Below, in pieces: positions 1-64,000 of a stretch of 64,000 nucleotides of DNA. This stretch comes from Streptomyces coryli (GTDB taxonomy: Bacteria; Actinomycetota; Actinomycetes; Streptomycetales; Streptomycetaceae): NCBI RefSeq assembly GCF_011044975.1, contig NZ_JAAKZV010000010.1, positions 1 to 64,000 of the forward strand, in the 5' to 3' direction. Every line of letters begins with the position of its first letter. Positions within the stretch are counted from its first letter, which is position 1. The notes beneath the pieces were generated by a model. The model saw only the letters and a program-made list of their open reading frames with translations, did no database searches and was not told the DNA's origin. Position numbers and translations under genes: made by a program.

Positions 1-222
1 GTACGGGCGGGGCCGGTCCAGGCCCCAGGCGGGGTTGAGCTGCTCGGGCGGGGCGGCGGCGATGACGGCCTCGAGCCCTCCGGGCAGCGGCCGGGTGGTG
101 TACAGCAGCGCGTAGGCGCCCCAGTCGGGGCCGGCGCCACCGCCGATGCGTTCGAGGGTGACGCGGCCGGCGCCTTCGAGTAACTGGGCGGGGGCGGGGC
201 GGCGGTTCGTGGTACGGGCCAT
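1..222 (-). CDS. hypothetical protein (N-terminal part; runs off the window)
   Basis: An open frame starts at ATG 222 and reads left off the window without a stop (74 codons seen). The start is set by an AGGAGAA ribosome site about 8 nt upstream (231-237). The protein begins MARTTNRRPAPAQLLEGAG and is rich in Pro, Ala and Gly; no domain is recognised. It lies downstream of the 316-1134 gene on the same strand and may be the distal part of that operon. The 3' end is missing, so length and function are unknown. Confidence 0.6.
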   Translation of the reverse strand, partial: MARTTNRRPAPAQLLEGAGRVTLERIGGGAGPDWGAYALLYTTRPLPGGLEAVIAAAPPEQLNPAWGLDRPRPY

Positions 223-315
223 GATGGGAGTTCTCCTCGTCTCGTACGCGGGATGTGGGGATGGGCCCGGGGCGGCCGGCGAGTTGGCAGACCGGACGGC
301 CGCCCCGGGGCGTGA

Positions 316-1134
316 TCAGAGCTGAAGGCGGTATTCGTCGATGGCGTCGAGGCCGTTGCTCAGGTGCTTGTCGGCCAGCCGTGCCAGCACCGGCCGGTCG
401 GGCTCCTCGACGGCGTCGACGTCGGCGAGGTAGACGGCGCCGGCGTACAGGTCGCCGCCGTCGATGCCGACCGCGGTGAGGTTGTCCGCCGCCGTCTCCG
501 CCTGGGCCGCGATCTCATCCAGGGTGGTGGCGGGCGCCTCCTCTGCGACGAAGGCGACTTCCTTCGCGTACCGGCCGATCAGGTCCTCGGGGCCGGTCAG
601 GCCGGGCATGCGCTCCTCCCCCGCCGCGGGTGCAGGGCGGGACGCCGGCGGCTCGTCGGTCTCGCTCTCGATGCGGCAGCCGCAGCCGCCGGCGGGGTCG
701 ACGAGGATGCCGGCCAGCTCGACTTGGTACTTGATCTCGGTTTCGCAGAAGCCACCGAGGTCACAGGGCCGCACCAGGTGCAGGCGCCCGCCCATGCGGG
801 TTGTCGAGTCGCGCCAGTGCAGGAAGGTGCCGCAGCCGAGGTAAGCGGTAGCGCTCGGCTGCGCACGCTCGGCGGTGCCGGCCGGGTAGATCACCGGACT
901 GCCCTTCCAGTCCTCGGCGGTGATGACTGGTGCCAAGGTGTCGGCGAAGTGCTCGCGCACAAGCCTGGCGGCGGAGTATTCGGCGCTCCGGATCTCGGAA
1001 TGCTGCCGCGCCTGGTCGGCTTCGGCTTCTGCCTGCCGGCGCTGCTTTTCTTCCGCGGCGAGGGCGTCGAGGAAGGTCTCGGCGGCGTCGCGCAGCTTCG
1101 GCAGCCGCGCCAGTTCGTACGTGCTTGCAGACAT
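316..1134 (-). CDS. hypothetical protein, 272 aa, with scattered Cys pairs
   Basis: The start at ATG 1134 (MSASTYELARL) is preferred over a longer frame because AAGGA lies about 10 nt upstream. The N-terminal third is a charged helix rich in Glu, Gln and Ala (about residues 15-60), suggestive of a coiled coil. The middle contains LGCGTFLHWRD, CDLGGFCE and GCGCRIE, a set of Cys residues that could bind a metal. The C-terminus is acidic. No family is recognised. It is the last complete gene of a minus-strand series beginning near 10 kb. Confidence 0.6.
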   Translation of the reverse strand: MSASTYELARLPKLRDAAETFLDALAAEEKQRRQAEAEADQARQHSEIRSAEYSAARLVREHFADTLAPVITAEDWKGSPVIYPAGTAERAQPSATAYLGCGTFLHWRDSTTRMGGRLHLVRPCDLGGFCETEIKYQVELAGILVDPAGGCGCRIESETDEPPASRPAPAAGEERMPGLTGPEDLIGRYAKEVAFVAEEAPATTLDEIAAQAETAADNLTAVGIDGGDLYAGAVYLADVDAVEEPDRPVLARLADKHLSNGLDAIDEYRLQL

Positions 1135-1260
1135 CTGTGATCGTTCCTTTCTGCTGGTGGGGTTGGGTTGTTCGGGCACTTGACGATCAGGTGACAGGGG
1201 TGGCCGTTGATCATTTGGCCCATGCGCTGCGGGCAGTCCTCTCGTCCTGCTCAGCCGAAA

Positions 1261-1878
1261 TCAGAGCCAGGTGTCGGTGCCGGCGTCGTTGTCGCGCATC
1301 TTGCGTTCGTGGCGGCGCTCGCCGTAGGCACCGGCTTCCTTCACACCGTCGCGGGCCAGGCCGATGCCTTCTTTGCCGAGGTCGGCGGCGGAGCCGACGG
1401 CCGAGGCGCCGGCGGTGGCGACCTGTCCGGCGGCCCCGGCGATGGCGGCGAGGGCGCCGCAGGCGGCGGCGAATGCGCCGCCGGTGGCGCGGCCGGCGGG
1501 CTTGGCCGGGCCCGGTGCCGGGGCCGCGCCGTTCTTGCCCTTGACGGCGGCGGCGGCCTTGCCGGTCGACGTGGCTGCGGCCTTCGCCTTCTTGCTGGGC
1601 GGCAGGATGGTGCCCTCGATCGTGTTGCCGCCGGGGGTCGTGACGCGGATGGCACCAGGCCTTTCGTCGGCGAGGCCGTTGAGCACGCTGCGGTGAATAC
1701 CGACGGGGAACATGCAGCCGCTGCGGGGCCGGCCGTGCTTCTCGCCGCAGGTGGCCATGACTTGGCCCTGTTCGCCGGGCATGAGCGTGAGTTTGCGGGG
1801 AACGTCGCCGGCGCCGCGGCCGGGGCAGCGCACCCACACGCCGTTGATCGCCAGCTTCTTGACGGTGACGGTCGCCAT
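1261..1878 (-). CDS. hypothetical protein with Ala/Gly-rich C-terminal half, 205 aa
   Basis: ATG 1878 overlaps the stop of the upstream gene by one base (TGATG), which suggests translational coupling. The N-terminal 90 residues look globular (MATVTVKKLAINGVWVRCPG). The middle is a Lys/Ala/Pro-rich linker and residues about 130-180 are an Ala/Gly-rich hydrophobic stretch that could associate with membrane. No known domain is recognised. Codon use matches the neighbours, so it is very likely real. Confidence 0.6.
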   Translation of the reverse strand: MATVTVKKLAINGVWVRCPGRGAGDVPRKLTLMPGEQGQVMATCGEKHGRPRSGCMFPVGIHRSVLNGLADERPGAIRVTTPGGNTIEGTILPPSKKAKAAATSTGKAAAAVKGKNGAAPAPGPAKPAGRATGGAFAAACGALAAIAGAAGQVATAGASAVGSAADLGKEGIGLARDGVKEAGAYGERRHERKMRDNDAGTDTWL

Positions 1879-2105
1879 CAGCGGCCTCCGGTGTCCCAGG
1901 CAGGGCCGTCGTACTGGACGGCGACGAGCTCGGCCTCGGGATGGCGGGCGCAGGTGTCGATGACGTCCTTGACGAGTACGTCGAGGCAGTTGGTCGTGTT
2001 GATCGACAGCACGGCTCCGGTGCGCTGGTCGTACAGCCGGTAGTGAATGTCCTCGAGGACAGGGCTGCGCTCCGGCAGCGGGCGGCCGTTGTACATGTCA
2101 GGCAC
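1878..2105 (-). CDS. hypothetical small protein, 75 aa
   Basis: GTG 2105 has a GGAG site at 7 nt spacing and is preferred to the internal ATG at 2096. The GTG start overlaps the end of the MazG-like gene by 8 nt. The sequence (YRLYDQRTGAVLSINTT) is a compact mixed alpha/beta type without Cys or membrane segments. Function is not recognised; its place in the operon between a MazG-like gene and an unknown gene gives no firm hint. Confidence 0.55.
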   Translation of the reverse strand: MPDMYNGRPLPERSPVLEDIHYRLYDQRTGAVLSINTTNCLDVLVKDVIDTCARHPEAELVAVQYDGPAWDTGGR

Positions 2106-2448
2106 GGGCGTGCTCCGTCTGCTCCTGGCCCTTCCGGTCGGCGGCGAGGCGCAGTTGGGCGGCGAAGAGCTTGGCTTCCAGGGCGGCGCGCGGGTCGCCG
2201 GTGACGGCGTGCAGGGCGACGGAAGCGGCGATGATCACGTCGCAGAGTTCGTCGGCCACGTCCGCCGGTACGTGCGTGATGCCTTTGCGCGGGTTCTGGC
2301 CGGTCATGCCGATGTAGGCGGTGGCGGCTTCGCCGGCCTCTTCGCTCACCTTCAGCAGGCGCATGGCCTGCTCGTGCTCGCTGGTGCCGTTGGCGGCGTC
2401 CAGTGCGGCCACGATGCGGCCGGTGATCGGCCAGAGGGCGTCACTCAT
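2098..2448 (-). CDS. MazG-like nucleotide pyrophosphohydrolase domain protein
   Basis: This 116-aa protein has the hallmark acidic helices of the all-alpha MazG/dUTPase superfamily: SEEAGEAATAYIG (about residues 35-47) and ADELCDVIIAA (about residues 65-75), giving the EExxE plus ExxD metal-binding pattern. Family members hydrolyse NTPs or modified nucleotides to monophosphate and pyrophosphate with Mg2+. Single-domain versions are common on actinomycete plasmids and phages. Substrate cannot be predicted. Its role here may be nucleotide pool cleaning for the replicon; that is inference. Confidence 0.75.
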   Translation of the reverse strand: MSDALWPITGRIVAALDAANGTSEHEQAMRLLKVSEEAGEAATAYIGMTGQNPRKGITHVPADVADELCDVIIAASVALHAVTGDPRAALEAKLFAAQLRLAADRKGQEQTEHARA

Positions 2449-2481
2449 GGGAGAGGTGTCCTTTCGTCGGGTGTGGGCGGG

Positions 2482-3045
2482 TCACTTGCTGATGGAGGCG
2501 GTTGCGGTGGCGGTGGCCTTGGCGCGGAAGCCCTTGGCGACGGCGGTGGAGGTGGCGGTCGCGGTGTCGCTGCCGCCGCCGCTCAGCGCACGGCGGGCGC
2601 GGGCGGCGGTGCGGCGGGCGACGAGGTAGATGCCGCCGAGGATGGCGGCGAGGAAGGCCAGCAGCGGTGTGGCGACGGCGGCGGCCTCGGCGGCCTTGTG
2701 CGCGGCCTCGGCGAATTCGTTGGTGGCTTCGGCGGCGATGTACAGGGCGCCGGCGCCCAGTCCGGAAGATGCGGACAGGGCCAGGCTCAGCAGGGCGAGG
2801 GTCTTCGCCCACGCGGGAACGGCGTTCGCCGCGCCGTCGGTGGTGGCCGGCTCGGTGGCGTGGATGCGGGCGAAGCGCACCCAGCCCGTGGCGCCGTTGG
2901 GGAGTTCGACCTCGACGCCGCCCGGAATCGGGGTCGGGGACAGCAGCGGCAGGGCGATCGTGGTCGGCGAGCCGGGGATCGGCTTCTCGAGCGGCGCAGG
3001 CCGGTACACCTGCGGCTCGAGGTCGGTCGTCACGGGCGATTCCAT
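2482..3045 (-). CDS. small membrane protein with two transmembrane helices, 187 aa
   Basis: The start at ATG 3045 (MESPVTTDLEPQVYR) is chosen because AGGGAG lies about 11 nt upstream; the longer frame upstream lacks a site. Residues about 1-85 are soluble. Two hydrophobic segments follow (about 87-110, beginning TLALLSLALSAS, and about 130-152, containing LLAFLAAILGGIYLV) separated by a helical loop with EATNEFAEAAHKAAE. The tail is basic and Ser/Thr/Ala rich. It sits directly after the TraB/FtsK-like gene and may be a spread (Spd)-type accessory membrane protein by position only. Confidence 0.6.
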   Translation of the reverse strand: MESPVTTDLEPQVYRPAPLEKPIPGSPTTIALPLLSPTPIPGGVEVELPNGATGWVRFARIHATEPATTDGAANAVPAWAKTLALLSLALSASSGLGAGALYIAAEATNEFAEAAHKAAEAAAVATPLLAFLAAILGGIYLVARRTAARARRALSGGGSDTATATSTAVAKGFRAKATATATASISK

Positions 3046-3262
3046 GATCGGGTCGTCTCCCTGCGGCTGAGCGGTTTGTGGCGGTATGGGGTGCCGGGTC
3101 GGGGCCGTACGGGGCGGGTTGTCGCAGGTCAGCGGCCGGTGCGGGTCGGTGCGGCCGTGGCGATCACCGGTGTGCGTCCCGGGCGCCTCGAGGCCGGTAC
3201 GGGCTGGATACCGGTCGTTGACCTGCGGTGTTCTGGCCTGTACCGGCTCTACACCGGGCATG

Positions 3263-5608
3263 TCAGGCCACTCCTGCGGCGGTTCGGACGTCGGCGAGGT
3301 AGTAGCCGTTCGCTCGGCCGCCCTTGCTCCAGCTGCGCGGGGAAAGGGTGCGGTCGGTGTCGTCGAGGGCCTCGCTGATGGCCTTGCTCAGCGCGGTGCC
3401 GCCGACGGTCACATACGTGCGCCGGTCGCCTTCGTCGACGCCGAGGGCTGCGGGCGCCCACGTCTTCTCGTCGATCTCGGCGAGACCGTCGAGGATCTCG
3501 GCGGTGGCCAGCCGTTCCGGGTTGCCGGCGTCGGCGAACACCTTGAGCACGTCGGCGAAGACGCCGGCGACGCGGGGCGTGGCGCCTTCGATCTCGCCGG
3601 GCCGGCCGGAGCCCTTGGGGCCGCCGCCGACTGAGGACTTGCCGGTCTCCTCGTACAGCTGGGCCTCGATCGGGTCCTCGAAGGTGCCCGGGGCCCGGCC
3701 GCAGGCCTTCCGCAGCTCGTATCCGGCGTCGATGATCGGGGCGGCGCCGTCGTACTTCTCGTCCTCGATGAAGAAGGAGCGGATGAGCTCGCCCTCGGCG
3801 CCGTCGAGGTCGACGATGGCGCAGCCCTTCTGGTTGGGCTTGATGTCGTGGGCGCGCAGGCCGGCGCCGGTCGCCCCCTCCTTCAAGATCGCGTTGGTTT
3901 GGGTGGGGCCGCCGGTGCGGGTGGCGATCCGGGCGCCGGAGTTGGACTTGAAGCCGCGGGGCACGGTGTTGGCGTCCGGGTCCTGCGTCGCGAGCAGGAT
4001 CGTCATGTTCAGGGCGCCGACGAATGCAGAGGCTTCCTCGATCAGCTCGGCGATGCGCTCGGCGAACGGGGCGCCCTTGCGCAGGTATTGCTTGAGCTCG
4101 TCGATGATGAGGACCTCGAGCGGGAACAGCTTGAGGTCGGCCTCGCTCATCTTGGCGCGGCCCTGGTCCTCGAGGTATTCCTCGCGCCGGTAGGCATCGG
4201 CGAGCCAGGCCTCGAGCAGTGCGACCAGGCGGGCGGGGCGGCGGCCGAAGAAGGTGGCGCAGACCTTCGCATAGCCGATGTGCTCGCCGGGCTTGGCGCC
4301 GGCCACCAGGCGAATGTTGATGCGCGGGTCCAGGCCCAGGCCGCAGATCAGGCTGCGCAGCAGCATGCCCTTGCCGGTGCGCTGCATGCCGCCCAGCAGG
4401 ATCATGATGTGCACGAGCTTGATGAAGATGGTTTCGCCGCGGCGGTTGTAGCCGACCGGGACGCCGGTGTTCCACACGTCGAGGCGGCTTTCGCCGCGGG
4501 TGACGGCGTCCAGCAGCGGGGAGGGCCGGCCCTTGCCGAAGGGGTCTTCGCTCGTCATCCACAGGCGCACCCGGCCGGGGTTGCCGGCGGTGCGGAAGTC
4601 CAGCCATTCGGGCTGGACCCGGAACGCGGCGGCGATCTTGTCCCGGTGCTTGATCAGGTCGTTGATGGTGAGGTTGCCGGGGAGGTCCATGACCGCTTCG
4701 GCGGCGTTGATGTCGACGGCGCGGACCGGGCCGACGAGGGAAACCTCCTCGCCGTCCTTGAGCAGGCCGGAGCGGCGCAGGGCGGCGGTGATGGAGTCGG
4801 CGCCGAGCGGTGCTCCGGGCTGGTCGGCGGCGTTGTCCAGGAGGGTGTACAGCTCGCCGTCGGGCAGGCGGCGGATCATCTCGCGGTGGCCGAGCATGTA
4901 CAGCAGCCCGATCAGCGGGATGAGGGCCGGGCTGGCCTGCAGCACCCCCCAGGCCTCGGCCAGGGCGAGCAGCGCGCCCACGTACGTTGAGGCGCCGGTC
5001 GCGGCGTAGACGGTCACCGCCTCGCGGCGCCGGGCCTTGCCTTCCTTGCGACGGTCCGCGCGCAGGTCGGCGATGTGCTCGGCGCCGGCGTCCTTGCGGC
5101 GGACCTTGTCGGTGAGGTCGCCGTACTCGGTGGCGAACAGGTACGACCAGGCGTCACGCAGCCCCACCTTGGCGCCGATCGCGGATACCTTCGCGATCCG
5201 CCAGGCGTAGACGGGGCTGCGGGTGAGGTGGTACAGGCCGGTGTTCGTCCACACCGCGCGGCGCTGGCGCCACACCTCGGGGTCCATCAGCGACGCGGGG
5301 ATGATCGGCCGCAGGCCAGGCGCCATCTGCCCGTCGGCGCCCGCGTCGTCGTCGACGTCGCCGGGCTGGGCGTCGAGGCGGGTGATGACCAGTCCGTCAC
5401 CGGCCGCGTCGGTGTCGTGGTCAGGGGTGTGCTGCTTGGTGAGGCTGACGGTGCCGGAAGCGAGGTCGGCGAGGCCGGCCTCGGTGGTGTGGGTGGTCTC
5501 GCGGGAGAGCGCGGCGATCCGCTCGAGGGTCTCCGGGTCCTGGGGCTGGAACTCGGCGAGCGGGACGACTTCGGCCTCGCGCTCGTGCTCGGTGTCGGTG
5601 GTGCTCAT
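3263..5608 (-). CDS. FtsK/SpoIIIE-type DNA translocase, TraB-like conjugation protein
   Basis: The 781-aa protein has an acidic N-terminus, a probable membrane region (about 200-240, with a basic approach KARRREAVTVYAATGAS) and a C-terminal FtsK-like motor. Walker A is GGMQRTGKG (residues 406-414, Gly in place of the usual Ser/Thr after Lys) and Walker B is LEVLIIDEL (497-505). The extreme C-terminus (LSPRSWSKGGRANGYYLADV) resembles a winged-helix DNA-reading tail. Actinomycete TraB proteins move double-stranded plasmid DNA between mycelia as hexameric pumps. AAGGACC precedes ATG 5608. A chromosomal-type FtsK role is less likely because it lies among small plasmid-type membrane genes. Confidence 0.85.
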   Translation of the reverse strand: MSTTDTEHEREAEVVPLAEFQPQDPETLERIAALSRETTHTTEAGLADLASGTVSLTKQHTPDHDTDAAGDGLVITRLDAQPGDVDDDAGADGQMAPGLRPIIPASLMDPEVWRQRRAVWTNTGLYHLTRSPVYAWRIAKVSAIGAKVGLRDAWSYLFATEYGDLTDKVRRKDAGAEHIADLRADRRKEGKARRREAVTVYAATGASTYVGALLALAEAWGVLQASPALIPLIGLLYMLGHREMIRRLPDGELYTLLDNAADQPGAPLGADSITAALRRSGLLKDGEEVSLVGPVRAVDINAAEAVMDLPGNLTINDLIKHRDKIAAAFRVQPEWLDFRTAGNPGRVRLWMTSEDPFGKGRPSPLLDAVTRGESRLDVWNTGVPVGYNRRGETIFIKLVHIMILLGGMQRTGKGMLLRSLICGLGLDPRINIRLVAGAKPGEHIGYAKVCATFFGRRPARLVALLEAWLADAYRREEYLEDQGRAKMSEADLKLFPLEVLIIDELKQYLRKGAPFAERIAELIEEASAFVGALNMTILLATQDPDANTVPRGFKSNSGARIATRTGGPTQTNAILKEGATGAGLRAHDIKPNQKGCAIVDLDGAEGELIRSFFIEDEKYDGAAPIIDAGYELRKACGRAPGTFEDPIEAQLYEETGKSSVGGGPKGSGRPGEIEGATPRVAGVFADVLKVFADAGNPERLATAEILDGLAEIDEKTWAPAALGVDEGDRRTYVTVGGTALSKAISEALDDTDRTLSPRSWSKGGRANGYYLADVRTAAGVA

Positions 5609-5690
5609 GGAGATGGGTCCTTCCTGCGCAAAGCGTGGTCTGGGGCCCCGTGCCGACTGGCCGCGAGGTCATCCGGTCGGCACGGGGCAG

Positions 5691-6011
5691 CTAGGCGGCG
5701 GCCTCTGCGGCGGGCTGCCGTTGGTGGTCGAGGGCGTCGAGGGCCAGGTGCAGCCGGGCGCGGGCCGTATCGGCGCTGACGTTGAGTGCGCTGCCCTCGC
5801 GCACGGCGTATCGGGCGGCCTCGGCGGCCTGCCACGCCTGCAGCCCGTGCGGGCCGGTCGGCGGCTGGTCGACGAACGCGAGGTAGACGAGGCCGAGTTC
5901 GGCGGCGGCCCGGCCGAGCTGCGGGTGCCGGGTGCGGGCCTCGGCGTCGGCGACCTCGGCGAGATCGGCGGCGATCCGGTGGCAGACGGCCGGCAGCGTG
6001 GTCGCGGTCAT
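5691..6011 (-). CDS. hypothetical helical protein, 106 aa
   Basis: ATG 6011 (MTATTLPAVCHRI) has GGAGG upstream and overlaps the stop of the preceding gene by 4 nt, which favours it over a longer basic extension. The protein is helical and Ala-rich with repeated acidic residues and no Cys cluster or membrane segment. No family recognised. It lies between a small membrane protein gene and the TraB-like gene, so a transfer accessory role is possible but unsupported. Confidence 0.55.
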   Translation of the reverse strand: MTATTLPAVCHRIAADLAEVADAEARTRHPQLGRAAAELGLVYLAFVDQPPTGPHGLQAWQAAEAARYAVREGSALNVSADTARARLHLALDALDHQRQPAAEAAA

Positions 6012-6265
6012 GTCCGGCTCGCCTCCTTCACCGCGGCCTGCACGGCGCCGGTGGCCTTCTTCTCCGCCCTCTTGCTCGCGGAGCGCACGGCCAGCCACTT
6101 GACGACTGCCTTCAACAGGGCGGCGCCCCACCGCACCGCGGCGAACACCACGGCGGCGGTGATGGCGGCGCGGATCCAGCCGGTGCCGGTCAGGCCGTGT
6201 TGCAGCAGGACGTACGTCGCGGCGCCGGCGGCGGGGATGATGAGGCGGTTCGGGGTGTGGCTCAT
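6008..6265 (-). CDS. small membrane protein, 85 aa
   Basis: Residues about 7-25 (LIIPAAGAATYVLLQHGL) and about 30-58 (WIRAAITAAVVFAAVRWGAA) are hydrophobic, followed by a basic tail (KRAEKKATG). The start codon overlaps the stop of the upstream gene by one base. Such short two-helix proteins commonly accompany traB-like genes on actinomycete conjugative elements as spread proteins; that assignment rests on context only. Confidence 0.6.
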   Translation of the reverse strand: MSHTPNRLIIPAAGAATYVLLQHGLTGTGWIRAAITAAVVFAAVRWGAALLKAVVKWLAVRSASKRAEKKATGAVQAAVKEASRT

Positions 6266-7470
6266 CAGCTCTTCCCCTCGTCCTTCACGTGGTCGCGCAG
6301 CCGCATGAGGTACTCGGTGGAGCCGCCGACGCCGGCCTGACGGAGCTTGTTCACGGAGACGGCGCCGTCGAAGGCGTCGGCGACCTTCCGCGCCTTCGCG
6401 ATGTGTTCGGGCGTGAGCGGCCTGCCGGGGGTCTTCGGGGCCTTGCGTCCAGTCAGGCGGCGAAACGCCTTCTTCCCTTTACGCCCAAGGGTTTTGGCGT
6501 TCGTACGTCCGTCTGTAGGACTACCGTTCGGGCCCTTCCCGGAGGGGTCGCCGGCCGGGCCGTCGCCGCCGTCGTCATCGCGGAAGACGTCCGCGAGGAG
6601 GAGCTCGACGGCCGCCGCCTCCCGGCTGACCCCGGCCTGCTCGACGGCCGTGCCGAGAGCCTGCGCGGCGGCGATGCGACCGGCCCGTACCTTCGGCGTG
6701 ACGCCGATTTCGTCGCCGTAGACATCGCGCCACGCATTCGCCCACGCGGCTTCTTGGTCGACGGTGCCGTACGGGTGAGCGGCGATGATGTCCCGGTATC
6801 GCTTGTAGACCTTCGGGAAGTGGCGGCGGCGCTTGCGGTCGTGCCGGGCGCGGGCGCGCTCCGTACGGCGCTGCGCCTTGCTGCGGGCCGTCTTCGCTTT
6901 GCTGTGCCGGCCCCAACCACGCAGCTCCCAGAAGAAGACCCCGCCGTAGGAGGAGGCGGCGAGCACCCAGGCCAGCCAGGGCTCTCCCGGCGCGTGGCTG
7001 TAGTTGATGAAGGCGGCGAAGCTCGCGCAGCCCCACATAGCCAGACGGAAGGGCCACGTGGGGCGGCCCTCCCGCTTGGCCCGCTCCCCCGCCACGGTGG
7101 CCACCCAGGCGCCGGACTCCAGCATCACCGCCAGGCACACGGCGATGATCAGCAGCAGGCCCGCGCCGCTGAGCGCCTTCAGCTGGAAATACAGGGCGGG
7201 GACGATGGAGCACACCATGGCGACGAGCGCGCCGGCGGTGTCGAACTCCTTCAGGATCTTCTCGTACGCCTGCCGGCGTGCGGCCTTACGCTTGTCCTTG
7301 TTGCGGTCGCGCTCCCGCTTCGCCTCGCGCCGGTCCCGGCGCACCTTCTCGTCGCGGGCGTCGGCGTCCTTGCGCCGCTCCTCGCGCTCGAGCTGTCGAT
7401 CGAGGCGCGACTCGGCACGGTCGGCGGCCTTGTCCTTCCGCTTCTCCTCGTAGTAGTCCGTCAGGCTCAC
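6265..7470 (-). CDS. multi-pass membrane protein, Spd/DUF2637-like
   Basis: The 401-aa protein starts with a very basic coiled-coil region (about residues 5-72, repeated Lys/Arg/Glu, e.g. ERDRNKDKRKAARRQ). Four hydrophobic segments follow (about 78-200, including GAGLLLIIAVCLAVMLESG and WLAWVLAASSYGGVFFWEL), then a second basic stretch and a C-terminal helix-turn-helix-like region (LTPEHIAKARKVADAF..VSVNKLRQAGVGGSTEYL). The order of membrane block plus DNA-binding-like tail resembles actinomycete spread/DUF2637 proteins that act with TraB. Inference is from architecture and context. Confidence 0.6.
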   Translation of the reverse strand: MSLTDYYEEKRKDKAADRAESRLDRQLEREERRKDADARDEKVRRDRREAKRERDRNKDKRKAARRQAYEKILKEFDTAGALVAMVCSIVPALYFQLKALSGAGLLLIIAVCLAVMLESGAWVATVAGERAKREGRPTWPFRLAMWGCASFAAFINYSHAPGEPWLAWVLAASSYGGVFFWELRGWGRHSKAKTARSKAQRRTERARARHDRKRRRHFPKVYKRYRDIIAAHPYGTVDQEAAWANAWRDVYGDEIGVTPKVRAGRIAAAQALGTAVEQAGVSREAAAVELLLADVFRDDDGGDGPAGDPSGKGPNGSPTDGRTNAKTLGRKGKKAFRRLTGRKAPKTPGRPLTPEHIAKARKVADAFDGAVSVNKLRQAGVGGSTEYLMRLRDHVKDEGKS

Positions 7471-7790
7471 CGGTCACTCTCCTTGCTGCCTGCTGCAACT
7501 TCCGGCAGGCGGGCGATACGGGCGCTGGCGTCCTGCGCCGTAAGGCGCTCGCACAGCGGGCAGTCGGCGTACAGGGGCCGGCCGCGGCGGGCCGCGGCGT
7601 TAGCGCGCAGGCGCTCGCCGGTGAACACCACCGCATCGGCCGCGAAGTGCGCGCTCACCAGCCACGGGAAGCCCGCGAGCGCGGCGCCGACGGTGAACAG
7701 CACGCACCCGGCGATAAACGGCCAGGAGGTCAGTACGTGGTGGAAGGCGAGAACGCCACCGCGGCTGGCCACGGCGCGGTGCGCGGTCAC
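7467..7790 (-). CDS. small membrane protein with CxxC motif, 107 aa
   Basis: Two hydrophobic stretches (about residues 20-55) precede a soluble tail containing DCPLCERLTAQDASARI, a CxxC motif. Start and stop both overlap their neighbours by 4 nt (ATGA), so it is translationally coupled. The next gene carries a related arrangement (membrane helices, then CIGCPIC), suggesting the two descend from a common ancestor. Function unknown; the Cys pair may bind zinc or be redox active. Confidence 0.55.
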   Translation of the reverse strand: MTAHRAVASRGGVLAFHHVLTSWPFIAGCVLFTVGAALAGFPWLVSAHFAADAVVFTGERLRANAAARRGRPLYADCPLCERLTAQDASARIARLPEVAAGSKESDR

Positions 7791-8248
7791 AGCTCCTCAC
7801 CCGCCCGGCGGTCGCGCTGCGCCGGCACGGCGGCCGGACGCTGCGGGTGGGCGGGCAGTGGGGCGCGAGCGACCTGCAGCTCTTCATCGAGGGACTCGGC
7901 ACGCTCGAGCTCGGTCCGCCAGTTGGCGTGCCAGATCTCGGCCTGCTCCGCCTGGTCGCGAAGGCCGTTCAGGGTCCGGGCGCGCACGATCCGCAACCCG
8001 CGCTCCGGCTTGCCAGCGGCGTCCCGGCGCTGGCTCCATACGCAGATCGGGCAGCCGATGCACGGGTTGTCGGCGGCGTCGGCGCGCAGTCGCTCGGCCC
8101 ACAGCGCCACGGCCACCGCCAGCAGTACCGCGGCGCCGATCCACTGCCGGGTCATCACGGCGGCCACCGCCGCCCACGGAGTGACGACCAGCGCGGGCAT
8201 GCTGACCATCAGGTGGTGCAGAGCGGCCGATACACGACGAAACATCAC
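7787..8248 (-). CDS. membrane protein with CxxCxxC motif, 153 aa
   Basis: Residues about 10-35 and 37-52 are hydrophobic (WIGAAVLLAVAVALWAERL), followed by NPCIGCPICVW and a charged helical tail (LNGLRDQAEQAEIWHANW). It overlaps both neighbours by 4 nt. The layout mirrors the preceding small protein (membrane hairpin, then Cys motif near a Arg-rich segment). No family is recognised; a membrane-bound partner of the TraB-like translocase is possible from position. Confidence 0.55.
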   Translation of the reverse strand: MMFRRVSAALHHLMVSMPALVVTPWAAVAAVMTRQWIGAAVLLAVAVALWAERLRADAADNPCIGCPICVWSQRRDAAGKPERGLRIVRARTLNGLRDQAEQAEIWHANWRTELERAESLDEELQVARAPLPAHPQRPAAVPAQRDRRAGEEL

Positions 8249-9249
8249 AGCGCCTCCCCCGTCTTGCCGTAGAAGCCGCTGATCGGGTCGGTCGTGTGGC
8301 CCTTGTGGATCGGGGCGCCCTCAACCAGCACCAGTGGATCGGCCTCCGTGGCCTGATTGCCGCAGGCAACGCACGAGTTGTTGATCCTCATCAGCCGCTC
8401 GAAGCGCGGCCCCGGAGTCGTGCCATCGCGGCTGTCGCGCTTCAACAGCTCCTCGCCGAGGATCGCGGCCGCGCCCGCGTTCCGCTCGAGCGTCCGGGCG
8501 TGGTGGTACGCGGCGAACAGGTCCTCGTCAGCCAGTGCCGGCAGACACGCCGCGCACGCCGCGCAGCGGCCCGGCCCCAGGTGATCGGCGAGCAGCGTCG
8601 GCACCGTCTGGTGCTGGTAGTCGAACACGCCCTCAACTACCGGGCGTGCCGGTCCGAGCTGGGCGGTGATGTCGGCGAACAGCCGGTCACGCTGCGACGG
8701 CAGCCGCACCTCACCCGCCGCCACCCGCTCGGCCGACTTCAGCGGCTGCGCCCAGGGCTGCACCTCAGAGAGCATCTTGAGCAGCGGCGTCTCATCGGCC
8801 TTGCCGGTCATCGCGAGTACCGCAATCGCGTTCAGGGCGAGCGTCATGCGCTCATCGCTGCTGACCAGCGCCGAGAGCTCGTCGACGATCGCGGTTCGCT
8901 CGGTGCGCAGCTGCTCGGCCTCGTCCGTACGAGCCTGAAGCTCGACGGTCGTTTCCGACAGGCGCCGGCGGAGGTGCTCGAGCTCGTCGTTCAGCCCTTC
9001 GGCGCGGGCCGCCGCGACATCAGCGAAGGCGCTCTCCTCCTCGGAGTGCTCGAACCACATCTCAGCTACCACTTCGTGCGCCGCGACGTCCTGGTCGGCC
9101 TGCTCGACGTCGGCGTGCAGGCCGTCGAGGACCGATGCGTGGACGATGCGCCACGAGTACCAGCGGCGCCGCGGCGTGGTGATGGTCTCCTCCGCCTCGT
9201 CGACGGCGGGCGAGGGGGCGGGGTTTGCGTTGGGCATAGCGAGGGTCAT
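8245..9249 (-). CDS. hypothetical coiled-coil protein with Cys-rich motifs, 334 aa
   Basis: ATG 9249 (MTLAMPNANPAPSP) has GGGAG about 8 nt upstream and overlaps the previous stop by 4 nt. Residues about 45-150 form long charged helices (LNDELEHLRRRLSETTVEL) predicted as coiled coil. Two Cys motifs follow, GRCAACAACLPAL (about 235) and NNSCVACGNQ (about 300). The same kind of CxxC motif occurs in the two downstream small membrane proteins, so the three may act together. Function unknown. Confidence 0.6.
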   Translation of the reverse strand: MTLAMPNANPAPSPAVDEAEETITTPRRRWYSWRIVHASVLDGLHADVEQADQDVAAHEVVAEMWFEHSEEESAFADVAAARAEGLNDELEHLRRRLSETTVELQARTDEAEQLRTERTAIVDELSALVSSDERMTLALNAIAVLAMTGKADETPLLKMLSEVQPWAQPLKSAERVAAGEVRLPSQRDRLFADITAQLGPARPVVEGVFDYQHQTVPTLLADHLGPGRCAACAACLPALADEDLFAAYHHARTLERNAGAAAILGEELLKRDSRDGTTPGPRFERLMRINNSCVACGNQATEADPLVLVEGAPIHKGHTTDPISGFYGKTGEAL

Positions 9250-9428
9250 CGGTTGGCTCCCGGTTCGGCGTGCCGGTCGAGGGCGGCGCGGTCGAGGCGC
9301 CGGCGCTTCTCTACGGCCCACATCTCGGCGCAGCGGGCGGCGCGATGGGCGGCGGCCTGGTCGCGGAGTCCGGCGTCACGGAGGGTCTCCATAGACACGT
9401 CGCGGACCAGGGCGCACACGGTGGTCAT
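9246..9428 (-). CDS. small hypothetical protein, 60 aa
   Basis: The frame begins at ATG 9428 (MTTVCALVRDVSMETLRDAG), overlapping the upstream stop by 4 nt, and ends in a 4-nt overlap with the next gene. A much longer frame continues upstream but has shadow-type composition in that part. The protein is basic and helical (EKRRRLDRAALDRHAE). The double coupling is the main evidence that it is translated; no family recognised. Confidence 0.5.
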   Translation of the reverse strand: MTTVCALVRDVSMETLRDAGLRDQAAAHRAARCAEMWAVEKRRRLDRAALDRHAEPGANR

Positions 9429-9712
9429 GAGGACAGCGCCGGCGAACTCCCGGCGGGCAGAGGGCGGCGGTAGGCCGCGGCGGTCCGGATCGCGAGGCGG
9501 GCGAGCAGGCCGGCCCCGGCGAGGAAGGCAGATGCCTTCAGTACGGCGACTACCGCGGTGAGCAGCGCGACGAGGAACGGCGCGGCGGCGTAGACGACGC
9601 CGATGAGCACCGGGACCAGGACTAACAGCGCCACCGGGTGCAGCCGGTCGACCAGGGTGAGGAAGCCGCGCAGCGCGCGGGCGAAGGTGCGGGTGCGGGC
9701 GTTGAAGGTCAT
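9425..9712 (-). CDS. small membrane protein, 95 aa
   Basis: ATG 9712 (MTFNARTRTFARALRG) overlaps the upstream stop by 4 nt and has a GGGGGGTGGG stretch upstream; a GTG three codons earlier is the alternative. Residues about 26-70 are strongly hydrophobic (VALLVLVPVLIGVVYAAAPF and LVALLTAVVAVLKASAFLAG), consistent with two membrane helices. The ends are basic. Likely one of the small spread-type membrane proteins of this transfer operon. Confidence 0.55.
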   Translation of the reverse strand: MTFNARTRTFARALRGFLTLVDRLHPVALLVLVPVLIGVVYAAAPFLVALLTAVVAVLKASAFLAGAGLLARLAIRTAAAYRRPLPAGSSPALSS

Positions 9713-10077
9713 GCGGCCCACCCCCCGACGAGCAGCTCGTCGGCGTCGTCGAGCTCGTAGCCGTCGGCGTCATCGGCACGCTCGAGCTCGTCGGCGAGCA
9801 CGAGCAGCCGGCCGTACGCGCGGGGGACGTCGACGAACCCGGTGTCGATCATGTCGACCAGGGCGGCGGTCCGGGCCGCCTCGTCACTGAACGCGTCGAA
9901 CAGCGCCGCGGTGTACTCCGCGTCGCTCAGCTCGTCGGGGATGTCGTAGGTACGGCCGGTGACGAGGTCAACGTCGAGCCCGATCAGCGCGGACACATCC
10001 GCACGGGCGTCTTCAGAGATCGGAAGCCGGGGGCGACTGGGGACAGGCAGGCTACGGCCTGCAAAGATGGTGTTCAC
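9709..10077 (-). CDS. hypothetical acidic protein, first gene of the minus-strand operon
   Basis: GTG 10077 (VNTIFAGRSLPVPSR) is chosen because AAGGAG lies 10 nt upstream, whereas a longer frame from 10173 would run through a hairpin. The 122-residue product is rich in Asp and Glu (ELERADDADGYELDDADELL near the C-terminus). It is the promoter-proximal gene of the series running left to about 1 kb. No known domain; acidic character might fit an antirestriction-like or DNA-mimic protein, but that is speculation. Confidence 0.5.
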   Translation of the reverse strand: MNTIFAGRSLPVPSRPRLPISEDARADVSALIGLDVDLVTGRTYDIPDELSDAEYTAALFDAFSDEAARTAALVDMIDTGFVDVPRAYGRLLVLADELERADDADGYELDDADELLVGGWAA

Positions 10078-10114
10078 GGGTCGTTTTCTCCTTGAGTGCT
10101 GAACGGCCTGTGCC

Positions 10115-10156
10115 GCGGCTCCCCGCCATCCGCCAAGATCCGGGGAGCCGCTTTTT
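10115..10156 (+). terminator. intrinsic terminator facing right (11-bp stem plus T5)
   Basis: Left arm 10115-10125 (GCGGCTCCCCG) pairs perfectly with 10141-10151, loop 15 nt, and is followed on the plus strand by TTTTT (10152-10156). It is a canonical Rho-independent terminator for rightward transcripts. No rightward gene ends just before it; instead it lies in the leader of the leftward operon starting at 10077. It may block antisense transcription into or out of that operon, or be a relic of an earlier gene order. Confidence 0.7.
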
Positions 10157-10199
10157 GCTGCTCTGAGCAGCACTGATCGGACATGCCGATGCAGCGCTC

Positions 10200-10263
10200 C
10201 GTGAGTGACTCACGCCACTCAGTAGCAACTGATCTCGAAGCTACTCGCACCTGGATTGCGAGT
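10200..10263. promoter_or_regulatory. pair of dyads in the divergent promoter region
   Basis: Between the leftward operon (start 10077) and the rightward pair starting at 10362 lie CGTGAGTGACTCACG (10200-10214, 7-bp arms) and ACTCGCA-7nt-TGCGAGT (10243-10263). Both contain GAGT/ACTC half-sites. They are plausible operators for the XRE-TPR regulator encoded at 10685, which would then control both directions. The remainder of 10157-10361 shows no gene. Confidence 0.4.
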
Positions 10264-10361
10264 CAACACCCGAACTTCAGCCGTGTTGAAGTCTTGGTGA
10301 TTCATAGTTCAGCTGCGACCATGAGAGGGTGTAAACCCGCTCTCGACGCTCAGGAGGGGAT

Positions 10362-10685
10362 GTGCCGCAGACCTTCGGACTGCTGGTGCGCTTCGTCATG
10401 AAGGACGAAGCCTCAGCTCAGTCCTTCGACCAGCTCGCCAGCGAGACGCTCGAGGGGATTCGCGATCACGAGTCCGGAACTCTCGTGTACGTGGTCCACA
10501 CGCCCGAGGGCGAGCCACTGACGCGGATCTTCTACGAGCTGTACGCCGACCGATCCGCTTTCGACCGCCACGAACAACAGCCCCACGTGAAGCACTTCCT
10601 GGCCGAGCGCGAGCAGCATCTAGCCGCAACCGAAGTGACGTACCTCGCCGAGGTCGCCGGCAAGCGCCCCGCCCTGGAGAGTTAG
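10362..10685 (+). CDS. antibiotic biosynthesis monooxygenase (ABM) fold protein
   Basis: The 107-aa product reads as a ferredoxin-like ABM domain: MPQTFGLLVRFVMK at the first strand, SGTLVYVVHTPEGEP, then IFYELYADRSAFDRHEQQPH with the family's typical E..Y.D..AF..H pattern, then HVKHFLAER. ABM proteins include quinol monooxygenases and many small regulators of unknown substrate. GTG 10362 has AGGAGG a few bases upstream. It ends by one-base overlap with the start of the XRE-TPR gene, so the two are co-translated. Catalytic activity is uncertain. Confidence 0.75.
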   Translation: MPQTFGLLVRFVMKDEASAQSFDQLASETLEGIRDHESGTLVYVVHTPEGEPLTRIFYELYADRSAFDRHEQQPHVKHFLAEREQHLAATEVTYLAEVAGKRPALES

Positions 10686-11950
10686 TGCCAACCGAACCGA
10701 CAGCAGAAGATCGTGCCTTCGGCCGACGCGTTGCAGAGCTACGCAAGGCCCGAGACATGAAGCAGGACGAGCTCGCCGCACGGATGCGCCGCACCTCAAG
10801 CTGGATGTCCCAGGTTGAGCGCGGGCGCATTCCCGTGCGGCGTCTCGACTTGCTACAGCAGCTCGCCGATGAGCTCGGCGTCTCGGTGCAGACCCTCAAC
10901 CCGGCGGTGCCGACGACAGCACGCACAGAGCCGCCGGCGCCCGCTCGGGACGCCGGCGCAGTAAACGATCTCGATGGCGCACGGCTGCTCATCTCTGGAC
11001 ACCCAGCCTTGGATGTGCTGCTGCCCGGATCGCAAACGACTGCCGCGCCCTCCCCCTCCGTCGAGGAGCTGGTCACGAGGGTCGAACATGTCTGGGAGCT
11101 GGCGCATGCTTCCCAGTTCGCAGACATGAGCGCCGCCCTTCAGTCCCTAGTTCCGGACCTCGAGCGTGCACTTCGAGTCGTCCCTTCTGATCAGCGCCGC
11201 GCAGTCTCTCGTCTCCTCGCCCGGACCTACCAAGCGCTATCGGCGGCGTTCGTACGGCAGGACGAGGCCGACGCTGCTTGGATCGCAGCTGACCGCGCGA
11301 TCCGGGCCGCTGAGGAGTCGGGTGATCCGCTCGCCGTCGGGGCCGGCGTCTTCCGGCTTGCGCAGGCATTTGTGCGGCTACAGCGCCTTGACCAAGCCGA
11401 GTACGCGGCACGCAACGCTGTTCAGGTGATCGAACTGCATGTCGCTGATCGGCCTGCCGCTCCGGAGGAGCTCTCCGTGATCGGCTCCCTGCATCTCGCC
11501 CTGGCACTCGTCTACGCCCGCGGAAGCCGACGGCCCGAGGCCCGCGCAGAGATCGAGGCAGCACGATTGGCAGCGCGCGCGCTCGGCGCGGACCGCAACG
11601 ACTACAACTTGGAGTTCGGCCCGACCAACTGCGAAATCCAGGCCGTATCGACTGCTGTCGAGCTCGGCGACGCCGGCGAGGCGCTTGACGTCGGGCTCGA
11701 CCTGGACCCTACTGAGCTTTCCCCGGAGCGGCAGGCCCGGCTGTACCTGGACCTGGGCCGTGCTCACGTGCAGCGCCGGCATCCGGGGGAAGCGCTGGAC
11801 TGCCTACTTCGCGCGGAAGAGCTCGCCCCCGAAACCGTGCGGTCGCACGTAGCGGCGCGCGCCGCTATCCGCGAACTTGTTCTGATCGCTGGTCGCAGTG
11901 CTCCGCCTGAGCTGCTGGATCTCGCCGAACGTGCAGACGCTACGGAATAG
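10685..11950 (+). CDS. XRE-family regulator with C-terminal TPR-like repeats
   Basis: Residues about 10-70 form a Cro/CI-type helix-turn-helix (AELRKARDMKQDELAARMRR, SSWMSQVERG, LQQLADELGVSVQTL). Residues about 130-415 are helical repeats with Ala/Leu spacing like TPRs (LLARTYQALSAAFVRQDEAD, YLDLGRAHVQRRHPGEALDC). In actinomycetes this architecture is found in regulators of secondary metabolism and mobile elements, where the repeats sense a partner. GTG 10685 overlaps the upstream TAG stop by one base. Likely controls its own operon and perhaps the divergent one. Confidence 0.8.
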   Translation: MPTEPTAEDRAFGRRVAELRKARDMKQDELAARMRRTSSWMSQVERGRIPVRRLDLLQQLADELGVSVQTLNPAVPTTARTEPPAPARDAGAVNDLDGARLLISGHPALDVLLPGSQTTAAPSPSVEELVTRVEHVWELAHASQFADMSAALQSLVPDLERALRVVPSDQRRAVSRLLARTYQALSAAFVRQDEADAAWIAADRAIRAAEESGDPLAVGAGVFRLAQAFVRLQRLDQAEYAARNAVQVIELHVADRPAAPEELSVIGSLHLALALVYARGSRRPEARAEIEAARLAARALGADRNDYNLEFGPTNCEIQAVSTAVELGDAGEALDVGLDLDPTELSPERQARLYLDLGRAHVQRRHPGEALDCLLRAEELAPETVRSHVAARAAIRELVLIAGRSAPPELLDLAERADATE

Positions 11951-11970
11951 GTCGAGGAAGGTGACGGCAC

Positions 11971-12564
11971 ATGGCTGACGCCGAGCAGCGGTACATCTAC
12001 GTGATCGGCAGTGCTGCAACACCGCTAGTCAAGATCGGGACAGCCGCCGATCCCAGCGCCCGGCTATGCGCGTTCCAGACAGGGTCTCCAACTCCCCTGA
12101 CGCTCCTTTGGACTTGTCCAGGCGGTCGTGATCTTGAGTTAGCGCTGCACCAGCACTTCGCGAATCATCGAGCGCACGGCGAATGGTTCGATCTCCGCCC
12201 CTTGGGCGACACTTCGATCAAGGTGGTGGAGTCGGCCGTTGCCGTGGTGACGGCAGCGCTTGAGGAGAGCCGCGCGATCCCTCCTGCGGTCCCCGACTGG
12301 CCTAAGTACGATCCCGAGCGCCCGTACTACCTATGGCTGCAGCAGCGAGCGGTGAAGCCGGAGGAAGGGCGGTGCTGGTGCGGGCACCAGGCCGCTACTC
12401 ACAATCCAGAGCCGCCTCACCCATGCGCCGGCGACTGCCCTTGGGGCAACAGCTCGTCCTGGTGCCTCTGCACGGAATACGACGAGTCCGCCGAGGCGAT
12501 TGCTGAAGCCGAGGCCTACAACGCCGCCCACCCGTTACCTCCGGAGATAGAACGCCTGATCTAG
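11971..12564 (+). CDS. GIY-YIG nuclease-like protein (T5orf172/MUG113 type) with Cys-rich tail
   Basis: The N-terminal 100 residues match the GIY-YIG pattern of the T5orf172 group: RYIYVIGSAATPLVKIGTA, then RLCAFQTGSPTPLTLL and a helix (DLELALHQHFANHRAHGEWF). The C-terminal half has CWCGHQAATHNP, HPCAGDCPWG and WCLC, probably a zinc-binding module. GAGGAAGG precedes ATG 11971. The gene carries two in-frame TTA codons (12139-12141 and 12535-12537), rare in high-GC actinomycetes and read by the bldA tRNA, so translation may be developmentally delayed. Its stop shares CTAG with the convergent endonuclease VII-like gene. Confidence 0.75.
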   Translation: MADAEQRYIYVIGSAATPLVKIGTAADPSARLCAFQTGSPTPLTLLWTCPGGRDLELALHQHFANHRAHGEWFDLRPLGDTSIKVVESAVAVVTAALEESRAIPPAVPDWPKYDPERPYYLWLQQRAVKPEEGRCWCGHQAATHNPEPPHPCAGDCPWGNSSSWCLCTEYDESAEAIAEAEAYNAAHPLPPEIERLI

Positions 12565-13691
12565 ATGCGGGATTCCAGGGGCATCCCGAGCAGGGATACG
12601 AAGCGTTCGCGGGCGATGGCTTCCAGCTGCGCGCGGCGGTAGACCGTGTTCCATTGAGGGCCATCGCCGCACATGGAGGTGACGGTTACCGCGCCCGTGC
12701 GGGTCAGTTCTTCGTGGAGCTGTTTTACGGTGCTTCCTCCGCCGCTTCTCCAGCTCGGCGGGTGGCTCTTGCCGTACGGGCAGCCCTCGTTCGTTGCCGC
12801 GTCCTGCGCCAGGTCCACCAGGGTCCGCGGGGGCAGCATGCCCGTCGCCCGGCAACTGGGACAGGTCATCAGGTAGCGCAGGCCGTCGGCGGTGCGGGCG
12901 CTGCGGCGTTCTGCGGCGGCGCCGTTGCATGTTCCGCACAGCGGCCCCCGGATCATCATGTGGTCGTGGCAGTGGTCCCACACCAGCGCCGGGCGTACGG
13001 CGCAGCGGGTGCAGCGGTACGCCTTCGGGGATGGCTGGCGGCGGGCCTTGGGGCTGTAGGTTTCGCCGGTCCGCTGCCCGGTGTACGGCAGGTATTGGGC
13101 TGTGAAGCAGTCGGGGCACAGTGCGCGGTCGGACTCGCGGGGCCGGTGGCCGTGGCGGCGCCAGAGCGTGAACTCTTGCCAGGATTCCGGGCCTGTGTGT
13201 CCGCATCCGATGCAGACGCGTTCGGCGGTGCGGGCGTTGGCTTCTTGTTCCTGCCAGCGATCGAGTAGGGCAGCGTAGGCGCGGGGAAGGCCCCAGGCCG
13301 TGCTTCGGGCGCGCGGGCGGAGCATGAATCCCGGAGAGGTGCACCCGATGATGGCGGAGCGGGCGGCTTCGTCGGCCTCTGGGCTTTCGCGGCCGTCGTC
13401 GCAGACCCTTCTGGCCAGCTGTCGGCGCCATCCCCATGCGGGATCGCCGCGGCGTTCGCGGACGGGTACCAAGTCGTCCCAGTCCACAGTCACGGTGGCG
13501 AGGCGGACGGCCGCGGCGTTCAGCGCTTCCTCCTCCACCCGGTACGCGCCGCGGTCGTAGGTGACGGGTATGGCGGTGTCTCCCACGATGATCCGGTCTC
13601 TCCCCCAGGGCTCCGGGTGGAAGACGGCCCACACGCTGCTGGTTCGGGTCGCCTCCGTGAACACGGTCTTCGCCTCGCTAAGTGTGATCAC
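12561..13691 (-). CDS. endonuclease VII-like (HNH-fold) protein, 376 aa
   Basis: GTG 13691 (VITLSEAKTVF) is supported by GGAGGGAGGAG immediately upstream. The C-terminal half holds the recombination endonuclease VII signature: CTRCAVRPALVWDHCHDH followed by GPLCGTCNGAA, i.e. CxxC, DHCHDH and CxxCN. A further CIGCGHTG...CPDC zinc pair lies before it. Family members cleave branched or nicked DNA; stand-alone forms are common on actinomycete mobile DNA. The N-terminal 180 residues are unassigned. It converges on the GIY-YIG gene with a 4-nt shared stop. Confidence 0.75.
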   Translation of the reverse strand: MITLSEAKTVFTEATRTSSVWAVFHPEPWGRDRIIVGDTAIPVTYDRGAYRVEEEALNAAAVRLATVTVDWDDLVPVRERRGDPAWGWRRQLARRVCDDGRESPEADEAARSAIIGCTSPGFMLRPRARSTAWGLPRAYAALLDRWQEQEANARTAERVCIGCGHTGPESWQEFTLWRRHGHRPRESDRALCPDCFTAQYLPYTGQRTGETYSPKARRQPSPKAYRCTRCAVRPALVWDHCHDHMMIRGPLCGTCNGAAAERRSARTADGLRYLMTCPSCRATGMLPPRTLVDLAQDAATNEGCPYGKSHPPSWRSGGGSTVKQLHEELTRTGAVTVTSMCGDGPQWNTVYRRAQLEAIARERFVSLLGMPLESRI

Positions 13692-14273
13692 GTCTCCTCC
13701 CTCCAGTACGAGTCTGCTCGGGAGCACTGACAAGCACGGGCCCTGCGGGCTGGGAGGGTTCGTCACCGGCGGCCGAGCTGCGGAGTGTCCGAAGAGCAGC
13801 GAGGCGCGGCGTCGTGTGTTTCGGATCAGAGGGCCGAGGCGGCGGCGAGTCGGCCCGGAAAGTTACCTAAGCAGGTTGACGGACCGAAAACGGGCGATCG
13901 GGGCCGGCGTCGTCACCGGCCTCATCTGGTGGGCCCAGCACCGCTGACCGGGCCGGTCAGCGCGAGAACCGTGGTACGAACTGCGAGGGCCCCGCTCTGG
14001 GGCCCTCGCAGTCACCTTCGTCTCCGTGTCGTTTATGTCGCGACGCGCTTGGTGTCAGGCTTCTACGTCTCCTCACCGGGTGTCCCGTACTCGCGGCCGT
14101 CGGCTCCGGCCAGCTTCCGAGCGGTACACCGTCAGGCCCGTTCGCGTGCTCGGATATCGCATCCATCCGAGGTGGCCAGCATCACATGTGATTGCCGAAG
14201 ATTCTTTGCCGTTGGCCGCTGTCCCGTTGCGACTTTCCCGGGCGACCCTGATCCGACGACTGCTAGGGAACCC
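13692..14273. other. intergenic region (582 bp) between divergent genes
   Basis: No convincing gene is seen. It must hold promoters for the leftward endonuclease VII-like gene and for the rightward 14274 gene. A strong hairpin sits at 13981-14011. A tiny rightward frame TTG 13876-TGA 13947 (23 codons, hydrophobic centre GAGVVTGLIWWAQ) ends 33 nt before the hairpin; it has only a weak AGCAGG site. Confidence 0.5.
13981..14011. terminator. perfect 13-bp hairpin, probable terminator
   Basis: CTGCGAGGGCCCC (13981-13993) pairs perfectly with 13999-14011 across a 5-nt loop GCTCT. There is no T tract, which is usual for actinomycete terminators. It lies in a region lacking an obvious gene on either side that needs it. 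Confidence 0.6.
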
Positions 14274-14636
14274 ATGTCGCTATCGAGACCGATCCCGTCC
14301 AGCCCGCCGCCCGGTGCCCCCATCGAAGACCCGCTAAAGCTCTACCGGCTCCTGCACCTGGAGCGGCCGGAGCGAAAGGCAGAGGTTGAGGCTGAGGTGC
14401 AGGCGGAAGTCGACGCGTTCGACGACCCGCGGATCGCGGCCGTGCTGCGCCAGTTGTCCCTGCCCGAGGCGCACGTCGCCATCGAGTGGGCCCGCAAGGG
14501 CTGCAGCTGGTGGCGGGCGGCCGCGAACCTGGGCATCGCACCGGCATACGGCTACCACGAGCGGGTGCGGCGGAAGCTGAAGCGGCTGGGTGACCGCCAC
14601 ACCGCCCGTGCCGCCGCGGCCCGGGCGCGCGGGTGA
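14274..14636 (+). CDS. hypothetical helix-turn-helix-like protein, 120 aa
   Basis: ATG 14274 (MSLSRPIPSSPPPG) has TAGGGA upstream. After a Pro-rich start, residues about 25-60 are a Glu-rich helix (ERKAEVEAEVQAEVDAF). The C-terminal part resembles a sigma-region-4-like HTH (EAHVAIEWARKGCSWWRAAANLG, then YGYHERVRRKLKRLG). It may bind DNA; no named family recognised. It stands alone between non-coding stretches. Confidence 0.55.
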   Translation: MSLSRPIPSSPPPGAPIEDPLKLYRLLHLERPERKAEVEAEVQAEVDAFDDPRIAAVLRQLSLPEAHVAIEWARKGCSWWRAAANLGIAPAYGYHERVRRKLKRLGDRHTARAAAARARG

Positions 14637-14889
14637 TCATCTTCAGCGCAGCGCACCGGAGTTCCTCGGCGGCCTGGGAGCCGCCACTGCTCTTCGCCAC
14701 CGCCCTTAGCTGTTCCCGGCGTCGGTCGCAAGGCTTCGCGAAATCGCGGTGCGGGCCTTCTGATCAGGTGCTTCCGCAGATTTTCGCGAGGGTTGCGCCG
14801 CTAAGGCTCCCGTCCTCCAGAGTGCAGACCTGCCCCCGACGGCGCCTCGGGGGCTATTCGTTGAACTACGACCGAAGGGACCACCGCCC

Positions 14890-15123
14890 ATGTCCGCCGA
14901 GCCGACCACCCCTCACCCGCAGTCGCCCGCCCCGGAGCCGCCGCCTGGGGCCCGGCCGCTGCTGAGCCTTCACGCCTTCACCGTCCTGCTGGGTGCGGCC
15001 GTCATCGGCGCAATCGCGGCCGGCCTCGCCTACGCCCAGGACCATTCGACGGCTGATGCCGCGATAGCCGGCGGGGGCCTCTTCCTCGTCGCCGTACCGG
15101 GGCTGCACCATCTCATCGGCTAG
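14890..15123 (+). CDS. small membrane protein, 77 aa
   Basis: ATG 14890 follows GAAGGGA at a suitable distance. A Pro-rich N-terminus (residues 1-25) is followed by two hydrophobic segments, FTVLLGAAVIGAIAAGLAYA (about 30-49) and IAGGGLFLVAVPGLHHLIG (about 59-77). It is followed closely by a strong terminator, consistent with a monocistronic unit. The 253 bp before it (14637-14889) show no gene. Function unknown. Confidence 0.6.
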   Translation: MSAEPTTPHPQSPAPEPPPGARPLLSLHAFTVLLGAAVIGAIAAGLAYAQDHSTADAAIAGGGLFLVAVPGLHHLIG

Positions 15124-15146
15124 CGGGGGGGCCTGGCGCCGGCGCC

Positions 15147-15173
15147 CGGGGCGGGGGCCTGGCCCCCGCCCCG
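15147..15173 (+). terminator. intrinsic terminator after the small membrane protein gene
   Basis: CGGGGCGGGGGC (15147-15158) pairs perfectly over 12 bp with 15162-15173 around a CTG loop, followed by CTTTCGG. It lies 24 nt after the stop of the 77-aa gene. Confidence 0.75.
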
Positions 15174-15269
15174 CTTTCGGGTCCGCTCTGCGGCTGGGAT
15201 GTCAGTGCCGCACGACATGATCTTGATTTCATGATCGTTGCACAGCGCGCGCTCCCCGAAAGGCTGACG

Positions 15270-15797
15270 GTGAACGACTCCTTGGCGGACCTCTTCGACG
15301 CCCCCTCCAGCGATTGGTTCGAGGATCCCTTCCGCGATTGGTTCGAGGACCTCTTCGCTCCCCGCACCGACTACGTCTACGTCGTGGGCGGCCGTCTACA
15401 GGTCGATGGTCTCCGGGTCCGCAAGATAGGCATCACGCGCGTGAGAGGGCCGGTCCAGGAGAGCCGGCGAATCAGCGAGCACCGGCGCCAAGGCTTCTCC
15501 TTGCTGAGGTATTGGCAGGTGCCGAGCACTGCAGTCGCTCGTCGAGCCGAACGGTCGGTGCTGAGCTTCATGCGGAAGTGCGGCATGGAGGCGGTGGATG
15601 ACATTCACATGCCGTACGGCGGCGCCACGGAGACCTTCTGGCATCACGAGATCGAGCAGGACTTCCTCAATGCCCTGATCGAGAACGCTGTGAAGATCTC
15701 TGAGCGGCAATGGAGATTGCAGGCCGCCGCCAAAGAAGGCGTCCGCTACCGGAGGACCCTGGGGGACTCGGTCGCCGACGCTGGCGGGTCGGTCTGA
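15270..15797 (+). CDS. GIY-YIG-like protein, 175 aa
   Basis: GTG 15270 (VNDSLADLFDAPSSD) has GAAAGG 6 nt upstream; an ATG at 15231 is the alternative but lacks a site. After a short tandem repeat (DWFEDPFRDWFEDLF), residues about 35-110 follow the T5orf172-type pattern: DYVYVVGGRLQVDGLRVRKI, GIT, RRISEHRRQGFSLLRYW and a helix ARRAERSVLSFM. This is the second such protein within 4 kb. Catalytic residues cannot be confirmed; it may be a DNA-binding relative. The gene converges on the STAND gene. Confidence 0.6.
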   Translation: MNDSLADLFDAPSSDWFEDPFRDWFEDLFAPRTDYVYVVGGRLQVDGLRVRKIGITRVRGPVQESRRISEHRRQGFSLLRYWQVPSTAVARRAERSVLSFMRKCGMEAVDDIHMPYGGATETFWHHEIEQDFLNALIENAVKISERQWRLQAAAKEGVRYRRTLGDSVADAGGSV

Positions 15798-15854
15798 TGC
15801 GACCGCGGGGTCCGGTCAGGGGCCGGAGAAAGACGACGCGCACGGTGTCATCGT

Positions 15855-18518
15855 CTAGGTGCCCTCTGCTGTTCCTGCGGGGCCGGCTCTTCGCTGCTGC
15901 CGTGTGGTGATCAGGTCCCGCCAGCGGCGGCGGACCTGTTCCGGCTCGTCCAGCCAGCGGGTGGAGGAGTTATCGGATGCGGGATGGGCGGCCATCATGT
16001 GGGCGACGTCGACGAGGTGGGCGGAGTCGCCGTTCGCGGTCAGCTCCCGCAGGCGGCCGATCGTCGCCTGCATGGCGGCGTCGTCTTGCAGGACGGCGGC
16101 ATGGAAGCAGGCCACCAGCTGCAGTGTGGGGGCAGCGGAGGCCAGGCCGGCAATGTCGATGGCCGCTTCGACGCTGCGGAACCGCTCGTGCCAGCCGGAG
16201 GTGGTGCCTGCGTCGCGGACCAGGGCGGCCATCTGGGCATTCAGGCTGGAGGCGCGGAGGTCGACGCCGGCCAGGAGTTCCTCGGCGAGGTCAAGTTCGT
16301 CGTCGGCGCGCTCGGGATCGGTGAAGGCCAGGGCGAAGGCGCACAGCGCCTGGCAGGTGGCCGTCTCCCCGGCCTTGCCGTGCTGCTCGGCTTCGCGGCG
16401 GCCGGCCCGGTAGGCGTCGGCGGCCTCGTGGACGCGGCCGTGCGGCCAATACAGGTCGCCAAGGACGCGCTGCTGGCGGCCTTCCCAGCCGAGCTCCTGG
16501 GCGGCGGCGAAGGCGGCGGGGAAGTCACCGCGCAGCCGGGCGAGATGAACCAGGCCGCGGCGGGCGGCGGGAGCCTGGCGGCCCCCGCCGGCCAGGACAG
16601 CTTCCATGTGGCGGCGGGAGTCGTCGGCGCGGCCGATGTCCCGTTCGGCCTTGGCCCGGTAGTACGTGGCCATGTCGGCGAGCTGCCGGGGCAGCAGCTC
16701 GGTGGCGATGAGCTCGGCGAGGCGGGCGACGGTGCGTTCCCGGTGTTCGTGCTGGCGCTGCCGCAGGGTGGTGAGCAGCTCGAGCAGCGCCGCGGCCGCG
16801 GTGTCCGGGCGGTCCGTGGATTCGGCCATGGATGGGGTAAGCGGCTCCCACACCGAGTCGCCGACGTACGCGAACGCGGCCTCGATCAGCCAGCCGAGCG
16901 CCAGGCCGTACTCGGCGGCGAGCGCCAGGCCCTGGCGCAGGCAGGCGATGAGGACCGTACGGTCGCGGCGCGGGCCTTCGGTCCATTCCTCGCCCAGGGC
17001 GGTGTGGGCTCGCTCGGCGGCGCGGCGCCAGTCGTTGCTCGACCACCGGTCGTCGCCGGTGTCGGCGGTGCTGTCGCGGATCGCGGCGCGGATCAGCTGG
17101 TGCAGGTGGTACGGCCACGGGGCGGCGGGATCTTCGGTGATGAAGGGTCGCTCGGCCAGGCGGAGCGCGGCCGCGTCGCGGTCCAGGCCGGCGACGCGGG
17201 TGGCCAGCGGGATGGAGAAGGCGTCCAGCAGGGAGACGGAGCGCAGCACGTGGCGTTCATCGGGGGTGAGGTCGCGTACGGTGCGGACGATCAGCGCCGG
17301 GAAGGGATGGTCGAAGTCTTCCGGTACCGGGGTGCGGCCACTGCGGCGGATCTCCAGGAACCGGCTGATCGACAGCTCGAGGTGCAGCGGAAGCCCGTGC
17401 GAGCGACGGGTGATGGTGTTGCGGATGTCGGCGCCGATGAGCGGCTGGTTGCCGCTGGTGAGGCGGTGGGCGAGGTAGGCGTCGCAGTCCTGGGGTGAGA
17501 AGTCGCCGATGAGGACTTGGCCGCGGGGGTGGGTGTCGGGGCCGGCGGCGAGGTCGGGCCAGGCGGTGGGGCCGGTGAAGTCCAGCTGCCCGGACAGGGC
17601 GGCATCGGCCCACTGCAGCCGGTCGCGGCCAGTGATGACGAACATCGTGTTGGGCATCAGGTAGACGACGTGCTGGATCAGCCGCTCGAGCTCGCGGTGG
17701 GTGCGGTCGCCGACCTCTTCGAAGGTGTCCAGCAGCACCACCGGCACCGGCCGCTTGGTGGCGGGGAGTTGGGTGATATCCCAGGCGAGCAGGTGGGTGG
17801 CGTAGGAAAGGGTGTCGAGGTCGAGGTCGGCCTCGAGGAGGTCGGCGAGGCGGTGGCAGCCGGCCAGGGCGGTGACGCGTTCGTTGCGTTGGCGCAGTGC
17901 GGTGACCAGGGAGCCGATCAGCTGGGCGCCGGCGGCGCCGACGGTGCCGGGCAGCGACAGCGCGCCGGCGACGTCGGCGAGCGTGGACTGCAGTTGTTCG
18001 GGCAGCCGTATGGCGCCGGCGAAACGGGCCGCTAGGCCGCCGCGGCGCAGGTACTCTTCCAGCGGTTCGCCCGGGTGGTGGGCCTCCCACCAGCGGCGCA
18101 GGAACACATCGAAGGCCGGCATCGGCCGGCCGGTGTCGGTGAGCGCCAGGCGGAGGGTGAGCACGAGTTGTTCGAAGTCGGTGCCGGCGGCGCGGGCCAG
18201 GTCGATGCGGATCGGCAGCAGCTGGACCGGCGGCGCCGGCCACTGCGACGGCCGCGCCTGTGTGTTGCGCAGTGAGGCTTCGATCTTCGCCGACAGCGTG
18301 GTCTTGCCGATGCCGCCGACGCCGTGGAAGACGAGCACGTTGTGGCGGGGTGCTTCGACGTCCTGGACGTCGAAGCCGGGCTCTTGCTGCTGCGCCTGGT
18401 GCCGGGCGAGGGCGTCGAGGAAGGCGGCCCACTGGGCCTGGCGGTTGGTGAAGGCCTCCGCCGAGGCCAGGGCGCGGTCGTTGGAGGAGAACAGCGAGCG
18501 TAGATCCCGTCCGGCCAC
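15855..18518 (-). CDS. STAND-family NTPase with helical repeats, 887 aa
   Basis: GTG 18518 (VAGRDLRSLFSSN) has GGGGAGG upstream. A P-loop FHGVGGIGKTTLSAKI lies near residue 65-80 and a Walker B PVPVVLLDTFEEV near 260; ITGRDRLQW resembles the sensor/GxP region of AP-ATPase/NB-ARC modules. A winged-helix-like segment follows, then about 400 residues of TPR-like helical repeats. STAND proteins are nucleotide-gated switches used as regulators or phage-defence sensors. There is no N-terminal effector or DNA-binding domain before the NTPase (only about 30 residues plus a small helical region), so any effector would have to be another protein. Confidence 0.8.
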   Translation of the reverse strand: MAGRDLRSLFSSNDRALASAEAFTNRQAQWAAFLDALARHQAQQQEPGFDVQDVEAPRHNVLVFHGVGGIGKTTLSAKIEASLRNTQARPSQWPAPPVQLLPIRIDLARAAGTDFEQLVLTLRLALTDTGRPMPAFDVFLRRWWEAHHPGEPLEEYLRRGGLAARFAGAIRLPEQLQSTLADVAGALSLPGTVGAAGAQLIGSLVTALRQRNERVTALAGCHRLADLLEADLDLDTLSYATHLLAWDITQLPATKRPVPVVLLDTFEEVGDRTHRELERLIQHVVYLMPNTMFVITGRDRLQWADAALSGQLDFTGPTAWPDLAAGPDTHPRGQVLIGDFSPQDCDAYLAHRLTSGNQPLIGADIRNTITRRSHGLPLHLELSISRFLEIRRSGRTPVPEDFDHPFPALIVRTVRDLTPDERHVLRSVSLLDAFSIPLATRVAGLDRDAAALRLAERPFITEDPAAPWPYHLHQLIRAAIRDSTADTGDDRWSSNDWRRAAERAHTALGEEWTEGPRRDRTVLIACLRQGLALAAEYGLALGWLIEAAFAYVGDSVWEPLTPSMAESTDRPDTAAAALLELLTTLRQRQHEHRERTVARLAELIATELLPRQLADMATYYRAKAERDIGRADDSRRHMEAVLAGGGRQAPAARRGLVHLARLRGDFPAAFAAAQELGWEGRQQRVLGDLYWPHGRVHEAADAYRAGRREAEQHGKAGETATCQALCAFALAFTDPERADDELDLAEELLAGVDLRASSLNAQMAALVRDAGTTSGWHERFRSVEAAIDIAGLASAAPTLQLVACFHAAVLQDDAAMQATIGRLRELTANGDSAHLVDVAHMMAAHPASDNSSTRWLDEPEQVRRRWRDLITTRQQRRAGPAGTAEGT

Positions 18519-18674
18519 CGCACCTCCCCCTCCAGCTCGCCCTGCGCCCAAACCCTAGATCCCCCGCATGCGGGCGGACGACCCCTCCCCCACCAGTCCT
18601 GCCGGCGCTACGGTGCCTGGTGTGGGCAGACACCAACCGCCCGTTGATCATTTCCGCGGGTAGGGTGACGCTCC

Positions 18675-18950
18675 ATGTCCGATATCCCCCCCGCCGGCCA
18701 TGACGGGCCGGCGCCGTCCGCGGACGCGGTCTCCGTCCAGATCAACACGGTCCTCGTTCTCCTGCAGCGCGCCCTCGTTGCCGAACGGCGCACCGAGCCG
18801 CAAGACTCCGTCCGGATCCAGCAGCTCGGCGAGCAGCGTGCGGCGGCGCTGCAGGATCTGCGCACTCTCCCCGGTGCCACCCCCCAGACGCTGCGGACGA
18901 TCAGCGCCCGCTACGCGGCCCTGCACACCGAACTAGTCGAGGGTGAGTAG
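18675..18950 (+). CDS. hypothetical small helical protein, 91 aa
   Basis: ATG 18675 follows GGGTAGGGTG. The product is helical (QINTVLVLLQRALVAERRTE, IQQLGEQRAAALQDL) with an acidic end and no membrane segment. It is divergent from the STAND gene (123 bp between starts' sides at 18552-18674) and its last 40 nt overlap the 3' end of the convergent zeta gene. No family recognised. Confidence 0.5.
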   Translation: MSDIPPAGHDGPAPSADAVSVQINTVLVLLQRALVAERRTEPQDSVRIQQLGEQRAAALQDLRTLPGATPQTLRTISARYAALHTELVEGE

Positions 18951-20770
18951 TCGCTGGCCGGCAGCGGCAACCAGGTGGCCGGTCCCGGCTGGGGCAGGCG
19001 CGGCGGCAGCAACCAGGTGGGCATCAGCGGCCGGGCCAATGCCGCAATGTCGTCGAGCTCGTCGCGGTACTGGGGCAGCTCTTGGCGCAGCCGCCGCTGC
19101 AGGGCAAGAAACCGCTCGGCCTCGCCGTCGGTGTAGGGGCGCATTCGCTCCGCGAGCAGCGACCACACCAGCCGCCCGGCTCCCGCGCCGGGTCCGGCGC
19201 CGGGTCCGGCGGCGGCGCCTTCGTGCCGCCACAGCGCCTGCCCCTCCCGGTTAATTATCGTCACCGCTGCCACCGAAGGGTGCGCTGCGACCGCGGCGAT
19301 GACGTCCGGCACCGCTTGAAAGCAGGTGTCGTGCCCGGCCTGGGACGTGAACCGGCCGGGCAACCCCATGCCCACGGCCAAGGCGTAGCGGTGTGCCGTT
19401 GCCTGCCGGCTGTCCGCCTCCCGGACCGCCAGCGCCACCACCTCGACGCGGTAACCCGCCTGGTGAAATGGCAGAGCGGATGCCCAGAACTCGCCGGCGT
19501 CGCCTGGGGCGATCTCGATCGTGACGTTGCCGCGGCGGGCTCGCACGTACGCCTCGCTCTGGGTCATCCAGGCCCGGTAGTCGTCCCGGATGGCAGCGCC
19601 GGCGCTGCGCGGATCGTCCTTGAGGAGCTCCAGGTAGTCCGGGTGCAGCGACTTGAAGTGCTCCCCCACCAGGTGCGTCACGCCCTGCAGATCAAGCGAG
19701 CGGCGCACCAGGCCCGCGACGTCGGCCTTGCCGGCGCCCGGCTGCCCCAGTACGTACACCACCCTGGGCCGCTCGGTCGGGGTGATCGGCTCCAGCATGC
19801 CGGGCACGATCGCGTTGTCGAAGGTGTCCTTGTGCTCGGCGGCCGACAGACCGAGGAAGCGCACCCCGGGCCGGCCCGGCTTGATCCGCGCCTGCCGCTT
19901 GACCGGCTCCGCGAACGCGCTGGCCCGCTCCAGCGCCGGCCGCACCGCGACCTCCCGTTCCTCCGGCTGCGGCGCCCGGGCCAACTGCCGCTCCACCGTG
20001 GCCTGCTGGCCGCGAAATCGGCGGGTCTCCGTGGCCGTCCAGGGGCGCTTGCGCTCGGCGGCCACCGCCGTGCCGGCGCCGACGGGGTGTCGCCAGTGGC
20101 CAGCGGCCAGTTCGTTGGTGAAGAGCGGCTGAAGGTCGCGGCGTACGACCGCGATCCGGTCGGCGAGCTGCTCGGACTCGACGACACGCACCGCGTCTTC
20201 GAGGGCCGTCGACGCCGCGTCGTGGTTCTGCCAGCCCACGAACCGGCCGGTGCCTTCGGTGGTGACCTGGGCGAGGTAGCGGTGCAGCACAGCCAGTTGG
20301 CTGACCGCATCGGGCACCGCGACGACCACCAGCTCGATCCGGTAGCCCGCTGCCCGCCAGGCCGGCGCCGCCGTACGGAAGGCTTCCAGGTCCGCGAGGG
20401 TGGTCTCCACCACCGCATCGACGCCGCGGGCCCGCACTTGGGTTTCGAGGTTGTCCTGCCAGCGGCTGACCACCGGCCGCACCCGGGCGCCGGCCTCCCG
20501 GTCGTCGGCCTGCAGCAGCTGCGGGTAGTCCGGATGGTCGGGCCTGTATTTGTCGCGGCTGATCTGCACGGCCCCGCCACGGGCGGACAGCGCCTTGCAG
20601 ATCCAGCCTCCGGCCGTGGATTTGCCCGCTCCCGGCTGCCCGGCAACGAACACCACCACCGGACGGTCCTGCCGCACGGCGCCGGCCAGCGCGCGGGGCA
20701 GGATCTGCCGGTGCAGGATCTGCTGCTGGCGGTCCGCGGGCAGCTGTCCGGGTGGGGTCGTCTCCGTCAC
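18911..20770 (-). CDS. double zeta-toxin family P-loop kinase, 619 aa
   Basis: Two tandem zeta-type domains are visible. Domain 1 has P-loop GQPGAGKST (residues 44-52) and the zeta-like SRDKYRPDHPDYPQLL (71-86). Domain 2 has GQPGAGKAD (342-350) and GEHFKSLHPDYLELL, but its P-loop lacks the Ser/Thr after Lys, so it may bind nucleotide poorly. Zeta toxins phosphorylate UDP-N-acetylglucosamine and poison wall synthesis. GTG 20770 follows the Doc-like stop with a 1-nt gap and no strong site, implying coupling. The C-terminus is a Pro-rich tail. Plasmid addiction is the likely role. Confidence 0.8.
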   Translation of the reverse strand: MTETTPPGQLPADRQQQILHRQILPRALAGAVRQDRPVVVFVAGQPGAGKSTAGGWICKALSARGGAVQISRDKYRPDHPDYPQLLQADDREAGARVRPVVSRWQDNLETQVRARGVDAVVETTLADLEAFRTAAPAWRAAGYRIELVVVAVPDAVSQLAVLHRYLAQVTTEGTGRFVGWQNHDAASTALEDAVRVVESEQLADRIAVVRRDLQPLFTNELAAGHWRHPVGAGTAVAAERKRPWTATETRRFRGQQATVERQLARAPQPEEREVAVRPALERASAFAEPVKRQARIKPGRPGVRFLGLSAAEHKDTFDNAIVPGMLEPITPTERPRVVYVLGQPGAGKADVAGLVRRSLDLQGVTHLVGEHFKSLHPDYLELLKDDPRSAGAAIRDDYRAWMTQSEAYVRARRGNVTIEIAPGDAGEFWASALPFHQAGYRVEVVALAVREADSRQATAHRYALAVGMGLPGRFTSQAGHDTCFQAVPDVIAAVAAHPSVAAVTIINREGQALWRHEGAAAGPGAGPGAGAGRLVWSLLAERMRPYTDGEAERFLALQRRLRQELPQYRDELDDIAALARPLMPTWLLPPRLPQPGPATWLPLPASDYSPSTSSVCRAA

Positions 20771-20771
20771 G

Positions 20772-21152
20772 TCAGCCGGTCCAGGCGCGCAGCGTGCGGG
20801 CGACGCCGCGGAGGTCTTCTTCGCCGGCACGGACCGCGCCAGCGAGGGACCACAGCTCCTCCGGCTTGGCGGTGACGGCGTGGCCGGACAGTTGCAGGTA
20901 GGCGTCCGCGGCGGCATAGCCGACGACCAGGTTGTAGTCCTCGAACGGCTTGAGCACCAGCGCGTGGTGCAGGAAGGTCGCGGCCCGGGCTGCGGCGTCC
21001 TCGTAGTACGGCTCGCCGGCGATCTGCTCGTAGCGGTGCGCGCTGCCGGTCCAGTGCAGCGCACCCCAGTCGGCGATGCCGATGTTCTGCGGCGCGGCCT
21101 CCTCCTGGATGGTCAGCAGCCAGCCAGGATCGACATAGACGATCGGGCTCAC
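20772..21152 (-). CDS. Doc/Fic-fold protein with a degenerate catalytic motif, 126 aa
   Basis: The overall pattern resembles phage P1 Doc: N-terminal YVDPGWLLTIQEEA, a central helix AARAATFLHHALVLKPFEDY and a C-terminal ELWSLAGAVRAGEEDLRGVA. At the place of the Fic loop HxFx(D/N)xNK(R/G) it has KPFEDYNLVV: the catalytic His and the Lys/Arg are lost while F, D and N remain. It overlaps the RHH antitoxin gene by 4 nt and directly precedes the zeta gene. It is therefore likely an inactive or altered Fic protein acting as a module between antitoxin and kinase toxin. Confidence 0.65.
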   Translation of the reverse strand: MSPIVYVDPGWLLTIQEEAAPQNIGIADWGALHWTGSAHRYEQIAGEPYYEDAAARAATFLHHALVLKPFEDYNLVVGYAAADAYLQLSGHAVTAKPEELWSLAGAVRAGEEDLRGVARTLRAWTG

Positions 21153-21352
21153 CGCAGGCCCGCCGGCGCATCCTTCACGGCCTCAAGGGCAGTGGGCAGC
21201 GCCGAGCGCGCAGCGGTGAGGAAGCGCGCTTTGTCGGCGTCGCTGACCAGCAGCTGCTTGGCCCAGGAGCGCGTGGACATGCCCAGGCGCTCGGCGTGCT
21301 CGTTCACCCGGGCCAGCTCTTCCTCGGTGAGTTCCACGGAGATCTTCGGCAT
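21149..21352 (-). CDS. ribbon-helix-helix antitoxin-like protein, 67 aa
   Basis: MPKISVELTEEELARVNEHA is a classic RHH (Arc/MetJ) beginning: a short strand followed by two helices (RLGMSTRSWAKQLLVS). RHH antitoxins bind their own promoter and neutralise the toxin with a C-terminal tail. ATG 21352 is preferred over an upstream frame starting at 21397 because the latter would run through the perfect inverted repeat at 21371-21394, which looks like the operator. It overlaps the Doc-like gene by 4 nt. Confidence 0.75.
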   Translation of the reverse strand: MPKISVELTEEELARVNEHAERLGMSTRSWAKQLLVSDADKARFLTAARSALPTALEAVKDAPAGLR

Positions 21353-21370
21353 GCACCCATGATATCGCGG

Positions 21371-21405
21371 AATGCCTCCACCCGTGGAGGCATTCATGGA
21401 GGCAT
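21371..21405. promoter_or_regulatory. operator of the toxin-antitoxin cassette
   Basis: AATGCCTCCAC (21371-21381), CC spacer, GTGGAGGCATT (21384-21394) is a perfect 11-bp inverted repeat starting 18 nt upstream of the antitoxin ATG. A further direct half-site TGGAGGCAT follows at 21397-21405. Arrays of such half-sites are typical for RHH autorepression. No gene is seen between here and 21558. Confidence 0.65.
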
Positions 21406-21558
21406 CGGAAGGCGGCGTGCCACGCCAGCCGGAAGGACGTAATTCGTGCAGGTCGGGGACTCACGCAACGCGGCCGCCACGCGCGCCATGAAGGCATCGT
21501 CAAATGATGCCGGTGCGGGCAGAGGCTGCGAAGGTGACCGGGTCTGGCGCCTGGTCGG

Positions 21559-21891
21559 TCACGCGGTGGGGTCCTCGCCGAGCAGCTGCTCGAGGGTGTA
21601 GCGCGGCGCCGACGGGTCGACCGAGGCGTTGATCGCTGCCTGGATGTCGGGGTGGGTGCGCAGCACCCATACATGCCGGTACTCGGTGATCAGGGCGCGG
21701 ATGGCGTCAAGGCTGGAGGCGTCAGTGGTGCGGACGGCGTCGAGGCGGGCGGTGAAGGCGGCGAGTTCGGCGGGGTCGATGGCGGCAAGGGCGGCTTTGA
21801 GTTCGCCGATGGTCTGAGGGCCTTCGTCCGGCTCGATGCGGTACGGGCTGCGCGTGGGTGGAGTGCCCGGGTGTTCGGCGGCGGTGGTCAC
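21559..21891 (-). CDS. hypothetical protein, possibly DUF6247-like, 110 aa
   Basis: GTG 21891 begins a 110-aa helical protein. After a disordered start, residues about 28-80 (GELKAALAAIDPAELAAFTA, then ALITEYRHVWVLRTHPDI) resemble a small actinomycete family often annotated DUF6247. Some of that family sit in antitoxin positions, but no toxin gene follows here. The family match is from memory of pattern only. Confidence 0.45.
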   Translation of the reverse strand: MTTAAEHPGTPPTRSPYRIEPDEGPQTIGELKAALAAIDPAELAAFTARLDAVRTTDASSLDAIRALITEYRHVWVLRTHPDIQAAINASVDPSAPRYTLEQLLGEDPTA

Positions 21892-21962
21892 CGGGCCGCT
21901 CCGATCGCGTGGGGTCGGTCGTGATGGGGCACAGTCGCGGGGCGGGTGAGTCTGTTGGCAGG

Positions 21963-21990
21963 CCGAGAATTTTCCGCGGAAAATTCTCGG
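21963..21990. repeat. palindrome family copy 1 (28-bp perfect)
   Basis: The core GAATTTTCCGCGGAAAATTC (21967-21986) is extended by CCGA/TCGG to a perfect 28-bp palindrome. It is AT-rich in a GC-rich genome and recurs at 33351, 35519, 36566 and 38166. This copy is in the 139-bp gap between two leftward small genes. Confidence 0.9.
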
Positions 21991-22030
21991 CTGCCTCTGC
22001 TGGCCGCTGCGTTTGGCGCCTCGGGGGTGG

Positions 22031-22333
22031 TCATGCGGCTGTCCGGCGGCGGCGGGGCGGCGGCTTGCGGCCGGCCTCCTTGTCGGCTTCCTTGCGGGCC
22101 TTGCGGTTGGCGGCCGCCTGCTCGAGCCAGCCGGGGTGCAAGTCCTCGATGAGGAGGCGGAGGTACTGGCTGGTGATGCCGGCCTCGCGGGCGACGGCCG
22201 AGAGGTGGCCGTGCTCGTCGGACTTCATCGCTTCGGCGACGGCGGCATCTAGGAGGGCTTCCTTGGCCTGCTCGGCCAGGTCGGCTGCCTTCGCTGCTTT
22301 CTCGCGCAGGGTGGCGAGGTCGGTCGTCGTCAT
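22031..22333 (-). CDS. hypothetical small HTH-like protein, 100 aa
   Basis: The frame starts at ATG 22333 (MTTTDLATLREKAAKAADLA). Residues about 40-65 (HLSAVAREAGITSQYLRLLIED) look like a helix-turn-helix, and the C-terminus is strongly basic (KPPPRRRRTAA), so it may bind DNA. The Shine-Dalgarno match is weak. It is divergent from the XRE gene at 22486 and shares its promoter region. Confidence 0.5.
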   Translation of the reverse strand: MTTTDLATLREKAAKAADLAEQAKEALLDAAVAEAMKSDEHGHLSAVAREAGITSQYLRLLIEDLHPGWLEQAAANRKARKEADKEAGRKPPPRRRRTAA

Positions 22334-22450
22334 GGGCTGATGATGACACGCTGGTAAGCCGTCTACAAGAAGCGCTTGTAAGTGACTTTTGAATGTGGTT
22401 GAGTATGCGTGATCCACACGGCGCGTAGCCGTGTATCCCTGTCTGTGACT

Positions 22451-22465
22451 ATGCGCATTGCGCAT
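22451..22465. promoter_or_regulatory. dyad upstream of the XRE gene
   Basis: ATGCGCA-T-TGCGCAT (7-bp arms) lies 20 nt before the XRE start and between the divergent genes, a position suited to an autoregulatory operator. Confidence 0.4.
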
Positions 22466-22485
22466 GAGCAGTGAGGAAGCGAGAT

Positions 22486-22794
22486 ATGACCACGGGCAAT
22501 CTGGACGGGCTGAGCTCCCAACAGGCCCTTCGTGTCACGGTGGCCGCTTTGATGCAGGCGTGCACCGAGACCCAAACAGATCTGGCGCGCGGGCTGCGGC
22601 TCACTCAGGGCCAGGTCAGCCGGAAGCAGACCGGTCACGGGAAATGGTCCATCGAGGACCTCGACAAGCTCGCCGCGCACTACGGCATCAAGGCGTCTGA
22701 CCTTCTGGACGGCCCGACGGTGGCCGTCCAAGCACTCCCCCGGGTGCGGCATCTCGCGCTGGTGCGCAGCTCGCGGGAGCCGGTGACGGTTTAG
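22486..22794 (+). CDS. XRE-family DNA-binding protein, 102 aa
   Basis: ATG 22486 has GAGGAAG upstream. Residues about 12-72 make a Cro/CI HTH: LRVTVAALMQACTETQTDLA, RGLRLTQGQVSRKQTG, WSIEDLDKLAAHYGIKASDL. It lies upstream of the winged-helix gene, tpg and tap. Canonical Streptomyces Tap proteins carry a similar HTH at their N-terminus, and the Tap here lacks one, so this separate protein might supply that DNA-binding function (inference). It could equally be a simple regulator. Confidence 0.7.
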   Translation: MTTGNLDGLSSQQALRVTVAALMQACTETQTDLARGLRLTQGQVSRKQTGHGKWSIEDLDKLAAHYGIKASDLLDGPTVAVQALPRVRHLALVRSSREPVTV

Positions 22795-22974
22795 TCATGT
22801 CCCAGAAAACACGGAACGCCTCCGCCGGCCGGGAGCTGGTAACTCCCGTTCGTGCCGGTGAGGCGTCCGCCGACCTCGCGGTAGGTCTGCTGTCGAGTGT
22901 ACCCAGGGACGGTTGCCCTGGACACGGCAGTGGGCCGGTTAGGCCCTCAACAGGGCCGGAAAGGCCGAATCCAG

Positions 22975-23988
22975 GTGTCTCAGCATCGGGTGATGAGCCC
23001 GGACGACTGCGACAAGTGCCGCAGAATCTTCGCGGCGCTGGACGCACACCAGAAGCAGGAACCCAACCAATCGCTGACCGCTCGACAGATCGGCGCCGCC
23101 GTCGAGCTGAAGGAACGGGCCACCCGTGTCCACCTGACGCACCTGTACGAGCACGGCCGGATCGACGCCACCCGCCGCGCCCCGCTGGCCGGTGCCGCCG
23201 TCGGTCAGCCGATGCTTCCGGGAGCGCAGGAGTGGGCGGCCAGTGTGGTGGCCCCCGATCCGACGTGCCACAAATGCCTGATCGCCCTTTCCGGCAAGGG
23301 CTTCGACGGGGTGTACGACACGGAGTGGCTCGCCGCCGAGGCCGGTGAGTCGGTCCGGTCGATTGAGCGGCACCGGCCCCACATCGTGGCGTGGAAGCTC
23401 GCGAAGTTCACGCCCGTATCGATTCCCGCTGAGACCGCCGGCCGTTTCCAAGGGCGCGGCCGATCCCGGTTCACGTTGATGAGCGGGCTGTACGCGCGGC
23501 GGCTGACCGAGGCGGAGAAGGCGACGGTCCCGGCACGGGCCGCGGCCCTCGTCGGCAAGATCGACTGGTATGTGAAGGCCGGGGTCGACCACGAGGACCG
23601 GGTCGGAATCGAGATCGCCATGCGGTGGATGCTGTACGCCGGGTGGCCGGAAGAGGCGCTGCTGCAGGCTCTCGATGCGTCGAAAGAGCGGCAGGTGCGG
23701 CGCCCGCACGCCTACATGGCCAAGCTGTTGGCCAAGCTTCGCGAAGAGGACCCGGTCACCGGACAGGTCAGGCCGCGGCGGTATCTGGTGCCGGTGCGCG
23801 ACCTGTACACCCCCCAGCTCGAGCGGCGCGGCGTGGCCTGCTCGGTGTGCGGCTCGGTCACCTGGACCGACTCCCCCACCGGCGGGGAGCACGTGTTGTG
23901 CGGTGGCGCGGTGTGCCTGGACGCCGGCATCGCACCGCAACGCGCCTCGTCCGATGCGTCCGTCACCCCGTTGATCCGTACGGCCTGA
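22975..23988 (+). CDS. winged-helix DNA-binding protein, candidate replication initiator, 337 aa
   Basis: GTG 22975 (VSQHRVMSPDDCDKC) has GGAAAGG about 10 nt upstream. Two winged-helix-like stretches are visible: LTARQIGAAVELKERATRVH (about 35-55) and DTEWLAAEAGESVRSIERH (about 115-133). CDKC/CHKC pairs and a C-terminal CSVCG..LCGGAVC suggest zinc binding. It ends 19 nt before tpg and is likely co-transcribed with tpg and tap. A replication-initiator role is inferred from that context; no Rep family was recognised with confidence. Confidence 0.5.
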   Translation: MSQHRVMSPDDCDKCRRIFAALDAHQKQEPNQSLTARQIGAAVELKERATRVHLTHLYEHGRIDATRRAPLAGAAVGQPMLPGAQEWAASVVAPDPTCHKCLIALSGKGFDGVYDTEWLAAEAGESVRSIERHRPHIVAWKLAKFTPVSIPAETAGRFQGRGRSRFTLMSGLYARRLTEAEKATVPARAAALVGKIDWYVKAGVDHEDRVGIEIAMRWMLYAGWPEEALLQALDASKERQVRRPHAYMAKLLAKLREEDPVTGQVRPRRYLVPVRDLYTPQLERRGVACSVCGSVTWTDSPTGGEHVLCGGAVCLDAGIAPQRASSDASVTPLIRTA

Positions 23989-24007
23989 CCGCGAGGAGGT
24001 ATCCGTC

Positions 24008-24574
24008 ATGGCCAGTGATGACGACAAGGTCTTTGATGCCTTCCGCGGCATGGTGCACACCAAGAACATCCCGGTGAAGCCGCAGACCCGGTTCAACCGA
24101 CTGATCGCTGCGGTGAAGGGGTCGACGAAGGCGGCGGCCGAGCGGCTGGGGATCTCCCGGCGCCAGGTGCAGCGCTACCGAAGCGGCGAGGCCAAGATCG
24201 AGAATGCGAAGAAGGAGACGCAGGAGCGACTGGAGAAGGAAGTCCTCAAGGACCATCAGCCGCGGGTGCGGGCCGAGGCCTTGAAGCGGATGCAGGACAA
24301 GGGCCTGACGGTGGAGGCCCGAGCGTCGTTCGGGTTCTCCAGTGCCGCCGGCAGTACCGACGACCCGCGGCTGCGGCTGCTGACGCAGGAGATGCCCGAT
24401 CATCTGCTGCCGGACATGTTCGACGCACTGCGCGACGGGGACCGGGAGCGGCTGAGCGAGCTCGTCGCCGAAGGCTTGGGCGAGGCGTACTTCCGGCAGT
24501 TCGACGCGCGCGCCCAGGGGCTCGAGGTCGAGTTCACCGATATCGACTACATCGACCTGTACCACTCGAGGTGA
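24008..24574 (+). CDS. tpg: terminal protein Tpg homologue
   Basis: The 188-aa protein has Tpg length and pattern: an HTH (STKAAAERLGISRRQVQRYR, about 38-57), a basic helix, then the strongly conserved GLTVEARASFGFSSAAGSTD (about 100-119), LRLLTQEMPDHLLPDMFDA, LGEAYFRQF and the C-terminal GLEVEFTDIDYIDLY. Tpg is the protein covalently bound to the 5' ends of Streptomyces linear chromosomes and plasmids and primes end patching. GAGGAGG precedes ATG 24008. tap follows with a 4-nt overlap, whereas in the classic Streptomyces arrangement tap precedes tpg. Confidence 0.9.
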   Translation: MASDDDKVFDAFRGMVHTKNIPVKPQTRFNRLIAAVKGSTKAAAERLGISRRQVQRYRSGEAKIENAKKETQERLEKEVLKDHQPRVRAEALKRMQDKGLTVEARASFGFSSAAGSTDDPRLRLLTQEMPDHLLPDMFDALRDGDRERLSELVAEGLGEAYFRQFDARAQGLEVEFTDIDYIDLYHSR

Positions 24575-26349
24575 TCACTGTGGCTGAGACGCGTACGAAG
24601 TACACCGCTCCCCTGATCGTCCTCGATGCGGTCGATGGTGAGCTCGTCGGCCACCTGCCGTCGGTGGAGCGGATGAAGGTGCCGGCCGAGGTGGTCGACC
24701 TGGCGACGGCCGCCGACTGGGCGCTTGCCGCCAGGATCGGCGCCGAGAGGATCAGTGAGTTGGGTGAGGACTTCGGGCCGGTGCTCATCCTCACGGCGGC
24801 CGCGACGGAACGCCTCGGCCTGCCGGTCGAGCTCGAGGACCGCAGAAACCTGCGGCTGGCGAAGGAGCACCCGGCAGCCGAGGCCCTGGCGGCGGCCGGC
24901 TGGTCGGCCTCACGGGCGGGGTTGGCTCCCTGGACCCATCTGTTCCGGGACCGGGACGAGGTGCACATCGGCGTCGTGCCGTGGGGCGGCCTGGGAGAGA
25001 TGTACCGCTGGGGCGGCTTCGAAGAGGTCGCCGCCGATCCGCCGGCGCTGGCGTACGCGCTCGGCGTGTATGCCGAGCGCGTGATCCCTCCGAGCGGTTC
25101 CACCGCCGGCTGCTCGGTGGCGCTGATGGAGGCGGTCCGCCCGCCGACGAGACTGGTCTTCGACCGCGGGACCAAGCGCAGGAAACGGGTACCGGTCGAG
25201 ACCTCGCTGTACCAGCCGATGGCACCGGCGCCGCCGGAAGCTCCGGACGAGCATCCCCTCGCCGAAGGCCGCACCCGGGAACAGGCCCAGGACCCCGCGC
25301 ATGTGCTCTTTGAGGAGGCGTACGACTGCTCACGGCCGCCGAGCCAGGCAGAGGGCGAGCTGCCGTACGTGGTGGGTCTGGACATCAACACCGCGTTCCT
25401 CGCCGCGGCGAACCGGCTCACGGTCGGGCTCGGCGAGCCGGTGCACACCGAGGGGCCGAGCTTCGATCCGAAGCTGCCCGGGGTGTGGCTGGTCGATCTC
25501 TCCGGCGCCGAGCTGTTCATCAAAGATCTGCACACCAAACAGTGGCGGCCGATGCCGGACGGCTTCCCCTCCCCCTTCACCCCGACCGGCGAGCCCCCCA
25601 CCGGACCGGCCTGGTACGCGACTCCGACCCTGACGTACGCGCGCGAGCTCGGCGTCGACGTGCGGCCGACCGAGGCATGGATCCGGCCGGAGGCGGTGGT
25701 TCCCGGGCCGGGTGGCCCGCTGACGGTCAAGCCGGGCGGCTATCTCGACCTGTGGCAAAAGCGGCTGCGGGACGCCTACATGGACACCCTCGCGGAGCTG
25801 AAGGTCACGCCGGACATGGGCGAGGAGGAGTTCCTCGCCGCCATGGCGACGATCGACAAGAGCGATCCGGAGCTCGCCGCCGTGCTGAAAGCGATCAAGC
25901 AGACCGCGAAGGGCGGCATCGGCAAACTGCGGGAGCGGCCTCGGGGCCGGCGGGAGGGCAAGCACGCCGAGTGGCCGGCACTGAAGCGGCCGACATGGCG
26001 GCCGGACATCCGGGCCGCAGTGCTGTCCAACGCCCGCGTCGGCACGCACCGGAAGATGGTGAAGTCCTGGCAGGCAACCGGGTTGGTGCCCCTCGCGGTG
26101 ATGTCGGACTGCGTTGTGTACCCGTCCGCGTATCCCACTGCACGGGCCGTGGTGCCGCGGAAGGAGGACGGCAGTCCGCTGCCGGGCGGCTTCCGGCTGG
26201 GCCCGAACCCCGGTTACTGCAAGGAAGAGGGGGTGCGGTCGATGGAGTGGTACCGGGACCTGATCGCCAAGGGCGCGGAGAAGAACGTAAAGATCAACCC
26301 AGGCCGGTACATCAAGGAGGGCCGCGACGCGGTCCTCGAGGGGGAATGA
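24571..26349 (+). CDS. tap: telomere-associated protein Tap homologue lacking the N-terminal HTH
   Basis: The 592-aa product matches Tap through most of its length: LILTAAATERLGLPVELEDR, LGVYAERVIPPSGSTAG, APPEAPDEHPL, VVGLDINTAFLAAANRLTVG (about 270-289), PTGPAWYATPTLTYAREL, IKQTAKGGIGKLRERPRG (about 446-463) and LAVMSDCVVYPS. Tap binds telomeric DNA, recruits Tpg, and has been reported as a telomere-associated primase. Classical Tap is about 700-740 aa with an N-terminal XRE-type HTH; here the protein starts directly at the core. GTG 24571 overlaps the tpg stop by 4 nt. Confidence 0.85.
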   Translation: MITVAETRTKYTAPLIVLDAVDGELVGHLPSVERMKVPAEVVDLATAADWALAARIGAERISELGEDFGPVLILTAAATERLGLPVELEDRRNLRLAKEHPAAEALAAAGWSASRAGLAPWTHLFRDRDEVHIGVVPWGGLGEMYRWGGFEEVAADPPALAYALGVYAERVIPPSGSTAGCSVALMEAVRPPTRLVFDRGTKRRKRVPVETSLYQPMAPAPPEAPDEHPLAEGRTREQAQDPAHVLFEEAYDCSRPPSQAEGELPYVVGLDINTAFLAAANRLTVGLGEPVHTEGPSFDPKLPGVWLVDLSGAELFIKDLHTKQWRPMPDGFPSPFTPTGEPPTGPAWYATPTLTYARELGVDVRPTEAWIRPEAVVPGPGGPLTVKPGGYLDLWQKRLRDAYMDTLAELKVTPDMGEEEFLAAMATIDKSDPELAAVLKAIKQTAKGGIGKLRERPRGRREGKHAEWPALKRPTWRPDIRAAVLSNARVGTHRKMVKSWQATGLVPLAVMSDCVVYPSAYPTARAVVPRKEDGSPLPGGFRLGPNPGYCKEEGVRSMEWYRDLIAKGAEKNVKINPGRYIKEGRDAVLEGE

Positions 26350-26352
26350 ACG

Positions 26353-26874
26353 ATGCAGAGCCCGGACTATCCCGTCGTCGACGCGCCGGCCTTCCCGCTG
26401 TTCTCCATCACGCCCACGGGCGAGATGATCCTGCTGCAACCGGTCCCCCGCACCGCCGCGCCCGAGCTCGACGAGGCATACACGAACGCCGCGTTCGACA
26501 GCACCTCAGACACGGATCACATGCCGGGGACCGGGGTCAACATCGACGTGCATTGGCGCGTGGCCGCCGACCTCTCTCACGTACTGCTGGTTCTCAACGG
26601 CCGCACGCCGCGGCACTTCAAGCTCGGGGTCCGCCTCGGCGCCACCGAGGACCGTGAACGCGACTTCTTCCTCGACATGGCCCGCCACCATCAGCAGGGC
26701 GGCCCGGTTGTGCTGTTCATCTACCCGGACAAGGAAGACGTGGTCCGGGCCATGGCAGCGCTGCAGAAGGGCGACCCGCTGTTCACGCATCTCGGCATCG
26801 GCGTCGAAAGCGATGTGTACTGCCGGCCGCTGCTGCGCCTGGCCCGCGCAACCACACAACGGCCAGAGCAGTGA
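26353..26874 (+). CDS. hypothetical protein downstream of tap, 173 aa
   Basis: ATG 26353 follows the tap stop by 3 nt with GAGGGGG upstream, so it belongs to the same operon. The protein is globular with strands and helices (GVNIDVHWRVAADLSHVLLV, GGPVVLFIYPDKEDVVRAM) and no membrane segment. No family recognised. Position suggests a role in telomere replication or maintenance. The Tn7-like element inserted 56 bp after its stop. Confidence 0.6.
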   Translation: MQSPDYPVVDAPAFPLFSITPTGEMILLQPVPRTAAPELDEAYTNAAFDSTSDTDHMPGTGVNIDVHWRVAADLSHVLLVLNGRTPRHFKLGVRLGATEDRERDFFLDMARHHQQGGPVVLFIYPDKEDVVRAMAALQKGDPLFTHLGIGVESDVYCRPLLRLARATTQRPEQ

Positions 26875-26930
26875 GCAGCCCCGGAGCCACTCCCCCGGCC
26901 CTCAGCCGCAGGCCAGTTCATCGGGAACGC

Positions 26931-26935
26931 CTCAC
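26931..26935. repeat. target-site duplication, left copy (CTCAC)
   Basis: CTCAC directly abuts the left transposon tip TGTCC at 26936 and is repeated directly after the right tip at 33309-33313. Five-base duplications are the hallmark of Tn7-type transposition. Confidence 0.85.
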
Positions 26936-27075
26936 TGTCCTGTCTCAGCGGACCTGTCCGTCGATCGCGCTGTGACCTGGGGTTGGACAGGTGATGTGAG
27001 ACGACGTCCAGGCTCGCGTCTCATTCGGTGTGGCCAGGCAGCAGCCCCGCGGAGAATCTCATCGAAGTGGCCAAG
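26936..27075. promoter_or_regulatory. left transposon end with TnsB-type repeats
   Basis: After the tip TGTCCTGTCTCAG there are TCTCATTCGGTGTGGCCAG (27019-27037) and TCTCATCGAAGTGGCCAAG (27057-27075), in the orientation opposite to those of the right end. GACGACGT (27000-27007) also recurs inverted near the right tip. These are candidate TnsB binding sites. Nothing else is seen between 26875 and 27111. Confidence 0.7.
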
Positions 27076-27111
27076 AGGGTTTCCGTGGTGCTGTGGGTGG
27101 GCGGCTGGGTC

Positions 27112-27669
27112 TCACTCGGGGCGGTAGCGCAGGTCGAGCGAGTCGGTGCGGTGACCCCAGTGGAGCGTGAGGGACCAGCAACCTGCTTCCGGCAGATCGA
27201 TGATGGACGCCCCGGGCCAGGGGGAGATTGTGCGCTTCTCTGTCCGTCCGTTCACGGCGAGCACGGCTGTGATCCGCAGTTCGCCTGCCGATTCGGCCGC
27301 TGCCTCGCGGGGGATGAACCTGACCTTGTTCTGGCGTCCCCCCTTGAATGTTGACCGTTCGGTCAGGGGGTAGCCGAAGACCACCGCGACGATCTGGCGG
27401 CGGTCGCTGAGGATGAAGTGGTCTGTGGTGCCGTGGGTGAATCCGGCGTTGGCCCAGTCGGGAAGCTTCCCGGAGCGCATCGCGGGCCGGCAGCTGTCAG
27501 CGGTGCCCGTTCTGTTGGCGGACGAGGACTCGCGGGTGGTCTTCGTGGCGGGCTGTTCGTTGGTGCAGCTTGCCAAGGTCACGGTGCTCAGGATGATTGC
27601 TGCGAGCACTCCGGGCCGGCGAAGTGTCAGGTGTCGTAAGTAGGCTGGCCGAGCTGCGTAGTGGGTCAT
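27112..27669 (-). CDS. cargo lipoprotein of the Tn7-like element, 185 aa
   Basis: ATG 27669 follows GGGGACG. A basic start and hydrophobic helix GVLAAIILSTVTLASCTNEQ end in a lipobox-like LASC with Cys near residue 35, so the protein should be lipid-anchored outside the cell membrane. The mature part has a Ser/Thr-rich linker and a globular domain with several Arg residues (HFILSDRRQIVAVVFGYPL). No family recognised. It lies inside the transposon, 91 bp after the last tniQ gene, and is its only non-transposition gene. Confidence 0.7.
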   Translation of the reverse strand: MTHYAARPAYLRHLTLRRPGVLAAIILSTVTLASCTNEQPATKTTRESSSANRTGTADSCRPAMRSGKLPDWANAGFTHGTTDHFILSDRRQIVAVVFGYPLTERSTFKGGRQNKVRFIPREAAAESAGELRITAVLAVNGRTEKRTISPWPGASIIDLPEAGCWSLTLHWGHRTDSLDLRYRPE

Positions 27670-27760
27670 GTCGAGCGTCGTCCCCTTCTGTCGGGGCCTT
27701 GGACGTTGGTGGCGCCATCCCTGGATTACCCCGCGATCCACCTTGAGGTTCCCGCTGCTG

Positions 27761-28741
27761 TCAGTAGAACGGCCAGGGCGAGGTTCGGAAGTCCCGGCTG
27801 GGGCGGTTTGGTGGGGTGGGGCGGGTGGTCTCGTCGGGGTCGAGGGCGCCCCAGGCTCTCCAATGGACTCGGCAGAATTTGTGCTGGATGACGCGCCCCT
27901 TGATCCAGTCGAAGAGTGGGTCGTCCTCCTCGGTGAGTTGGTAGCCGGCGAGGATTTCGCGGCGGGTGATTTCCTCGACGTAGCGCTGGGGGCTGCCTTC
28001 GCCGAGGTAGAGACGCTGTTCCCAGTGGCGAGAGGCGAGCAGTCCGGTGAGGGCCACGATCTCGGCATGGAAGATCACCGGTAGCAGGAGATCTTTGCGG
28101 ATCGGGCGCCGGTTGGCGGCAGCGAGGTTGAGCATGCGGCGGACGATTTCGTGTTGTGGCTGGAACTCGCGTTCCTTGTGCCATTGCAGGTAGATGCTGC
28201 GGGCTTCGTGGAAGCGTTCGCGGACCCAGCGCCGGCCGTGCCGGACGAGGAGGTTGCGGTGGTGGCGTTGGGCCCGGCAGACGCGGGGCAGGCGGCGTAG
28301 ATCGGCTTGGTCGTCGATGCGGTGGCAGCCTTCGCCGATCCAGAGCCGGTGGCGCAGGCAGACGTTGCGGTCGTGGGTGGTCCAGCAGGTGACAGGCTCG
28401 GTGATTCCCATCGCGCGGGTGCAGCGGCGGCAGGCAGGCCGCTTGAGGGCTCGATGGCGGCTGGTGGCGGGTCGTTCGATGCAGCCGGGTTCGTCGGTGT
28501 ACTGCTCGGTGATGAACTCCGGCATCGCCAGGCGGAGGTTGTGGACGGGATAGCCGCTGAGCGTGGACAGCGGCTCGAGCAGCTTGCCCATCGGCGTCTT
28601 CTTGAGCATCCGGACGCCGAGGTGTTCGCGCAGTTCCTCGATGCGCAGGTGGTTCGCGGCGGCCAGGCGAGCAAGGTAGGAGTTGACGGTCTCGTCGTGG
28701 AACGGCCGCGCGGTGCAGGGAAGCTGCCGGTGTGGGATCAC
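27761..28741 (-). CDS. tniQ: TniQ/TnsD-family target-selection protein, 326 aa, zinc-finger type
   Basis: GTG 28741 overlaps the previous stop by 4 nt; a longer upstream frame is shadow sequence of the other tniQ. The N-terminus is typical TniQ: RPFHDETVNSYLARLAAANH. A zinc-binding region follows, RPACRRCTRAMG and CWTTHDRNVCLRHRLWIGEG (CxxC, CxxH). The C-terminal half is helical and basic. TniQ proteins bind the target site or a targeting partner and recruit TnsC. This is the longer of two tniQ genes and the better candidate for the DNA-recognising TnsD role. Confidence 0.85.
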   Translation of the reverse strand: MIPHRQLPCTARPFHDETVNSYLARLAAANHLRIEELREHLGVRMLKKTPMGKLLEPLSTLSGYPVHNLRLAMPEFITEQYTDEPGCIERPATSRHRALKRPACRRCTRAMGITEPVTCWTTHDRNVCLRHRLWIGEGCHRIDDQADLRRLPRVCRAQRHHRNLLVRHGRRWVRERFHEARSIYLQWHKEREFQPQHEIVRRMLNLAAANRRPIRKDLLLPVIFHAEIVALTGLLASRHWEQRLYLGEGSPQRYVEEITRREILAGYQLTEEDDPLFDWIKGRVIQHKFCRVHWRAWGALDPDETTRPTPPNRPSRDFRTSPWPFY

Positions 28742-29343
28742 GGGCGGCCGCCGGGGTGCTGGCGCAGGAAGACGTTGAGCGTGGAGTACGACACCGAGAC
28801 GGAGGCGTGGTCCATCAGGTGCTGCCAGATCGCGCGGGTGGTCATGCCGTCTCCAGCCAATTCGCCGATCAGAGGGGCGTGGGCGTCGAGAACGGGTGGT
28901 CGGGCTTCTTTGGGCCGTTCTCGCCGGGGCGGCAGCGGGGTGTTCAGGGCGAGGCGGGCGGTGCGACGGTCGACGCCGTGCCGGACGGCCAGGCAGCGGA
29001 GTGGAAGGCCGTGTTGTTCGGCATCGCGGCGGATGCGCTGGCGCAGCCGGAGCAGGTGCTCCGGGGGCGGTGCGGCGGCGGTGTGCAGGTTGGTGCGGCG
29101 ACGAGGGATGAGGATGTCGGTCAGGGCCTGGGTGAGTACGTCCGGCGCATAGCCGCTGACGGCTGCGAGCCGCTCCAGGCGGGGTTTGCCGAACCAGGCC
29201 GGCGGCCCGGCGAGATAGCTGTGCAGGCCGCTGGGAGACAGGTGATTGGCGCGGGCCAGGCGGCGGATGAAGGAATCGGTGCCCTCCCCCAGATGCGGCC
29301 GGACGGTGATCGGCAGCAGTGTGGTCAGCGGTGGTGCGGTCAT
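28738..29343 (-). CDS. tniQ: short TniQ-family protein with C-terminal HTH, 201 aa
   Basis: ATG 29343 overlaps the tnsC stop by 4 nt. Residues about 10-60 carry the TniQ start pattern (ITVRPHLGEGTDSFIRRLAR, ANHLSPSGLHSYL). There is no CxxC zinc finger. The C-terminal half looks like transposase-type HTH (LPLRCLAVRHGVDRRTARLA; MTTRAIWQHLMDHASVSVSY). A short TniQ next to a long one recalls Tn7-like systems using two targeting adaptors. It may direct an alternative target or bridge TnsC and the longer TniQ. Confidence 0.8.
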   Translation of the reverse strand: MTAPPLTTLLPITVRPHLGEGTDSFIRRLARANHLSPSGLHSYLAGPPAWFGKPRLERLAAVSGYAPDVLTQALTDILIPRRRTNLHTAAAPPPEHLLRLRQRIRRDAEQHGLPLRCLAVRHGVDRRTARLALNTPLPPRRERPKEARPPVLDAHAPLIGELAGDGMTTRAIWQHLMDHASVSVSYSTLNVFLRQHPGGRP

Positions 29344-30371
29344 CGGCGGCGCTTCTTCGAAAGGGGCTTGTCGTGTTGCTGGGCGGTGTAGTCCAGCGGG
29401 ACGCGGTCCAGGCCGGCGCGGGTGAGTTTCTCGGTGCCGGTGAGGATGGCATCGATGGCGGCTCCCCGGATCTGGTGCGACAGAGCGCCGATCATGCCGC
29501 CGGTGCGGGTGTGCAGGTAGCGGTCCAGACGGCGCAATGTCCCGGCCTGGTGGTCCAGGAGGCAGAGGGTGTCCTCCAGCTGCGCGACCAGTCCTTTCCA
29601 CTCGGTCCCGTAAGGGAAGGGGTGGGTGGGGATGAGGGTGAACCGGCCGGCGATCTGGCCGCCGCGGGTGCCGGCGAACATGCCTTCCTTCTCAACATCG
29701 ATGCCGGCGTAGACGAATGTCACCGGGATGCGTTCGGAGAAGTACTTCAGGGTGTCGGAGACCTCGGCGCCTTGCCGGGTGGTCAGGGAGATGTTGTGCA
29801 GCTCGTCGACGAGTACCAGGCCGCAGCGGGTGTCGGTGAGAACACCGACCACGGCCTCGATGAGGTCGGTGATGTTCGAGCGGGTGCGGACGGGCAGGCC
29901 GAGGAAGCGGGCGAACTCCGCCGCGACCATGCGGGCCGTGGCCGCGGGCGGGACGGTGATGTAGACGACCGGGATCCGGTCGGTGATGCCGGGGTGGCGC
30001 TTGCGGTCGGTCAGCTCGTGCCGCAGGCCGAGCTGAGTGATCGCGGTGGTTTTGCCGGTGCCCGCCAGCCCGGAGACGATTAGCCCGCGGCGGGCGCTGA
30101 TCGCATGCCGGTTCAGCAGCACCAGGCGGCTGCCGACGATGATGGTGTGCTCGATGGCGGAGGTGGCGATCACGAGCATCCGGGTGTGGTGATCGAGCCG
30201 GTCCTCGTCGTAGCGCTCCCGCTCAGCGGCCGGCAGCTGCCGCCACTCGCTGCGGGACAGCCGGGCGGGAATCTTCGGGACCTGGCCGACGAAGTCGCGC
30301 CAGCCCTCCTTGGTGGTCAGCTGACGCTCGGGCGCCTCGGCGCCGCTGGGCAGCGGAAGCGCGGAACTCAT
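29340..30371 (-). CDS. tnsC: TnsC/TniB-type AAA+ ATPase
   Basis: ATG 30371 overlaps the tnsB stop by 4 nt. In the 343-aa protein Walker A is GLAGTGKTT (residues 101-109) and Walker B CGLVLVDELHN (183-193); ISLTTRQGAEVSDTLKYF follows as in TniB proteins. TnsC forms ATP-dependent filaments on target DNA, marks the site chosen by TniQ and activates TnsA/TnsB. The C-terminus is basic (LSKKRRR), suited to contact with transposase or DNA. Length fits TniB rather than the longer TnsC of Tn7. Confidence 0.9.
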   Translation of the reverse strand: MSSALPLPSGAEAPERQLTTKEGWRDFVGQVPKIPARLSRSEWRQLPAAERERYDEDRLDHHTRMLVIATSAIEHTIIVGSRLVLLNRHAISARRGLIVSGLAGTGKTTAITQLGLRHELTDRKRHPGITDRIPVVYITVPPAATARMVAAEFARFLGLPVRTRSNITDLIEAVVGVLTDTRCGLVLVDELHNISLTTRQGAEVSDTLKYFSERIPVTFVYAGIDVEKEGMFAGTRGGQIAGRFTLIPTHPFPYGTEWKGLVAQLEDTLCLLDHQAGTLRRLDRYLHTRTGGMIGALSHQIRGAAIDAILTGTEKLTRAGLDRVPLDYTAQQHDKPLSKKRRR

Positions 30372-32416
30372 CGCCGCCTCCAAGGGTCTTCCAGCGGGTC
30401 GAACAGCCCGAGCGGGATGACCTCCGCGCTCTCCTGCTCCGGTGCGGCCTCCGATTCACCCGCGTCGTGATCGTGCTCCGGCTCAGGCGCCGGGATGGCT
30501 TCGCGGGCCGCTGCCCGGGTGCGTGCCGCAACGCGGTCGCGCCGTTTGCTGCCGGGGCCGGGCGGGCCGCGGTGGGCGCGATCGAGCAGCGCGGCCACCG
30601 CCGCCGCTCGTTCCTGCTCGCTGCCGTCTGGCAGCTCGCGGCGGGCATGGTCCCAGGCCAGCTCGCCGAACGGGCCCGGGACGGTGGACAGATGCCGCCA
30701 GGGAACGGTGATCCAGCCGTCCTGTGGGTGGCGTACCCAGATCCGGGAGACGTCGTAGGGATCGTGGTGGATCTCCCAGAGTCCGCGGTGGACCCGGTCC
30801 CCGGAGTCCTGCCGACGCAGCGGGTTCAGCTCGGCGCAGTCATAGCGGCGGTGGTTGACCTTGATGCCGCCGGCGCCGATGGTCCGCCAGCAGGCCGGCA
30901 GCAGTTCCACGTAGTCGTCGCCGCTGAGCGCGACCGGGACGTAGCCGGCCGCGGCGACCAGGGCGGCGTACTTCTCGTTCGGGGTGAAGGCCCGTCCCGG
31001 CGCCGCCGGGTCGCGTAGCCCGTCGTGACGGTGGTTTTGCCACCTGGCGACGAGCCACTCATCCAGCAGCTCCTGCATCTGCAGCAGCGACCACAACGGC
31101 CCGCCCTCGATGTCGCTGCCGCGCATCTCTGCCGAGCGGCCCAGGTGACCGGCCACGAACTGGCAGAACATCGTCGACACCGACTCCAAGGTCCGCTCGA
31201 TGTGCGGTTTGTCGGTCGGGGTGCCGGGGTGGGCCGGTTGAACGCTGATGCCCAGCGTCCGGCATGAGGCGCGGAAGTTCCGTGACAAGAACACCGCGCC
31301 CCGGTCGCAGACGATCAGCTCGGGAACGATCACGGGTCGGGCCGCGGCGTGCTCCAGCCGTTGATCGATATCCGTCAGCGGCCGGTGCGGCAGCACCGAC
31401 CGGGCCATCGACAGCGCCTGCGACCAGCCCGGCCGCATAGGCTCGGGTGTGACCGCGCGGGCCAGCAGCAGCGAGGCATCCACCGACTTCGTCGTCGGCC
31501 GCAGCACCGCTGCCAGCACCGTGCGTGTGGCGAGATCGACCATGCCGGTCAGCGCGACCCGTCCCGGCACTCCCGCATCGAGCAGCACTGCGACGTCGAA
31601 GGGCGTCGAGTCGATCTGCACCAGCTCACCGGGACGGTCCGCTGTCACCCCACTGAACGGATCCTCCGGCCGGTTCGCCAGCGAGCGGCGTGTGGCAGCC
31701 GATCCGGTGGCATGCCCGCCGGCGTCGACCTTCGCGAACAACCGGTAGAAGGTGGCGCGGGACGGCATCGCCACCACCCCCTCCCCGTGCTCCGCCGCCA
31801 GGATCCGCTGCGTGCGCCAGCGGAAGAACTCCACCGTCTTCGACGACTCGTCCACCGCTTCGGCGAGCGCCTGCCGCAGCGCGGCCACCACTCGCTGATC
31901 ACAGCGGGCCGTCAGCGGCACTCCGCCGTCCCCGCGTCGATCAAGCAGCCCCGCCAGCCCGTGCTCTTCGTAGCGTTTGCGCTTGCGCCGCAGGGTCCGC
32001 TCGGAGCAGCCCGGAACGCCGAGGGCCGCCAGCTCGGCCGCCTTGGCCCGCTCCCGGGCCGCCAGGGTGTGCACCGCCGGGTCGTACTCGTGCCGCGGCC
32101 TTGCGCCCGCCTCCGCCGACGGGATCATCCCGGTCAGCACCTCGTGCAGGTGCTCTTCCCACCACTCCGCCGCGCGCACCGCCTCCGCCGTGGCCCCGGC
32201 CAGGCGGCTGGGCTGCGGCAGCGATAGCCGCTCCGCGTGGCCCAGAATCCGGAAGCCCTCGGACATCTGCAGGTGCGGCAGCTGCAGCACGATCACCGCC
32301 CCGTCGGCGTCGGCCAGCCGCACCAGCGTGCCCTCCAGACCGACCACGCTGTGGACCCGGTCCTCGAACCGCACCTGATCACCGACCCGCAGCCCGGCCG
32401 GCCATGCCCCGCTCAC
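30368..32416 (-). CDS. tnsB: TnsB-type DDE transposase, 682 aa
   Basis: The rve/DDE core shows VQIDSTPFDV (D269), LIVCDRGAVF (D371) and TDKPHIERTL (E407), a D-D-35-E triad. An N-terminal beta region and HTH segment (CSERTLRRKRKRYEEHGLAG, about 137-156) should bind the end repeats. A Mu-transposase-type beta barrel (GIKVNHRRYDCAELNPLRR) follows the core, and a Pro/Glu-rich tail ends the protein, the part that contacts TnsC in Tn7. TnsB cuts the 3' ends and joins them to target DNA. It overlaps tnsA and tnsC by 4 nt each. Confidence 0.95.
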   Translation of the reverse strand: MSGAWPAGLRVGDQVRFEDRVHSVVGLEGTLVRLADADGAVIVLQLPHLQMSEGFRILGHAERLSLPQPSRLAGATAEAVRAAEWWEEHLHEVLTGMIPSAEAGARPRHEYDPAVHTLAARERAKAAELAALGVPGCSERTLRRKRKRYEEHGLAGLLDRRGDGGVPLTARCDQRVVAALRQALAEAVDESSKTVEFFRWRTQRILAAEHGEGVVAMPSRATFYRLFAKVDAGGHATGSAATRRSLANRPEDPFSGVTADRPGELVQIDSTPFDVAVLLDAGVPGRVALTGMVDLATRTVLAAVLRPTTKSVDASLLLARAVTPEPMRPGWSQALSMARSVLPHRPLTDIDQRLEHAAARPVIVPELIVCDRGAVFLSRNFRASCRTLGISVQPAHPGTPTDKPHIERTLESVSTMFCQFVAGHLGRSAEMRGSDIEGGPLWSLLQMQELLDEWLVARWQNHRHDGLRDPAAPGRAFTPNEKYAALVAAAGYVPVALSGDDYVELLPACWRTIGAGGIKVNHRRYDCAELNPLRRQDSGDRVHRGLWEIHHDPYDVSRIWVRHPQDGWITVPWRHLSTVPGPFGELAWDHARRELPDGSEQERAAAVAALLDRAHRGPPGPGSKRRDRVAARTRAAAREAIPAPEPEHDHDAGESEAAPEQESAEVIPLGLFDPLEDPWRRR

Positions 32417-33186
32417 CGGATATCACCGGCCGCCGGGCCCACCACGGTCTCGGATCCCAGCAGGGCCGCGTCCACGTCCACCGCCAGCTGCTGCCGCCAA
32501 AGCAGGTGGAACAGCACCGGCAAGACCGCCAGCGGAGGCCCCACGGCCTCGGCGCCGGCGCGCAGGGGCCCGGGGACGGCGAAGACCTCACGAAGACGCG
32601 CGGCGATCTCCGGCCGCATGCACCGCGGATGCCGGTAGCCGGCCAGCCACCGCAGATTCGCCTCCCGCACCGCCGCCGGGCACCCGATCCGGGCAAAGTC
32701 CCAGCCGACCCGGCCGCAGGCCTCCGCCGTGGCCGCGAACGCCTCGGCATCCTTCTCCCGGATCCGCTCGTCCGCGCGGACGTCCACCACCACAGCCGAG
32801 CCGTCGGCGCGGCGCACGAAATAGTCCGGAGGGTGCCGTCGAAGGCGCCGGCCATCGTGCCAGTGCAGCCAAAACGGCTGGGATGAGATCCCGACAACGG
32901 CCGGGTCGAAGTCCAGCCCGATCAGTACCGACCGCTCCAGCCAGGACTCGTAGCCCACATCCGTGCCCGTGGTCGCGGTCCACCACCAGCCCGTGAAGTT
33001 CTTCTGCCCCCGATACGCCGGGAAGGACCGTGACGGCCGGCACTCCTCGAAGCGCACGTCCCAGCAGGCACTCAGCGCGGACCGGACCACCCGGCCCAGG
33101 CCGTCGACGTACTCCACCTCGAATGGATCCGCCCCGCACAGAGAGACAGCCGCTCCGATCGCACCCGCCATGCCCACCCCCGGCAC
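32413..33186 (-). CDS. tnsA: TnsA-type endonuclease, 257 aa
   Basis: The central region matches the TnsA nuclease: YESWLERSVLIGLDFD (E80), HPPDYFVRRADGS (D121), AVVVDVRADER (D135, R137). In Tn7 TnsA the active site is E-D-QxK; here R137 stands where Lys is expected, which may be a tolerated family variant. The N-terminus (QKNFTGWWWTATTGTDVGYE) is also typical of actinobacterial TnsA-like proteins. TnsA cuts the 5' ends so that the element moves by cut-and-paste. It is the first gene of the operon, about 120 bp inside the right tip. Confidence 0.85.
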   Translation of the reverse strand: MPGVGMAGAIGAAVSLCGADPFEVEYVDGLGRVVRSALSACWDVRFEECRPSRSFPAYRGQKNFTGWWWTATTGTDVGYESWLERSVLIGLDFDPAVVGISSQPFWLHWHDGRRLRRHPPDYFVRRADGSAVVVDVRADERIREKDAEAFAATAEACGRVGWDFARIGCPAAVREANLRWLAGYRHPRCMRPEIAARLREVFAVPGPLRAGAEAVGPPLAVLPVLFHLLWRQQLAVDVDAALLGSETVVGPAAGDIR

Positions 33187-33231
33187 CGCCCAGCACCGAC
33201 ACCACCGAGCGTACGCAGCAGCTCTGATCCA

Positions 33232-33308
33232 CTGGCCAGGTTCGTGAGACTTCTCCCCGAAGGTGGCCAGACCAAGTGAGATCTGGCCACGTCGTCAGAG
33301 ACGGGACA
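33232..33308. promoter_or_regulatory. right transposon end with TnsB-type repeats and tns promoter region
   Basis: CTGGCCAGGTTCGTGAGAC (33232-33250), GTGGCCAGACCAAGTGAGAT (33263-33282) and TGGCCACGTCGTCAGAGA (33284-33301) form three tandem TGGCCA-n-(T/A)GAGA units ending in the tip CGGGACA at 33308. The promoter of the tns operon must lie within or next to them, so TnsB binding may also repress it. Confidence 0.7.
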
Positions 33309-33313
33309 CTCAC
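33309..33313. repeat. target-site duplication, right copy (CTCAC)
   Basis: CTCAC directly follows the right tip GGGACA and matches 26931-26935. Confidence 0.85.
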
Positions 33314-33350
33314 GGCGTGCGTCGCGTAACGCCCGCCCCGGTTGTGCCTC

Positions 33351-33370
33351 GAATTTTCCGCGGAAAATTC
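33351..33370. repeat. palindrome family copy 2
   Basis: GAATTTTCCGCGGAAAATTC, perfect 20 bp, 38 bp outside the right duplication and about 530 bp upstream of parA. Intergenic. Confidence 0.9.
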
Positions 33371-33446
33371 TGGTCCCCTCGGCCGCGCCCCGGCGGCGGG
33401 GGGCAATGACGATGTCCCGTCTCTCACGTGAAGGAACGGCGAGGCC

Positions 33447-33734
33447 ATGAAGCTCAACGCGGACAAGTCCATCCGGCAGGTTCAGCGCCACCACGTTGCC
33501 CAGCACGCTCACCAGGCCATCTGGGACCGACGCGTCAACCCCAACCACGCCGTGCTGAGCGTGGAACGCGACCCCGATCGCCCCGAGGCCGTGATCCTGC
33601 ACGTCAATAGCGGCGGCAACGCCATCGCCTGCCGCAACCACTTCCAGCGCGCTGGATACCGGGTCGAGGACACCGACTACGACCCCTTCGCCGACGGCAA
33701 CTACGGCGTCAGGCTGCGCATCCTGCCCAAGTGA
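33447..33734 (+). CDS. hypothetical protein upstream of parA, 95 aa
   Basis: ATG 33447 follows AAGGAACGG. The 95-aa protein (HAVLSVERDPDRPEAVILHV, NHFQRAGYRVEDTDYD) alternates strands and helices, resembling a small alpha/beta domain. It is followed by a 165-bp gap with the parA promoter. No family recognised. Its position between two palindromes of the partition region is suggestive only. Confidence 0.6.
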   Translation: MKLNADKSIRQVQRHHVAQHAHQAIWDRRVNPNHAVLSVERDPDRPEAVILHVNSGGNAIACRNHFQRAGYRVEDTDYDPFADGNYGVRLRILPK

Positions 33735-33899
33735 GTAGCAGGTCGGCCTCAGCAGGCATCATGCGAACGGTGTCGAGCAGCGCGACACGCGACAACCCGT
33801 GAGTCTCACGCTTGATCATCTGTAAGACTGAGCTCACAACTCATCCGAAGTAGCTGAGCCCTACGCCAAGGGGGCTCGGCGAAACTACGGAAGGAAATC

Positions 33900-34646
33900 A
33901 TGGCCAGAGTTCACACGTCTATGAGCGGCAAGGGCGGCGTCGGCAAGTCGCTTCTAGCCTTCAATCTCGCCGCTGTCTGTGCAGACGTCCGCGGCTACCA
34001 GCCAAACGGCAAGCCCTACGTGGCCCTTGCATCCGCCGACCCGCAGGGAACTTCCCTCTGGCGCGCGAACCGGATTGCGGACTGTCCCTTCGATCAGCTG
34101 GACATCTCCGAAGAGGCCGGGAACCTGCACCAGCTCAAGAAGCTGTCGTACGCGCACATCTTCGTCGACACCCCCGGGTGGACACCTCCCACGCCCGAGC
34201 AGTTCGAGAAGAACAACGACCCGTTCCAGCGGGTGATGTATGGCCCGCTGCTGCGCGAGCTGCTTGAGGTCTCGGACGACGTGATCGTGCCGATGTTCCC
34301 GGAGAAGGACTGCTACGAGCCGACGTGGCAGACGATCAAGTGGGCCGTGGAGCCGGCCAAGGTTCCCTACCAGGTCGTGATCAACAACTGGAACCCGATG
34401 GAATCCAAGTCGTATGTGACCGGCACCCGCATGTGGTGCGACAACCACCAGTTCCCTACGGCGAACACGGTCATCCGTCGGTATCGCGTACACACCAACG
34501 CGAACAACGTCGTCACCCGCTACGAGCCCAGCGGCGGCGCGGCGAAGGCCCGCGAGGACTTTTACCGCCTGGCCCTCGAGCACGGGCTGAAGGGCGCGGA
34601 CGATCGGCTCAAGCAGCTCATTGAGGCCGAAGGAGCAGCCGTCTGA
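33900..34646 (+). CDS. parA: ParA-family partition ATPase
   Basis: The 248-aa protein starts with the deviant Walker A SGKGGVGKSLLAFNLAAV (K11 and K16 both present) and has LASADPQGTSLWRAN (Walker A') and HIFVDTPGW (Walker B), as in the small ParA/Soj group without an N-terminal HTH. ParA binds DNA non-specifically with ATP and is displaced by ParB-parS to move plasmids apart. GGAAGGAAATC precedes ATG 33900. It is coupled to parB by a one-base overlap (TGATGG). Confidence 0.9.
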   Translation: MARVHTSMSGKGGVGKSLLAFNLAAVCADVRGYQPNGKPYVALASADPQGTSLWRANRIADCPFDQLDISEEAGNLHQLKKLSYAHIFVDTPGWTPPTPEQFEKNNDPFQRVMYGPLLRELLEVSDDVIVPMFPEKDCYEPTWQTIKWAVEPAKVPYQVVINNWNPMESKSYVTGTRMWCDNHQFPTANTVIRRYRVHTNANNVVTRYEPSGGAAKAREDFYRLALEHGLKGADDRLKQLIEAEGAAV

Positions 34647-35851
34647 TGGCCGGTACCCGTACTTCGCTGGCCGAGGAGATGGCCGGCACTCTCGTCGGCG
34701 ACGAACTGCCAGCCGACAAGCAGACCATCCAGCGCCGCCGAGGCGTCCCCGGCTCCGAGGGCCCGGCGAAGTTGCTGCCGATCAAGCAGTGTCTTCCCAA
34801 CCCGCGCAATCCTCGGGAAGAGCTGGGCGATCTGTCGGACCTGAAGGGCATCAAGGAGCGGCAGCTGCAAAGCTGCCTCGCGATCACCCCCGAGGCGTAC
34901 CTCAAGCTGTGGCCCGAGGACCGGGAGCGACTGGGTGCCGGCCCCGACGACGTCGTCATCATCAACGGCAACCGGCGCCGGGCTGCCGCCGAGAAGTACG
35001 GCCGGGCCAAGCTCGTCGTCGTCGTCGACGACGGTATCGCCACATCCCGGGCCAGCGTGCAGCGCGCTGCGTACGACGAGAACACGGGCCGCCGCGACTT
35101 CGACCCGATCGAAGAGGCGCGGGCCGTGATGGGCATCGTTGCCGAGTACGCCACCGCCAAGGAGGCCGCCAAGGCTGAGGGCTGGTCGGCGCCGTGGATC
35201 TCGCAGCGCAAGAACCTGCTCAAGCTCCACCCCGAGCTGCAGGGGCAGGTGCGTGCCCACGCGGCCGGCGGCAAGGGGCTGTCCATCCGCATGGCGCGAG
35301 AGCTCGGTTCGGTGAAGGGCATTGAGGGGATGTCGCTCGCCGAGCAGGAGGAGGCACTCGCCGTTTTGCTGCGGGACGACGCCGCGACGAAGTCGTCGGA
35401 GAAGCAGGCGCGGAAGCAGGCGAAGGAAGAGAAGAAGAGGACGGCGGGGAAGTCGGAGAAACCCGCTGCCGCTCCGACCGGCAGCCCGGAGGGGCAGGCC
35501 GATGGGTCGGCAGGACCGGAATTTTCCGCGGAAAATTCTGGGACCACTCCCCCGGTGCCGCTGCCAGGGCAGCGACCGGACGCCTCGGACACCGCCGGCG
35601 CCGATGCAGCCGACGCCGCGGCGACCGACGGGGCCGACGTCGACGTCAAGCAGGAGGAGCCGGCCCTCGATGCCGATGGCGGGCAGGACGACGATGGGCC
35701 GGCCTGGCTGATGCCGGTCGATGCGGTGCGGTACTTCTCGGAGATGTTCCTCGAGCAGGCAGCCGTGCGCGGCATCACCGCCGAAGAGGCTATGTGGGAG
35801 GCGTTCAACGCGATGCGGAACGGTCCCGCAGTCGTTCCGGAAGCCAGTTAG
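34646..35851 (+). CDS. parB: ParB-family centromere-binding protein, 401 aa
   Basis: The ParB N-terminal domain is visible at LLPIKQCLPNPRNPREEL (about 43-60) and VVIINGNRRRAAAEKYG (about 102-118, in place of the GERRxRA loop). An HTH follows (YATAKEAAKAEGWSAPWISQ, about 170-190). Residues about 250-360 are a low-complexity, Lys- then Asp/Ala-rich linker, with a folded C-terminal end (PVDAVRYFSEMFLEQAAVRG). The linker encodes EFSAENS at residues 292-298, which is the translated 20-bp palindrome. It is likely to bind that palindrome family; this is inferred. Confidence 0.85.
   Translation: MAGTRTSLAEEMAGTLVGDELPADKQTIQRRRGVPGSEGPAKLLPIKQCLPNPRNPREELGDLSDLKGIKERQLQSCLAITPEAYLKLWPEDRERLGAGPDDVVIINGNRRRAAAEKYGRAKLVVVVDDGIATSRASVQRAAYDENTGRRDFDPIEEARAVMGIVAEYATAKEAAKAEGWSAPWISQRKNLLKLHPELQGQVRAHAAGGKGLSIRMARELGSVKGIEGMSLAEQEEALAVLLRDDAATKSSEKQARKQAKEEKKRTAGKSEKPAAAPTGSPEGQADGSAGPEFSAENSGTTPPVPLPGQRPDASDTAGADAADAAATDGADVDVKQEEPALDADGGQDDDGPAWLMPVDAVRYFSEMFLEQAAVRGITAEEAMWEAFNAMRNGPAVVPEAS
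35519..35538. repeat. palindrome family copy 3, inside parB
   Basis: GAATTTTCCGCGGAAAATTC lies in the disordered linker region of parB, in frame as EFSAENS. It is the only coding copy in the window. Confidence 0.9.
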
Positions 35852-35868
35852 CCGGTAGGCGTAGAGGT

Positions 35869-35905
35869 GGGCCCTGGCGGTGCGATGTGCGCCGCCGGGG
35901 CCTTC
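35869..35905 (+). terminator. hairpin after parB
   Basis: GGCCCTGGCGG (35870-35880) pairs with CCGCCGGGGCC (35892-35902) with one G-T pair and an 11-nt loop, followed by TTCTTCGT. It lies 18 nt after the parB stop. Confidence 0.6.
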
Positions 35906-36103
35906 TTCGTGCCCGTGCGGTGGCCCACTGGCGAAGGCGGGGGAGGGGATGCACCGTCCGGCGGCGGGCTGAGGGGGGCATCATCCGACTTGGCCCTCAT
36001 GCATCCGAGTGACGAGGGGAGCCCAGCGTTGTGCCTCGCGCCAGACGACGCATACAGTCCCAGGCGCAGGGGCGTTCTCCGGCGTCCTAGTGCCCTCGCG
36101 GCA

Positions 36104-36172
36104 GTGAAGGAGCTCAGCTTCACCGGAGACCAAATCATCAGCGGCGGCTCCCGCTCTACGGGGGCCGCCGCT
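36104..36172 (+). ncRNA. tandem hairpins, possible small structured RNA with terminator
   Basis: GTGAAG-8nt-CTTCAC (36104-36123) is followed 16 nt later by AGCGGCGGC-t-CCCG (36140-36153), loop CTCTA, CGGG-g-GCCGCCGCT (36159-36172) and then GTCTTGG. The second hairpin is terminator-like for rightward transcripts although no gene ends just upstream. A short regulatory or counter-transcript RNA is one explanation. Confidence 0.3.
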
Positions 36173-36222
36173 GTCTTGGGGCCGCAGACAGTCGGCCCCC
36201 GGTCGAGGCGTGTGGGTCAGAT

Positions 36223-36236
36223 TTCTCCGCGGAGAA
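36223..36236. repeat. degenerate palindrome family copy
   Basis: TTCTCCGCGGAGAA keeps the central CCGCGG and the A/T flanks in changed form, and is placed between copies 3 and 4 of the family. Confidence 0.5.
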
Positions 36237-36264
36237 TCGTGCCACGCACCGAACCCGCCGCCGG

Positions 36265-36334
36265 GTGCACGGCGTGGCGACCGAAACCGCCACCCGGTGC
36301 ACGGCGTGGCGACCGAAACCGCCACCCGGTGCAC
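36265..36334. repeat. tandem 32-bp direct repeats, possible iterons
   Basis: Two identical 32-bp units (36265-36296 and 36297-36328), each beginning GTGCACGGCGTGGCGACCGA, are followed by a partial third GTGCACGG. A diverged relative with GTGGC-ACCGAAACCGCCA lies at 36421-36438. They are upstream of the prim-pol gene's 3' end, in otherwise empty DNA. Confidence 0.7.
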
Positions 36335-36565
36335 GGTCCGCCCCTTGGTCCGCTCTACGGTCCGCCCGGCTCCGCTGGGATTTCCGCAGGTAGAAGAGAT
36401 TCCCCGGCCCTTGCCGCGTGGTGGCACCGAAACCGCCAACTGATGCACCCCCTCTCACCAGCGGAGTATGCGGGGTGCGCATAATTTGTGAACTGGGGAC
36501 ATACGCGGCTACGCCCGGCTCGCCTTCGAAGAACCGGGCGCAGCATGCATCCCCCGCTGAGTGGC

Positions 36566-36585
36566 GAATTTTCCGCGGAAAATTC
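36566..36585. repeat. palindrome family copy 4
   Basis: Perfect GAATTTTCCGCGGAAAATTC, 23 bp beyond the stop of the prim-pol gene, intergenic. Confidence 0.9.
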
Positions 36586-36607
36586 TCGACCGGGCTGCGC
36601 CGGGCGG

Positions 36608-37171
36608 TCAGTGGGCATCGCGGGTGGCCCTCTCCCGTGCAGGGGTGAGGAGATCGCGCAGCCAGGCGGGCAGCGGCCGGATCGGGGCATCGTGGGTGAT
36701 GGCGTACGGGGTGCCGGCGACGATGGATCCGGGGCCGATGAGGTAGCCGCCGCTGCGCCGGCCGGGGGCGCGGACGTCGATGCCGGCGCCGAGGCCGGCG
36801 CGTCCGTCCGAGCTGCTGGTGATGGTCCTGGCGGCGGGGGCCCGGAAGTACAGGTGCAGCCCGCCGCGGGGCGTGCGTACGGTCAGCGTGTCGGGCCACG
36901 GCTGGCCGTGCGTGCCGCACAGTGCGGTGAAGGCGTCGACACCGCCGTCGGGCTCATCGAGGTCGAGGCCAGTGAGGCGGCTCGGCCGGCAGGCGACGCC
37001 GATGTTGTCGCCGGTCCGCCAGGTGCGGCGGATCAGCTCGGGGTCGGTCATCGCGGTGTGCTGCCAGCCGGGGCCGGCGGGGCGTCGGCTGCCGAGCGAC
37101 AGCGGGAAGACCGCGAGGCCGCGGCCGGCGAGGTCGGCCGCGGCGGTGGGGGAGGGGCCGGAGTTCAGCAC
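36608..37171 (-). CDS. bifunctional primase/polymerase (prim-pol) N-terminal domain protein, 187 aa
   Basis: GTG 37171 (VLNSGPSPTAAADLAGRGLA) overlaps the end of the upstream gene. The AEP prim-pol signature is present: ADLAGRGLAVFPLSLGSRRP, LTGLDLDEPDGG (metal-binding D-x-D), GGLHLYFRAP and GIDVRAPGRRSGGYLIGPGS. The protein stops after the catalytic domain, without the helicase found in larger plasmid primases. Single-domain prim-pols are frequent on actinomycete plasmids and prime plasmid DNA synthesis. It is next to the repeat-rich region, which strengthens a replication role. Confidence 0.8.
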   Translation of the reverse strand: MLNSGPSPTAAADLAGRGLAVFPLSLGSRRPAGPGWQHTAMTDPELIRRTWRTGDNIGVACRPSRLTGLDLDEPDGGVDAFTALCGTHGQPWPDTLTVRTPRGGLHLYFRAPAARTITSSSDGRAGLGAGIDVRAPGRRSGGYLIGPGSIVAGTPYAITHDAPIRPLPAWLRDLLTPARERATRDAH

Positions 37172-37923
37172 ACGCAGTGGTAATCGTGGCCGGGGTCGCC
37201 GAGGATGCCGCCGCACTCGCACTCGGGGCCGTCGTCCGGGTCCGGCTCCTCGAGGATGCCGTAGGCGTCACTCCAGCCGTCGGCGCGGCAGCCGTCGCAG
37301 AGCAGGCCGGCGATGGCGTAGCCGCCGCAGGAGCGGCAGGAGCCGTCTCCGTCGGGCAGCTCGGGGGTGTCCTCGTGGATCTCGGGGAAGTTGGGGTGCC
37401 GCACGCCGCTGAAGATCAGGATTCCGCCGGCTTCGCGCTGCTCGCCCCAGGGCAGTTCGGGGAGGGTGACCCCGCATTCGAGGACCTCGTCGCACTCGGT
37501 GCACTGGTAGGTGTCCCACCAAGCGGTCTCGACGAACAGGGAGCCGGGGTGCCGGTCGACGTGGGTGAGACGGCCGGTGCACCCCTGGTCGCGGTCCGGG
37601 CAAGGGGCAGCGTGATCACAGCCGCCGGAGCAGCGGCACGGCCGGTCGATACCAGCGGGGCGCCACACCGCTTCGGCGTGCGCGCGCTGGGTGGGGGTGG
37701 CGTCGGCGGGCAGGGCACGCACGCCGAGCTCCTCGGCGGTGATGCCGTCCGTGGCCTCGGCCGCGGTGGGGTGCAGCACGTATGCGACGGCCGGCGGCTT
37801 GGGCTCGGTCGGCGGGGTGGCGGCGGTCTCGTCCCGCACCCGCCTGATCGCTTGTTGGTAGCCGATTCCTTCGGTGCGCTGGAGTTCGCGTGCGGCCTTC
37901 TGCTCGGCATTGCGCTTGGGCAT
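37165..37923 (-). CDS. hypothetical Cys-rich protein upstream of the prim-pol gene, 252 aa
   Basis: ATG 37923 (MPKRNAEQKAARELQRTEG) has GGGAGGAC upstream. The N-terminus is a basic helix. At least five Cys pairs occur: CRCSGGCDH, CPDRDQGC, CTECDEVLECG, CRSCGGYAIAGLLCDGC and CECGGILGDPGHDYHCVC, suggesting several zinc ribbons. The stop overlaps the prim-pol start by 7 nt, so the two are coupled and may act together on DNA. No named family recognised. Confidence 0.6.
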   Translation of the reverse strand: MPKRNAEQKAARELQRTEGIGYQQAIRRVRDETAATPPTEPKPPAVAYVLHPTAAEATDGITAEELGVRALPADATPTQRAHAEAVWRPAGIDRPCRCSGGCDHAAPCPDRDQGCTGRLTHVDRHPGSLFVETAWWDTYQCTECDEVLECGVTLPELPWGEQREAGGILIFSGVRHPNFPEIHEDTPELPDGDGSCRSCGGYAIAGLLCDGCRADGWSDAYGILEEPDPDDGPECECGGILGDPGHDYHCVC

Positions 37924-38165
37924 GACGTCCTCCCGGTCCCGGGGTTCGGGTTCCCACGCCACCCGCCCGGCACGGCGGATTCGTCAGCTCGGCTGCATGT
38001 GCTGTCTGTTGAGCCGGCATCCCGGGGGACCTTCGTACCGTCGATGCCCGGCGGCGTGGGCGCGCGGGTGGCGGTAGGGGCGGCGGTCTCCGCCCGTCAT
38101 GAGAACGCTACCGGGTGCCTCTGACACTGCGGCGCGGCTCGGGCATCCGCCCCCGCTGGGGTGAC

Positions 38166-38185
38166 GAATTTTCCGCGGAAAATTC
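38166..38185. repeat. palindrome family copy 5
   Basis: Perfect GAATTTTCCGCGGAAAATTC in the 286-bp gap between the Cys-rich gene and the TniQ-like gene; nothing else is recognised in that gap. Confidence 0.9.
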
Positions 38186-38209
38186 TCGGGCTGGCCGCGG
38201 CGGGGGTGG

Positions 38210-39292
38210 TCAGCGCTTGCGACGGGTGCCGGCACATTCGGGGTAGGGCACCCATTGGCAGCTCAGGTTGCGCCCGCGGCACTTGGGACAGATCTCGCTG
38301 GTGGCGGTGAGCGGCAGCCCGTAGACCCACATCAGGCAGGACGGTGCCCGCATCGGCCCGTGCTCGTGCGGCCGGGGCCGGTGGTGCAGTTCGGGGAGGC
38401 GGTTGAAGCGGCGTTCCGGGGTGCTGCGGCCGGCCACTTTGACGGGCGGCTCGGCCGGGTGCAGGCGCAGCCAGTGCCGCACCGGCTGCAGCTCGCGGCG
38501 GGCGAGCGGGCCGGCGGGGGCGAGCCGTCCGACGCCGGTCAGCCACTTGTCGGCGTTGACGCCCTTGCGGCGGCGGCGCTCCTCCCAGCGCCACAGGGTG
38601 TCGGCGAAGGTGACGGCCTCGGGATAGACGACGACGGGCGCGGCCCGCCGGCGGCGCCGGGCGAGGCCGAGGGCGTCCTCGCGGGCCCGCCAGACGTCCG
38701 GCGCGAACAGTCCGGACACCCACCACCAGAGCATGATCTGGTGGGCGTCGACGACGAGGGCGTCCGCGACCGGGCCGAGCCGGTGCAGCATCTCGCGGTG
38801 CGCGGTCAGCGCCCGGCCGAGCTCGGGGACCGGCCCGGTGTCGACGAGGTATCCGCCGTCGTCGCCGGCGAGCCAGCGCCGGCCGCAGCCGCAGGGGTGC
38901 CACCGGTAGCCGTTGGCGACCAGCCACGCCCCGGGCTCCATGCACAGCGGGCAGGCCGGCAGCGGCGGGCCGCCGTACGTGCGCGGCCATGCTTCGAGGC
39001 GCACCGCGCCGTTGCCGCCCGTGGTGGGCAGCGCCTCGGCGAGTTGGCCGGGGGAGCGGTGTACCAGGGTGGCGAGCTTCTCCACCGCGGCGGTGGGGAG
39101 GAGGACCTCCTCGCGCGGCGGGGCGAGGCCGTCGTCGGGCAGCTCGAGCCCGCCGTCGGTGAGGGCGGCGAGGAGGCGGGGGAGCGGTACACCGTTGGCC
39201 GCGGCTGTGCGCGTCAGGTACGAGCCCGTGGTCTCGCCGTGGATCAGCGGGACGCGGAGAGCCAGATCGTCTGCGGCGAGCGGCGCGGTCAT
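38210..39292 (-). CDS. orphan TniQ-like protein, 360 aa
   Basis: The N-terminus follows the TniQ pattern: VPLIHGETTGSYLTRTAAAN then GVPLPRLLAALTDGG. A zinc-binding region has CPLCMEPGAWL and WHPCGCGRRW, and the C-terminus has ICPKCRGRNLSCQW. This matches the layout of the transposon's longer TniQ. No transposase, TnsC or transposon ends were found beside it, and it lies 4.9 kb outside the Tn7-like element. It may be a domesticated DNA-binding TniQ relative with a plasmid role or a remnant of another element. AGGGTG precedes ATG 39292. Confidence 0.7.
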   Translation of the reverse strand: MTAPLAADDLALRVPLIHGETTGSYLTRTAAANGVPLPRLLAALTDGGLELPDDGLAPPREEVLLPTAAVEKLATLVHRSPGQLAEALPTTGGNGAVRLEAWPRTYGGPPLPACPLCMEPGAWLVANGYRWHPCGCGRRWLAGDDGGYLVDTGPVPELGRALTAHREMLHRLGPVADALVVDAHQIMLWWWVSGLFAPDVWRAREDALGLARRRRRAAPVVVYPEAVTFADTLWRWEERRRRKGVNADKWLTGVGRLAPAGPLARRELQPVRHWLRLHPAEPPVKVAGRSTPERRFNRLPELHHRPRPHEHGPMRAPSCLMWVYGLPLTATSEICPKCRGRNLSCQWVPYPECAGTRRKR

Positions 39293-39375
39293 GTCGGCAC
39301 CCTATTGCTGATCACTGACAGCGTCAGCCGACTGCCGCGCGGGCGGGATGTCCGATGACGCAGGGTTCGCGATCC

Positions 39376-39403
39376 GGCGTTGGCTACCGGGGTAGCCAAC
39401 GCC
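39376..39403. promoter_or_regulatory. 13-bp-arm inverted repeat with GGCTACC/GGTAGCC core
   Basis: GGCGTTGGCTACC (39376-39388), GG, GGTAGCCAACGCC (39391-39403), perfect. Related half-sites follow at 39424-39430 (GGTAGCC) and 39449-39464. It lies between the end of the wall-hydrolase gene and the start of the orphan TniQ-like gene, both leftward. The same core occurs at 45.4 and 49.0 kb. Confidence 0.7.
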
Positions 39404-39472
39404 GCAGAAGCCTGGAGCGGAGGGGTAGCCAAAGCGGTGATGGGGCTCGGCTGCACCGGTAGCCAGCGCTGG

Positions 39473-40645
39473 TCAGCCCACGATTCGGCGTACGGCCACG
39501 GTCCTGGGTTTCCAGTCCGCCACCTTGTTGATTTTGACGGTGGATCCGGGCTTGTGAGCGTGTACGACGAGCCCCGACCCGATCGCCATACCGACGTGAC
39601 TCCCGCCCTCGGTAAAGATCAGATCGCCGGGCTTCAGCTGGCTGATCGCCACGCCGCGGCCGTCGTTCATCTGGTCGTAGGTGACCCGCGTGATCCGGAT
39701 GCCGGCGTCGCGGTAGGCGACCTGCATCAGCGACGAGCAGTCGCACCGACGCGCGGCGACCTTGCCATGCGGGTTGGTGCAGTCGCCGCCCCACTGATAC
39801 GGAGTGCCGAGCTGCTGCAGCGCCCAACGGATCGCCTTCTGCACCGCGGGCGGGACGGTGGCCGGCACCTGGTAGCCCTTGGGCAGTCCGCCGCCTTGGG
39901 GGAGGGGGCCGAGGTCTCCACCGTCGCCGGCTTGCTCCGCGCACCCCGAACCCGCGCCGGTGCCGGCGGCCCAGGCCGGCACCGTGCTCCCTGCCCCGGC
40001 GGTACCGCCGTTGCCGAGCGTGGGGGCGAGAGCTTGTTGGAGGGCGACGGCGAGCGGCTCCCACTTCGCGTACGCGTCGGGGTAGCCGGACTTCTGCACC
40101 TTCTGTGCGGCGTCGGTGACCGGCATCTGCTGCCAGCCGTCGACCTTCAGCAGCCGGGAGTAGAACTTCTTGCTCGCGTACACCGGATCGTGCACCTGCG
40201 CGGCGGTGCCCCAGCCCATCGAGGGCCGTTGCTGGAACAGGCCGATGGAGTCGCGATCCCCGCCCGGATTATTGATCAGCCGGGATTCCTGCATGGCGGT
40301 GGCGAGCGCGACGACCTGCCCGCGGGCGGGCACCTTCATTGCGGCGCCGGTGGCGACGATCGTGCGGGCGCTGGGGATCTGCTTGCTCGGTTCGGTGAGC
40401 CCTTCCACCCGCACGCCCTTGGCGTTGTCGCCGCCGGCGAGGAGCTGCTGCACCTGCGCGGCCAGCGCCGCATCGCCGGCGCCGGTGGTGCAGGCGGCGT
40501 TCTGCCGGCGGGCCATCTGCTCGCGGACGTCGGCGAGATACCCGGCTATCGCGATCAGCACGATGGCGAGAATGAACAGCGGCGGAGTGGACCACAGCCC
40601 GCGCCTCGCCCAGCGCCGCCACGGGGGCTTTTCGGCGGTGGTCAT
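39473..40645 (-). CDS. conjugation wall hydrolase: lysozyme-like plus NlpC/P60 domains, 390 aa
   Basis: A single membrane helix (about residues 20-40, PPLFILAIVLIAIAGYLADV) is followed by a transglycosylase-like domain (ATAMQESRLINNPGGDRDSI, GLFQQRPSMGWGT; catalytic Glu in QES) and a C-terminal NlpC/P60 peptidase (GTPYQWGGDC, RCDCSSLMQVAYRDAGI with catalytic Cys, GSHVGMAIG, VVHAHK with His). Bifunctional VirB1-like hydrolases open peptidoglycan for the type IV secretion channel of Gram-positive conjugative elements. It overlaps the VirB6-like gene by 4 nt and is the last gene of the operon. Confidence 0.85.
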   Translation of the reverse strand: MTTAEKPPWRRWARRGLWSTPPLFILAIVLIAIAGYLADVREQMARRQNAACTTGAGDAALAAQVQQLLAGGDNAKGVRVEGLTEPSKQIPSARTIVATGAAMKVPARGQVVALATAMQESRLINNPGGDRDSIGLFQQRPSMGWGTAAQVHDPVYASKKFYSRLLKVDGWQQMPVTDAAQKVQKSGYPDAYAKWEPLAVALQQALAPTLGNGGTAGAGSTVPAWAAGTGAGSGCAEQAGDGGDLGPLPQGGGLPKGYQVPATVPPAVQKAIRWALQQLGTPYQWGGDCTNPHGKVAARRCDCSSLMQVAYRDAGIRITRVTYDQMNDGRGVAISQLKPGDLIFTEGGSHVGMAIGSGLVVHAHKPGSTVKINKVADWKPRTVAVRRIVG

Positions 40646-42651
40646 GGCCGCTGGTTCCGTGGCCGGTTCGGTCGCGGTCTGGGCGCGGGCCGGCGGCCGC
40701 CGCGGCGCCGGTTGAGCCGGGTGGCCAGGGCGGCGGCGCCATCGCGGCGCAGTGCCCCGGCGGCGGCGCCGGCGGCGTTGCCGGTGGCCAGGGCGCCGCC
40801 GACCATCGCGACCTGGGCGAGGGTGTTGACGACCCGGCGAGGTGAGGGCAGCGGTCCGGCCGGTGCCGGCGGGGTGGCCAGGACGCTGTTGCCGATCCCG
40901 CCGATGCGGTTGGAGGAAAGGCGGGTGCGGATGTTCCGGCCGATCTCCTTGGACTTCAGGGCGAGGGCTTTGCGCTTCTTCATCGCCGCCAGGCAGATGA
41001 TGTCCAGGATCAGGAAGCGGAGGGTGAGGCCGCCGGTGCCGAACTCCTTGGCGGGGACCTCCATGAGCGCGCGAACGGCCACGATGAACAGGCCGAGCAG
41101 CATGGCTGCGGTGAACATCTCGACCAGGGAGCGGGCGACGGAAGCGAGCCAGCCCCACAGGTAGGCGCGGCCGGCGCCGGGGGCGATGCCGGCGACGAGG
41201 GCGGCCTCGCCGCGTACGGCGTCGTAGGCGATGCGGGCCTGAGCCATCAGGAAGGTGGCGGCGATGTAGCAGCCCAGCGCCACGATGATGAGCGCCGCGA
41301 TGAGGATGAAGGCGCAGCCGATCAACTTGTCCCAGGAGGCCCGTTTGGCGTCGCCGGCGTTCGGCACGCACTTGGCCTCGAACTTCTCCAGCGGCGGTTC
41401 GCCGTAGTGGTTCTTCGCCCAGTCCCAGCCGAGCCCGTACGCCCAGGCGCCGACGTCGCCGGCCGGGCCTTCGGTGAAGCTGCCGTTGATGAGGGCGTTG
41501 GCCGGCTGGATCGTGTTGAGCACGCCGTTGATGCCCTTGGAGACGAAGCTCTTCGCCTTGTCGCGGCGTTCGTTCTCAGCCCGCTCCCAGGTGGCCTGCT
41601 GCAGCATCGCGTCGGCGTACAGCTTGGTGCAGTCGTCATCGAAGGTCCGCCCGTACTTGATCAGCTGAGAGGGGCGGACGATGAACGCATCGGTGAGGGC
41701 GTCGGTGATCGGACGGACCAGCACGCCCGTCGTCGTGTTGTCGGCTGTCGGGTTGGGGTTGGTCTCCCGCGGGTTGTCCTCGGGGGCGCCGGCGTCGACG
41801 ATGACGTCGGCGACGGCGAGGGAGAGCTGCTTGACGGTGCCGACGGCGCCGCCGTTCTCGCCGCTCATCAGCACGGACGTGGGAGAGAAGACGGTGGTGG
41901 CGGCGACGGCGGAGATGACGACCGACAGCGCCGCATCACCCCAGCCACGGGCGCGGTCGCCGAAGAAGATGTGCCAGGCGCAGATCAGGGCGCAGGCGGC
42001 GAGCAGCAGGCCGGGCAGGCCCAGGGTGTAAATGACCTGGGTGTGCAACGCATTGGCGACGGCCAGGACCGGTTTGAGAAGGATCTGCGCGAGCCCGAAC
42101 CCGAGCGCCCAGGCGATCAGCCAGCAGCAGAACGCGACCAGCCATTTGATGGCCATGAAGCACAGCTCGGTGAGCAGGTTGATGACGCCGTTCTGCCAAT
42201 CGAGGTCAAGGAATTCCTTTTCGCCGTTGCCGACGTCGTACACGGAGATCGGCACCCCGTTGGCGTCGGTCACGTTGAAGATGGACAGCACACCGCCCTC
42301 CTGCTTGGAGGTGCGCATCTTCTCGGCGTCGACACCCAGCAGCTTCGCCTGCTCGCTGTCGCTGAGCTTCTCCTTCTGGGACTTCTCGAAGTCCTCCAAG
42401 GCCTCCTTGTCGGCGGGGGAGATGTCGTCCAGGTTGTAGCCGTCCTCGCCCGTGTCGCCCGTGCCGCCGGCGCCGGGATCGGCGGGGGCGGTGGCGGCCG
42501 GGTCCGGGGCCGGCGGGTCGGTCGGGTCGGCGACGGCGTTGGTCAGCGGGCCGAGCAGGGTGAAGCTGGTGGCCGCGAGCATCGCGACCACCAGCACCCG
42601 GCGTCGGCCGTACGCACTGCCCAGCCGGGCGAAGACCTTGGGGCGCCTCAT
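40642..42651 (-). CDS. VirB6/TrbL-like polytopic membrane protein, 669 aa
   Basis: ATG 42651 (MRRPKVFARLGSAYGRRR) overlaps the VirB4 stop by 4 nt. A signal-like helix (RVLVVAMLAATSFTLLGPLT) precedes an acidic Pro-rich segment. At least six membrane helices follow, including LCFMAIKWLVAFCCWLIAWA, GLPGLLLAACALICAWHIFF, GCAFILIAALIIVALGCYIA and MFTAAMLLGLFIVAVRAL. The tail is basic and Ala-rich. Such proteins form the inner-membrane pore part of T4SS-like conjugation machines in Gram-positive bacteria. Family assignment is from topology and position after VirB4. Confidence 0.75.
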   Translation of the reverse strand: MRRPKVFARLGSAYGRRRVLVVAMLAATSFTLLGPLTNAVADPTDPPAPDPAATAPADPGAGGTGDTGEDGYNLDDISPADKEALEDFEKSQKEKLSDSEQAKLLGVDAEKMRTSKQEGGVLSIFNVTDANGVPISVYDVGNGEKEFLDLDWQNGVINLLTELCFMAIKWLVAFCCWLIAWALGFGLAQILLKPVLAVANALHTQVIYTLGLPGLLLAACALICAWHIFFGDRARGWGDAALSVVISAVAATTVFSPTSVLMSGENGGAVGTVKQLSLAVADVIVDAGAPEDNPRETNPNPTADNTTTGVLVRPITDALTDAFIVRPSQLIKYGRTFDDDCTKLYADAMLQQATWERAENERRDKAKSFVSKGINGVLNTIQPANALINGSFTEGPAGDVGAWAYGLGWDWAKNHYGEPPLEKFEAKCVPNAGDAKRASWDKLIGCAFILIAALIIVALGCYIAATFLMAQARIAYDAVRGEAALVAGIAPGAGRAYLWGWLASVARSLVEMFTAAMLLGLFIVAVRALMEVPAKEFGTGGLTLRFLILDIICLAAMKKRKALALKSKEIGRNIRTRLSSNRIGGIGNSVLATPPAPAGPLPSPRRVVNTLAQVAMVGGALATGNAAGAAAGALRRDGAAALATRLNRRRGGRRPAPRPRPNRPRNQRP

Positions 42652-45239
42652 GCCGCGGCCTCGGTCCGCATGGGGGTGGAGTGGATGTTCGCCGCAATCT
42701 TGGGGTCGGCGGGCATCAGCACCTGCATGGTGCCGATGCGGCCGCGCAGGTCCCGGTAGAGGCATTCGCCGCGGCGGGCGGCCTTCTCCTCATCCGATAC
42801 GTCCAGCGGGGAGAGCTGGGAGGTGACCAGCTCGACGAGCTTCGGATCATCCGGGTCGAGCTCGAGGAAAGCCAGGGCCCGCTTGGCGAGCTTGCTGTCG
42901 CTCTGCCGGAACACGAGCCGATGCCGGATAAGCCCGCGAATGATCAGGCCGCGTTCACTGTTGGACGGCCCGAAGTCCTCCGGATCGTGGGAGCCGAGGA
43001 ACGCCGCGGCGTTGTTCTTCCGCCCGTCGCGGACGACCTCCAGCACGAGCTCGAGGCCTTCCTCGGAGTTGGTCAGCCACCAGCACTCGTCCCACACGCA
43101 GACGACGAACTCCTCCTTGGAGGCGTAGGCAACCTGCCGGCACAGCGCCCCGATCAGGTACATCACCGCCCGTCCCAGCACCTTCTCGAACTCCAGGCGC
43201 TCGATGCGGTGCTCGGAGGCCAGCTCAGCCTTCTTCGGCAGCATCAGGTCGGCGACGGAGAAGACGACACTGTCCGCGTCCGGGGTCTGCACGGCCGGCA
43301 GGGTGGGGTCGAACACGACCCGGGCGAGGTCCTTGCGGGACACCGCCGAGAGTTTGCGGGCCAGATTCTGTGAGGCGGTGTCGCCGCCGCGGCCGCGTTC
43401 GGCCAGCTCGTCGACCAGGCCGGTCATGGACGGGCCCGGCCGGGCCAGCACCGCGGCCACGGCCTCGGACAGCGCCACACCCTCCAGATCCATCGGCTTC
43501 ACGCCGAGCAGCAGCGTCAGGAACGACTCGGTGAACCGCGCCGCCTCGTCGGCGTCGAAGATCCTGAGCGGGTCGAGGGAGACCTGCGCGTGCCGGTCGA
43601 CGGTGATGACCTCGGTGGAGCCCGGGCACGCCCTGGCGAACCGGACCCATTCCTGATCACGGGTGCGGTCGACGATGACGGCGCGGCCGCGGGACGCGGC
43701 GTACCCGAGGCGGCGGCCGCGCAGCAGCACCGAGTTGACCGCCGACTTCTTCGCGAACGACTTGCCGACACCGAGCTCCCCGATGAACCCGGCCGAGGCG
43801 GAGGTGTCGTTGCGCGGGCCGTAGGAGAAGTCCACCAGCACGGGGCGCACCCCGCCGGCGGCGAGCTGCTGCGCGTACAGGTGGCCGGTGTCGTCGCCGA
43901 GGTTGGAGCCGCACCAGGGCATCGCCATGGCGAAGTCGCGGGCGAGGAGAGACTGGGCGTAGTCGCGCAGGACCATGGGGGTGCGGCAGCCGGGCAGCAT
44001 CGCGGTGAACAGGCTGGCCTGTTCGCCCAGCGGCCGGTTGAAGGTGTAGTCACCGCCGCCGAAGTGGCTGCTGAGCGCGCCGGCCCGGTCCTCGGCTACC
44101 TCGGCGGTGGGCCCCCACACGGCCAGGGTGACCATCGCCTGCACGGCGACCTCCTGGCGGGAGGCGGTGATGCGCTGGCTGTAGTCGTCGAGGCCTTCCT
44201 CGGCCGTGGCGACGTCGGCGGGCGGGCCGGCCGGGTCGTCGCGGTATTCGTTGGCCTGGCCCTTGACGGCCCGGCGCCGCTTGCGGGTCTTGGCTTCCGC
44301 CTTCTGCCCGGGGACGATCTTCAGGCGGGCTGCCCAGTCCACCGGGAACGGGAAGTCGTCGAGCTGCTGCAGATACTCGCTGCCGGGGAAGCGGAAGCGT
44401 TCGGGCATCTCGCCGAGGGCGAGCAGCACTTGGTAGGAGTCGCCCCATTCGGTGGCGACCTGCACGAAGCGGCGCTGGAAGGGGTTGTCCAACGCGCGGC
44501 CGCCGTCGCCTTGATTGGTGGGCAGTCCGCCCTCGGCGAGCACCACCTGCGACAGCGCTGCGACTTGCCGGCCGCGGCCGCGGGTGCGGCTGGGGATGCC
44601 TCCCTCGTCCCCGCCGGCCGCAGGTTCGGCGGCGGGGTCGGGCAGCAGCGGCTCGAGCAGCCCGCGCCGCGCGCTGTGGGCGTAGATCCACAGGATTTCC
44701 GCCTCGGATGCCGGCCGGGTCTCGATCGCGGACGGCCACTGTGCGGCCATGCGCTGCGCCTGCTCCAGCCGGGCGGTCTCCTCGGCGGTGGTGACGGGGG
44801 CGGGCAGCAGGCCGAGCGCGGATTCCACCTGCGCCCGGGCTGCCGCGGCGACCTCGCGCGCCTGGGCGAGGCGGGAGACGGCAGGCAAAGGGACCACGAG
44901 CCAGTCGGTGCGGCCGGTCAGTTCGACTTCCTCGAGCTGGTCCAGCACGCGGTGGGAGAGCTCCTCCATCCGGGCGGAGGCCTCGGTGTTGGCGCTGATG
45001 TCGATGTCGGCGGTCATCGCCCGCACCACGGCTACCGGGTCGATCTGCGGGCACAGCGACAGCATCATCGGCTCGCCCTGCAGCGTTTTGATCAACGTCT
45101 CCAGGGCCTTGAGCCGGCGGGTCCGCGCGACGTACGGGGAGTGGCTGTAGTTGGCCGAGGTCACCCGCCACACCCCGAACACGGCGCCGTACGTGGTGAA
45201 GATCAGATTTCCGGTGATGTGCCGGATGGGCAGCTGCAT
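42648..45239 (-). CDS. VirB4/TraC-type conjugation ATPase, 863 aa
   Basis: Walker A is GELGVGKS (residues 487-494) and Walker B FVVCVWDE (711-718), followed by CWWLTNSEEGLELVLEVVRD as in VirB4 proteins. The N-terminal 450 residues include a Lys/Arg-rich insert (TKRKRRRAVKG-like, about 315-328) and a TrwK/CagE-type region. VirB4 energises assembly and transport of the conjugation channel at the inner membrane. It is preceded by a small VirB3/PrgI-like membrane gene 8 nt upstream and followed by the VirB6-like gene with 4-nt overlap. Confidence 0.9.
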   Translation of the reverse strand: MQLPIRHITGNLIFTTYGAVFGVWRVTSANYSHSPYVARTRRLKALETLIKTLQGEPMMLSLCPQIDPVAVVRAMTADIDISANTEASARMEELSHRVLDQLEEVELTGRTDWLVVPLPAVSRLAQAREVAAAARAQVESALGLLPAPVTTAEETARLEQAQRMAAQWPSAIETRPASEAEILWIYAHSARRGLLEPLLPDPAAEPAAGGDEGGIPSRTRGRGRQVAALSQVVLAEGGLPTNQGDGGRALDNPFQRRFVQVATEWGDSYQVLLALGEMPERFRFPGSEYLQQLDDFPFPVDWAARLKIVPGQKAEAKTRKRRRAVKGQANEYRDDPAGPPADVATAEEGLDDYSQRITASRQEVAVQAMVTLAVWGPTAEVAEDRAGALSSHFGGGDYTFNRPLGEQASLFTAMLPGCRTPMVLRDYAQSLLARDFAMAMPWCGSNLGDDTGHLYAQQLAAGGVRPVLVDFSYGPRNDTSASAGFIGELGVGKSFAKKSAVNSVLLRGRRLGYAASRGRAVIVDRTRDQEWVRFARACPGSTEVITVDRHAQVSLDPLRIFDADEAARFTESFLTLLLGVKPMDLEGVALSEAVAAVLARPGPSMTGLVDELAERGRGGDTASQNLARKLSAVSRKDLARVVFDPTLPAVQTPDADSVVFSVADLMLPKKAELASEHRIERLEFEKVLGRAVMYLIGALCRQVAYASKEEFVVCVWDECWWLTNSEEGLELVLEVVRDGRKNNAAAFLGSHDPEDFGPSNSERGLIIRGLIRHRLVFRQSDSKLAKRALAFLELDPDDPKLVELVTSQLSPLDVSDEEKAARRGECLYRDLRGRIGTMQVLMPADPKIAANIHSTPMRTEAAA

Positions 45240-45247
45240 GAGACGAC

Positions 45248-45880
45248 CTACCTCGAGGCGTGCGAAGGATCAGTAGGGGAGTGCTGCTGCAGCAGGAGCT
45301 GCAGCGGGGAGGCCACCGGGCCGTCCGCGGCCGCGGTCGCGGTCGCCGGGAGCGCGCCGGGGGAGGGGATAGCCGGGTGGCGAGGGCCCGGCGCGGGGCG
45401 TGCCGGGCTACCGGTAGCCGGGCGCTCGGCTACCGGTAGCCGAGCGGGCGCGGTGGCCGGCCGCGGCCCGGCCCCTCCGAGATTCACGCGCAGGCTGACC
45501 GCGGTGGGCCGCGGCCGGGTCAAGGCGCGGCCATGCAGGCGGCCGCGGCGCGGGGTGAGGAGGAACAGCAGGGCACTGGCCGCGGCGGCGGCCGGGTTGC
45601 GGCCGTCGACGTGCAGATACCGCAGCGCCCATGCCGCGCCGTACGGGATGACGATGAGGACGACCAGGTCGAACCAGCCGCCGGTGGACCAGAAGGAGCG
45701 GGTGAGCAGCAGCGGCACGAACAGCGCCACCATCACGCCGAGCTGGGTGAGCGTGTAAGGGCCGCCGGGCAGCCGGGCCTTGCCGCCCGGGGTCATGCCG
45801 ACCACGAGCGGCATCCGCTGGGCCTTGGTGTAGTTGCGGCCGATCAGCTCGCCGTCGGCGGGGGCGTCGGCGACCATCAT
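45248..45880 (-). CDS. VirB3/PrgI/TcpE-like membrane protein, 210 aa
   Basis: The N-terminal half holds two adjacent membrane helices (TLTQLGVMVALFVPLLLTRS; WFDLVVLIVIPYGAAWALRY) preceded by a short strand region (PLVVGMTPGGKARL), the usual form of PrgI/TcpE/VirB3-type partners encoded just before VirB4. The C-terminal half (about 110-210) is low-complexity, Pro/Ala-rich and contains two perfect GGCTACCGGTAGCC-type palindromes in its coding DNA. The start overlaps the stop of the VirB2-like gene by 4 nt. Confidence 0.65.
   Translation of the reverse strand: MMVADAPADGELIGRNYTKAQRMPLVVGMTPGGKARLPGGPYTLTQLGVMVALFVPLLLTRSFWSTGGWFDLVVLIVIPYGAAWALRYLHVDGRNPAAAAASALLFLLTPRRGRLHGRALTRPRPTAVSLRVNLGGAGPRPATAPARLPVAERPATGSPARPAPGPRHPAIPSPGALPATATAAADGPVASPLQLLLQQHSPTDPSHASR
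45406..45446. repeat. two tandem perfect palindromes with GGCTACCGGTAGCC core
   Basis: GGCTACCGGTAGCC (45406-45419) and CGCTCGGCTACCGGTAGCCGAGCG (45423-45446, 24 bp) lie 3 bp apart inside the low-complexity part of the VirB3-like gene. The same core is found in the 39.4 and 49.0 kb repeats. Confidence 0.85.
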
Positions 45881-46212
45881 TTGCCCCAGTTGTTCGTGCC
45901 GCCCCAGTCGCCGTCACGAGGGGCTTCGTCGTTGTAGTCGCTGATGTCGTTGCCGGCCAGCTCGGAGAGCTGGTCCAGGTTCCAGGCGCCGCCCCAGACG
46001 ACGGCGGCGAGCAGCACGGCGGCGATCGTCGGGCCGGGGGCGCGGGTGCGCCAGCCGACGACCAGCACGAACAGCACGCACAAGCCCGGGATGCCGACCT
46101 TCAAGATCAGGCCGGTCATGTCGGTGCCGATGTTGCCGAGCCAGTCGAGGAAGCCGTCGGCCGCCAGGGGCGTAGCGCCCTGGCCGGCGGCGAAGTTGAT
46201 GACGTTGTTCAT
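45877..46212 (-). CDS. small VirB2-like membrane protein, 111 aa
   Basis: A short polar start (MNNVINFAAGQGATPLAADG) is followed by an amphipathic region and two hydrophobic helices (LILKVGIPGLCVLFVLVVGW; PTIAAVLLAAVVWGGAW). The tail is acidic and Gly/Asn rich (DISDYNDEAPRDGDWGGTNN). Size and two-helix layout before VirB3 and VirB4 fit a VirB2-like pilin or channel subunit, though no signal cleavage site is clear. It lies 24 nt after the TcpC-like gene. Confidence 0.55.
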   Translation of the reverse strand: MNNVINFAAGQGATPLAADGFLDWLGNIGTDMTGLILKVGIPGLCVLFVLVVGWRTRAPGPTIAAVLLAAVVWGGAWNLDQLSELAGNDISDYNDEAPRDGDWGGTNNWGK

Positions 46213-46236
46213 GACGCGGTACTCCCTGCAGATGAG

Positions 46237-47307
46237 TTACGAGGTGGGGTTGGGGGTGGTGGCGAAGGCGGGGGCTGGGTCGAGGGAGGTGACCTCCCAG
46301 CGGCCGGCGCGGGAGGTCAGCGTCAGCGCGTACTGCAGCGGGGTGGCCTGCTCGCCGCGGGTGGCGGTGGCCTGGATCAGCAGCCGCATCCGGACCCCGT
46401 CCGGCGGCGGGCCTTCGCCCATCTGCCGGTCGGCGGCGAACTCCTCGACCTCGACGGCCTCGTACGGGGCCGGCGTCACCGGCGACAGCCGCGTACGAGG
46501 GGACAGGTAGCGGGACAGGTCGCCCTGCCCGGCCAGATACGACGCCAGGAACGAGCGCGCCGTCTGCACCCGCGGGTCCTGGTCGCTGGCCGGTGCCATC
46601 TGCCCGTACGCCAGCGCCGGCGTCTTCGCCTGCTTCGGCGCGGCGACCTCCGAGGGCAGGGCGAGGGCGACGTAGGCGCGGCTGCCGGCCTTCTGGGTGG
46701 CGGCCTGTACGGGCACCTGGAAGTAGCGCAGCGCCGGCTGCGCGTCCTCCTCGTCCCGCTCGGCCCTGCCTTTGCCCCTGCTCTTCGCGGCGGGGGTGGT
46801 CTCCAGCCGCACCGCGACGGTGATCGACCAGGCGCCGTGCGGGCCTTGCCGCATGCCGACGGTGGTGGCCTGGTCGGCACGGACCGTGCCCGGGTCGGTG
46901 GTCAGCCGCAGCTGCTTGGCGGCCGGGTAGTACGGGACGAGACTGGATTCCTGCCCGCGGCCGGCGGCGGTGTAGGCGGTGACGAACAGCTCCGCGAACC
47001 CGGCCGCACCGCTGCCGTCGGAGCTGCTGGCCGCCTTCGCCGGGGCCGGCTTTGCCGCCGGGCTCGATCCTCCGTTGGAGGCTTGGGCGAAGGCGGCGAG
47101 CGCGAGCAGCGGACTTGTGATGATCAGCGTCCACAGCAGCCCGCGCACCAGACGGCTGGCCAAGGTGAGCCGGCTGACATCGGCGACGGCCGCGGTCTCG
47201 TCGCTGCCGTAGACGGCGCCGTCCTCGTACGCTTCGACGTCCTGCGGCGGAGCGAAGCCGTCGTGCGGGCGGGCGGGGGAGTGGCGCCTCTTGCGCTGGC
47301 TGGTCAT
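46237..47307 (-). CDS. TcpC/VirB8-like conjugation protein, 356 aa
   Basis: A cytoplasmic start of about 50 residues is followed by one membrane helix (LVRGLLWTLIITSPLLALAA, about 53-72) and a large extracytoplasmic part. That part appears to contain two similar alpha+beta segments of NTF2 type (FAELFVTAYTAAGRGQESSL and ARSFLASYLAGQGDLSRYLS), as in TcpC, the VirB8-like scaffold of Gram-positive T4SS. A Lys/Glu-rich loop separates strands. Start and preceding gene overlap by 4 nt. Confidence 0.7.
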   Translation of the reverse strand: MTSQRKRRHSPARPHDGFAPPQDVEAYEDGAVYGSDETAAVADVSRLTLASRLVRGLLWTLIITSPLLALAAFAQASNGGSSPAAKPAPAKAASSSDGSGAAGFAELFVTAYTAAGRGQESSLVPYYPAAKQLRLTTDPGTVRADQATTVGMRQGPHGAWSITVAVRLETTPAAKSRGKGRAERDEEDAQPALRYFQVPVQAATQKAGSRAYVALALPSEVAAPKQAKTPALAYGQMAPASDQDPRVQTARSFLASYLAGQGDLSRYLSPRTRLSPVTPAPYEAVEVEEFAADRQMGEGPPPDGVRMRLLIQATATRGEQATPLQYALTLTSRAGRWEVTSLDPAPAFATTPNPTS

Positions 47308-47561
47308 GCGGTTCCTCCCGTCCAGGCGCCGTGGCGCTCCAGGTCGGCGATCTGGGCGCGCAGCGCCGGCTCGTCGCGGTCCCGAAGCGCGTTCAGGGAA
47401 GCCACCACCGCGTCCGCTTCCACGGCGATGAAGGAGCGCAGCTCGTCGTAGGTGGCCTCGTCGAGGGGGCGGCTGACCAGCGCGACGCCGAGCCGGATCG
47501 CCTGCGTCCAGCCCTCGTTGATGCGCCGCTGGTCCGCATCCAGTTGCTCCGGCTCACGCAT
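47304..47561 (-). CDS. hypothetical helical protein, 85 aa
   Basis: The protein is entirely helical and acidic (REPEQLDADQRRINEGWTQA, LVSRPLDEATYDELRSFIAV) with no membrane segment. It overlaps the upstream gene by 8 nt and the TcpC-like gene by 4 nt, so it is part of the conjugation operon. No family recognised. Confidence 0.55.
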   Translation of the reverse strand: MREPEQLDADQRRINEGWTQAIRLGVALVSRPLDEATYDELRSFIAVEADAVVASLNALRDRDEPALRAQIADLERHGAWTGGTA

Positions 47562-47958
47562 CGGCGGGCCCTTCCTTTACGGCGGCGCCGTCGACGGCGT
47601 ACGGGCGATCGGCCGGCGCCTCGGCGCCGGCCGATGCGGCGGGGCGGGAGGTGCGAACCGCCGTGACCGCGGCGGCCACCAGGAACGCCGCGGCGGCGAT
47701 CCACGCCAGGTACTGCGCGGCGGCGAAGACCAGTTGGACGACGGTGTTGGTGAACCAGATGTCCGCGTCGACGTGGAGCTTCGCGGCCTCGGCGTCGGCG
47801 CGGGCGCTCGCCCGGGCGGCGACGTCGCTGCAGGTGCCGGCCGTCACGGCGAGCACGAGGGCGCTGGCCGTCAGGTAGAGCTGCCGGCGCACGGGATCTG
47901 GCAGAGGGAACAGCGGCCGGCGGGTCCGCTTGCAGTGATCACATGGGTCGTGGGGCAT
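47554..47958 (-). CDS. small membrane protein with N-terminal CxxC, 134 aa
   Basis: MPHDPCDHCKRTRRPLFPLP gives a CxxC pair at the very start. Two or three hydrophobic segments follow (QLYLTASALVLAVTAGTCS; FTNTVVQLVFAAAQYLAWIA AAAFLV region). The C-terminus is soluble and acidic. It starts 33 nt after the 47992 gene and belongs to the leftward conjugation operon. Function unknown. Confidence 0.55.
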   Translation of the reverse strand: MPHDPCDHCKRTRRPLFPLPDPVRRQLYLTASALVLAVTAGTCSDVAARASARADAEAAKLHVDADIWFTNTVVQLVFAAAQYLAWIAAAAFLVAAAVTAVRTSRPAASAGAEAPADRPYAVDGAAVKEGPADA

Positions 47959-47991
47959 GAAAGATCCCTTCTGAGTGGGCAGGGGTGGGCG

Positions 47992-48876
47992 TCAGGCGGC
48001 GGTGGTCAGGCGGGCGGCGGCCGCGGCCAGGCGTTTGACGGCGCGCATGCGGCGCATGCGCACGGCGCCTGTGGCTGTCCCGGCGCGGGTGCTTTGAGCG
48101 GCGTCCGAGACCGGGTCGGGGCCGTAGCGGGAGCTGATGGCCAGCGCCTCCGGCCGGGTCAGCAGCCCGGATTCGATGGCGCGGATGAGGACTTCGAGGA
48201 GGCGCAGCTCCTCCGGCGCCGATACCGGGGTGCGGGCGAGACCGTGGCGGCGAGCAGCGCCGAGCAGCAAGGCGGCCTCGGCGCGCCAGACCGGATCGAC
48301 GGCCGGATCCGTGTCGACGAGCGGGATGTCGGGGGAGAGGCGCGCCACGGCGTGGGGCTCGCTGTCGTGGCCCAGGTCGCGGCGCAGCCGCTTGGCGGTG
48401 TCCAGCGCCAGGTTGGCGGCGCAGCTGCCGGGCCGGGTGTGGATGCGGCCGATGGCCGCGATCTCAAAGACGGCCGAGACGGCATGGCCGGCCAAGTCCT
48501 GGAAGCTGCCGCGACCGGCATGGGCCAGGCGGTGGGCCAGGGTCATCGCGGCCGGCAGCATCGCCTGCACCACGATCCGTACGGCGAAGGTGTGGTGCGC
48601 GCCGCGCCCTGCGGCCCGGGCCAGCAACATCCGCAGCAGGTCATCCTTGTGCGCCGCACTGGTGGGCGCCGTCGGCTGCAGCGCGGCGAGCAGCTGCCCG
48701 GCCGTCCCGCCGAAGCCGCCGGCGGGTGCGGGCGGCAGCGCCAGCTGGGCGGCGTCGAGCCAGCCGGACACCGCGGCGGCGCGCTCGCCGTCGGCGCACA
48801 GCGCGGCGAAGTCGGCGTTGAGGCGGGCGAATACGTCGGCGGCCGCCGGCCGGGTGGCGGGGGAGTGCTCGGTCAC
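47992..48876 (-). CDS. hypothetical protein, first gene of the leftward conjugation operon, 294 aa
   Basis: GTG 48876 (VTEHSPATRPAAADVFARL) has AGGAGT 7 nt upstream. The protein is helical; FAVRIVVQAMLPAAMTLAHR and FQDLAGHAVSAVFEIAAIGR faintly recall sigma-factor region 2, and the C-terminus is basic with Arg/Met repeats (VRMRRMRAVKRLA). It could be a DNA-binding regulator of the operon. No family is recognised firmly. The palindrome-rich promoter region lies directly upstream. Confidence 0.5.
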   Translation of the reverse strand: MTEHSPATRPAAADVFARLNADFAALCADGERAAAVSGWLDAAQLALPPAPAGGFGGTAGQLLAALQPTAPTSAAHKDDLLRMLLARAAGRGAHHTFAVRIVVQAMLPAAMTLAHRLAHAGRGSFQDLAGHAVSAVFEIAAIGRIHTRPGSCAANLALDTAKRLRRDLGHDSEPHAVARLSPDIPLVDTDPAVDPVWRAEAALLLGAARRHGLARTPVSAPEELRLLEVLIRAIESGLLTRPEALAISSRYGPDPVSDAAQSTRAGTATGAVRMRRMRAVKRLAAAAARLTTAA

Positions 48877-48920
48877 GGGCACGACTCCTTTCGGATCTCG
48901 TGCCGTTGACCATTCACCTC

Positions 48921-49145
48921 GCCGGTAGCCCAGAAGATGGCCCGGAAGATGGCCCAAATTCCCGGCTACCGCAGGTCACGCCATCCTTCGCCCGCCCTGG
49001 CTACCCCCTCAAGGGGGTTGGGCTACCGGTTCAACCGGTAGCCCAACCCCAAAAGTAACGAGTTGATAACAGTGCGGGGCGGGGTGTGACAACCGGTAGC
49101 CCACGAAGGGCTTGAGAGGGGTGAGAGGCCATTGGGCTACCCGAC
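48921..49145. promoter_or_regulatory. divergent control region with 37-bp hairpin and GGCTACC/GGTAGCC array
   Basis: GGGGTTGGGCTACCGGTT (49014-49031), C, and its exact complement (49033-49050) form 18-bp arms. Further half-sites are GCCGGTAGCCC (48921-48931), GGCTACCG (48964-48971), GGCTACC (49000-49006), AACCGGTAGCCCA (49091-49103) and TTGGGCTACCC (49133-49143). The region separates the leftward T4SS operon (start 48876) from the rightward coupling-protein operon (start 49166) and probably controls both. Confidence 0.75.
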
Positions 49146-49165
49146 CCGCGAAGGAGCACCCCGTC

Positions 49166-49618
49166 ATGAACCCTTGGGATGCCGCCGCCCGCTCGTTGAC
49201 CGAGCCCACCGTCTTCGGACCGCCGTGGACCTGGCCGGTGATACTCGCCCTCCTCGCCGCCGTCGTCCTCGTCGAGATCCACCGGCGCCGCGGCCGCCGG
49301 GTCGCGGACGCGCTGCCGCGCCGGGTGAGCGTGCAGATGCAGCCGACAACGGACTTCGACCCCGACCCCAGCGAAGTCGTGCGCTACGCCTGGCACCTCT
49401 CCCGCGCCCGCCTCGCCGCCGGCGACACCCCCGACGCCGGCGCCGCCGTACGGCTGCACTTCACCGCCGACGGCGACGGCCAGCTCGTCATGCGGGTGCA
49501 CGGCCCCGAAAAGGCCGCCGCCGTCCTCGACCTGTCCGGCTACGGCCAGGTAGAAGCCCACCGCCTCGACACCGGCCGGCCCGCCGGCAACGCGTACGGG
49601 AAGGGGAAGCGGCTGTGA
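49166..49618 (+). CDS. single-pass membrane protein upstream of the coupling ATPase, 150 aa
   Basis: ATG 49166 follows AAGGAG. One membrane helix (WPVILALLAAVVLVEIHRRR, about 23-42) anchors a soluble domain of about 100 residues (VVRYAWHLSRARLAAGDTPD, then AGAAVRLHFTADGDGQLVMR). Coupling proteins of Gram-positive T4SS are often split, with the membrane anchor in a separate small protein; this gene overlaps the coupling ATPase start by 4 nt, which itself has no membrane helix. That pairing is inference. Confidence 0.6.
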   Translation: MNPWDAAARSLTEPTVFGPPWTWPVILALLAAVVLVEIHRRRGRRVADALPRRVSVQMQPTTDFDPDPSEVVRYAWHLSRARLAAGDTPDAGAAVRLHFTADGDGQLVMRVHGPEKAAAVLDLSGYGQVEAHRLDTGRPAGNAYGKGKRL

Positions 49619-51795
49619 GTGCGATCGTCGACCTGAGCAAGCCGGACGGCACCGTGCCCGCGCCGCGGCCGGGCGGCCGGTACGTCGAGCGGGCCGAGCT
49701 GGTGCTCGCCGAGACCGACTCCCGCCCGCTGCACATCCCGACCCTGGACCCGGACCCGCTGCAGCAACTCGCCGCCATCATCACCGGCGTCGACGCGGAG
49801 GCCGGCGAGGGCGTCGACGTCGCCATCGACCTGGTGCCGGTCACCCCCAAGGCGCTCGAGCGTCGCCGCAAGAAGGAAGTCCGCGCCTCGCGCCGCGGCC
49901 CCACCGCGTACGGGGAGTCCCTCACCACCGGCGGCGGCAGCGGAGGAGGCGCGATCCTCGGGTCGCTGAGCTCCGCCTGGAGCGGCGGCACGAAGGGCGG
50001 CCACGGCGGCGGGAGGCGGCAGCGGATGCCGCGGCAGAGCGATATCAAGGAGGCGGTGGGAAAGTTCACCCGCTCCGGCGGCCCCTTTTTCCACACCCAG
50101 ATCCTGCTGCGCACCACCGCCACGCATCCGGGCCAGGCGGCCGAGCGGATGCACCGGCTGCTGACCCTCTTCGCCGGCATGGCCGATGAGAACCGGCTCG
50201 TGGTGCGCCGCCCGAAATACCGGCGGCAGATCGTCTCCTTTGACGAGCGGATGGCCACCGGCCGCTTCCGCCCGGCCCGCCGGCAGTGGCTGTCCGCCGG
50301 GGAGCTCCTCGGCTTCCTCAAGCCGCCCACCGCCAAGTGCACAGCCAGGAACGTCGCCCGCATCTCCGGCGTGATCGCCCCGGCGCCGGCGAAACTGCCC
50401 GTCTACACCGGCCAGCCCGACCTGTATCCGCTCGGCCTGGCCACCTACCCGGACGGCATCGAGCGCATGGCCGCGGTGCGGCTGGTGGAGTTGCTGTTCG
50501 CCCTCGAGCTCGGCAAGTCCGGGTTCGGCAAGACCGAACGCGCCCTGATCGCTTTGGTGGCGCTCGCGTACGCCGGCGTCGGCTGCTGGTTCCTCGACCC
50601 GCACGGGGAGGCCTGGGAGCGCGTCCGGCCCTACCTTGCCCGCGCCGAGCTGCACGACCGGATGCAGGCAATCACCCTGACCACCCCGCAGCCGGACACG
50701 ATGGTCGTCTCCTGGAACCCGCTGTCCATGACCGGCCGTACCGCCGCTGATATCGAGCACACCGTCAAGGCTGTCGTCGACGGCATCGCCGCCGGCATGA
50801 GCTGGGGCGACGCCCACCCCCGTGCCCGCACCGTGCTGGCGAAGACGGTCGAGGCTCTGTGCGAGCTGTCCTTGCGCCTGAACGCCGAGAACAAGCCCGA
50901 GCTGCAGCCCACCATCTTCCAGATCCGTTCCTGGCTGACCAAGCCGGCCTGGCGCGAGGCCCTGCTGCCGCTGCTGCCCGAACGCGTCCAGGCGTACTGG
51001 CACGACACCTTCCCCAACATCGACGCATCCGGGATGCCCACCGTCACCTACGCCATCGACCAGCTCGACGTCAGCATGGCCCTGCGCTGCTTCTTCGGCT
51101 CCCCGCAAGGCGGCTACGACGCCCGGCACGCCATGGACCACGGCAAGATCATGTTCGTGTGCCCGTCCGTCGGCGGCGACGATCACCCCCTCGTCGACTG
51201 CCTGCTCATCCACGATCTGTACCGGGCCGGCCGCTCCCGCCAGGACACCCCCCGGCATCTGCGTAAGACGTTCTTCGCCTGGATCGACGAGCTCACCGCC
51301 GTCGACAACTCCACCAAAGGGTTCGTCGCCGCGATCTGCGAGCAGCTGCGCAAGTACGAGGTGCACCTGATCGGGATGACGCAGATGATGATGCGGCTGA
51401 CCGACCCCACCCGCCGCGCCCTGCTGCAGAACAGCTCCCTCCTCGCGACCACCAACGCCGACGTCGACGAGGCCGCGGTCATCGCCAAGCGCCTCGACGG
51501 CGTCAGCGCCGAGGACATCACCGCCCTGGGCCAATACGAGTACCTGATGCGGCTGATGCTCGACGGCCGCCCCACCCACGCCTTCAAGATCCGCGGCGTG
51601 CCGCTGGAGGACTTCCACGCCTCCCGGCACAACCCCGCCGGCCTCCCCGCCCTGGACAAGGCGATCGACCGCGGCATGACCCGCCGCCCAGCGAAGGAGA
51701 TCGAGGACGGTCTCGCCACCCTCGACGCCGACATCTTCCGCCACTTCGCCGATCTGCTGGACGGCGACGACCCCACCGACACCGCCGTCGACTAG
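49615..51795 (+). CDS. VirD4/TraD-type coupling ATPase, 726 aa
   Basis: GTG 49615 overlaps the previous stop by 4 nt. Walker A is LGKSGFGKT (residues 299-307) followed by WFLDPHGEAWERVRPYL, the typical TraD/TraG second strand; Walker B is TFFAWIDELTAV; VHLIGMTQMMMRLTDPTRRA matches the Q-containing sensor motif. The N-terminal 290 residues have no membrane helix but a Gly-rich linker. T4CPs bring the relaxosome to the channel and pump DNA. This is a second DNA pump in addition to the TraB-like one at 3263. Confidence 0.85.
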   Translation: MSAIVDLSKPDGTVPAPRPGGRYVERAELVLAETDSRPLHIPTLDPDPLQQLAAIITGVDAEAGEGVDVAIDLVPVTPKALERRRKKEVRASRRGPTAYGESLTTGGGSGGGAILGSLSSAWSGGTKGGHGGGRRQRMPRQSDIKEAVGKFTRSGGPFFHTQILLRTTATHPGQAAERMHRLLTLFAGMADENRLVVRRPKYRRQIVSFDERMATGRFRPARRQWLSAGELLGFLKPPTAKCTARNVARISGVIAPAPAKLPVYTGQPDLYPLGLATYPDGIERMAAVRLVELLFALELGKSGFGKTERALIALVALAYAGVGCWFLDPHGEAWERVRPYLARAELHDRMQAITLTTPQPDTMVVSWNPLSMTGRTAADIEHTVKAVVDGIAAGMSWGDAHPRARTVLAKTVEALCELSLRLNAENKPELQPTIFQIRSWLTKPAWREALLPLLPERVQAYWHDTFPNIDASGMPTVTYAIDQLDVSMALRCFFGSPQGGYDARHAMDHGKIMFVCPSVGGDDHPLVDCLLIHDLYRAGRSRQDTPRHLRKTFFAWIDELTAVDNSTKGFVAAICEQLRKYEVHLIGMTQMMMRLTDPTRRALLQNSSLLATTNADVDEAAVIAKRLDGVSAEDITALGQYEYLMRLMLDGRPTHAFKIRGVPLEDFHASRHNPAGLPALDKAIDRGMTRRPAKEIEDGLATLDADIFRHFADLLDGDDPTDTAVD

Positions 51796-51829
51796 GGCGT
51801 CGCCCGACGGAGAAGAGGAGCAGCACCCC

Positions 51830-52783
51830 ATGCCCTACCCGCACCCCGCGCCGCTTGGCGCCTCCCGGCTCGGCCAGCAGGCCCTCGAGGTGCTCTACCA
51901 GCACCGTCTCGTCTCCACCCGCCAGCTGCACCGGCTGCTCACCCCTACCCACGCCAACGCCGACTACCTGCGCAAGCAGCTGCATCGGCTGCGTGCCCGC
52001 GACATGGTCGACCGCGTCGGCCGCCGCGCCAACGGGCAGTCCGAGCTGTTGTGGTGGGTCACCGACGCCGGCGCGGCCGCCATCGAGGCCGCCGGGCAGC
52101 TCTCGGTGCGCCCGTACCGCATGAACGAGACGGCTGCCTTCGGCCCGCTGCAGGAACACACGCTCGCGCTGAACGAAACCGGGCTGTGCTTCGTCGAATG
52201 GGCGCGTCGCCGCGACGACGAGTGCCATCCGCTGGACTGGACCCCTGAACTGGCCCACCGGCTGCGCGACGGTGAGACCCGCCCGGGGGATGAGGCCTTC
52301 CTCGTCCCCGACTCCGTCCTGCGTTACGTCCACACCGGCAGCGGCCCGGGCGGCCAGCGGCGGCTGCTCACCTTCTTCGTCGAGCTCGACCGCGCGACGA
52401 TGTCCGTCGCCCGGCTCGCCGACAAGGTCCGCAACTACGACCGTTACCGCTCGTACGTCCCCGCCCCGCCCCCCGGGCTCAGCGGCCGCAAGAACCCCTC
52501 GGGCCGGCCCGCGTGGAAGGACCGCTACCCCGCCTTCCCGCGCCTGCTGATCGTCTTGACCGGCGCGTCCGAGCAGCGGCTCCAACGCCGCACCGACGAC
52601 CTGCGCAGCCTCGTCAACGCCGACCCCAAGCTCGCCCGCAGCCCACTACGCGCCGGCGTCACCAGCCTGCAGCAGCTGGCGAAGGCCGGACCGTTCGCCC
52701 CCATCTTCACCCCGCTGCTCGGCGCCCCCACCGGCCTGGACGCCTTCCTCACCCCGCCCGCGGCCAGCACCTCCGCGGCCTGA
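51830..52783 (+). CDS. replication-relaxation family winged-helix protein, 317 aa
   Basis: The N-terminus is a winged helix (QQALEVLYQHRLVSTRQLHR, YLRKQLHRLRARDMVDRVGR), followed by the nuclease-like region of the Replic_Relax family: LNETGLCFVEWARRRDD, VPDSVLRYVHTGSGPGGQRR, TFFVELDRATMSVARLADKV, YPAFPRLLIVLTGASEQRL. Members occur beside coupling proteins on actinomycete and firmicute plasmids and are thought to act in relaxation at the transfer origin. No HUH or MobA relaxase is seen elsewhere in the window, so this is the best relaxase-related candidate. Confidence 0.75.
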   Translation: MPYPHPAPLGASRLGQQALEVLYQHRLVSTRQLHRLLTPTHANADYLRKQLHRLRARDMVDRVGRRANGQSELLWWVTDAGAAAIEAAGQLSVRPYRMNETAAFGPLQEHTLALNETGLCFVEWARRRDDECHPLDWTPELAHRLRDGETRPGDEAFLVPDSVLRYVHTGSGPGGQRRLLTFFVELDRATMSVARLADKVRNYDRYRSYVPAPPPGLSGRKNPSGRPAWKDRYPAFPRLLIVLTGASEQRLQRRTDDLRSLVNADPKLARSPLRAGVTSLQQLAKAGPFAPIFTPLLGAPTGLDAFLTPPAASTSAA

Positions 52784-52817
52784 CCCAGGGCCGGCAGCAG
52801 ACGCAAGGAGAACACCC

Positions 52818-53159
52818 ATGACCACGCCCTCGCCGACACCGACCCCGTACGCCTACCGCCTCTTCGACTGCGACCACGTCGCACGACTCCTCAACCTCCC
52901 GTGGAAGCCGCGCCCGACGCGCGGAGTCGAGCGGCCGCTCGGCTCAGTGGTCGAAGGCCCTCTGATTGCCGAACTCGGCGCCGCCCTGGAGCACGTACGC
53001 AACGCCTGCGCCCTGGCCACCCGGGGAGCCGCGGCCAACACCGCCGACACCGCCACCACCGAGGACGACCTGCACCGCTACATCCGCATGAACATCGACC
53101 TCATCCAGAAGGAGCTCACCACCATGCCCGCGGCCCTCGGCGCCGCCGACGCCACCTGA
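52818..53159 (+). CDS. hypothetical protein, 113 aa
   Basis: ATG 52818 follows AAGGAGAA. The soluble protein (YAYRLFDCDHVARLLNLPWK, LIAELGAALEHVRNACALAT) is helical with Pro-rich start. It shares size and style (a target segment then PLTTEL/PLIAEL-like helix) with the next gene, suggesting the two are distant paralogues: EGPLIAELGAALEHVRN here and FGPLTTELLAALTHVKK there. Function unknown. Confidence 0.55.
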   Translation: MTTPSPTPTPYAYRLFDCDHVARLLNLPWKPRPTRGVERPLGSVVEGPLIAELGAALEHVRNACALATRGAAANTADTATTEDDLHRYIRMNIDLIQKELTTMPAALGAADAT

Positions 53160-53210
53160 TCAGCAAGCCCGACGCTCGTCCGCCACCGGCCCCACCGAGG
53201 GAGAAGGCCC

Positions 53211-53555
53211 ATGTGGTTCACCCGCCGAGATGCTCAGCCCGCACTGCACGCCTGCGCCGACCTCGACGGCATCGAGCTGCCGTTCGGCCCGCTGACGACC
53301 GAACTACTCGCCGCACTCACCCACGTCAAGAAGATCGATTTCCTGGCCGGCAGGGAAGTCTGCCCCGAGGAGTACCAGCGCGTCGCCCACGCCCTCGTCC
53401 GCATACTGCTCGACGGCTGGCAGCAGCAGACCGACGGCCGCGGCCGGATCGAGGATCTCCTCGCCTCCCCGCCCACCGGCATGGAGCCGAGCCGCGAGCA
53501 CGCTTACGCCAACCCCGCCGGCGCGGCGTGGCAGCCCACGCAGCGATGGGCGTGA
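53211..53555 (+). CDS. hypothetical protein, 114 aa
   Basis: ATG 53211 has GGGAGAAGG upstream. FGPLTTELLAALTHVKKIDF aligns loosely with the corresponding part of the preceding 113-aa protein, consistent with a duplication. The C-terminal part is polar. It ends the rightward operon starting at 49166. No family recognised. Confidence 0.5.
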   Translation: MWFTRRDAQPALHACADLDGIELPFGPLTTELLAALTHVKKIDFLAGREVCPEEYQRVAHALVRILLDGWQQQTDGRGRIEDLLASPPTGMEPSREHAYANPAGAAWQPTQRWA

Positions 53556-53834
53556 AGACATGTCGACATAATTAGCGGGAGCACAGATAGCTTGTGTCAG
53601 CGTTTGCACCGAAGGGCCACAATTTGCGCCAGACTTCTGGGTGTTGGTCCCGACATGACTGGTGCGGACGTGCGAATAGGGGCTGCAGAACTGGCCGAAT
53701 AACACATAGCGTAGACCCCGAAGTTACTCAGAGGTGTGAACCCTCATCGCTTCCGCAACCAGTTGCGGGTTGAGGGCGTCGCTTCGATACGAGGGGAACC
53801 GCACTCGCGACCGAGTGCACAGCGGGAGGCACGG
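53556..53834. other. intergenic region upstream of the Tad locus
   Basis: This 279-bp stretch is markedly more AT-rich than its surroundings and contains a 10-bp palindrome ATGTCGACAT (53560-53569). It presumably holds the promoter of the Tad pilus operon. No gene or terminator hairpin was recognised. Confidence 0.45.
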
Positions 53835-54416
53835 ATGATCACTTCACCCCCCATGACCCGACGTGCGGCCCACCGGGCCGCCGCGGCTGCCGTCTGTGCC
53901 GGCCTGCTACTCGCGGCCGGCTGCAGCAGCGGAGACAACTCCGACTCGGACAAGCCGAAGGCCTCCCCGAAGCCCTCGGCCACCGTCGACGCCAAAGAGG
54001 CCGCCGCCAAGCGCAAGGTGCAGGAGGTCTACGAGGGAATGCGCCGGGAGCAGCGCAAGACCTACCTCAAGGCCACCATCGTCGGAACCGATCTCCGGAA
54101 GTACACCTACGACAAGGCCCTCGGCAACATCAAGCAGGAGCTGTTCCGGATGCAGCAGGCCGGGGTGGTCTACAAGGGCGAGGCGAAGAGCACCGTCAAG
54201 GTCCTCGCGGTCGACCTCGAGGCGGACCCGCAGAAGGCCATGGTCGATGAGTGCTACGACACCTCGAACTGGAAGCCGGTGCTGAAGAAGACCGGCAAGG
54301 ACGTCTCCAACGATGAGCAGCACCGCCGCTATCACGTCACCGGCACCGTGGAGACCGTCGGCAAGGGCAACTGGATGGTGACCGACTACGAACCGGACCG
54401 GGGGCGGCCATGCTGA
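53835..54416 (+). CDS. lipoprotein at the start of the Tad locus, 193 aa
   Basis: ATG 53835 has GGGAGG upstream. A signal peptide with lipobox (AAVCAGLLLAAGCSSGDNSD, Cys near residue 29) is followed by a Lys/Pro/Ser linker and an NTF2-like alpha+beta domain (VQEVYEGMRREQRKTYLKAT, VTGTVETVGKGNWMVTDYEP). The end overlaps the next gene by 7 nt. Similar small lipoproteins of unknown role accompany actinomycete Tad and conjugation loci. It may be an accessory of pilus assembly. Confidence 0.7.
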   Translation: MITSPPMTRRAAHRAAAAAVCAGLLLAAGCSSGDNSDSDKPKASPKPSATVDAKEAAAKRKVQEVYEGMRREQRKTYLKATIVGTDLRKYTYDKALGNIKQELFRMQQAGVVYKGEAKSTVKVLAVDLEADPQKAMVDECYDTSNWKPVLKKTGKDVSNDEQHRRYHVTGTVETVGKGNWMVTDYEPDRGRPC

Positions 54417-55348
54417 CCCGCACCACATCGACGCTCGCCGCCATCGTGACCGCGGTGGTCCTGATCCTGGCAGGCAGCGCGCACGCCCAGGACGACCCGA
54501 GCATTGCCCCACCCAGTGGCCAGTGCGAGAACAAAGATGACGTGTGCTGGAACGTCACCGACCCGGGCAAGGACGGCGGCAAGAAGCCCGCAGGCCAGAA
54601 GGGGTCCACCGGCGGCGGCAAGAAGCAGAAGTGCGTGGTGGGCGACAAGCCGGTCCCCTGCTACTCCAAGGACTTCGGCTACTACAGCCACGGCTGCTAT
54701 CTGAAGAAGGCCGACCCGCAGCCCCCGGCGAGTGACCCCGCGTGGGACGGCCACAAGCCCGGCGACGGCTACGTCGTGGAAGAGACGTGTTTCGGCGCCG
54801 GCGGCCAGACCCAAACCCTTGGCTGGATGGCCGAGGCTCCCGGCCCCGGCGCGGCTGTAGATCCGGCCGTCCTTGCCCAAGAGGCGCTCGGCAAGATGAC
54901 GCTGAAGCCCGCAGACATTCACGTGGCCCCGAAGCCGGGCAACAAGGGCGTGGTCGGGCTGCCGGTGTGGGTGTGGACGACCAAGTCGGAAACCACCTGG
55001 GGCCCGAACACCGCCTCCGCGTCGGCCGGCGGCGTCACCGTCACGGTCACCGCGAAGGTGAAGAACATCCGCTGGTCGATGGGCGACGGCAGCTCGGTCA
55101 CCTGCAGCACCCCGGGCAAGGCCTACAAGGCCGCGTACGGCAAGCGGGTGCCGGATGAGGCCCGCGGCGAGTGCGGCACTGACGGCTACACGCAGCCGTC
55201 GTCGACGAAGGACGGCGGCAAGTACACCATCACCGCCACCTCCACCTGGGCGGTGGAGTGGACCGGCGGCGGGCAAAGCGGCGAACTGACCGAGACGCGC
55301 CAGGCGCAGGCCCAGGTCACCATCGCCGAGATGCAGGTTCTGAACTAG
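54410..55348 (+). CDS. secreted hypothetical protein, 312 aa
   Basis: A signal peptide (LAAIVTAVVLILAGSAHAQD, cleavage after AHA near residue 26) leads to a Cys-containing extracellular region (CENKDDVCWNV; KCVVGDKPVPCYSKDF; SHGCYL) and a beta-rich C-terminal part (SASAGGVTVTVTAKVKNIRW; YTITATSTWAVEWTGGG). The Cys residues are even-spaced and may form disulphides. It is coupled to the lipoprotein gene and precedes cpaB, so an outer pilus or envelope component is likely by position. Confidence 0.65.
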   Translation: MLTRTTSTLAAIVTAVVLILAGSAHAQDDPSIAPPSGQCENKDDVCWNVTDPGKDGGKKPAGQKGSTGGGKKQKCVVGDKPVPCYSKDFGYYSHGCYLKKADPQPPASDPAWDGHKPGDGYVVEETCFGAGGQTQTLGWMAEAPGPGAAVDPAVLAQEALGKMTLKPADIHVAPKPGNKGVVGLPVWVWTTKSETTWGPNTASASAGGVTVTVTAKVKNIRWSMGDGSSVTCSTPGKAYKAAYGKRVPDEARGECGTDGYTQPSSTKDGGKYTITATSTWAVEWTGGGQSGELTETRQAQAQVTIAEMQVLN

Positions 55349-55360
55349 GAGCAGCCAGTT

Positions 55361-56056
55361 ATGGATTCGATGTCCGCGCCGCCGTCGCCCGCCTCGCCGC
55401 CGTCGCCACGTAACGGCTCGTCGCCGATGCGCCCGGCGTCGGTGCCGGTCACCACCAGCTCGCCGGTGCGCCGGCAGCGCCGCTGGGCGCTGGTCGCGGT
55501 CGGCCTGGTGCTCGCCGCGCTCGGGGCCCTGGTCGCGATGGCGGCCGTCAACAACGCTGGCAACCGGCAGCAGGTCCTGGTGCTGGCCGCGGATGTGCCG
55601 CTGGGCCAGAAGATCGAGTCCGGAGATCTGAAGGTCGTCTCAGTGTCGGCGGATCCGGCGCTGGAGCCGGTCAAGGCCGGCGAGAAGGACCAGGTCGTCG
55701 GCCGCAGCGCGAAGGTCGGTCTGGTCAAGGGCAGCATGCTCACCCAGGGGCAGCTGACGTCCAAGACCGCCGGGGATGACAAGCAGGTGGTCGGGGTGCA
55801 GGCCAAGCGCGGGCAGATGCCCTCCGGCGTGCTGGAACCCGGTGATCAGGTCGCGTTGGTGACCACCCCGGCCGAGGGCGAGGACGTCGCGGAGAAAACC
55901 CCCAGCAAGGTCATCGGCACGGTGGTGTCGGTGTCCGACCCGGATCCCAACGGCGCCGTGGTGGTCAACGTCGCGGTTAGTCCCACCGAGGGGCCGACCG
56001 TGGCCGCCCGCGCCGCCGCCGACCGGATCGCGCTGGTCCGCGAGCCGAGGAGCTAA
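55361..56056 (+). CDS. cpaB: CpaB/RcpC-like SAF-domain pilus assembly protein, 231 aa
   Basis: After a Pro/Ser-rich cytoplasmic start there is a membrane helix (LVAVGLVLAALGALVAMAAV, about 43-62) and a SAF domain: QQVLVLAADVPLGQKIESGD, KVVSVSADPALEPV, VKGSMLTQGQLTS. In Tad systems CpaB/RcpC lies across the envelope and is needed for pilus export. Length is near that of actinobacterial versions. It is followed after 3 nt by the TadZ-like gene. Confidence 0.8.
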   Translation: MDSMSAPPSPASPPSPRNGSSPMRPASVPVTTSSPVRRQRRWALVAVGLVLAALGALVAMAAVNNAGNRQQVLVLAADVPLGQKIESGDLKVVSVSADPALEPVKAGEKDQVVGRSAKVGLVKGSMLTQGQLTSKTAGDDKQVVGVQAKRGQMPSGVLEPGDQVALVTTPAEGEDVAEKTPSKVIGTVVSVSDPDPNGAVVVNVAVSPTEGPTVAARAAADRIALVREPRS

Positions 56057-56059
56057 ACG

Positions 56060-56932
56060 ATGTCCGTTGTTGCGCTGGTGTCTGCTCACAGCGGGTCGGT
56101 CACCTGCTCCTCCCTCGCCCTGGCGCTGGCCTCGATGCGGCCGACGCTGCTGGCCGAGTGCGACCCGGCGGGCGGCACCATCCGGGGCGGGCTGCTGCAG
56201 GGGAACCTGGAGGCCTCGGTCGGCCTGCACAAGCTGGCGACCGCCGACCGTCAAGGGCCGGCGGCGCTGGCGGTGGCGTTCGAGCGGCAGTTGCGGATGC
56301 TGGATACCGGCGGGGACCGGCAGTTCCTCGCCGGGCTGACCGATCCGCGGCAGGCCGCGTCGCTGGCCGGAACCTGGCCGCAGCTGGCGCACCTGCTCGA
56401 GCTGATGGACCGCCGCGCCTTCTACGACGTCATCATCGATTGCGGGCGGCTGGTCGTCGACGCCGGCGGCCTGCACCCGCACGCGTTCCCCGCGCCGCTG
56501 CTGCACCGGGCGGATGCGGTGCTGCTCGTCACCGACGCCTCCGACGCCTCCCTCGCGTTGTCGAAGCATGCGCTGGAGATTCTCGGCAAGGAGCTGGTGG
56601 GCCACGGCTCGGACGCCGAGGCGCTCGGCCTGCTGCTCGTCGAGCGCGGTCGCTACAACAGCCACACCGTGGAAAAGCACCTGCGGGCCCCGATGCTGGG
56701 GATCATGCCGTGGGATGTGCCCACCGCCGACTACCTGTGCCTGGGGGCGAAGCAGCCGCGCGGGCTGGCCCGCACCCCGCTGATGCGTGCGGCCCGCTCG
56801 AGCGCGGACCAGATCGACGCGTACGCGCGGCGGCGCCAGACACGCCGCGAATACTCCGTGCAGCCGGCCAATCCCCAGGTCGCCGACGTCATCGACCGCA
56901 TCGCCCGCCTGCGCCAGAACAAGGACCGCTGA
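56060..56932 (+). CDS. TadZ/CpaE-like ParA-superfamily protein without Walker lysines, 290 aa
   Basis: GAGGAGC precedes ATG 56060. The fold follows MinD/TadZ: VVALVSAHSGSVTCSSLALA at the P-loop position, LLAECDPAGGTIRGGLL (Walker A'), FYDVIIDCGRLVVD (Walker B) and ADAVLLVTDASDASLAL. The P-loop reads SAHSGSVTCSS, without the GK(S/T) lysine, so ATP binding is doubtful. TadZ proteins place the pilus machine at its site in the cell. One-base overlap with the ATPase gene. Confidence 0.75.
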   Translation: MSVVALVSAHSGSVTCSSLALALASMRPTLLAECDPAGGTIRGGLLQGNLEASVGLHKLATADRQGPAALAVAFERQLRMLDTGGDRQFLAGLTDPRQAASLAGTWPQLAHLLELMDRRAFYDVIIDCGRLVVDAGGLHPHAFPAPLLHRADAVLLVTDASDASLALSKHALEILGKELVGHGSDAEALGLLLVERGRYNSHTVEKHLRAPMLGIMPWDVPTADYLCLGAKQPRGLARTPLMRAARSSADQIDAYARRRQTRREYSVQPANPQVADVIDRIARLRQNKDR

Positions 56933-58566
56933 TGGCCTCTTCGCCCCCGCCGCCCCGAGGCGGCCACCCCGGCCAGAACGGCAACAACGGGTACTACCAC
57001 AACGGCTACGAGGAACAGGTGCCGTCGCCGCTGACGGCCATGCTCACCGACGGCATCACCCACAACGGCCAGCCGGCCCCGCCGTACCAGCAGCCGGCCC
57101 CGGCGTACTCCGCGCCGCCCGCGCCCACGCAGGCGCCCGGGACGGCAGCATCGCGGCCGGAGGACTTCGAGCACCTGGCCGAGGTGCCCGGCCTGCCGGG
57201 CCTGCTGGACACCTCCGTACTGGCGTCCATCAAGCAGGAGGCCTCCCGGCTGCTGTCGGAGCAGGCCAAGGACCGGATGTGGTCGCAGGCCGACCGCGAG
57301 CAGCAGGCCCGCGCGATCGTGCGGCGGCTGGTCGCGGACTGGGCGGCCGGCTACGCCGAAACCGCCCGGCCGCTGTCCCGCGAGGAGGAAGAAGCGGTAC
57401 GGGCAGCGATCTTCAACGGCATGTTCCGTGCCGGCCCGCTGCAGCCCTACCTCGACGACGACTCGGTCGAGGACATCCTCTTGGACGGCGACAAGGTCGT
57501 CGTCGAGTACCACGACAAGCCCCGCGCCGAGATGCCGAAGCTGTTCACCAGCCAGCAGGCCTTGAAGGACTGGGTGAACATCATGGCGGCGAAATCGGGG
57601 CACGGCGAGCGGCAACTCTCCCCGGCCACCCCGTCGGTCGGCTTCCGGCTGCCGGACGGCTCCCGGGTGACCGCCACCACCCTGACCACCCAACCGGCCG
57701 TCGCCATCCGCCGGCACCGGATCCGCAACCTCACCCTGGCCGACCTTCACCGACTCGGCACGCTCTCCGAGTCGATCATGCATTTTCTGCGCGCCTCAGT
57801 CGAGTCCGGCCGCAACATCTTGGTCGCCGGGGAGATGGGCGCCGGCAAGACCTCCCTGGTCCGCTCCCTCGGCCGCAGCATCCCGGCATCCGAGCGGATC
57901 GTGACCTTGGAGTCCGACCGCGAGCTCTATCTCGACGACGAGGGCGCGGACGGGCCCTACACGCTGGCGATGGAGGCACGGCAGTCCAACGGGGAGCGGG
58001 ACGATTCCGGCCGGCTGATCGGTGAGGTGTCGATCGCCGACATGTTCCCGACCGCGCTGCGGTTGAACGCCACACGGATCATCGTCGGTGAGGTCCGCTC
58101 GGTGGAGATCAAACCGATGCTGCAGGCCATGGCGGCCGGTGGCTCCGGGTCGATGTGCACCATTCACGTGCGGCGCACCGGCAACATCAAGGAGGGTGTG
58201 ATCGGCCGGCTGGTGCAGCTGTGCACGGAGGCCGGCCTGAGCGAGGCGGCCGCGTACCGGCTGATCGCGGCCGGCGTCGACCTCGTCGTGTACATCGAGA
58301 TGATCGACGAGACCGCGATAGGCGGCGTGAAGCACCGGTTCGTCAGCCACATCTTCGAAGTGGTCGACACCGGCGAGGGCGGCCGCCCGGACGTCACCAA
58401 GCTGTTCCAGCCCAAGCTCGCGGAGATGGGCGAGCCGAGGGCGATGTTCCACAGCCAGCCGAGTTTCGCGGACGACCTCACGCGCCGGGGCCGCTTCGAT
58501 CGCGACTGGCTGCAGCTTTCCAACAGCTACTGGTCCAAGCCGCTCAACCTGGTGCTGCCGCTGTGA
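56932..58566 (+). CDS. cpaF: TadA/CpaF secretion ATPase, 544 aa
   Basis: A disordered Gln/Pro-rich start (about 1-75) precedes the GspE-like motor. Walker A is GEMGAGKTS (residues 300-308), the Asp box region RIVTLESDRELYL (322-334), Walker B IIVGEVRS (383-390) and the His box SMCTIHV (407-413). TadA drives assembly of the Flp pilus at the membrane. ATG 56932 overlaps the previous stop by one base. A degenerate copy of its ATPase domain is encoded directly after it. Confidence 0.9.
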   Translation: MASSPPPPRGGHPGQNGNNGYYHNGYEEQVPSPLTAMLTDGITHNGQPAPPYQQPAPAYSAPPAPTQAPGTAASRPEDFEHLAEVPGLPGLLDTSVLASIKQEASRLLSEQAKDRMWSQADREQQARAIVRRLVADWAAGYAETARPLSREEEEAVRAAIFNGMFRAGPLQPYLDDDSVEDILLDGDKVVVEYHDKPRAEMPKLFTSQQALKDWVNIMAAKSGHGERQLSPATPSVGFRLPDGSRVTATTLTTQPAVAIRRHRIRNLTLADLHRLGTLSESIMHFLRASVESGRNILVAGEMGAGKTSLVRSLGRSIPASERIVTLESDRELYLDDEGADGPYTLAMEARQSNGERDDSGRLIGEVSIADMFPTALRLNATRIIVGEVRSVEIKPMLQAMAAGGSGSMCTIHVRRTGNIKEGVIGRLVQLCTEAGLSEAAAYRLIAAGVDLVVYIEMIDETAIGGVKHRFVSHIFEVVDTGEGGRPDVTKLFQPKLAEMGEPRAMFHSQPSFADDLTRRGRFDRDWLQLSNSYWSKPLNLVLPL

Positions 58567-59225
58567 CCACCTACGACACGCCCACCGGCACCGCTGGCAC
58601 CGACGCGACATCGCGACTGCGAGAGGCGGTCGAACGCTCCCGGACGCTGCTGATCGCGCATGCGCCGGGCACCGACCCGCTGCCGCTGCTCTACGCCCTC
58701 GGCCGGCACATCGGGCCCGAGCAAAATCTGGTGACGGTCAGCCGCGGCCGCACCGGGACACCGCCGCTGGACAGCGTCGCCGACCTGTCCGGCCCGCTGG
58801 TGGATGCCGCTCCGCAACTGCTGCGCTACAACACCGGCTTCTTCATCGTCACCCCGGTGCGGCAGGCCGACGTGGTGTCGCTGCTGCGCCTGACCTGCTC
58901 CGCACCAGTCGGCATGCTGGGCACCCTCGCGCTGCCGCCAGCCGCCACCGAGCCCGAGAAGATCGCCGAGCATCTGCTGGAACTGGCCACCAATCAGGGC
59001 CTGTACGCCCAGACCGCGGCGCAGATGCTCAGCCAGGGCCTGGACTACATCGCCTATCTGCATCACCGGCCCGGCGGTGTCGCCGCGCTGCGCCTGTACA
59101 CCGTGACCGACGACGAGGCCACGCTGCAGCTGACGGAGGCGCCGCCGACGGGTGACATCACCAACATCGTGCGCGGCCTCGGCGGCAGCACCCGCCAAGA
59201 CGGCGGAGAAGGGGGCACGGCGTGA
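58563..59225 (+). CDS. P-loop-less CpaF-like paralogue (predicted pseudo-ATPase), 220 aa
   Basis: GTG 58563 overlaps the cpaF stop by 4 nt. The sequence can be laid on the CpaF motor: LLIAHAPGTDPLPLLYALGR against the Walker A strand and helix, IGPEQNLVTV against IPASERIVTL, FFIVTPVRQADVVSLLRLTC against the Walker B region, SAPVGMLGTLALP against the SGSMCTIHV His box, and LSQGLDYIAYLHHR against LIAAGVDLVVYIEM. The P-loop lysine, Walker B Glu and His box are lost. It may cap or regulate the CpaF hexamer. The next gene overlaps by 4 nt. Confidence 0.65.
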   Translation: MTTYDTPTGTAGTDATSRLREAVERSRTLLIAHAPGTDPLPLLYALGRHIGPEQNLVTVSRGRTGTPPLDSVADLSGPLVDAAPQLLRYNTGFFIVTPVRQADVVSLLRLTCSAPVGMLGTLALPPAATEPEKIAEHLLELATNQGLYAQTAAQMLSQGLDYIAYLHHRPGGVAALRLYTVTDDEATLQLTEAPPTGDITNIVRGLGGSTRQDGGEGGTA

Positions 59226-60166
59226 GCTTGCAGGAGTTGTCTTTCGCGGCCGCGGCCGCGGTCCTGGTGGCCGTCGCCGGGATCTGGCTGGCGGTCAAGG
59301 GGCTGCGCGGCACCGCCCCGGATCCGGGCAAGCCGCCGTCGGTACTTCAGGAGCGGTGGCGGCGGCTGCGGGCGGAGATGCCGCCCGCATGGCGCGCCAA
59401 CTACCGGTGGCTGGCCGCGGCCGCGGTGGCCGCCGCGGCGGCCACCTGGGCGGTCACCGGCTGGCCGGTGCACGGCCTGGCCGCCGCCGGCGCGGTGCTC
59501 GGGCTGCCGTATGTCCTCAACCCGGGCGGGAACTCCAAGCAGCGCATCGAGAAGCTCGAGGCGCTGTCGCAGTGGCTGTATCACCTGGCCGGCATCCACA
59601 GCGCCGGCCTGACGCTGACGCAGACCATCGCCCGGTCCGCGAAGAGCGCCCCGGAGCCGATCGCCGGCCCGATTCAGCGGCTGGCGGCAAAGCTGCGTGC
59701 CGGCATGGACACCCCGCAGGAGGCGTTCGAGGACTTCGCGGAGGAGCTGCACGACGGCGTCGTCGACCACATCACCTTGCTGTTCATGACGCACGCCAAG
59801 GCCTCCGGCTCCGGTCTCTCGGACGCTTTGGAGGCCCTGGCCCGCTCCATCGCCCAGTCCGCCGAGGACGCCCGCAACGTCGACGCCGACCGGGAGACGG
59901 TACGCCGCTCCACCCGCACCGTCAGCCTGTTCTTCCTCGGCTTCGCCGGCCTGTGCATGCTCAACAAGGTCTTCATGGCCCCGTACGGCACCTTCGGCGG
60001 GCAGATCTTCCTCGCCTGCATCGCCGCCGGATTCGTCTACCTCCTCGCCCGCATGCGGCAAGTCGCCCGTGCCAAGCCCGAACCGCGGCTGCTCAACCCC
60101 AAGCCCAAGACCGGCGCGGCCGCGGCCGCGTCGACCGCCGCCACCGCTGAGAGGAGTCCAGTGTGA
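59222..60166 (+). CDS. tadB: TadB-like pilus assembly membrane protein, 314 aa
   Basis: GTG 59222 overlaps the previous stop. An N-terminal helix (FAAAAAVLVAVAGIWLAVKG), a second hydrophobic pair (WLAAAAVAAAAATWAVTG) and a C-terminal pair (TVSLFFLGFAGLCMLNKVFM; IFLACIAAGFVYLLARM) flank the T2SSF cytoplasmic domain (IEKLEALSQWLYHLAGIHSA, GLTLTQTIARSAKSAPEPIA, GLSDALEALARSIAQSAEDA). TadB with TadC forms the inner-membrane platform of the Flp pilus. Confidence 0.8.
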   Translation: MSLQELSFAAAAAVLVAVAGIWLAVKGLRGTAPDPGKPPSVLQERWRRLRAEMPPAWRANYRWLAAAAVAAAAATWAVTGWPVHGLAAAGAVLGLPYVLNPGGNSKQRIEKLEALSQWLYHLAGIHSAGLTLTQTIARSAKSAPEPIAGPIQRLAAKLRAGMDTPQEAFEDFAEELHDGVVDHITLLFMTHAKASGSGLSDALEALARSIAQSAEDARNVDADRETVRRSTRTVSLFFLGFAGLCMLNKVFMAPYGTFGGQIFLACIAAGFVYLLARMRQVARAKPEPRLLNPKPKTGAAAAASTAATAERSPV

Positions 60167-61053
60167 GCACCTCGACCATCGCGCTGATCGGCGGCGCCGT
60201 GGCCGGCGGCGGACTGATCTACGCCACCGCGCACCTGGTGCCCGCCCGGCCCGACCTCGCCGACGTCCTGCGCCGCATGGACGCCTCCACCGCCCTGGGC
60301 ACGTCCGAAGAGGCGACCGGGAACGGCCTGGACGAGCGGGTGGGAGCCAAACTGCTCGGCCCGCTGAAGCCGTACGTACAGCTGCCGGAGTCCGATCTGA
60401 AGCTGCTGGGCATCAGCCGCGCCAAGCATCTGGGCATCAAGGTGCTGTGGTCGCTGTACGGGCTGTTCGTGTTCCCGGCGTTCGTCGCAGTGCTCGCCGC
60501 GATCGGGGTCCGACTGCCGTTCGTCGTCCCCGTCGGCGGCGCGCTCGCCCTGGCCGCGCTGTTCTGGATCCACCCCACCCGCCGCGCCAAGGCCGAAGCC
60601 CAGGCCGCCCGGCTGCAGTTCCGGCACGCAATCGCCTCCTACCTCGAGCGCGTCGACCTGGCCCGGGCCGCCAACGCCAGCCCCCGCGCGGCGTTGGCGG
60701 ACACCGCCGAGGTCGGCGACGGCTGGACCTATGAGCGGCTGCGCATCGCGCTGGATCAGGCCCAGCTGGCCGGCATCACCCCGTGGGAGGCGCTGCGCCG
60801 CCTCGGCGAGGAACTCGACATTCCCGAGCTGGCCCGCCCCGCCGACACCATCGAGGTAGCCGGGGAGTCCGGCGGCACCGTCCGGGCCTCACTGCAGGCC
60901 CAGGCCAAGCAGCTGCGCGTGGCGCTGCTCGCCGATGCCAAGGCGGAGGCGAACGCGGCCTCGGAATCCATGTACATCCCGCTGATTGGCCTGGTCATCC
61001 TCATGGTGATCTTTGTGGGATTCCCGCTCGGCGTGCAGCTCTTCGACGCATGA
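60163..61053 (+). CDS. tadC: TadC-like pilus assembly membrane protein, 296 aa
   Basis: GTG 60163 overlaps the tadB stop by 4 nt. Membrane helices are at the start (IALIGGAVAGGGLIYATAHL), the middle (LYGLFVFPAFVAVLAAIGV; LALAALFWIH) and the end (MYIPLIGLVILMVIFVGFPL). The T2SSF-like region includes RHAIASYLERVDLARAANAS and PWEALRRLGEELDIPELAR with a GGTVRASLQAQAKQLRVALL helix, as in TadC. It partners TadB. Confidence 0.8.
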   Translation: MSTSTIALIGGAVAGGGLIYATAHLVPARPDLADVLRRMDASTALGTSEEATGNGLDERVGAKLLGPLKPYVQLPESDLKLLGISRAKHLGIKVLWSLYGLFVFPAFVAVLAAIGVRLPFVVPVGGALALAALFWIHPTRRAKAEAQAARLQFRHAIASYLERVDLARAANASPRAALADTAEVGDGWTYERLRIALDQAQLAGITPWEALRRLGEELDIPELARPADTIEVAGESGGTVRASLQAQAKQLRVALLADAKAEANAASESMYIPLIGLVILMVIFVGFPLGVQLFDA

Positions 61054-61086
61054 CGCCCACCCCCGACAGCCAGAAAGGAGCAGCGG

Positions 61087-61191
61087 ATGCCCACCACCGA
61101 AGTCCTCGTCATCGCGACGCTCCTTTTCGTCAGCTTCACCGTGCTCGTCGTGCTCGGCCTCACCGGTCACCTCGACGCCTGGCTCCCGTAG
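61087..61191 (+). CDS. membrane micro-protein 1, 34 aa
   Basis: ATG 61087 has a good AAAGGAG site 7 nt upstream. The peptide starts MPTTEVLVIATLLFVSFTVL and is one hydrophobic helix ending in GLTGHLDAWLP. The ribosome site, its position between tadC and the pilin gene, and a similar peptide directly after it argue that it is translated. It may be a small subunit or stabiliser of the pilus platform. Nothing similar is known to me. Confidence 0.55.
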   Translation: MPTTEVLVIATLLFVSFTVLVVLGLTGHLDAWLP

Positions 61192-61202
61192 GAGAACTCA
61201 CG

Positions 61203-61304
61203 ATGCCCTCGCACTTTGCCAACATCGCTGTCGCGCTGGTCCTGGCCGGCGTCACCATCGCCGTCTTGATCAGCTTCGGGCCGCTCGACTTCCTGCTTCC
61301 GTAA
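61203..61304 (+). CDS. membrane micro-protein 2, 33 aa
   Basis: ATG 61203 has GGAGAA 6 nt upstream, overlapping the end of micro-protein 1. The peptide MPSHFANIAVALVLAGVTIA continues as a helix and ends FGPLDFLLP, echoing the GHLDAWLP ending of the first. The shared G-x-L-D-x-x-L-P tail suggests an old duplication. Confidence 0.55.
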   Translation: MPSHFANIAVALVLAGVTIAVLISFGPLDFLLP

Positions 61305-61331
61305 CCGTCACACCAAACAGGGGAGATGTTC

Positions 61332-61526
61332 ATGCTGACCACCCAGTGGTATGTGGCTCGCGCCATGGTCCTGGACCGCTACTACCGCGCCAAGAACAGC
61401 GACGACGGCGTCACCACGACGGAAGTCGCCTTGATCACCGGGGCGCTGCTCACCGCCGGCGGTCTGCTGATCGCCGCGGTGAAGACCAAGCTGGCGGAGA
61501 AGATCGGCATCATCAACGGCGGCTGA
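61332..61526 (+). CDS. flp: Flp-type prepilin, 64 aa
   Basis: ATG 61332 is chosen because AGGGGAG lies 6 nt upstream; an ATG two codons earlier is too close to the site. After a leader of about 25 residues (YVARAMVLDRYYRAKNSDDG) comes G|VTTTEVALITGALL, with Gly before the cleavage point and Glu at +5, the type IV prepilin signature. A hydrophobic helix (LITGALLTAGGLLIAAV) and a short tail (KTKLAEKIGIINGG) follow. Expected to be the main pilus subunit after processing; no prepilin peptidase gene is in the window. Confidence 0.8.
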   Translation: MLTTQWYVARAMVLDRYYRAKNSDDGVTTTEVALITGALLTAGGLLIAAVKTKLAEKIGIINGG

Positions 61527-61586
61527 TCCGGTGCCCGGAGACGATGACGGTCCCACCACGGCGAGCGGAGAAGGGAGGCGAGCGGG

Positions 61587-61991
61587 ATGCGCAGCTGGTT
61601 GCGGCGCCTGCGGGCACACGCCCGGACCGACCGGGGCGCGTACACCGTCGAGCTGGCGACGCTGACGCCGATCGTGCTGCTGCTGATCCTCGTCAGCGTG
61701 CAGGCCGCGCTGTACTTCCACGCCCGGCAGGTGGCGTTGACCGCGGCCAAGCAGGGCGTGGAGGCCGGCCGGTCGAAGACCAGCAGCCCGGCGCAGGGCG
61801 CGGCCACCAGCCGCGAGTTCCTCGCCCGCTTCGGCAACTCCGTCCGCAACTCTGGCGTCTCCACCGCCGGCAGCACCGCCGCCGAGGTCCGCATCGACGT
61901 GACCGGCAGCGTCACCTCCCTCATCCCCGGGGTGGAGCTGGACGTCTCCCAGCACGCGGCCGCGCCTCGCGAGAGGTGGACCAACCCGTGA
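61587..61991 (+). CDS. TadE-like pseudopilin, 134 aa
   Basis: GGGAGG precedes ATG 61587. The leader RAHARTDRG is followed by AYTVELATLTPIVLLLILVS with Glu at +5 and a long hydrophobic helix, typical of TadE. The periplasmic part has VEAGRSKTSSPAQGAATSRE (Ala/Ser/Gly rich) and a strand-rich end. TadE proteins are minor pilins of the Flp pilus. It overlaps the next pseudopilin gene by 4 nt. Confidence 0.8.
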   Translation: MRSWLRRLRAHARTDRGAYTVELATLTPIVLLLILVSVQAALYFHARQVALTAAKQGVEAGRSKTSSPAQGAATSREFLARFGNSVRNSGVSTAGSTAAEVRIDVTGSVTSLIPGVELDVSQHAAAPRERWTNP

Positions 61992-62440
61992 TCATCCGTC
62001 GCCTGCTGCGCGGGATGCGTGCCGATCGCGGCAGCTACTCGGTCGAGGTCGCCGTGCTCACCCCGGTGATGCTCGCCCTCGTCGGGCTGATCATTGCGTT
62101 CGGGCGGATTTCCATGGCCGGCTCCTCCGTCGACTCCGCCGCGCACGCCGCCGCCCGTGCCGCCTCCCTCGCGCGTGACGCCGGCACCGCGCAGAGCGAA
62201 GCGAACGCCGCCGCCCGGGCCAGCCTGACCGGCGATGGTGTGCACTGCGCGGGGCTGACCATCGACCTCGACACCTCCGGTTTCGCCGCCCCGCTCGGCA
62301 CCCCGGGCAACGTCACCGCGGACATCACCTGCACCGCGCCGCTGTCCGATATCGGGTTGCCGGGCCTGCCGGGGTCCAAGGACATGAAGGCGTCGTTCAC
62401 GAGTCCCCTGGACGCCTTCCGCTCCCGAGGTGACGGCTGA
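61988..62440 (+). CDS. second TadE-like pseudopilin, 150 aa
   Basis: GTG 61988 overlaps the previous stop by 4 nt. MRADRG|SYSVEVAVLTPVML again places Gly before the processing site and Glu at +5, followed by a helix (ALVGLIIAFGRISMAG). Two Cys (DGVHCAGLTI; ADITCTAPL) may form a disulphide outside the membrane. The two TadE-like proteins probably act as minor pilins together. Confidence 0.8.
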   Translation: MIIRRLLRGMRADRGSYSVEVAVLTPVMLALVGLIIAFGRISMAGSSVDSAAHAAARAASLARDAGTAQSEANAAARASLTGDGVHCAGLTIDLDTSGFAAPLGTPGNVTADITCTAPLSDIGLPGLPGSKDMKASFTSPLDAFRSRGDG

Positions 62441-62442
62441 TC

Positions 62443-62898
62443 ATGAAGCAGATCACCGGATGGCTGCGCTACCTGCACCGCCGCAACGAACGGTGGGGGG
62501 ACCGGGGGAGTCTGAGTCCGTTCTTCGCCGCCTCTTGCATCGCCATCCTCATGATCGCCGGGCTGGTGGTCGACGGCGGTGGACGTCTGCGGGCTGGAAG
62601 CCAGGCGAACATGGTCGCCCAGGAGGCGGCCCGCACTGCCGGGCAGCAGATCGACGCCGGCAAGGCCGTCCCCGGTACGGCGATCGTCGTCGATCCCGCC
62701 GCGGCCAGCGCCGCCGCCCGCCGCTACCTGAACGAGGCCGGCATGACCGGCGATGTGACGGTCAGCGACGACGGCAAGACCCTCACCGTGAAGGTGCAGG
62801 ACACGTACCAGACGAAGTTCGTGACGCTGATCGGCTACTCCAGCATGGCCGTCACCGGCGAAGCGACCGCCACCCTGTACACCACCGCAGGAGGCTGA
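62443..62898 (+). CDS. TadG-like pilus-assembly protein, 151 aa
   Basis: The start DRGSLSPFFAASCIAILMIA keeps the RG-S motif and hydrophobic helix but lacks Glu at +5, as is usual for TadG-related proteins. The next segment GLVVDGGGRLRAGSQANMVA QEAAR region matches the Tad-like VDGGRxL motif. The C-terminal part is strand-rich (VTVSDDGKTLTVKVQDTYQT). It lies 2 nt after the second TadE-like gene. Confidence 0.75.
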   Translation: MKQITGWLRYLHRRNERWGDRGSLSPFFAASCIAILMIAGLVVDGGGRLRAGSQANMVAQEAARTAGQQIDAGKAVPGTAIVVDPAAASAAARRYLNEAGMTGDVTVSDDGKTLTVKVQDTYQTKFVTLIGYSSMAVTGEATATLYTTAGG

Positions 62899-62901
62899 AC
62901 C

Positions 62902-64000
62902 ATGGCCCGCCATTCCGCCGCCGGCTCCCTGCCGCTCGCCCTGCTGCGCGCCACCGCCGCCCTGCTGCTGCTCGCGGCGCTGCTGCTCGGCGCCCCCTGG
63001 GCGCTGCTGCAGGTGGGGCAGCTGCCGCAGACCGTGCCCACCCTGGACAACATCGGGGAGTTTCTGTCCGGGCCCGCGGATGCAACCGTGCTGGCCCCCG
63101 TCATCACCCTGGCCGGGTGGGCCGGTTGGGCCGTGTTCGTCGCCGCCGTGGTGCTGGAGACGGGCGCGGCCCTCGCCCACCGCGCCGCCCCGAAGATCCG
63201 CGGCCTGTCCGGGATGCAGTCCGCCGCCAGCTTCCTCATCGGCAGCATCGTCCTGCTCGCCCCGACCGCCGCCGCCGCCGCTACCGCAGCACCGCCGGCG
63301 GCCGCGGCCGTGCATGTGCCGGGCACCCCCACCTCGGACCAGAGCACGCCTGCTGCCGGCAGCACGGACGCACCGACGCACCGGGTGAAGGCTGATGAGG
63401 ACACCTGGGTGGACTTGGCGGAGAAGTACCTCGGTGACGGAGAGCGGTGGAAGGACATCGCCGACGCCAACCCGGATCTGCCCACGCACGACGCGATCCC
63501 CGTCGGCACCGAGATCCGCCTGCCCGCCGACGCCAAGGTCCCCCAGCCCGCCAGCGGCGGCAACGCCGACTTCCGCGGCCCGGTGTACGAAGTCACGAAG
63601 ACCCAGAAGGTGGCCGACATCGCGGTCGCCGAGCTCGGCGACCGCGACAAGGCAAAAGCCATCTCCGACCTCAACCCCGATCTCATTCACCCCGACGGCA
63701 CCGTCACCGCCGGCACCGTTCTGAAGCTCCCCGACCGCCAGCCCGCCGACGCGGCAGAGCCGAAGACCGACACCCCCGACCGCAGCACCCCGGACCCCGA
63801 CTCCAAGCCCGCGGCCGACGGCGCCGACGATGCCCCGGCAGCCGGCAGCTACCAGGTGAAGCCCGGCGACAACCTGTCAGTCATCGCTGAGGAGGCGTAC
63901 GGCAAGCAGGACTGGCGGCGGCTGTACGACGCCAACAAGGACCATGCGCAGCCGAACGGCCTGCCGAAGATCACCGATCCTGACCTGATCTATCCCGGTC
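62902..64000 (+). CDS. LysM-domain membrane protein of the Tad locus (C-terminus beyond the window)
   Basis: GGAGG precedes ATG 62902 and the frame is open to the window end (366 codons seen). Three hydrophobic segments occur early (ATAALLLLAALLLGAPWALL; GWAGWAVFVAAVVLETGAAL; ASFLIGSIVLLAPTAAAAA). LysM-type repeats follow: VKADEDTWVDLAEKYLGD..WKDIADANPDL (about 160-195) and YQVKPGDNLSVIAEEAYGKQ (about 315-335) with LYDANKD. Proteins of this layout in actinomycete Tad loci can carry a C-terminal BTAD regulator domain; whether this one does cannot be seen. Confidence 0.75.
   Translation, partial: MARHSAAGSLPLALLRATAALLLLAALLLGAPWALLQVGQLPQTVPTLDNIGEFLSGPADATVLAPVITLAGWAGWAVFVAAVVLETGAALAHRAAPKIRGLSGMQSAASFLIGSIVLLAPTAAAAATAAPPAAAAVHVPGTPTSDQSTPAAGSTDAPTHRVKADEDTWVDLAEKYLGDGERWKDIADANPDLPTHDAIPVGTEIRLPADAKVPQPASGGNADFRGPVYEVTKTQKVADIAVAELGDRDKAKAISDLNPDLIHPDGTVTAGTVLKLPDRQPADAAEPKTDTPDRSTPDPDSKPAADGADDAPAAGSYQVKPGDNLSVIAEEAYGKQDWRRLYDANKDHAQPNGLPKITDPDLIYPG

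Follow-up and report, generated by a model that had tools for sequence, protein, structure and literature searches.

Tn7 inserts with its right end proximal to the attachment site and at a fixed offset from it, and elements of the Tn5053 family sense res sites occupied by resolvase. The element described here belongs to a large, known and uncharacterized Tn7-like clade, which PMC8649781 presents as dominated by actinobacteria and as lacking experimental characterization. A second source reports dual tniQ/tnsD tandems (1,048 loci) and treats a compact TniQ without the long C-terminal extension as characteristic of elements that carry a further selector (PMC10293859). A first-pass annotation had called this type of system little studied, but it is less new than that implies: both the clade and dual tniQ/tnsD loci are already published. 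Plasmid insertions without identifiable tnsE, and a proposal of as-yet-unknown plasmid target selectors, also appear in PMC8649781. As a Tn7-like transposon the present element is ordinary, whereas its location is unusual and testable: it sits at an exact distance from a probable centromere, which suggests that it can find plasmids by this site.

In the 64-kb stretch of Streptomyces coryli DNA that was analyzed (the window), the element occupies positions 26936-33308 (6,373 bp) and is flanked on both sides by CTCAC. Its parts are as follows.

26931-26935: target-site duplication CTCAC, left copy
26936-27073, plus strand: left end, tip TGTCCTGTCTCAG
about 27112-27675, minus strand: cargo gene for a small lipoprotein-like product, with the lipobox identified by eye
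27761-28741, minus strand: TniQ2, compact zinc-finger TniQ, 326 aa (Pfam TniQ 33.8 bits, cut-off 27)
28738-29343, minus strand: TniQ1, 201 aa, N-terminal TniQ domain followed by an IS21/IstA-type HTH, without zinc finger
29340-30371, minus strand: TnsC, TniB-like AAA+ ATPase, 343 aa (Pfam TniB 57.9 bits, cut-off 22.4)
30368-32416, minus strand: TnsB, DDE transposase, 682 aa (Mu-transpos_C 28.1 bits, cut-off 21.7)
32413-33186, minus strand: TnsA, endonuclease subunit (NCBIfam NF033179 TnsA_like_Actin 305.7 bits, cut-off 110)
33150-33308, minus strand: right end, tip TGTCCCGTCTCTG (complement ends at 33308)
33309-33313: target-site duplication CTCAC, right copy

The exact ends and the CTCAC duplication, both claimed in the annotation, were confirmed to the base by a sequence check and by a pair search, in which this element was the top-scoring TGT...ACA pair with equal 5-bp flanks (2,184 window pairs tried). 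In the 26936/33308 pair, 11 of 14 terminal bases are alike, and the plus-strand letters finishing at 33308 are CAGAGACGGGACA, followed by CTCAC. The left end holds an inverted repeat (26942-26959/26985-27002) and a TnsB-site-like TCTCATCGAAGTGGCCA at 27057-27073, and the right end a TnsB-site-like TCTCACGAACCTGGCCA at 33233-33249; the TnsB-site consensus was derived by eye from these same ends and matches exactly once per end, the count of three to four sites per end being by eye alone. The 11-nt core TGTCCYGTCTC, with at most one mismatch, has three matches in the window against 2.65 expected, so that this short core by itself is not significant; all three matches are exact. The third of them, at 33413-33423, is absent from the annotation.

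Two relatives of 10,347 bp each (L068 and L076) have 30-base ends identical to each other and the different duplications GCATG and GTGGG, which bears out the expectation that copies with the same ends and different duplications exist. An empty site was sought among 19 matching plasmid records, none of which reaches 80% coverage of the 11.4-kb region. In the syntenic plasmid NZ_CP108634.1 (L104), with homologues of the upstream 592-aa gene (64%) and of ParB (61%), the insertion region could not be aligned, and neither search turned up an empty site.

The gene set tnsA-tnsB-tnsC-tniQ1-tniQ2 plus one lipoprotein gene, all inside the element and on the minus strand, agrees with the earlier reading, and none of the six genes shows visible damage. 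The 4-nt overlaps claimed for every junction hold at all four junctions of the core genes, provided that ATG 30371 is the tnsC start (TTG 30383 is likewise open), but not at the lipoprotein gene, which is set off by an 86-nt gap. TnsA scores below the cut-off for the Pfam TnsA N-terminal domain (21.1 bits, cut-off 26.5) and TnsB below that for rve (29.6 bits, cut-off 32.6). TnsB matches the TnsB structure of Tn6677, and its D269, D371 and E407 form a candidate catalytic triad. TnsC carries the Walker-type GLAGTGKTT and matches TnsC structures. The cargo lipoprotein is without Pfam family, is absent from the best 80 of 215 relatives, and has one tblastn match in the plasmid collection (Nonomuraea, 37%). 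TnsA, the DDE transposase, the TniB/TnsC ATPase, the two TniQ proteins and the 5-bp duplication all support the Tn7-like identity. By its sequence, the element is an autonomous cut-and-paste Tn7-like transposon of the actinobacterial TnsA clade, with predicted transposition activity, and it is presumably still active.

The absence of CRISPR that had been noted earlier was upheld, with no Rfam match in 26700-36000 and none of the element's ORFs being a cas gene, and a CRISPR or RNA guide was rejected on the same Rfam result. Membership among the CRISPR-associated transposons (CASTs) was likewise set aside, every core ORF being assigned to other functions, and so was membership in Tn5053/Tn402, as tnsA is present and there is no recombinase among the matches of the element genes.

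TniQ1 scores slightly below the Pfam TniQ cut-off (25.6 bits, cut-off 27) and lacks the CxxC...CxxH motif. Its residues 106-195 match the NCBIfam IS21 transposase with an E value of 1.7e-9, below the family cut-off, and the protein matches the IstA structures 8q4d and 8b4h at E 0.0065 and 0.0073; the AlphaFold2 model (pLDDT 85.0, pTM 0.64) consists of four N-terminal helices and two more helical groups. In TniQ2, C104, C107, C128 and H131 are invariant among 24 sequences and are zinc-type ligands, and the AlphaFold2 model (pLDDT 84.8, pTM 0.80) shows a TniQ-like core from which a long C-terminal extension is absent; profile searches against TniQ structures gave weak matches (E 0.012 and above). 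Relatives of TniQ2 occur in 14 of 392 genomes at E <= 1e-20 and in 6 of 394 at E <= 1e-45, these being overlapping draws, and none was found in viral contigs. The selectors may divide the labor such that TniQ1 reads DNA and TniQ2 acts as adaptor or second selector.

The sequence beyond the right end contains a palindrome, a further transposon end and two partition genes.

33351-33370, no strand: palindrome GAATTTTCCGCGGAAAATTC, probable parS, center 33360.5, taken as the attachment landmark
33413-33428, plus strand: third transposon end, solitary, TGTCCCGTCTCT, matching the right end at 15 of 16 bases
33900-34646, plus strand: parA, partition ATPase of the host replicon (NCBIfam ParA_partition E 1.3e-7, below cut-off)
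34646-35851, plus strand: parB of the same replicon (Pfam HTH_ParB 25.2 bits, cut-off 22.6)
21967-21986, 35519-35538, 36566-36585, 38166-38185, no strand: exact copies of the palindrome elsewhere

Exact copies of GAATTTTCCGCGGAAAATTC thus number five in the window (21967, 33351, 35519, 36566 and 38166) and are placed around parA-parB; the copy at 21967-21986 sits within a 30-nt palindrome starting at 21962, and that at 35519-35538 lies inside parB, which scores below the cut-off for TIGR00180 (48.6 bits, cut-off 58.45). The 14-nt core of the palindrome, when two mismatches at most are allowed, has six window matches against 0.04 expected. In a sample of eight ParB-relative loci on seven plasmids, picked among the best listed of 593 ParB-matching records, palindromes with a CCGCGG core stand in parB, or at the corresponding unannotated position, at seven loci and beside parA at the eighth. 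They read ATTTTCCGCGGAAAAT in L104, L114, L115 and L119 (L115 and L119 being one plasmid), GCGTATACCGCGGTATACGC, twice within parB, in L116, and GTGGTTACCGCGGTAACCAC, also twice within parB, in both L117 and L118, while Rhodococcus L120 has long palindromes with CACCGCGGTG beside parA. Because five copies surround parA-parB and CCGCGG palindromes recur in all eight loci, the palindrome is very probably the parS of the host ParABS system, with putative ParB binding; co-varying arms, a fixed core and a position in or near parB are the pattern expected of a parS family. The host replicon looks like an actinomycete plasmid. The exact 20-mer was found in none of 392 genomes of the genus of one relative (L045) and in no viral contig. 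That the palindrome is instead a regulator operator or some other plasmid repeat, which would leave the target logic unchanged, could draw on the dyad beside two relatives (L045 and L106), which lies in a promoter-like region, but this is improbable in view of the five identical copies that surround parA-parB here and of the recurrence of the core with changed arms in parB of seven of the eight sampled loci.

The right end has its first base at 33308 and the third end at 33413, and the midpoint between the two is 33360.5, the center of the palindrome. Each first base is 52.5 bp from this center, and the inner edge of the duplication, real for the right end and putative for the third, 47 bp. 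Both the parS-relative position and the mirror-image third end are absent from the first-pass annotation. When the 200 bp beyond the duplication were dinucleotide-shuffled 20,000 times, none of the shuffles reached 12/12 end similarity and 15 reached 11, and a chance origin of the third end was rejected. Compared as an inverted repeat, the spacers on either side of the palindrome are alike at 14 of 37 positions; they are too unlike to be one duplicated block, and an origin of the third end within an inverted duplication was therefore rejected as well. The search for a partner of the third end found its putative duplication GACGA nowhere adjoining ACA. We infer two separate insertions measured from one symmetric parS, with the right end proximal and the older insertion reduced to its tip, and the parS palindrome is probably the landmark of insertion. 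A coincidence, i.e., a permissive intergenic region that happened to hold parS next to unrelated backbone sequence at 33413, would fit the fact that the arrangement comes from one window, that dyads are not general in the family and that other parS copies are unused; it is nevertheless unlikely, since a 12/12 end match within about 100 bp never arose in the shuffles and the third end falls on the single exact mirror position.

In the mechanism that we propose with parS as the landmark, TnsB would bind repeated sites in both ends, TnsA and TnsB would excise the element, and the TniB-like TnsC would connect them to the TniQ target selectors. Insertion would occur with the right, tnsA-side end towards the landmark, as for Tn7 at glmS. 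This landmark would be the parS palindrome a short way upstream of parA-parB on the host plasmid, readable in either direction because of its two-fold symmetry, and an earlier insertion on the opposite side at the same distance would have left the solitary end at 33413.

One of the five parS copies in the window was used, though twice, and the other four have no 12-nt end motif at the mirror distance. A loose end motif lies at 41.5 bp beside the copy at 36566. Across the eight ParB-relative loci, counted apart from the window and L091, none of the 17 parS copies has an end within 120 bp. L091, on a plasmid of Streptomyces sp. NBC_01643, is the closest relative (TniQ2 66%, TniQ1 59%); its element (12173-17346, duplication ATGGG) is defective, with most of tnsB lost, and lies 1.4 kb from the nearest of the six parS-like palindromes (TATTACGSCGTAATA) of the plasmid, with no strong dyad in its right flank. 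The same plasmid carries a different Tn7-like end 49 bp from the center of a parS-like palindrome; the duplications of this end and its apparent partner differ (CTTGG/TAGGT), and this partner has another copy 13 bp away. Not all relatives have palindromes, and no dyad of at least nine matched bases was found at the plasmid-borne relatives with matched duplications (L083, L124, L126 and L129).

When GTDB genomes were scanned with TnsB, 215 stretches were confirmed, and the analysis went on with the best 80; in these, tnsA adjoins tnsB throughout, and matches to TnsC and TniQ follow in most. Of the 80, 31 were delineated by TGT..ACA ends and 5-bp duplications of varied sequence. The delineation was partly by eye: L034 was kept despite its low score (9/14), L062 (10/14) and L025, whose pair is unlike the ends of the family, were left out, and the first of two possible left ends was used for L039. 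For tests on 36 elements, L106, L107, L109 and L110 were added, the right end of L106 (TGTGGCGTCTCG) being chosen through its duplication; L122 was delineated later and stands outside the 36. The ends of the relatives have TGTCCnnTnnCA in common and their duplications vary, and exact ends with a 5-bp duplication therefore hold family-wide.

Fixed-distance homing occurs among the relatives: in L109, L110 and L122, each insertion starts 40 bp after a common TCAACGAT, with the nearer sequence differing. L045 and L106, which have both TniQ proteins, show a 9/10 dyad on the same side, at 46 and 45 bp, and sit on the promoter side of one shared gene, which we take to be aconitase from its N-terminus. 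L026 and L130 have a common upstream block at 29 and 31 bp. Other transposon ends were found within 110 bp of the element ends in 8 of the 36 elements, with that of the window among those counted; the expectation, based on 20 background matches in 744,254 bp, is 0.21, which fits a repeated use of attachment sites by different elements. Perfect dyads with 10-bp arms are present in 7/36 right flanks, 1/36 left flanks and 5/1,080 random windows (Fisher, p = 0.028 for right versus left and 1.4e-8 for right versus random, with the 36 elements not independent); the random windows are mostly coding, which makes the left flanks the fairer control.

A selector presumably recognizes either the palindrome itself or ParB bound there. 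Direct reading, in which the IstA-type HTH of TniQ1 would bind the palindrome and TniQ2 would be an adaptor or serve another site, is a tentative proposal. It is consistent with the IS21/IstA HTH match in residues 106-195 and with the occurrence of TniQ1-like proteins in 16 or more loci, of which several lack a TniQ2-like match; the 16 that were aligned form a family in which a TniQ-type N-terminal domain is joined to a C-terminal region matching the IS21 HTH. However, TniQ1 of L045 shares about 50% identity with that of the window, and the two adjoin quite different palindromes, which leaves either a change of specificity or a reader other than TniQ1. Alternatively, a TniQ may contact ParB loaded on parS, much as Tn5053-family elements respond to resolvase on res, in which case the symmetry would stem from the ParB dimer; TniQ2 is compact, with the long C-terminal extension absent, and a looser ParB-coated zone could account for the L091 element at 1.4 kb. 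This alternative is possible but doubtful as well, as TniQ1 has an HTH of its own and L045 and L106, which share both selectors, adjoin a different palindrome at a nearly equal distance.

With parS as the probable landmark of this element, a general plasmid pathway can be envisaged, in which dual-TniQ actinomycete elements would land by parS, or by ParB on parS, in both possible orientations and at a constant 47 bp, with palindrome-marked promoters as their chromosomal homes; we consider this well possible, if short of probable. If true, such a pathway would add to TnsE, CRISPR guides and res-site hunting. A parS-measuring selector would be a means of plasmid recognition by Tn7-like elements beyond TnsE and CRISPR, exploiting a site that a partitioned plasmid needs. 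The symmetric signature, with an end 52.5 bp to each side of the parS center, is directly searchable, TGTCCNNTNNCA being the transposon-end motif for searches around parS centers. A 201-aa TniQ with an IstA-type HTH would, as a selector, be a small and perhaps portable module for protein-guided targeting. In the literature searched, which lies mostly outside subscription papers, no report of parS targeting by Tn7-like elements was found; PMC8987985 mentions both parS and Tn7-like elements, in unrelated contexts, and the NCBI name of the TnsA family appears in one paper.

The element shares TnsA, TnsB, a TniB-like TnsC, TniQ, TGTCC.. ends and 5-bp duplications with the TnsA_like_Actin clade (NF033179), but adds an IstA-HTH TniQ beside the zinc-finger TniQ and sits at a probable parS. 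Two TniQ-family selectors per operon are also found in dual TniQ-TnsD elements and CASTs (I-B, I-D and Tn7017; PMC10293859). In contrast to CASTs, none of the ORFs of the present element is a cas gene, and compared with the CAST TniQ proteins described in PMC10293859, its shorter selector is without zinc finger and carries HTHs. With the res site hunters Tn5053/Tn402 it has in common a TniB-sized TnsC, a 5-bp duplication and, probably, the targeting of a plasmid maintenance site; it differs in having tnsA, in having no resolvase among its assigned genes, and in that the site would be parS and not res. Like Tn7, with TnsD and attTn7 at glmS, it combines TnsA, TnsB, TnsC and TniQ, probably with a proximal right end and a fixed offset. 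It shows, however, neither TnsE nor a long TnsD C-terminal region, and its probable landmark is a plasmid palindrome, whereas that of Tn7 is a chromosomal gene.

The locus L110, one of the fetched relatives, holds a shortened element with the following extent.

L110, about 9842-12556: shortened element of 2,715 bp, ends intact, matching flanking duplications (GCCGA)

The element is a copy with an internal deletion and is probably non-autonomous; its gene content is reduced to tnsA and a partial match to tniQ2.

The right ends of L002, L037, L130 and L131 each show two tips that point the same way and are spaced 14-17 bp apart. It looks as though a more recent element had been inserted, at the same site, into the tip of an earlier one; the doubled tip of L002 was recognized by reading its flank by eye. 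L130, a plasmid of Rhodococcus sp. AH-ZY2, carries three adjoining TnsA-TnsB-TnsC-TniQ units, with units 1 and 2 arranged head to head. In the Rhodococcus plasmids L129 and L132, distinct elements of the family are preceded by a similar plasmid gene set (ATP-binding protein, hypothetical protein, M23-type peptidase, hypothetical protein), possibly an attachment site common to both plasmids.

Transposon-end-like sequences occur with parS-like palindromes in a plasmid of Streptomyces sp. NBC_01643 (L091) and in a Rhodococcus locus encoding a ParB relative (L120).

L091, 7481-8563: 1.08-kb segment, Tn7-like end at each boundary
L120, 5046: parS-like palindrome, 50 nt
L120, 7086: parS-like palindrome, 56 nt

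The L091 segment has parS-like palindromes to both sides, and its flanks differ (CTTGG versus TAGGT). The outer arms of the Rhodococcus L120 palindromes, TGTCCGTTTTGTC, are similar to transposon ends of that group.

In the window, 3' of parB, positions 36248-36448 contain a direct repeat of 23-32 nt in 3-4 copies at 32-nt spacing, an arrangement that is iteron-like.
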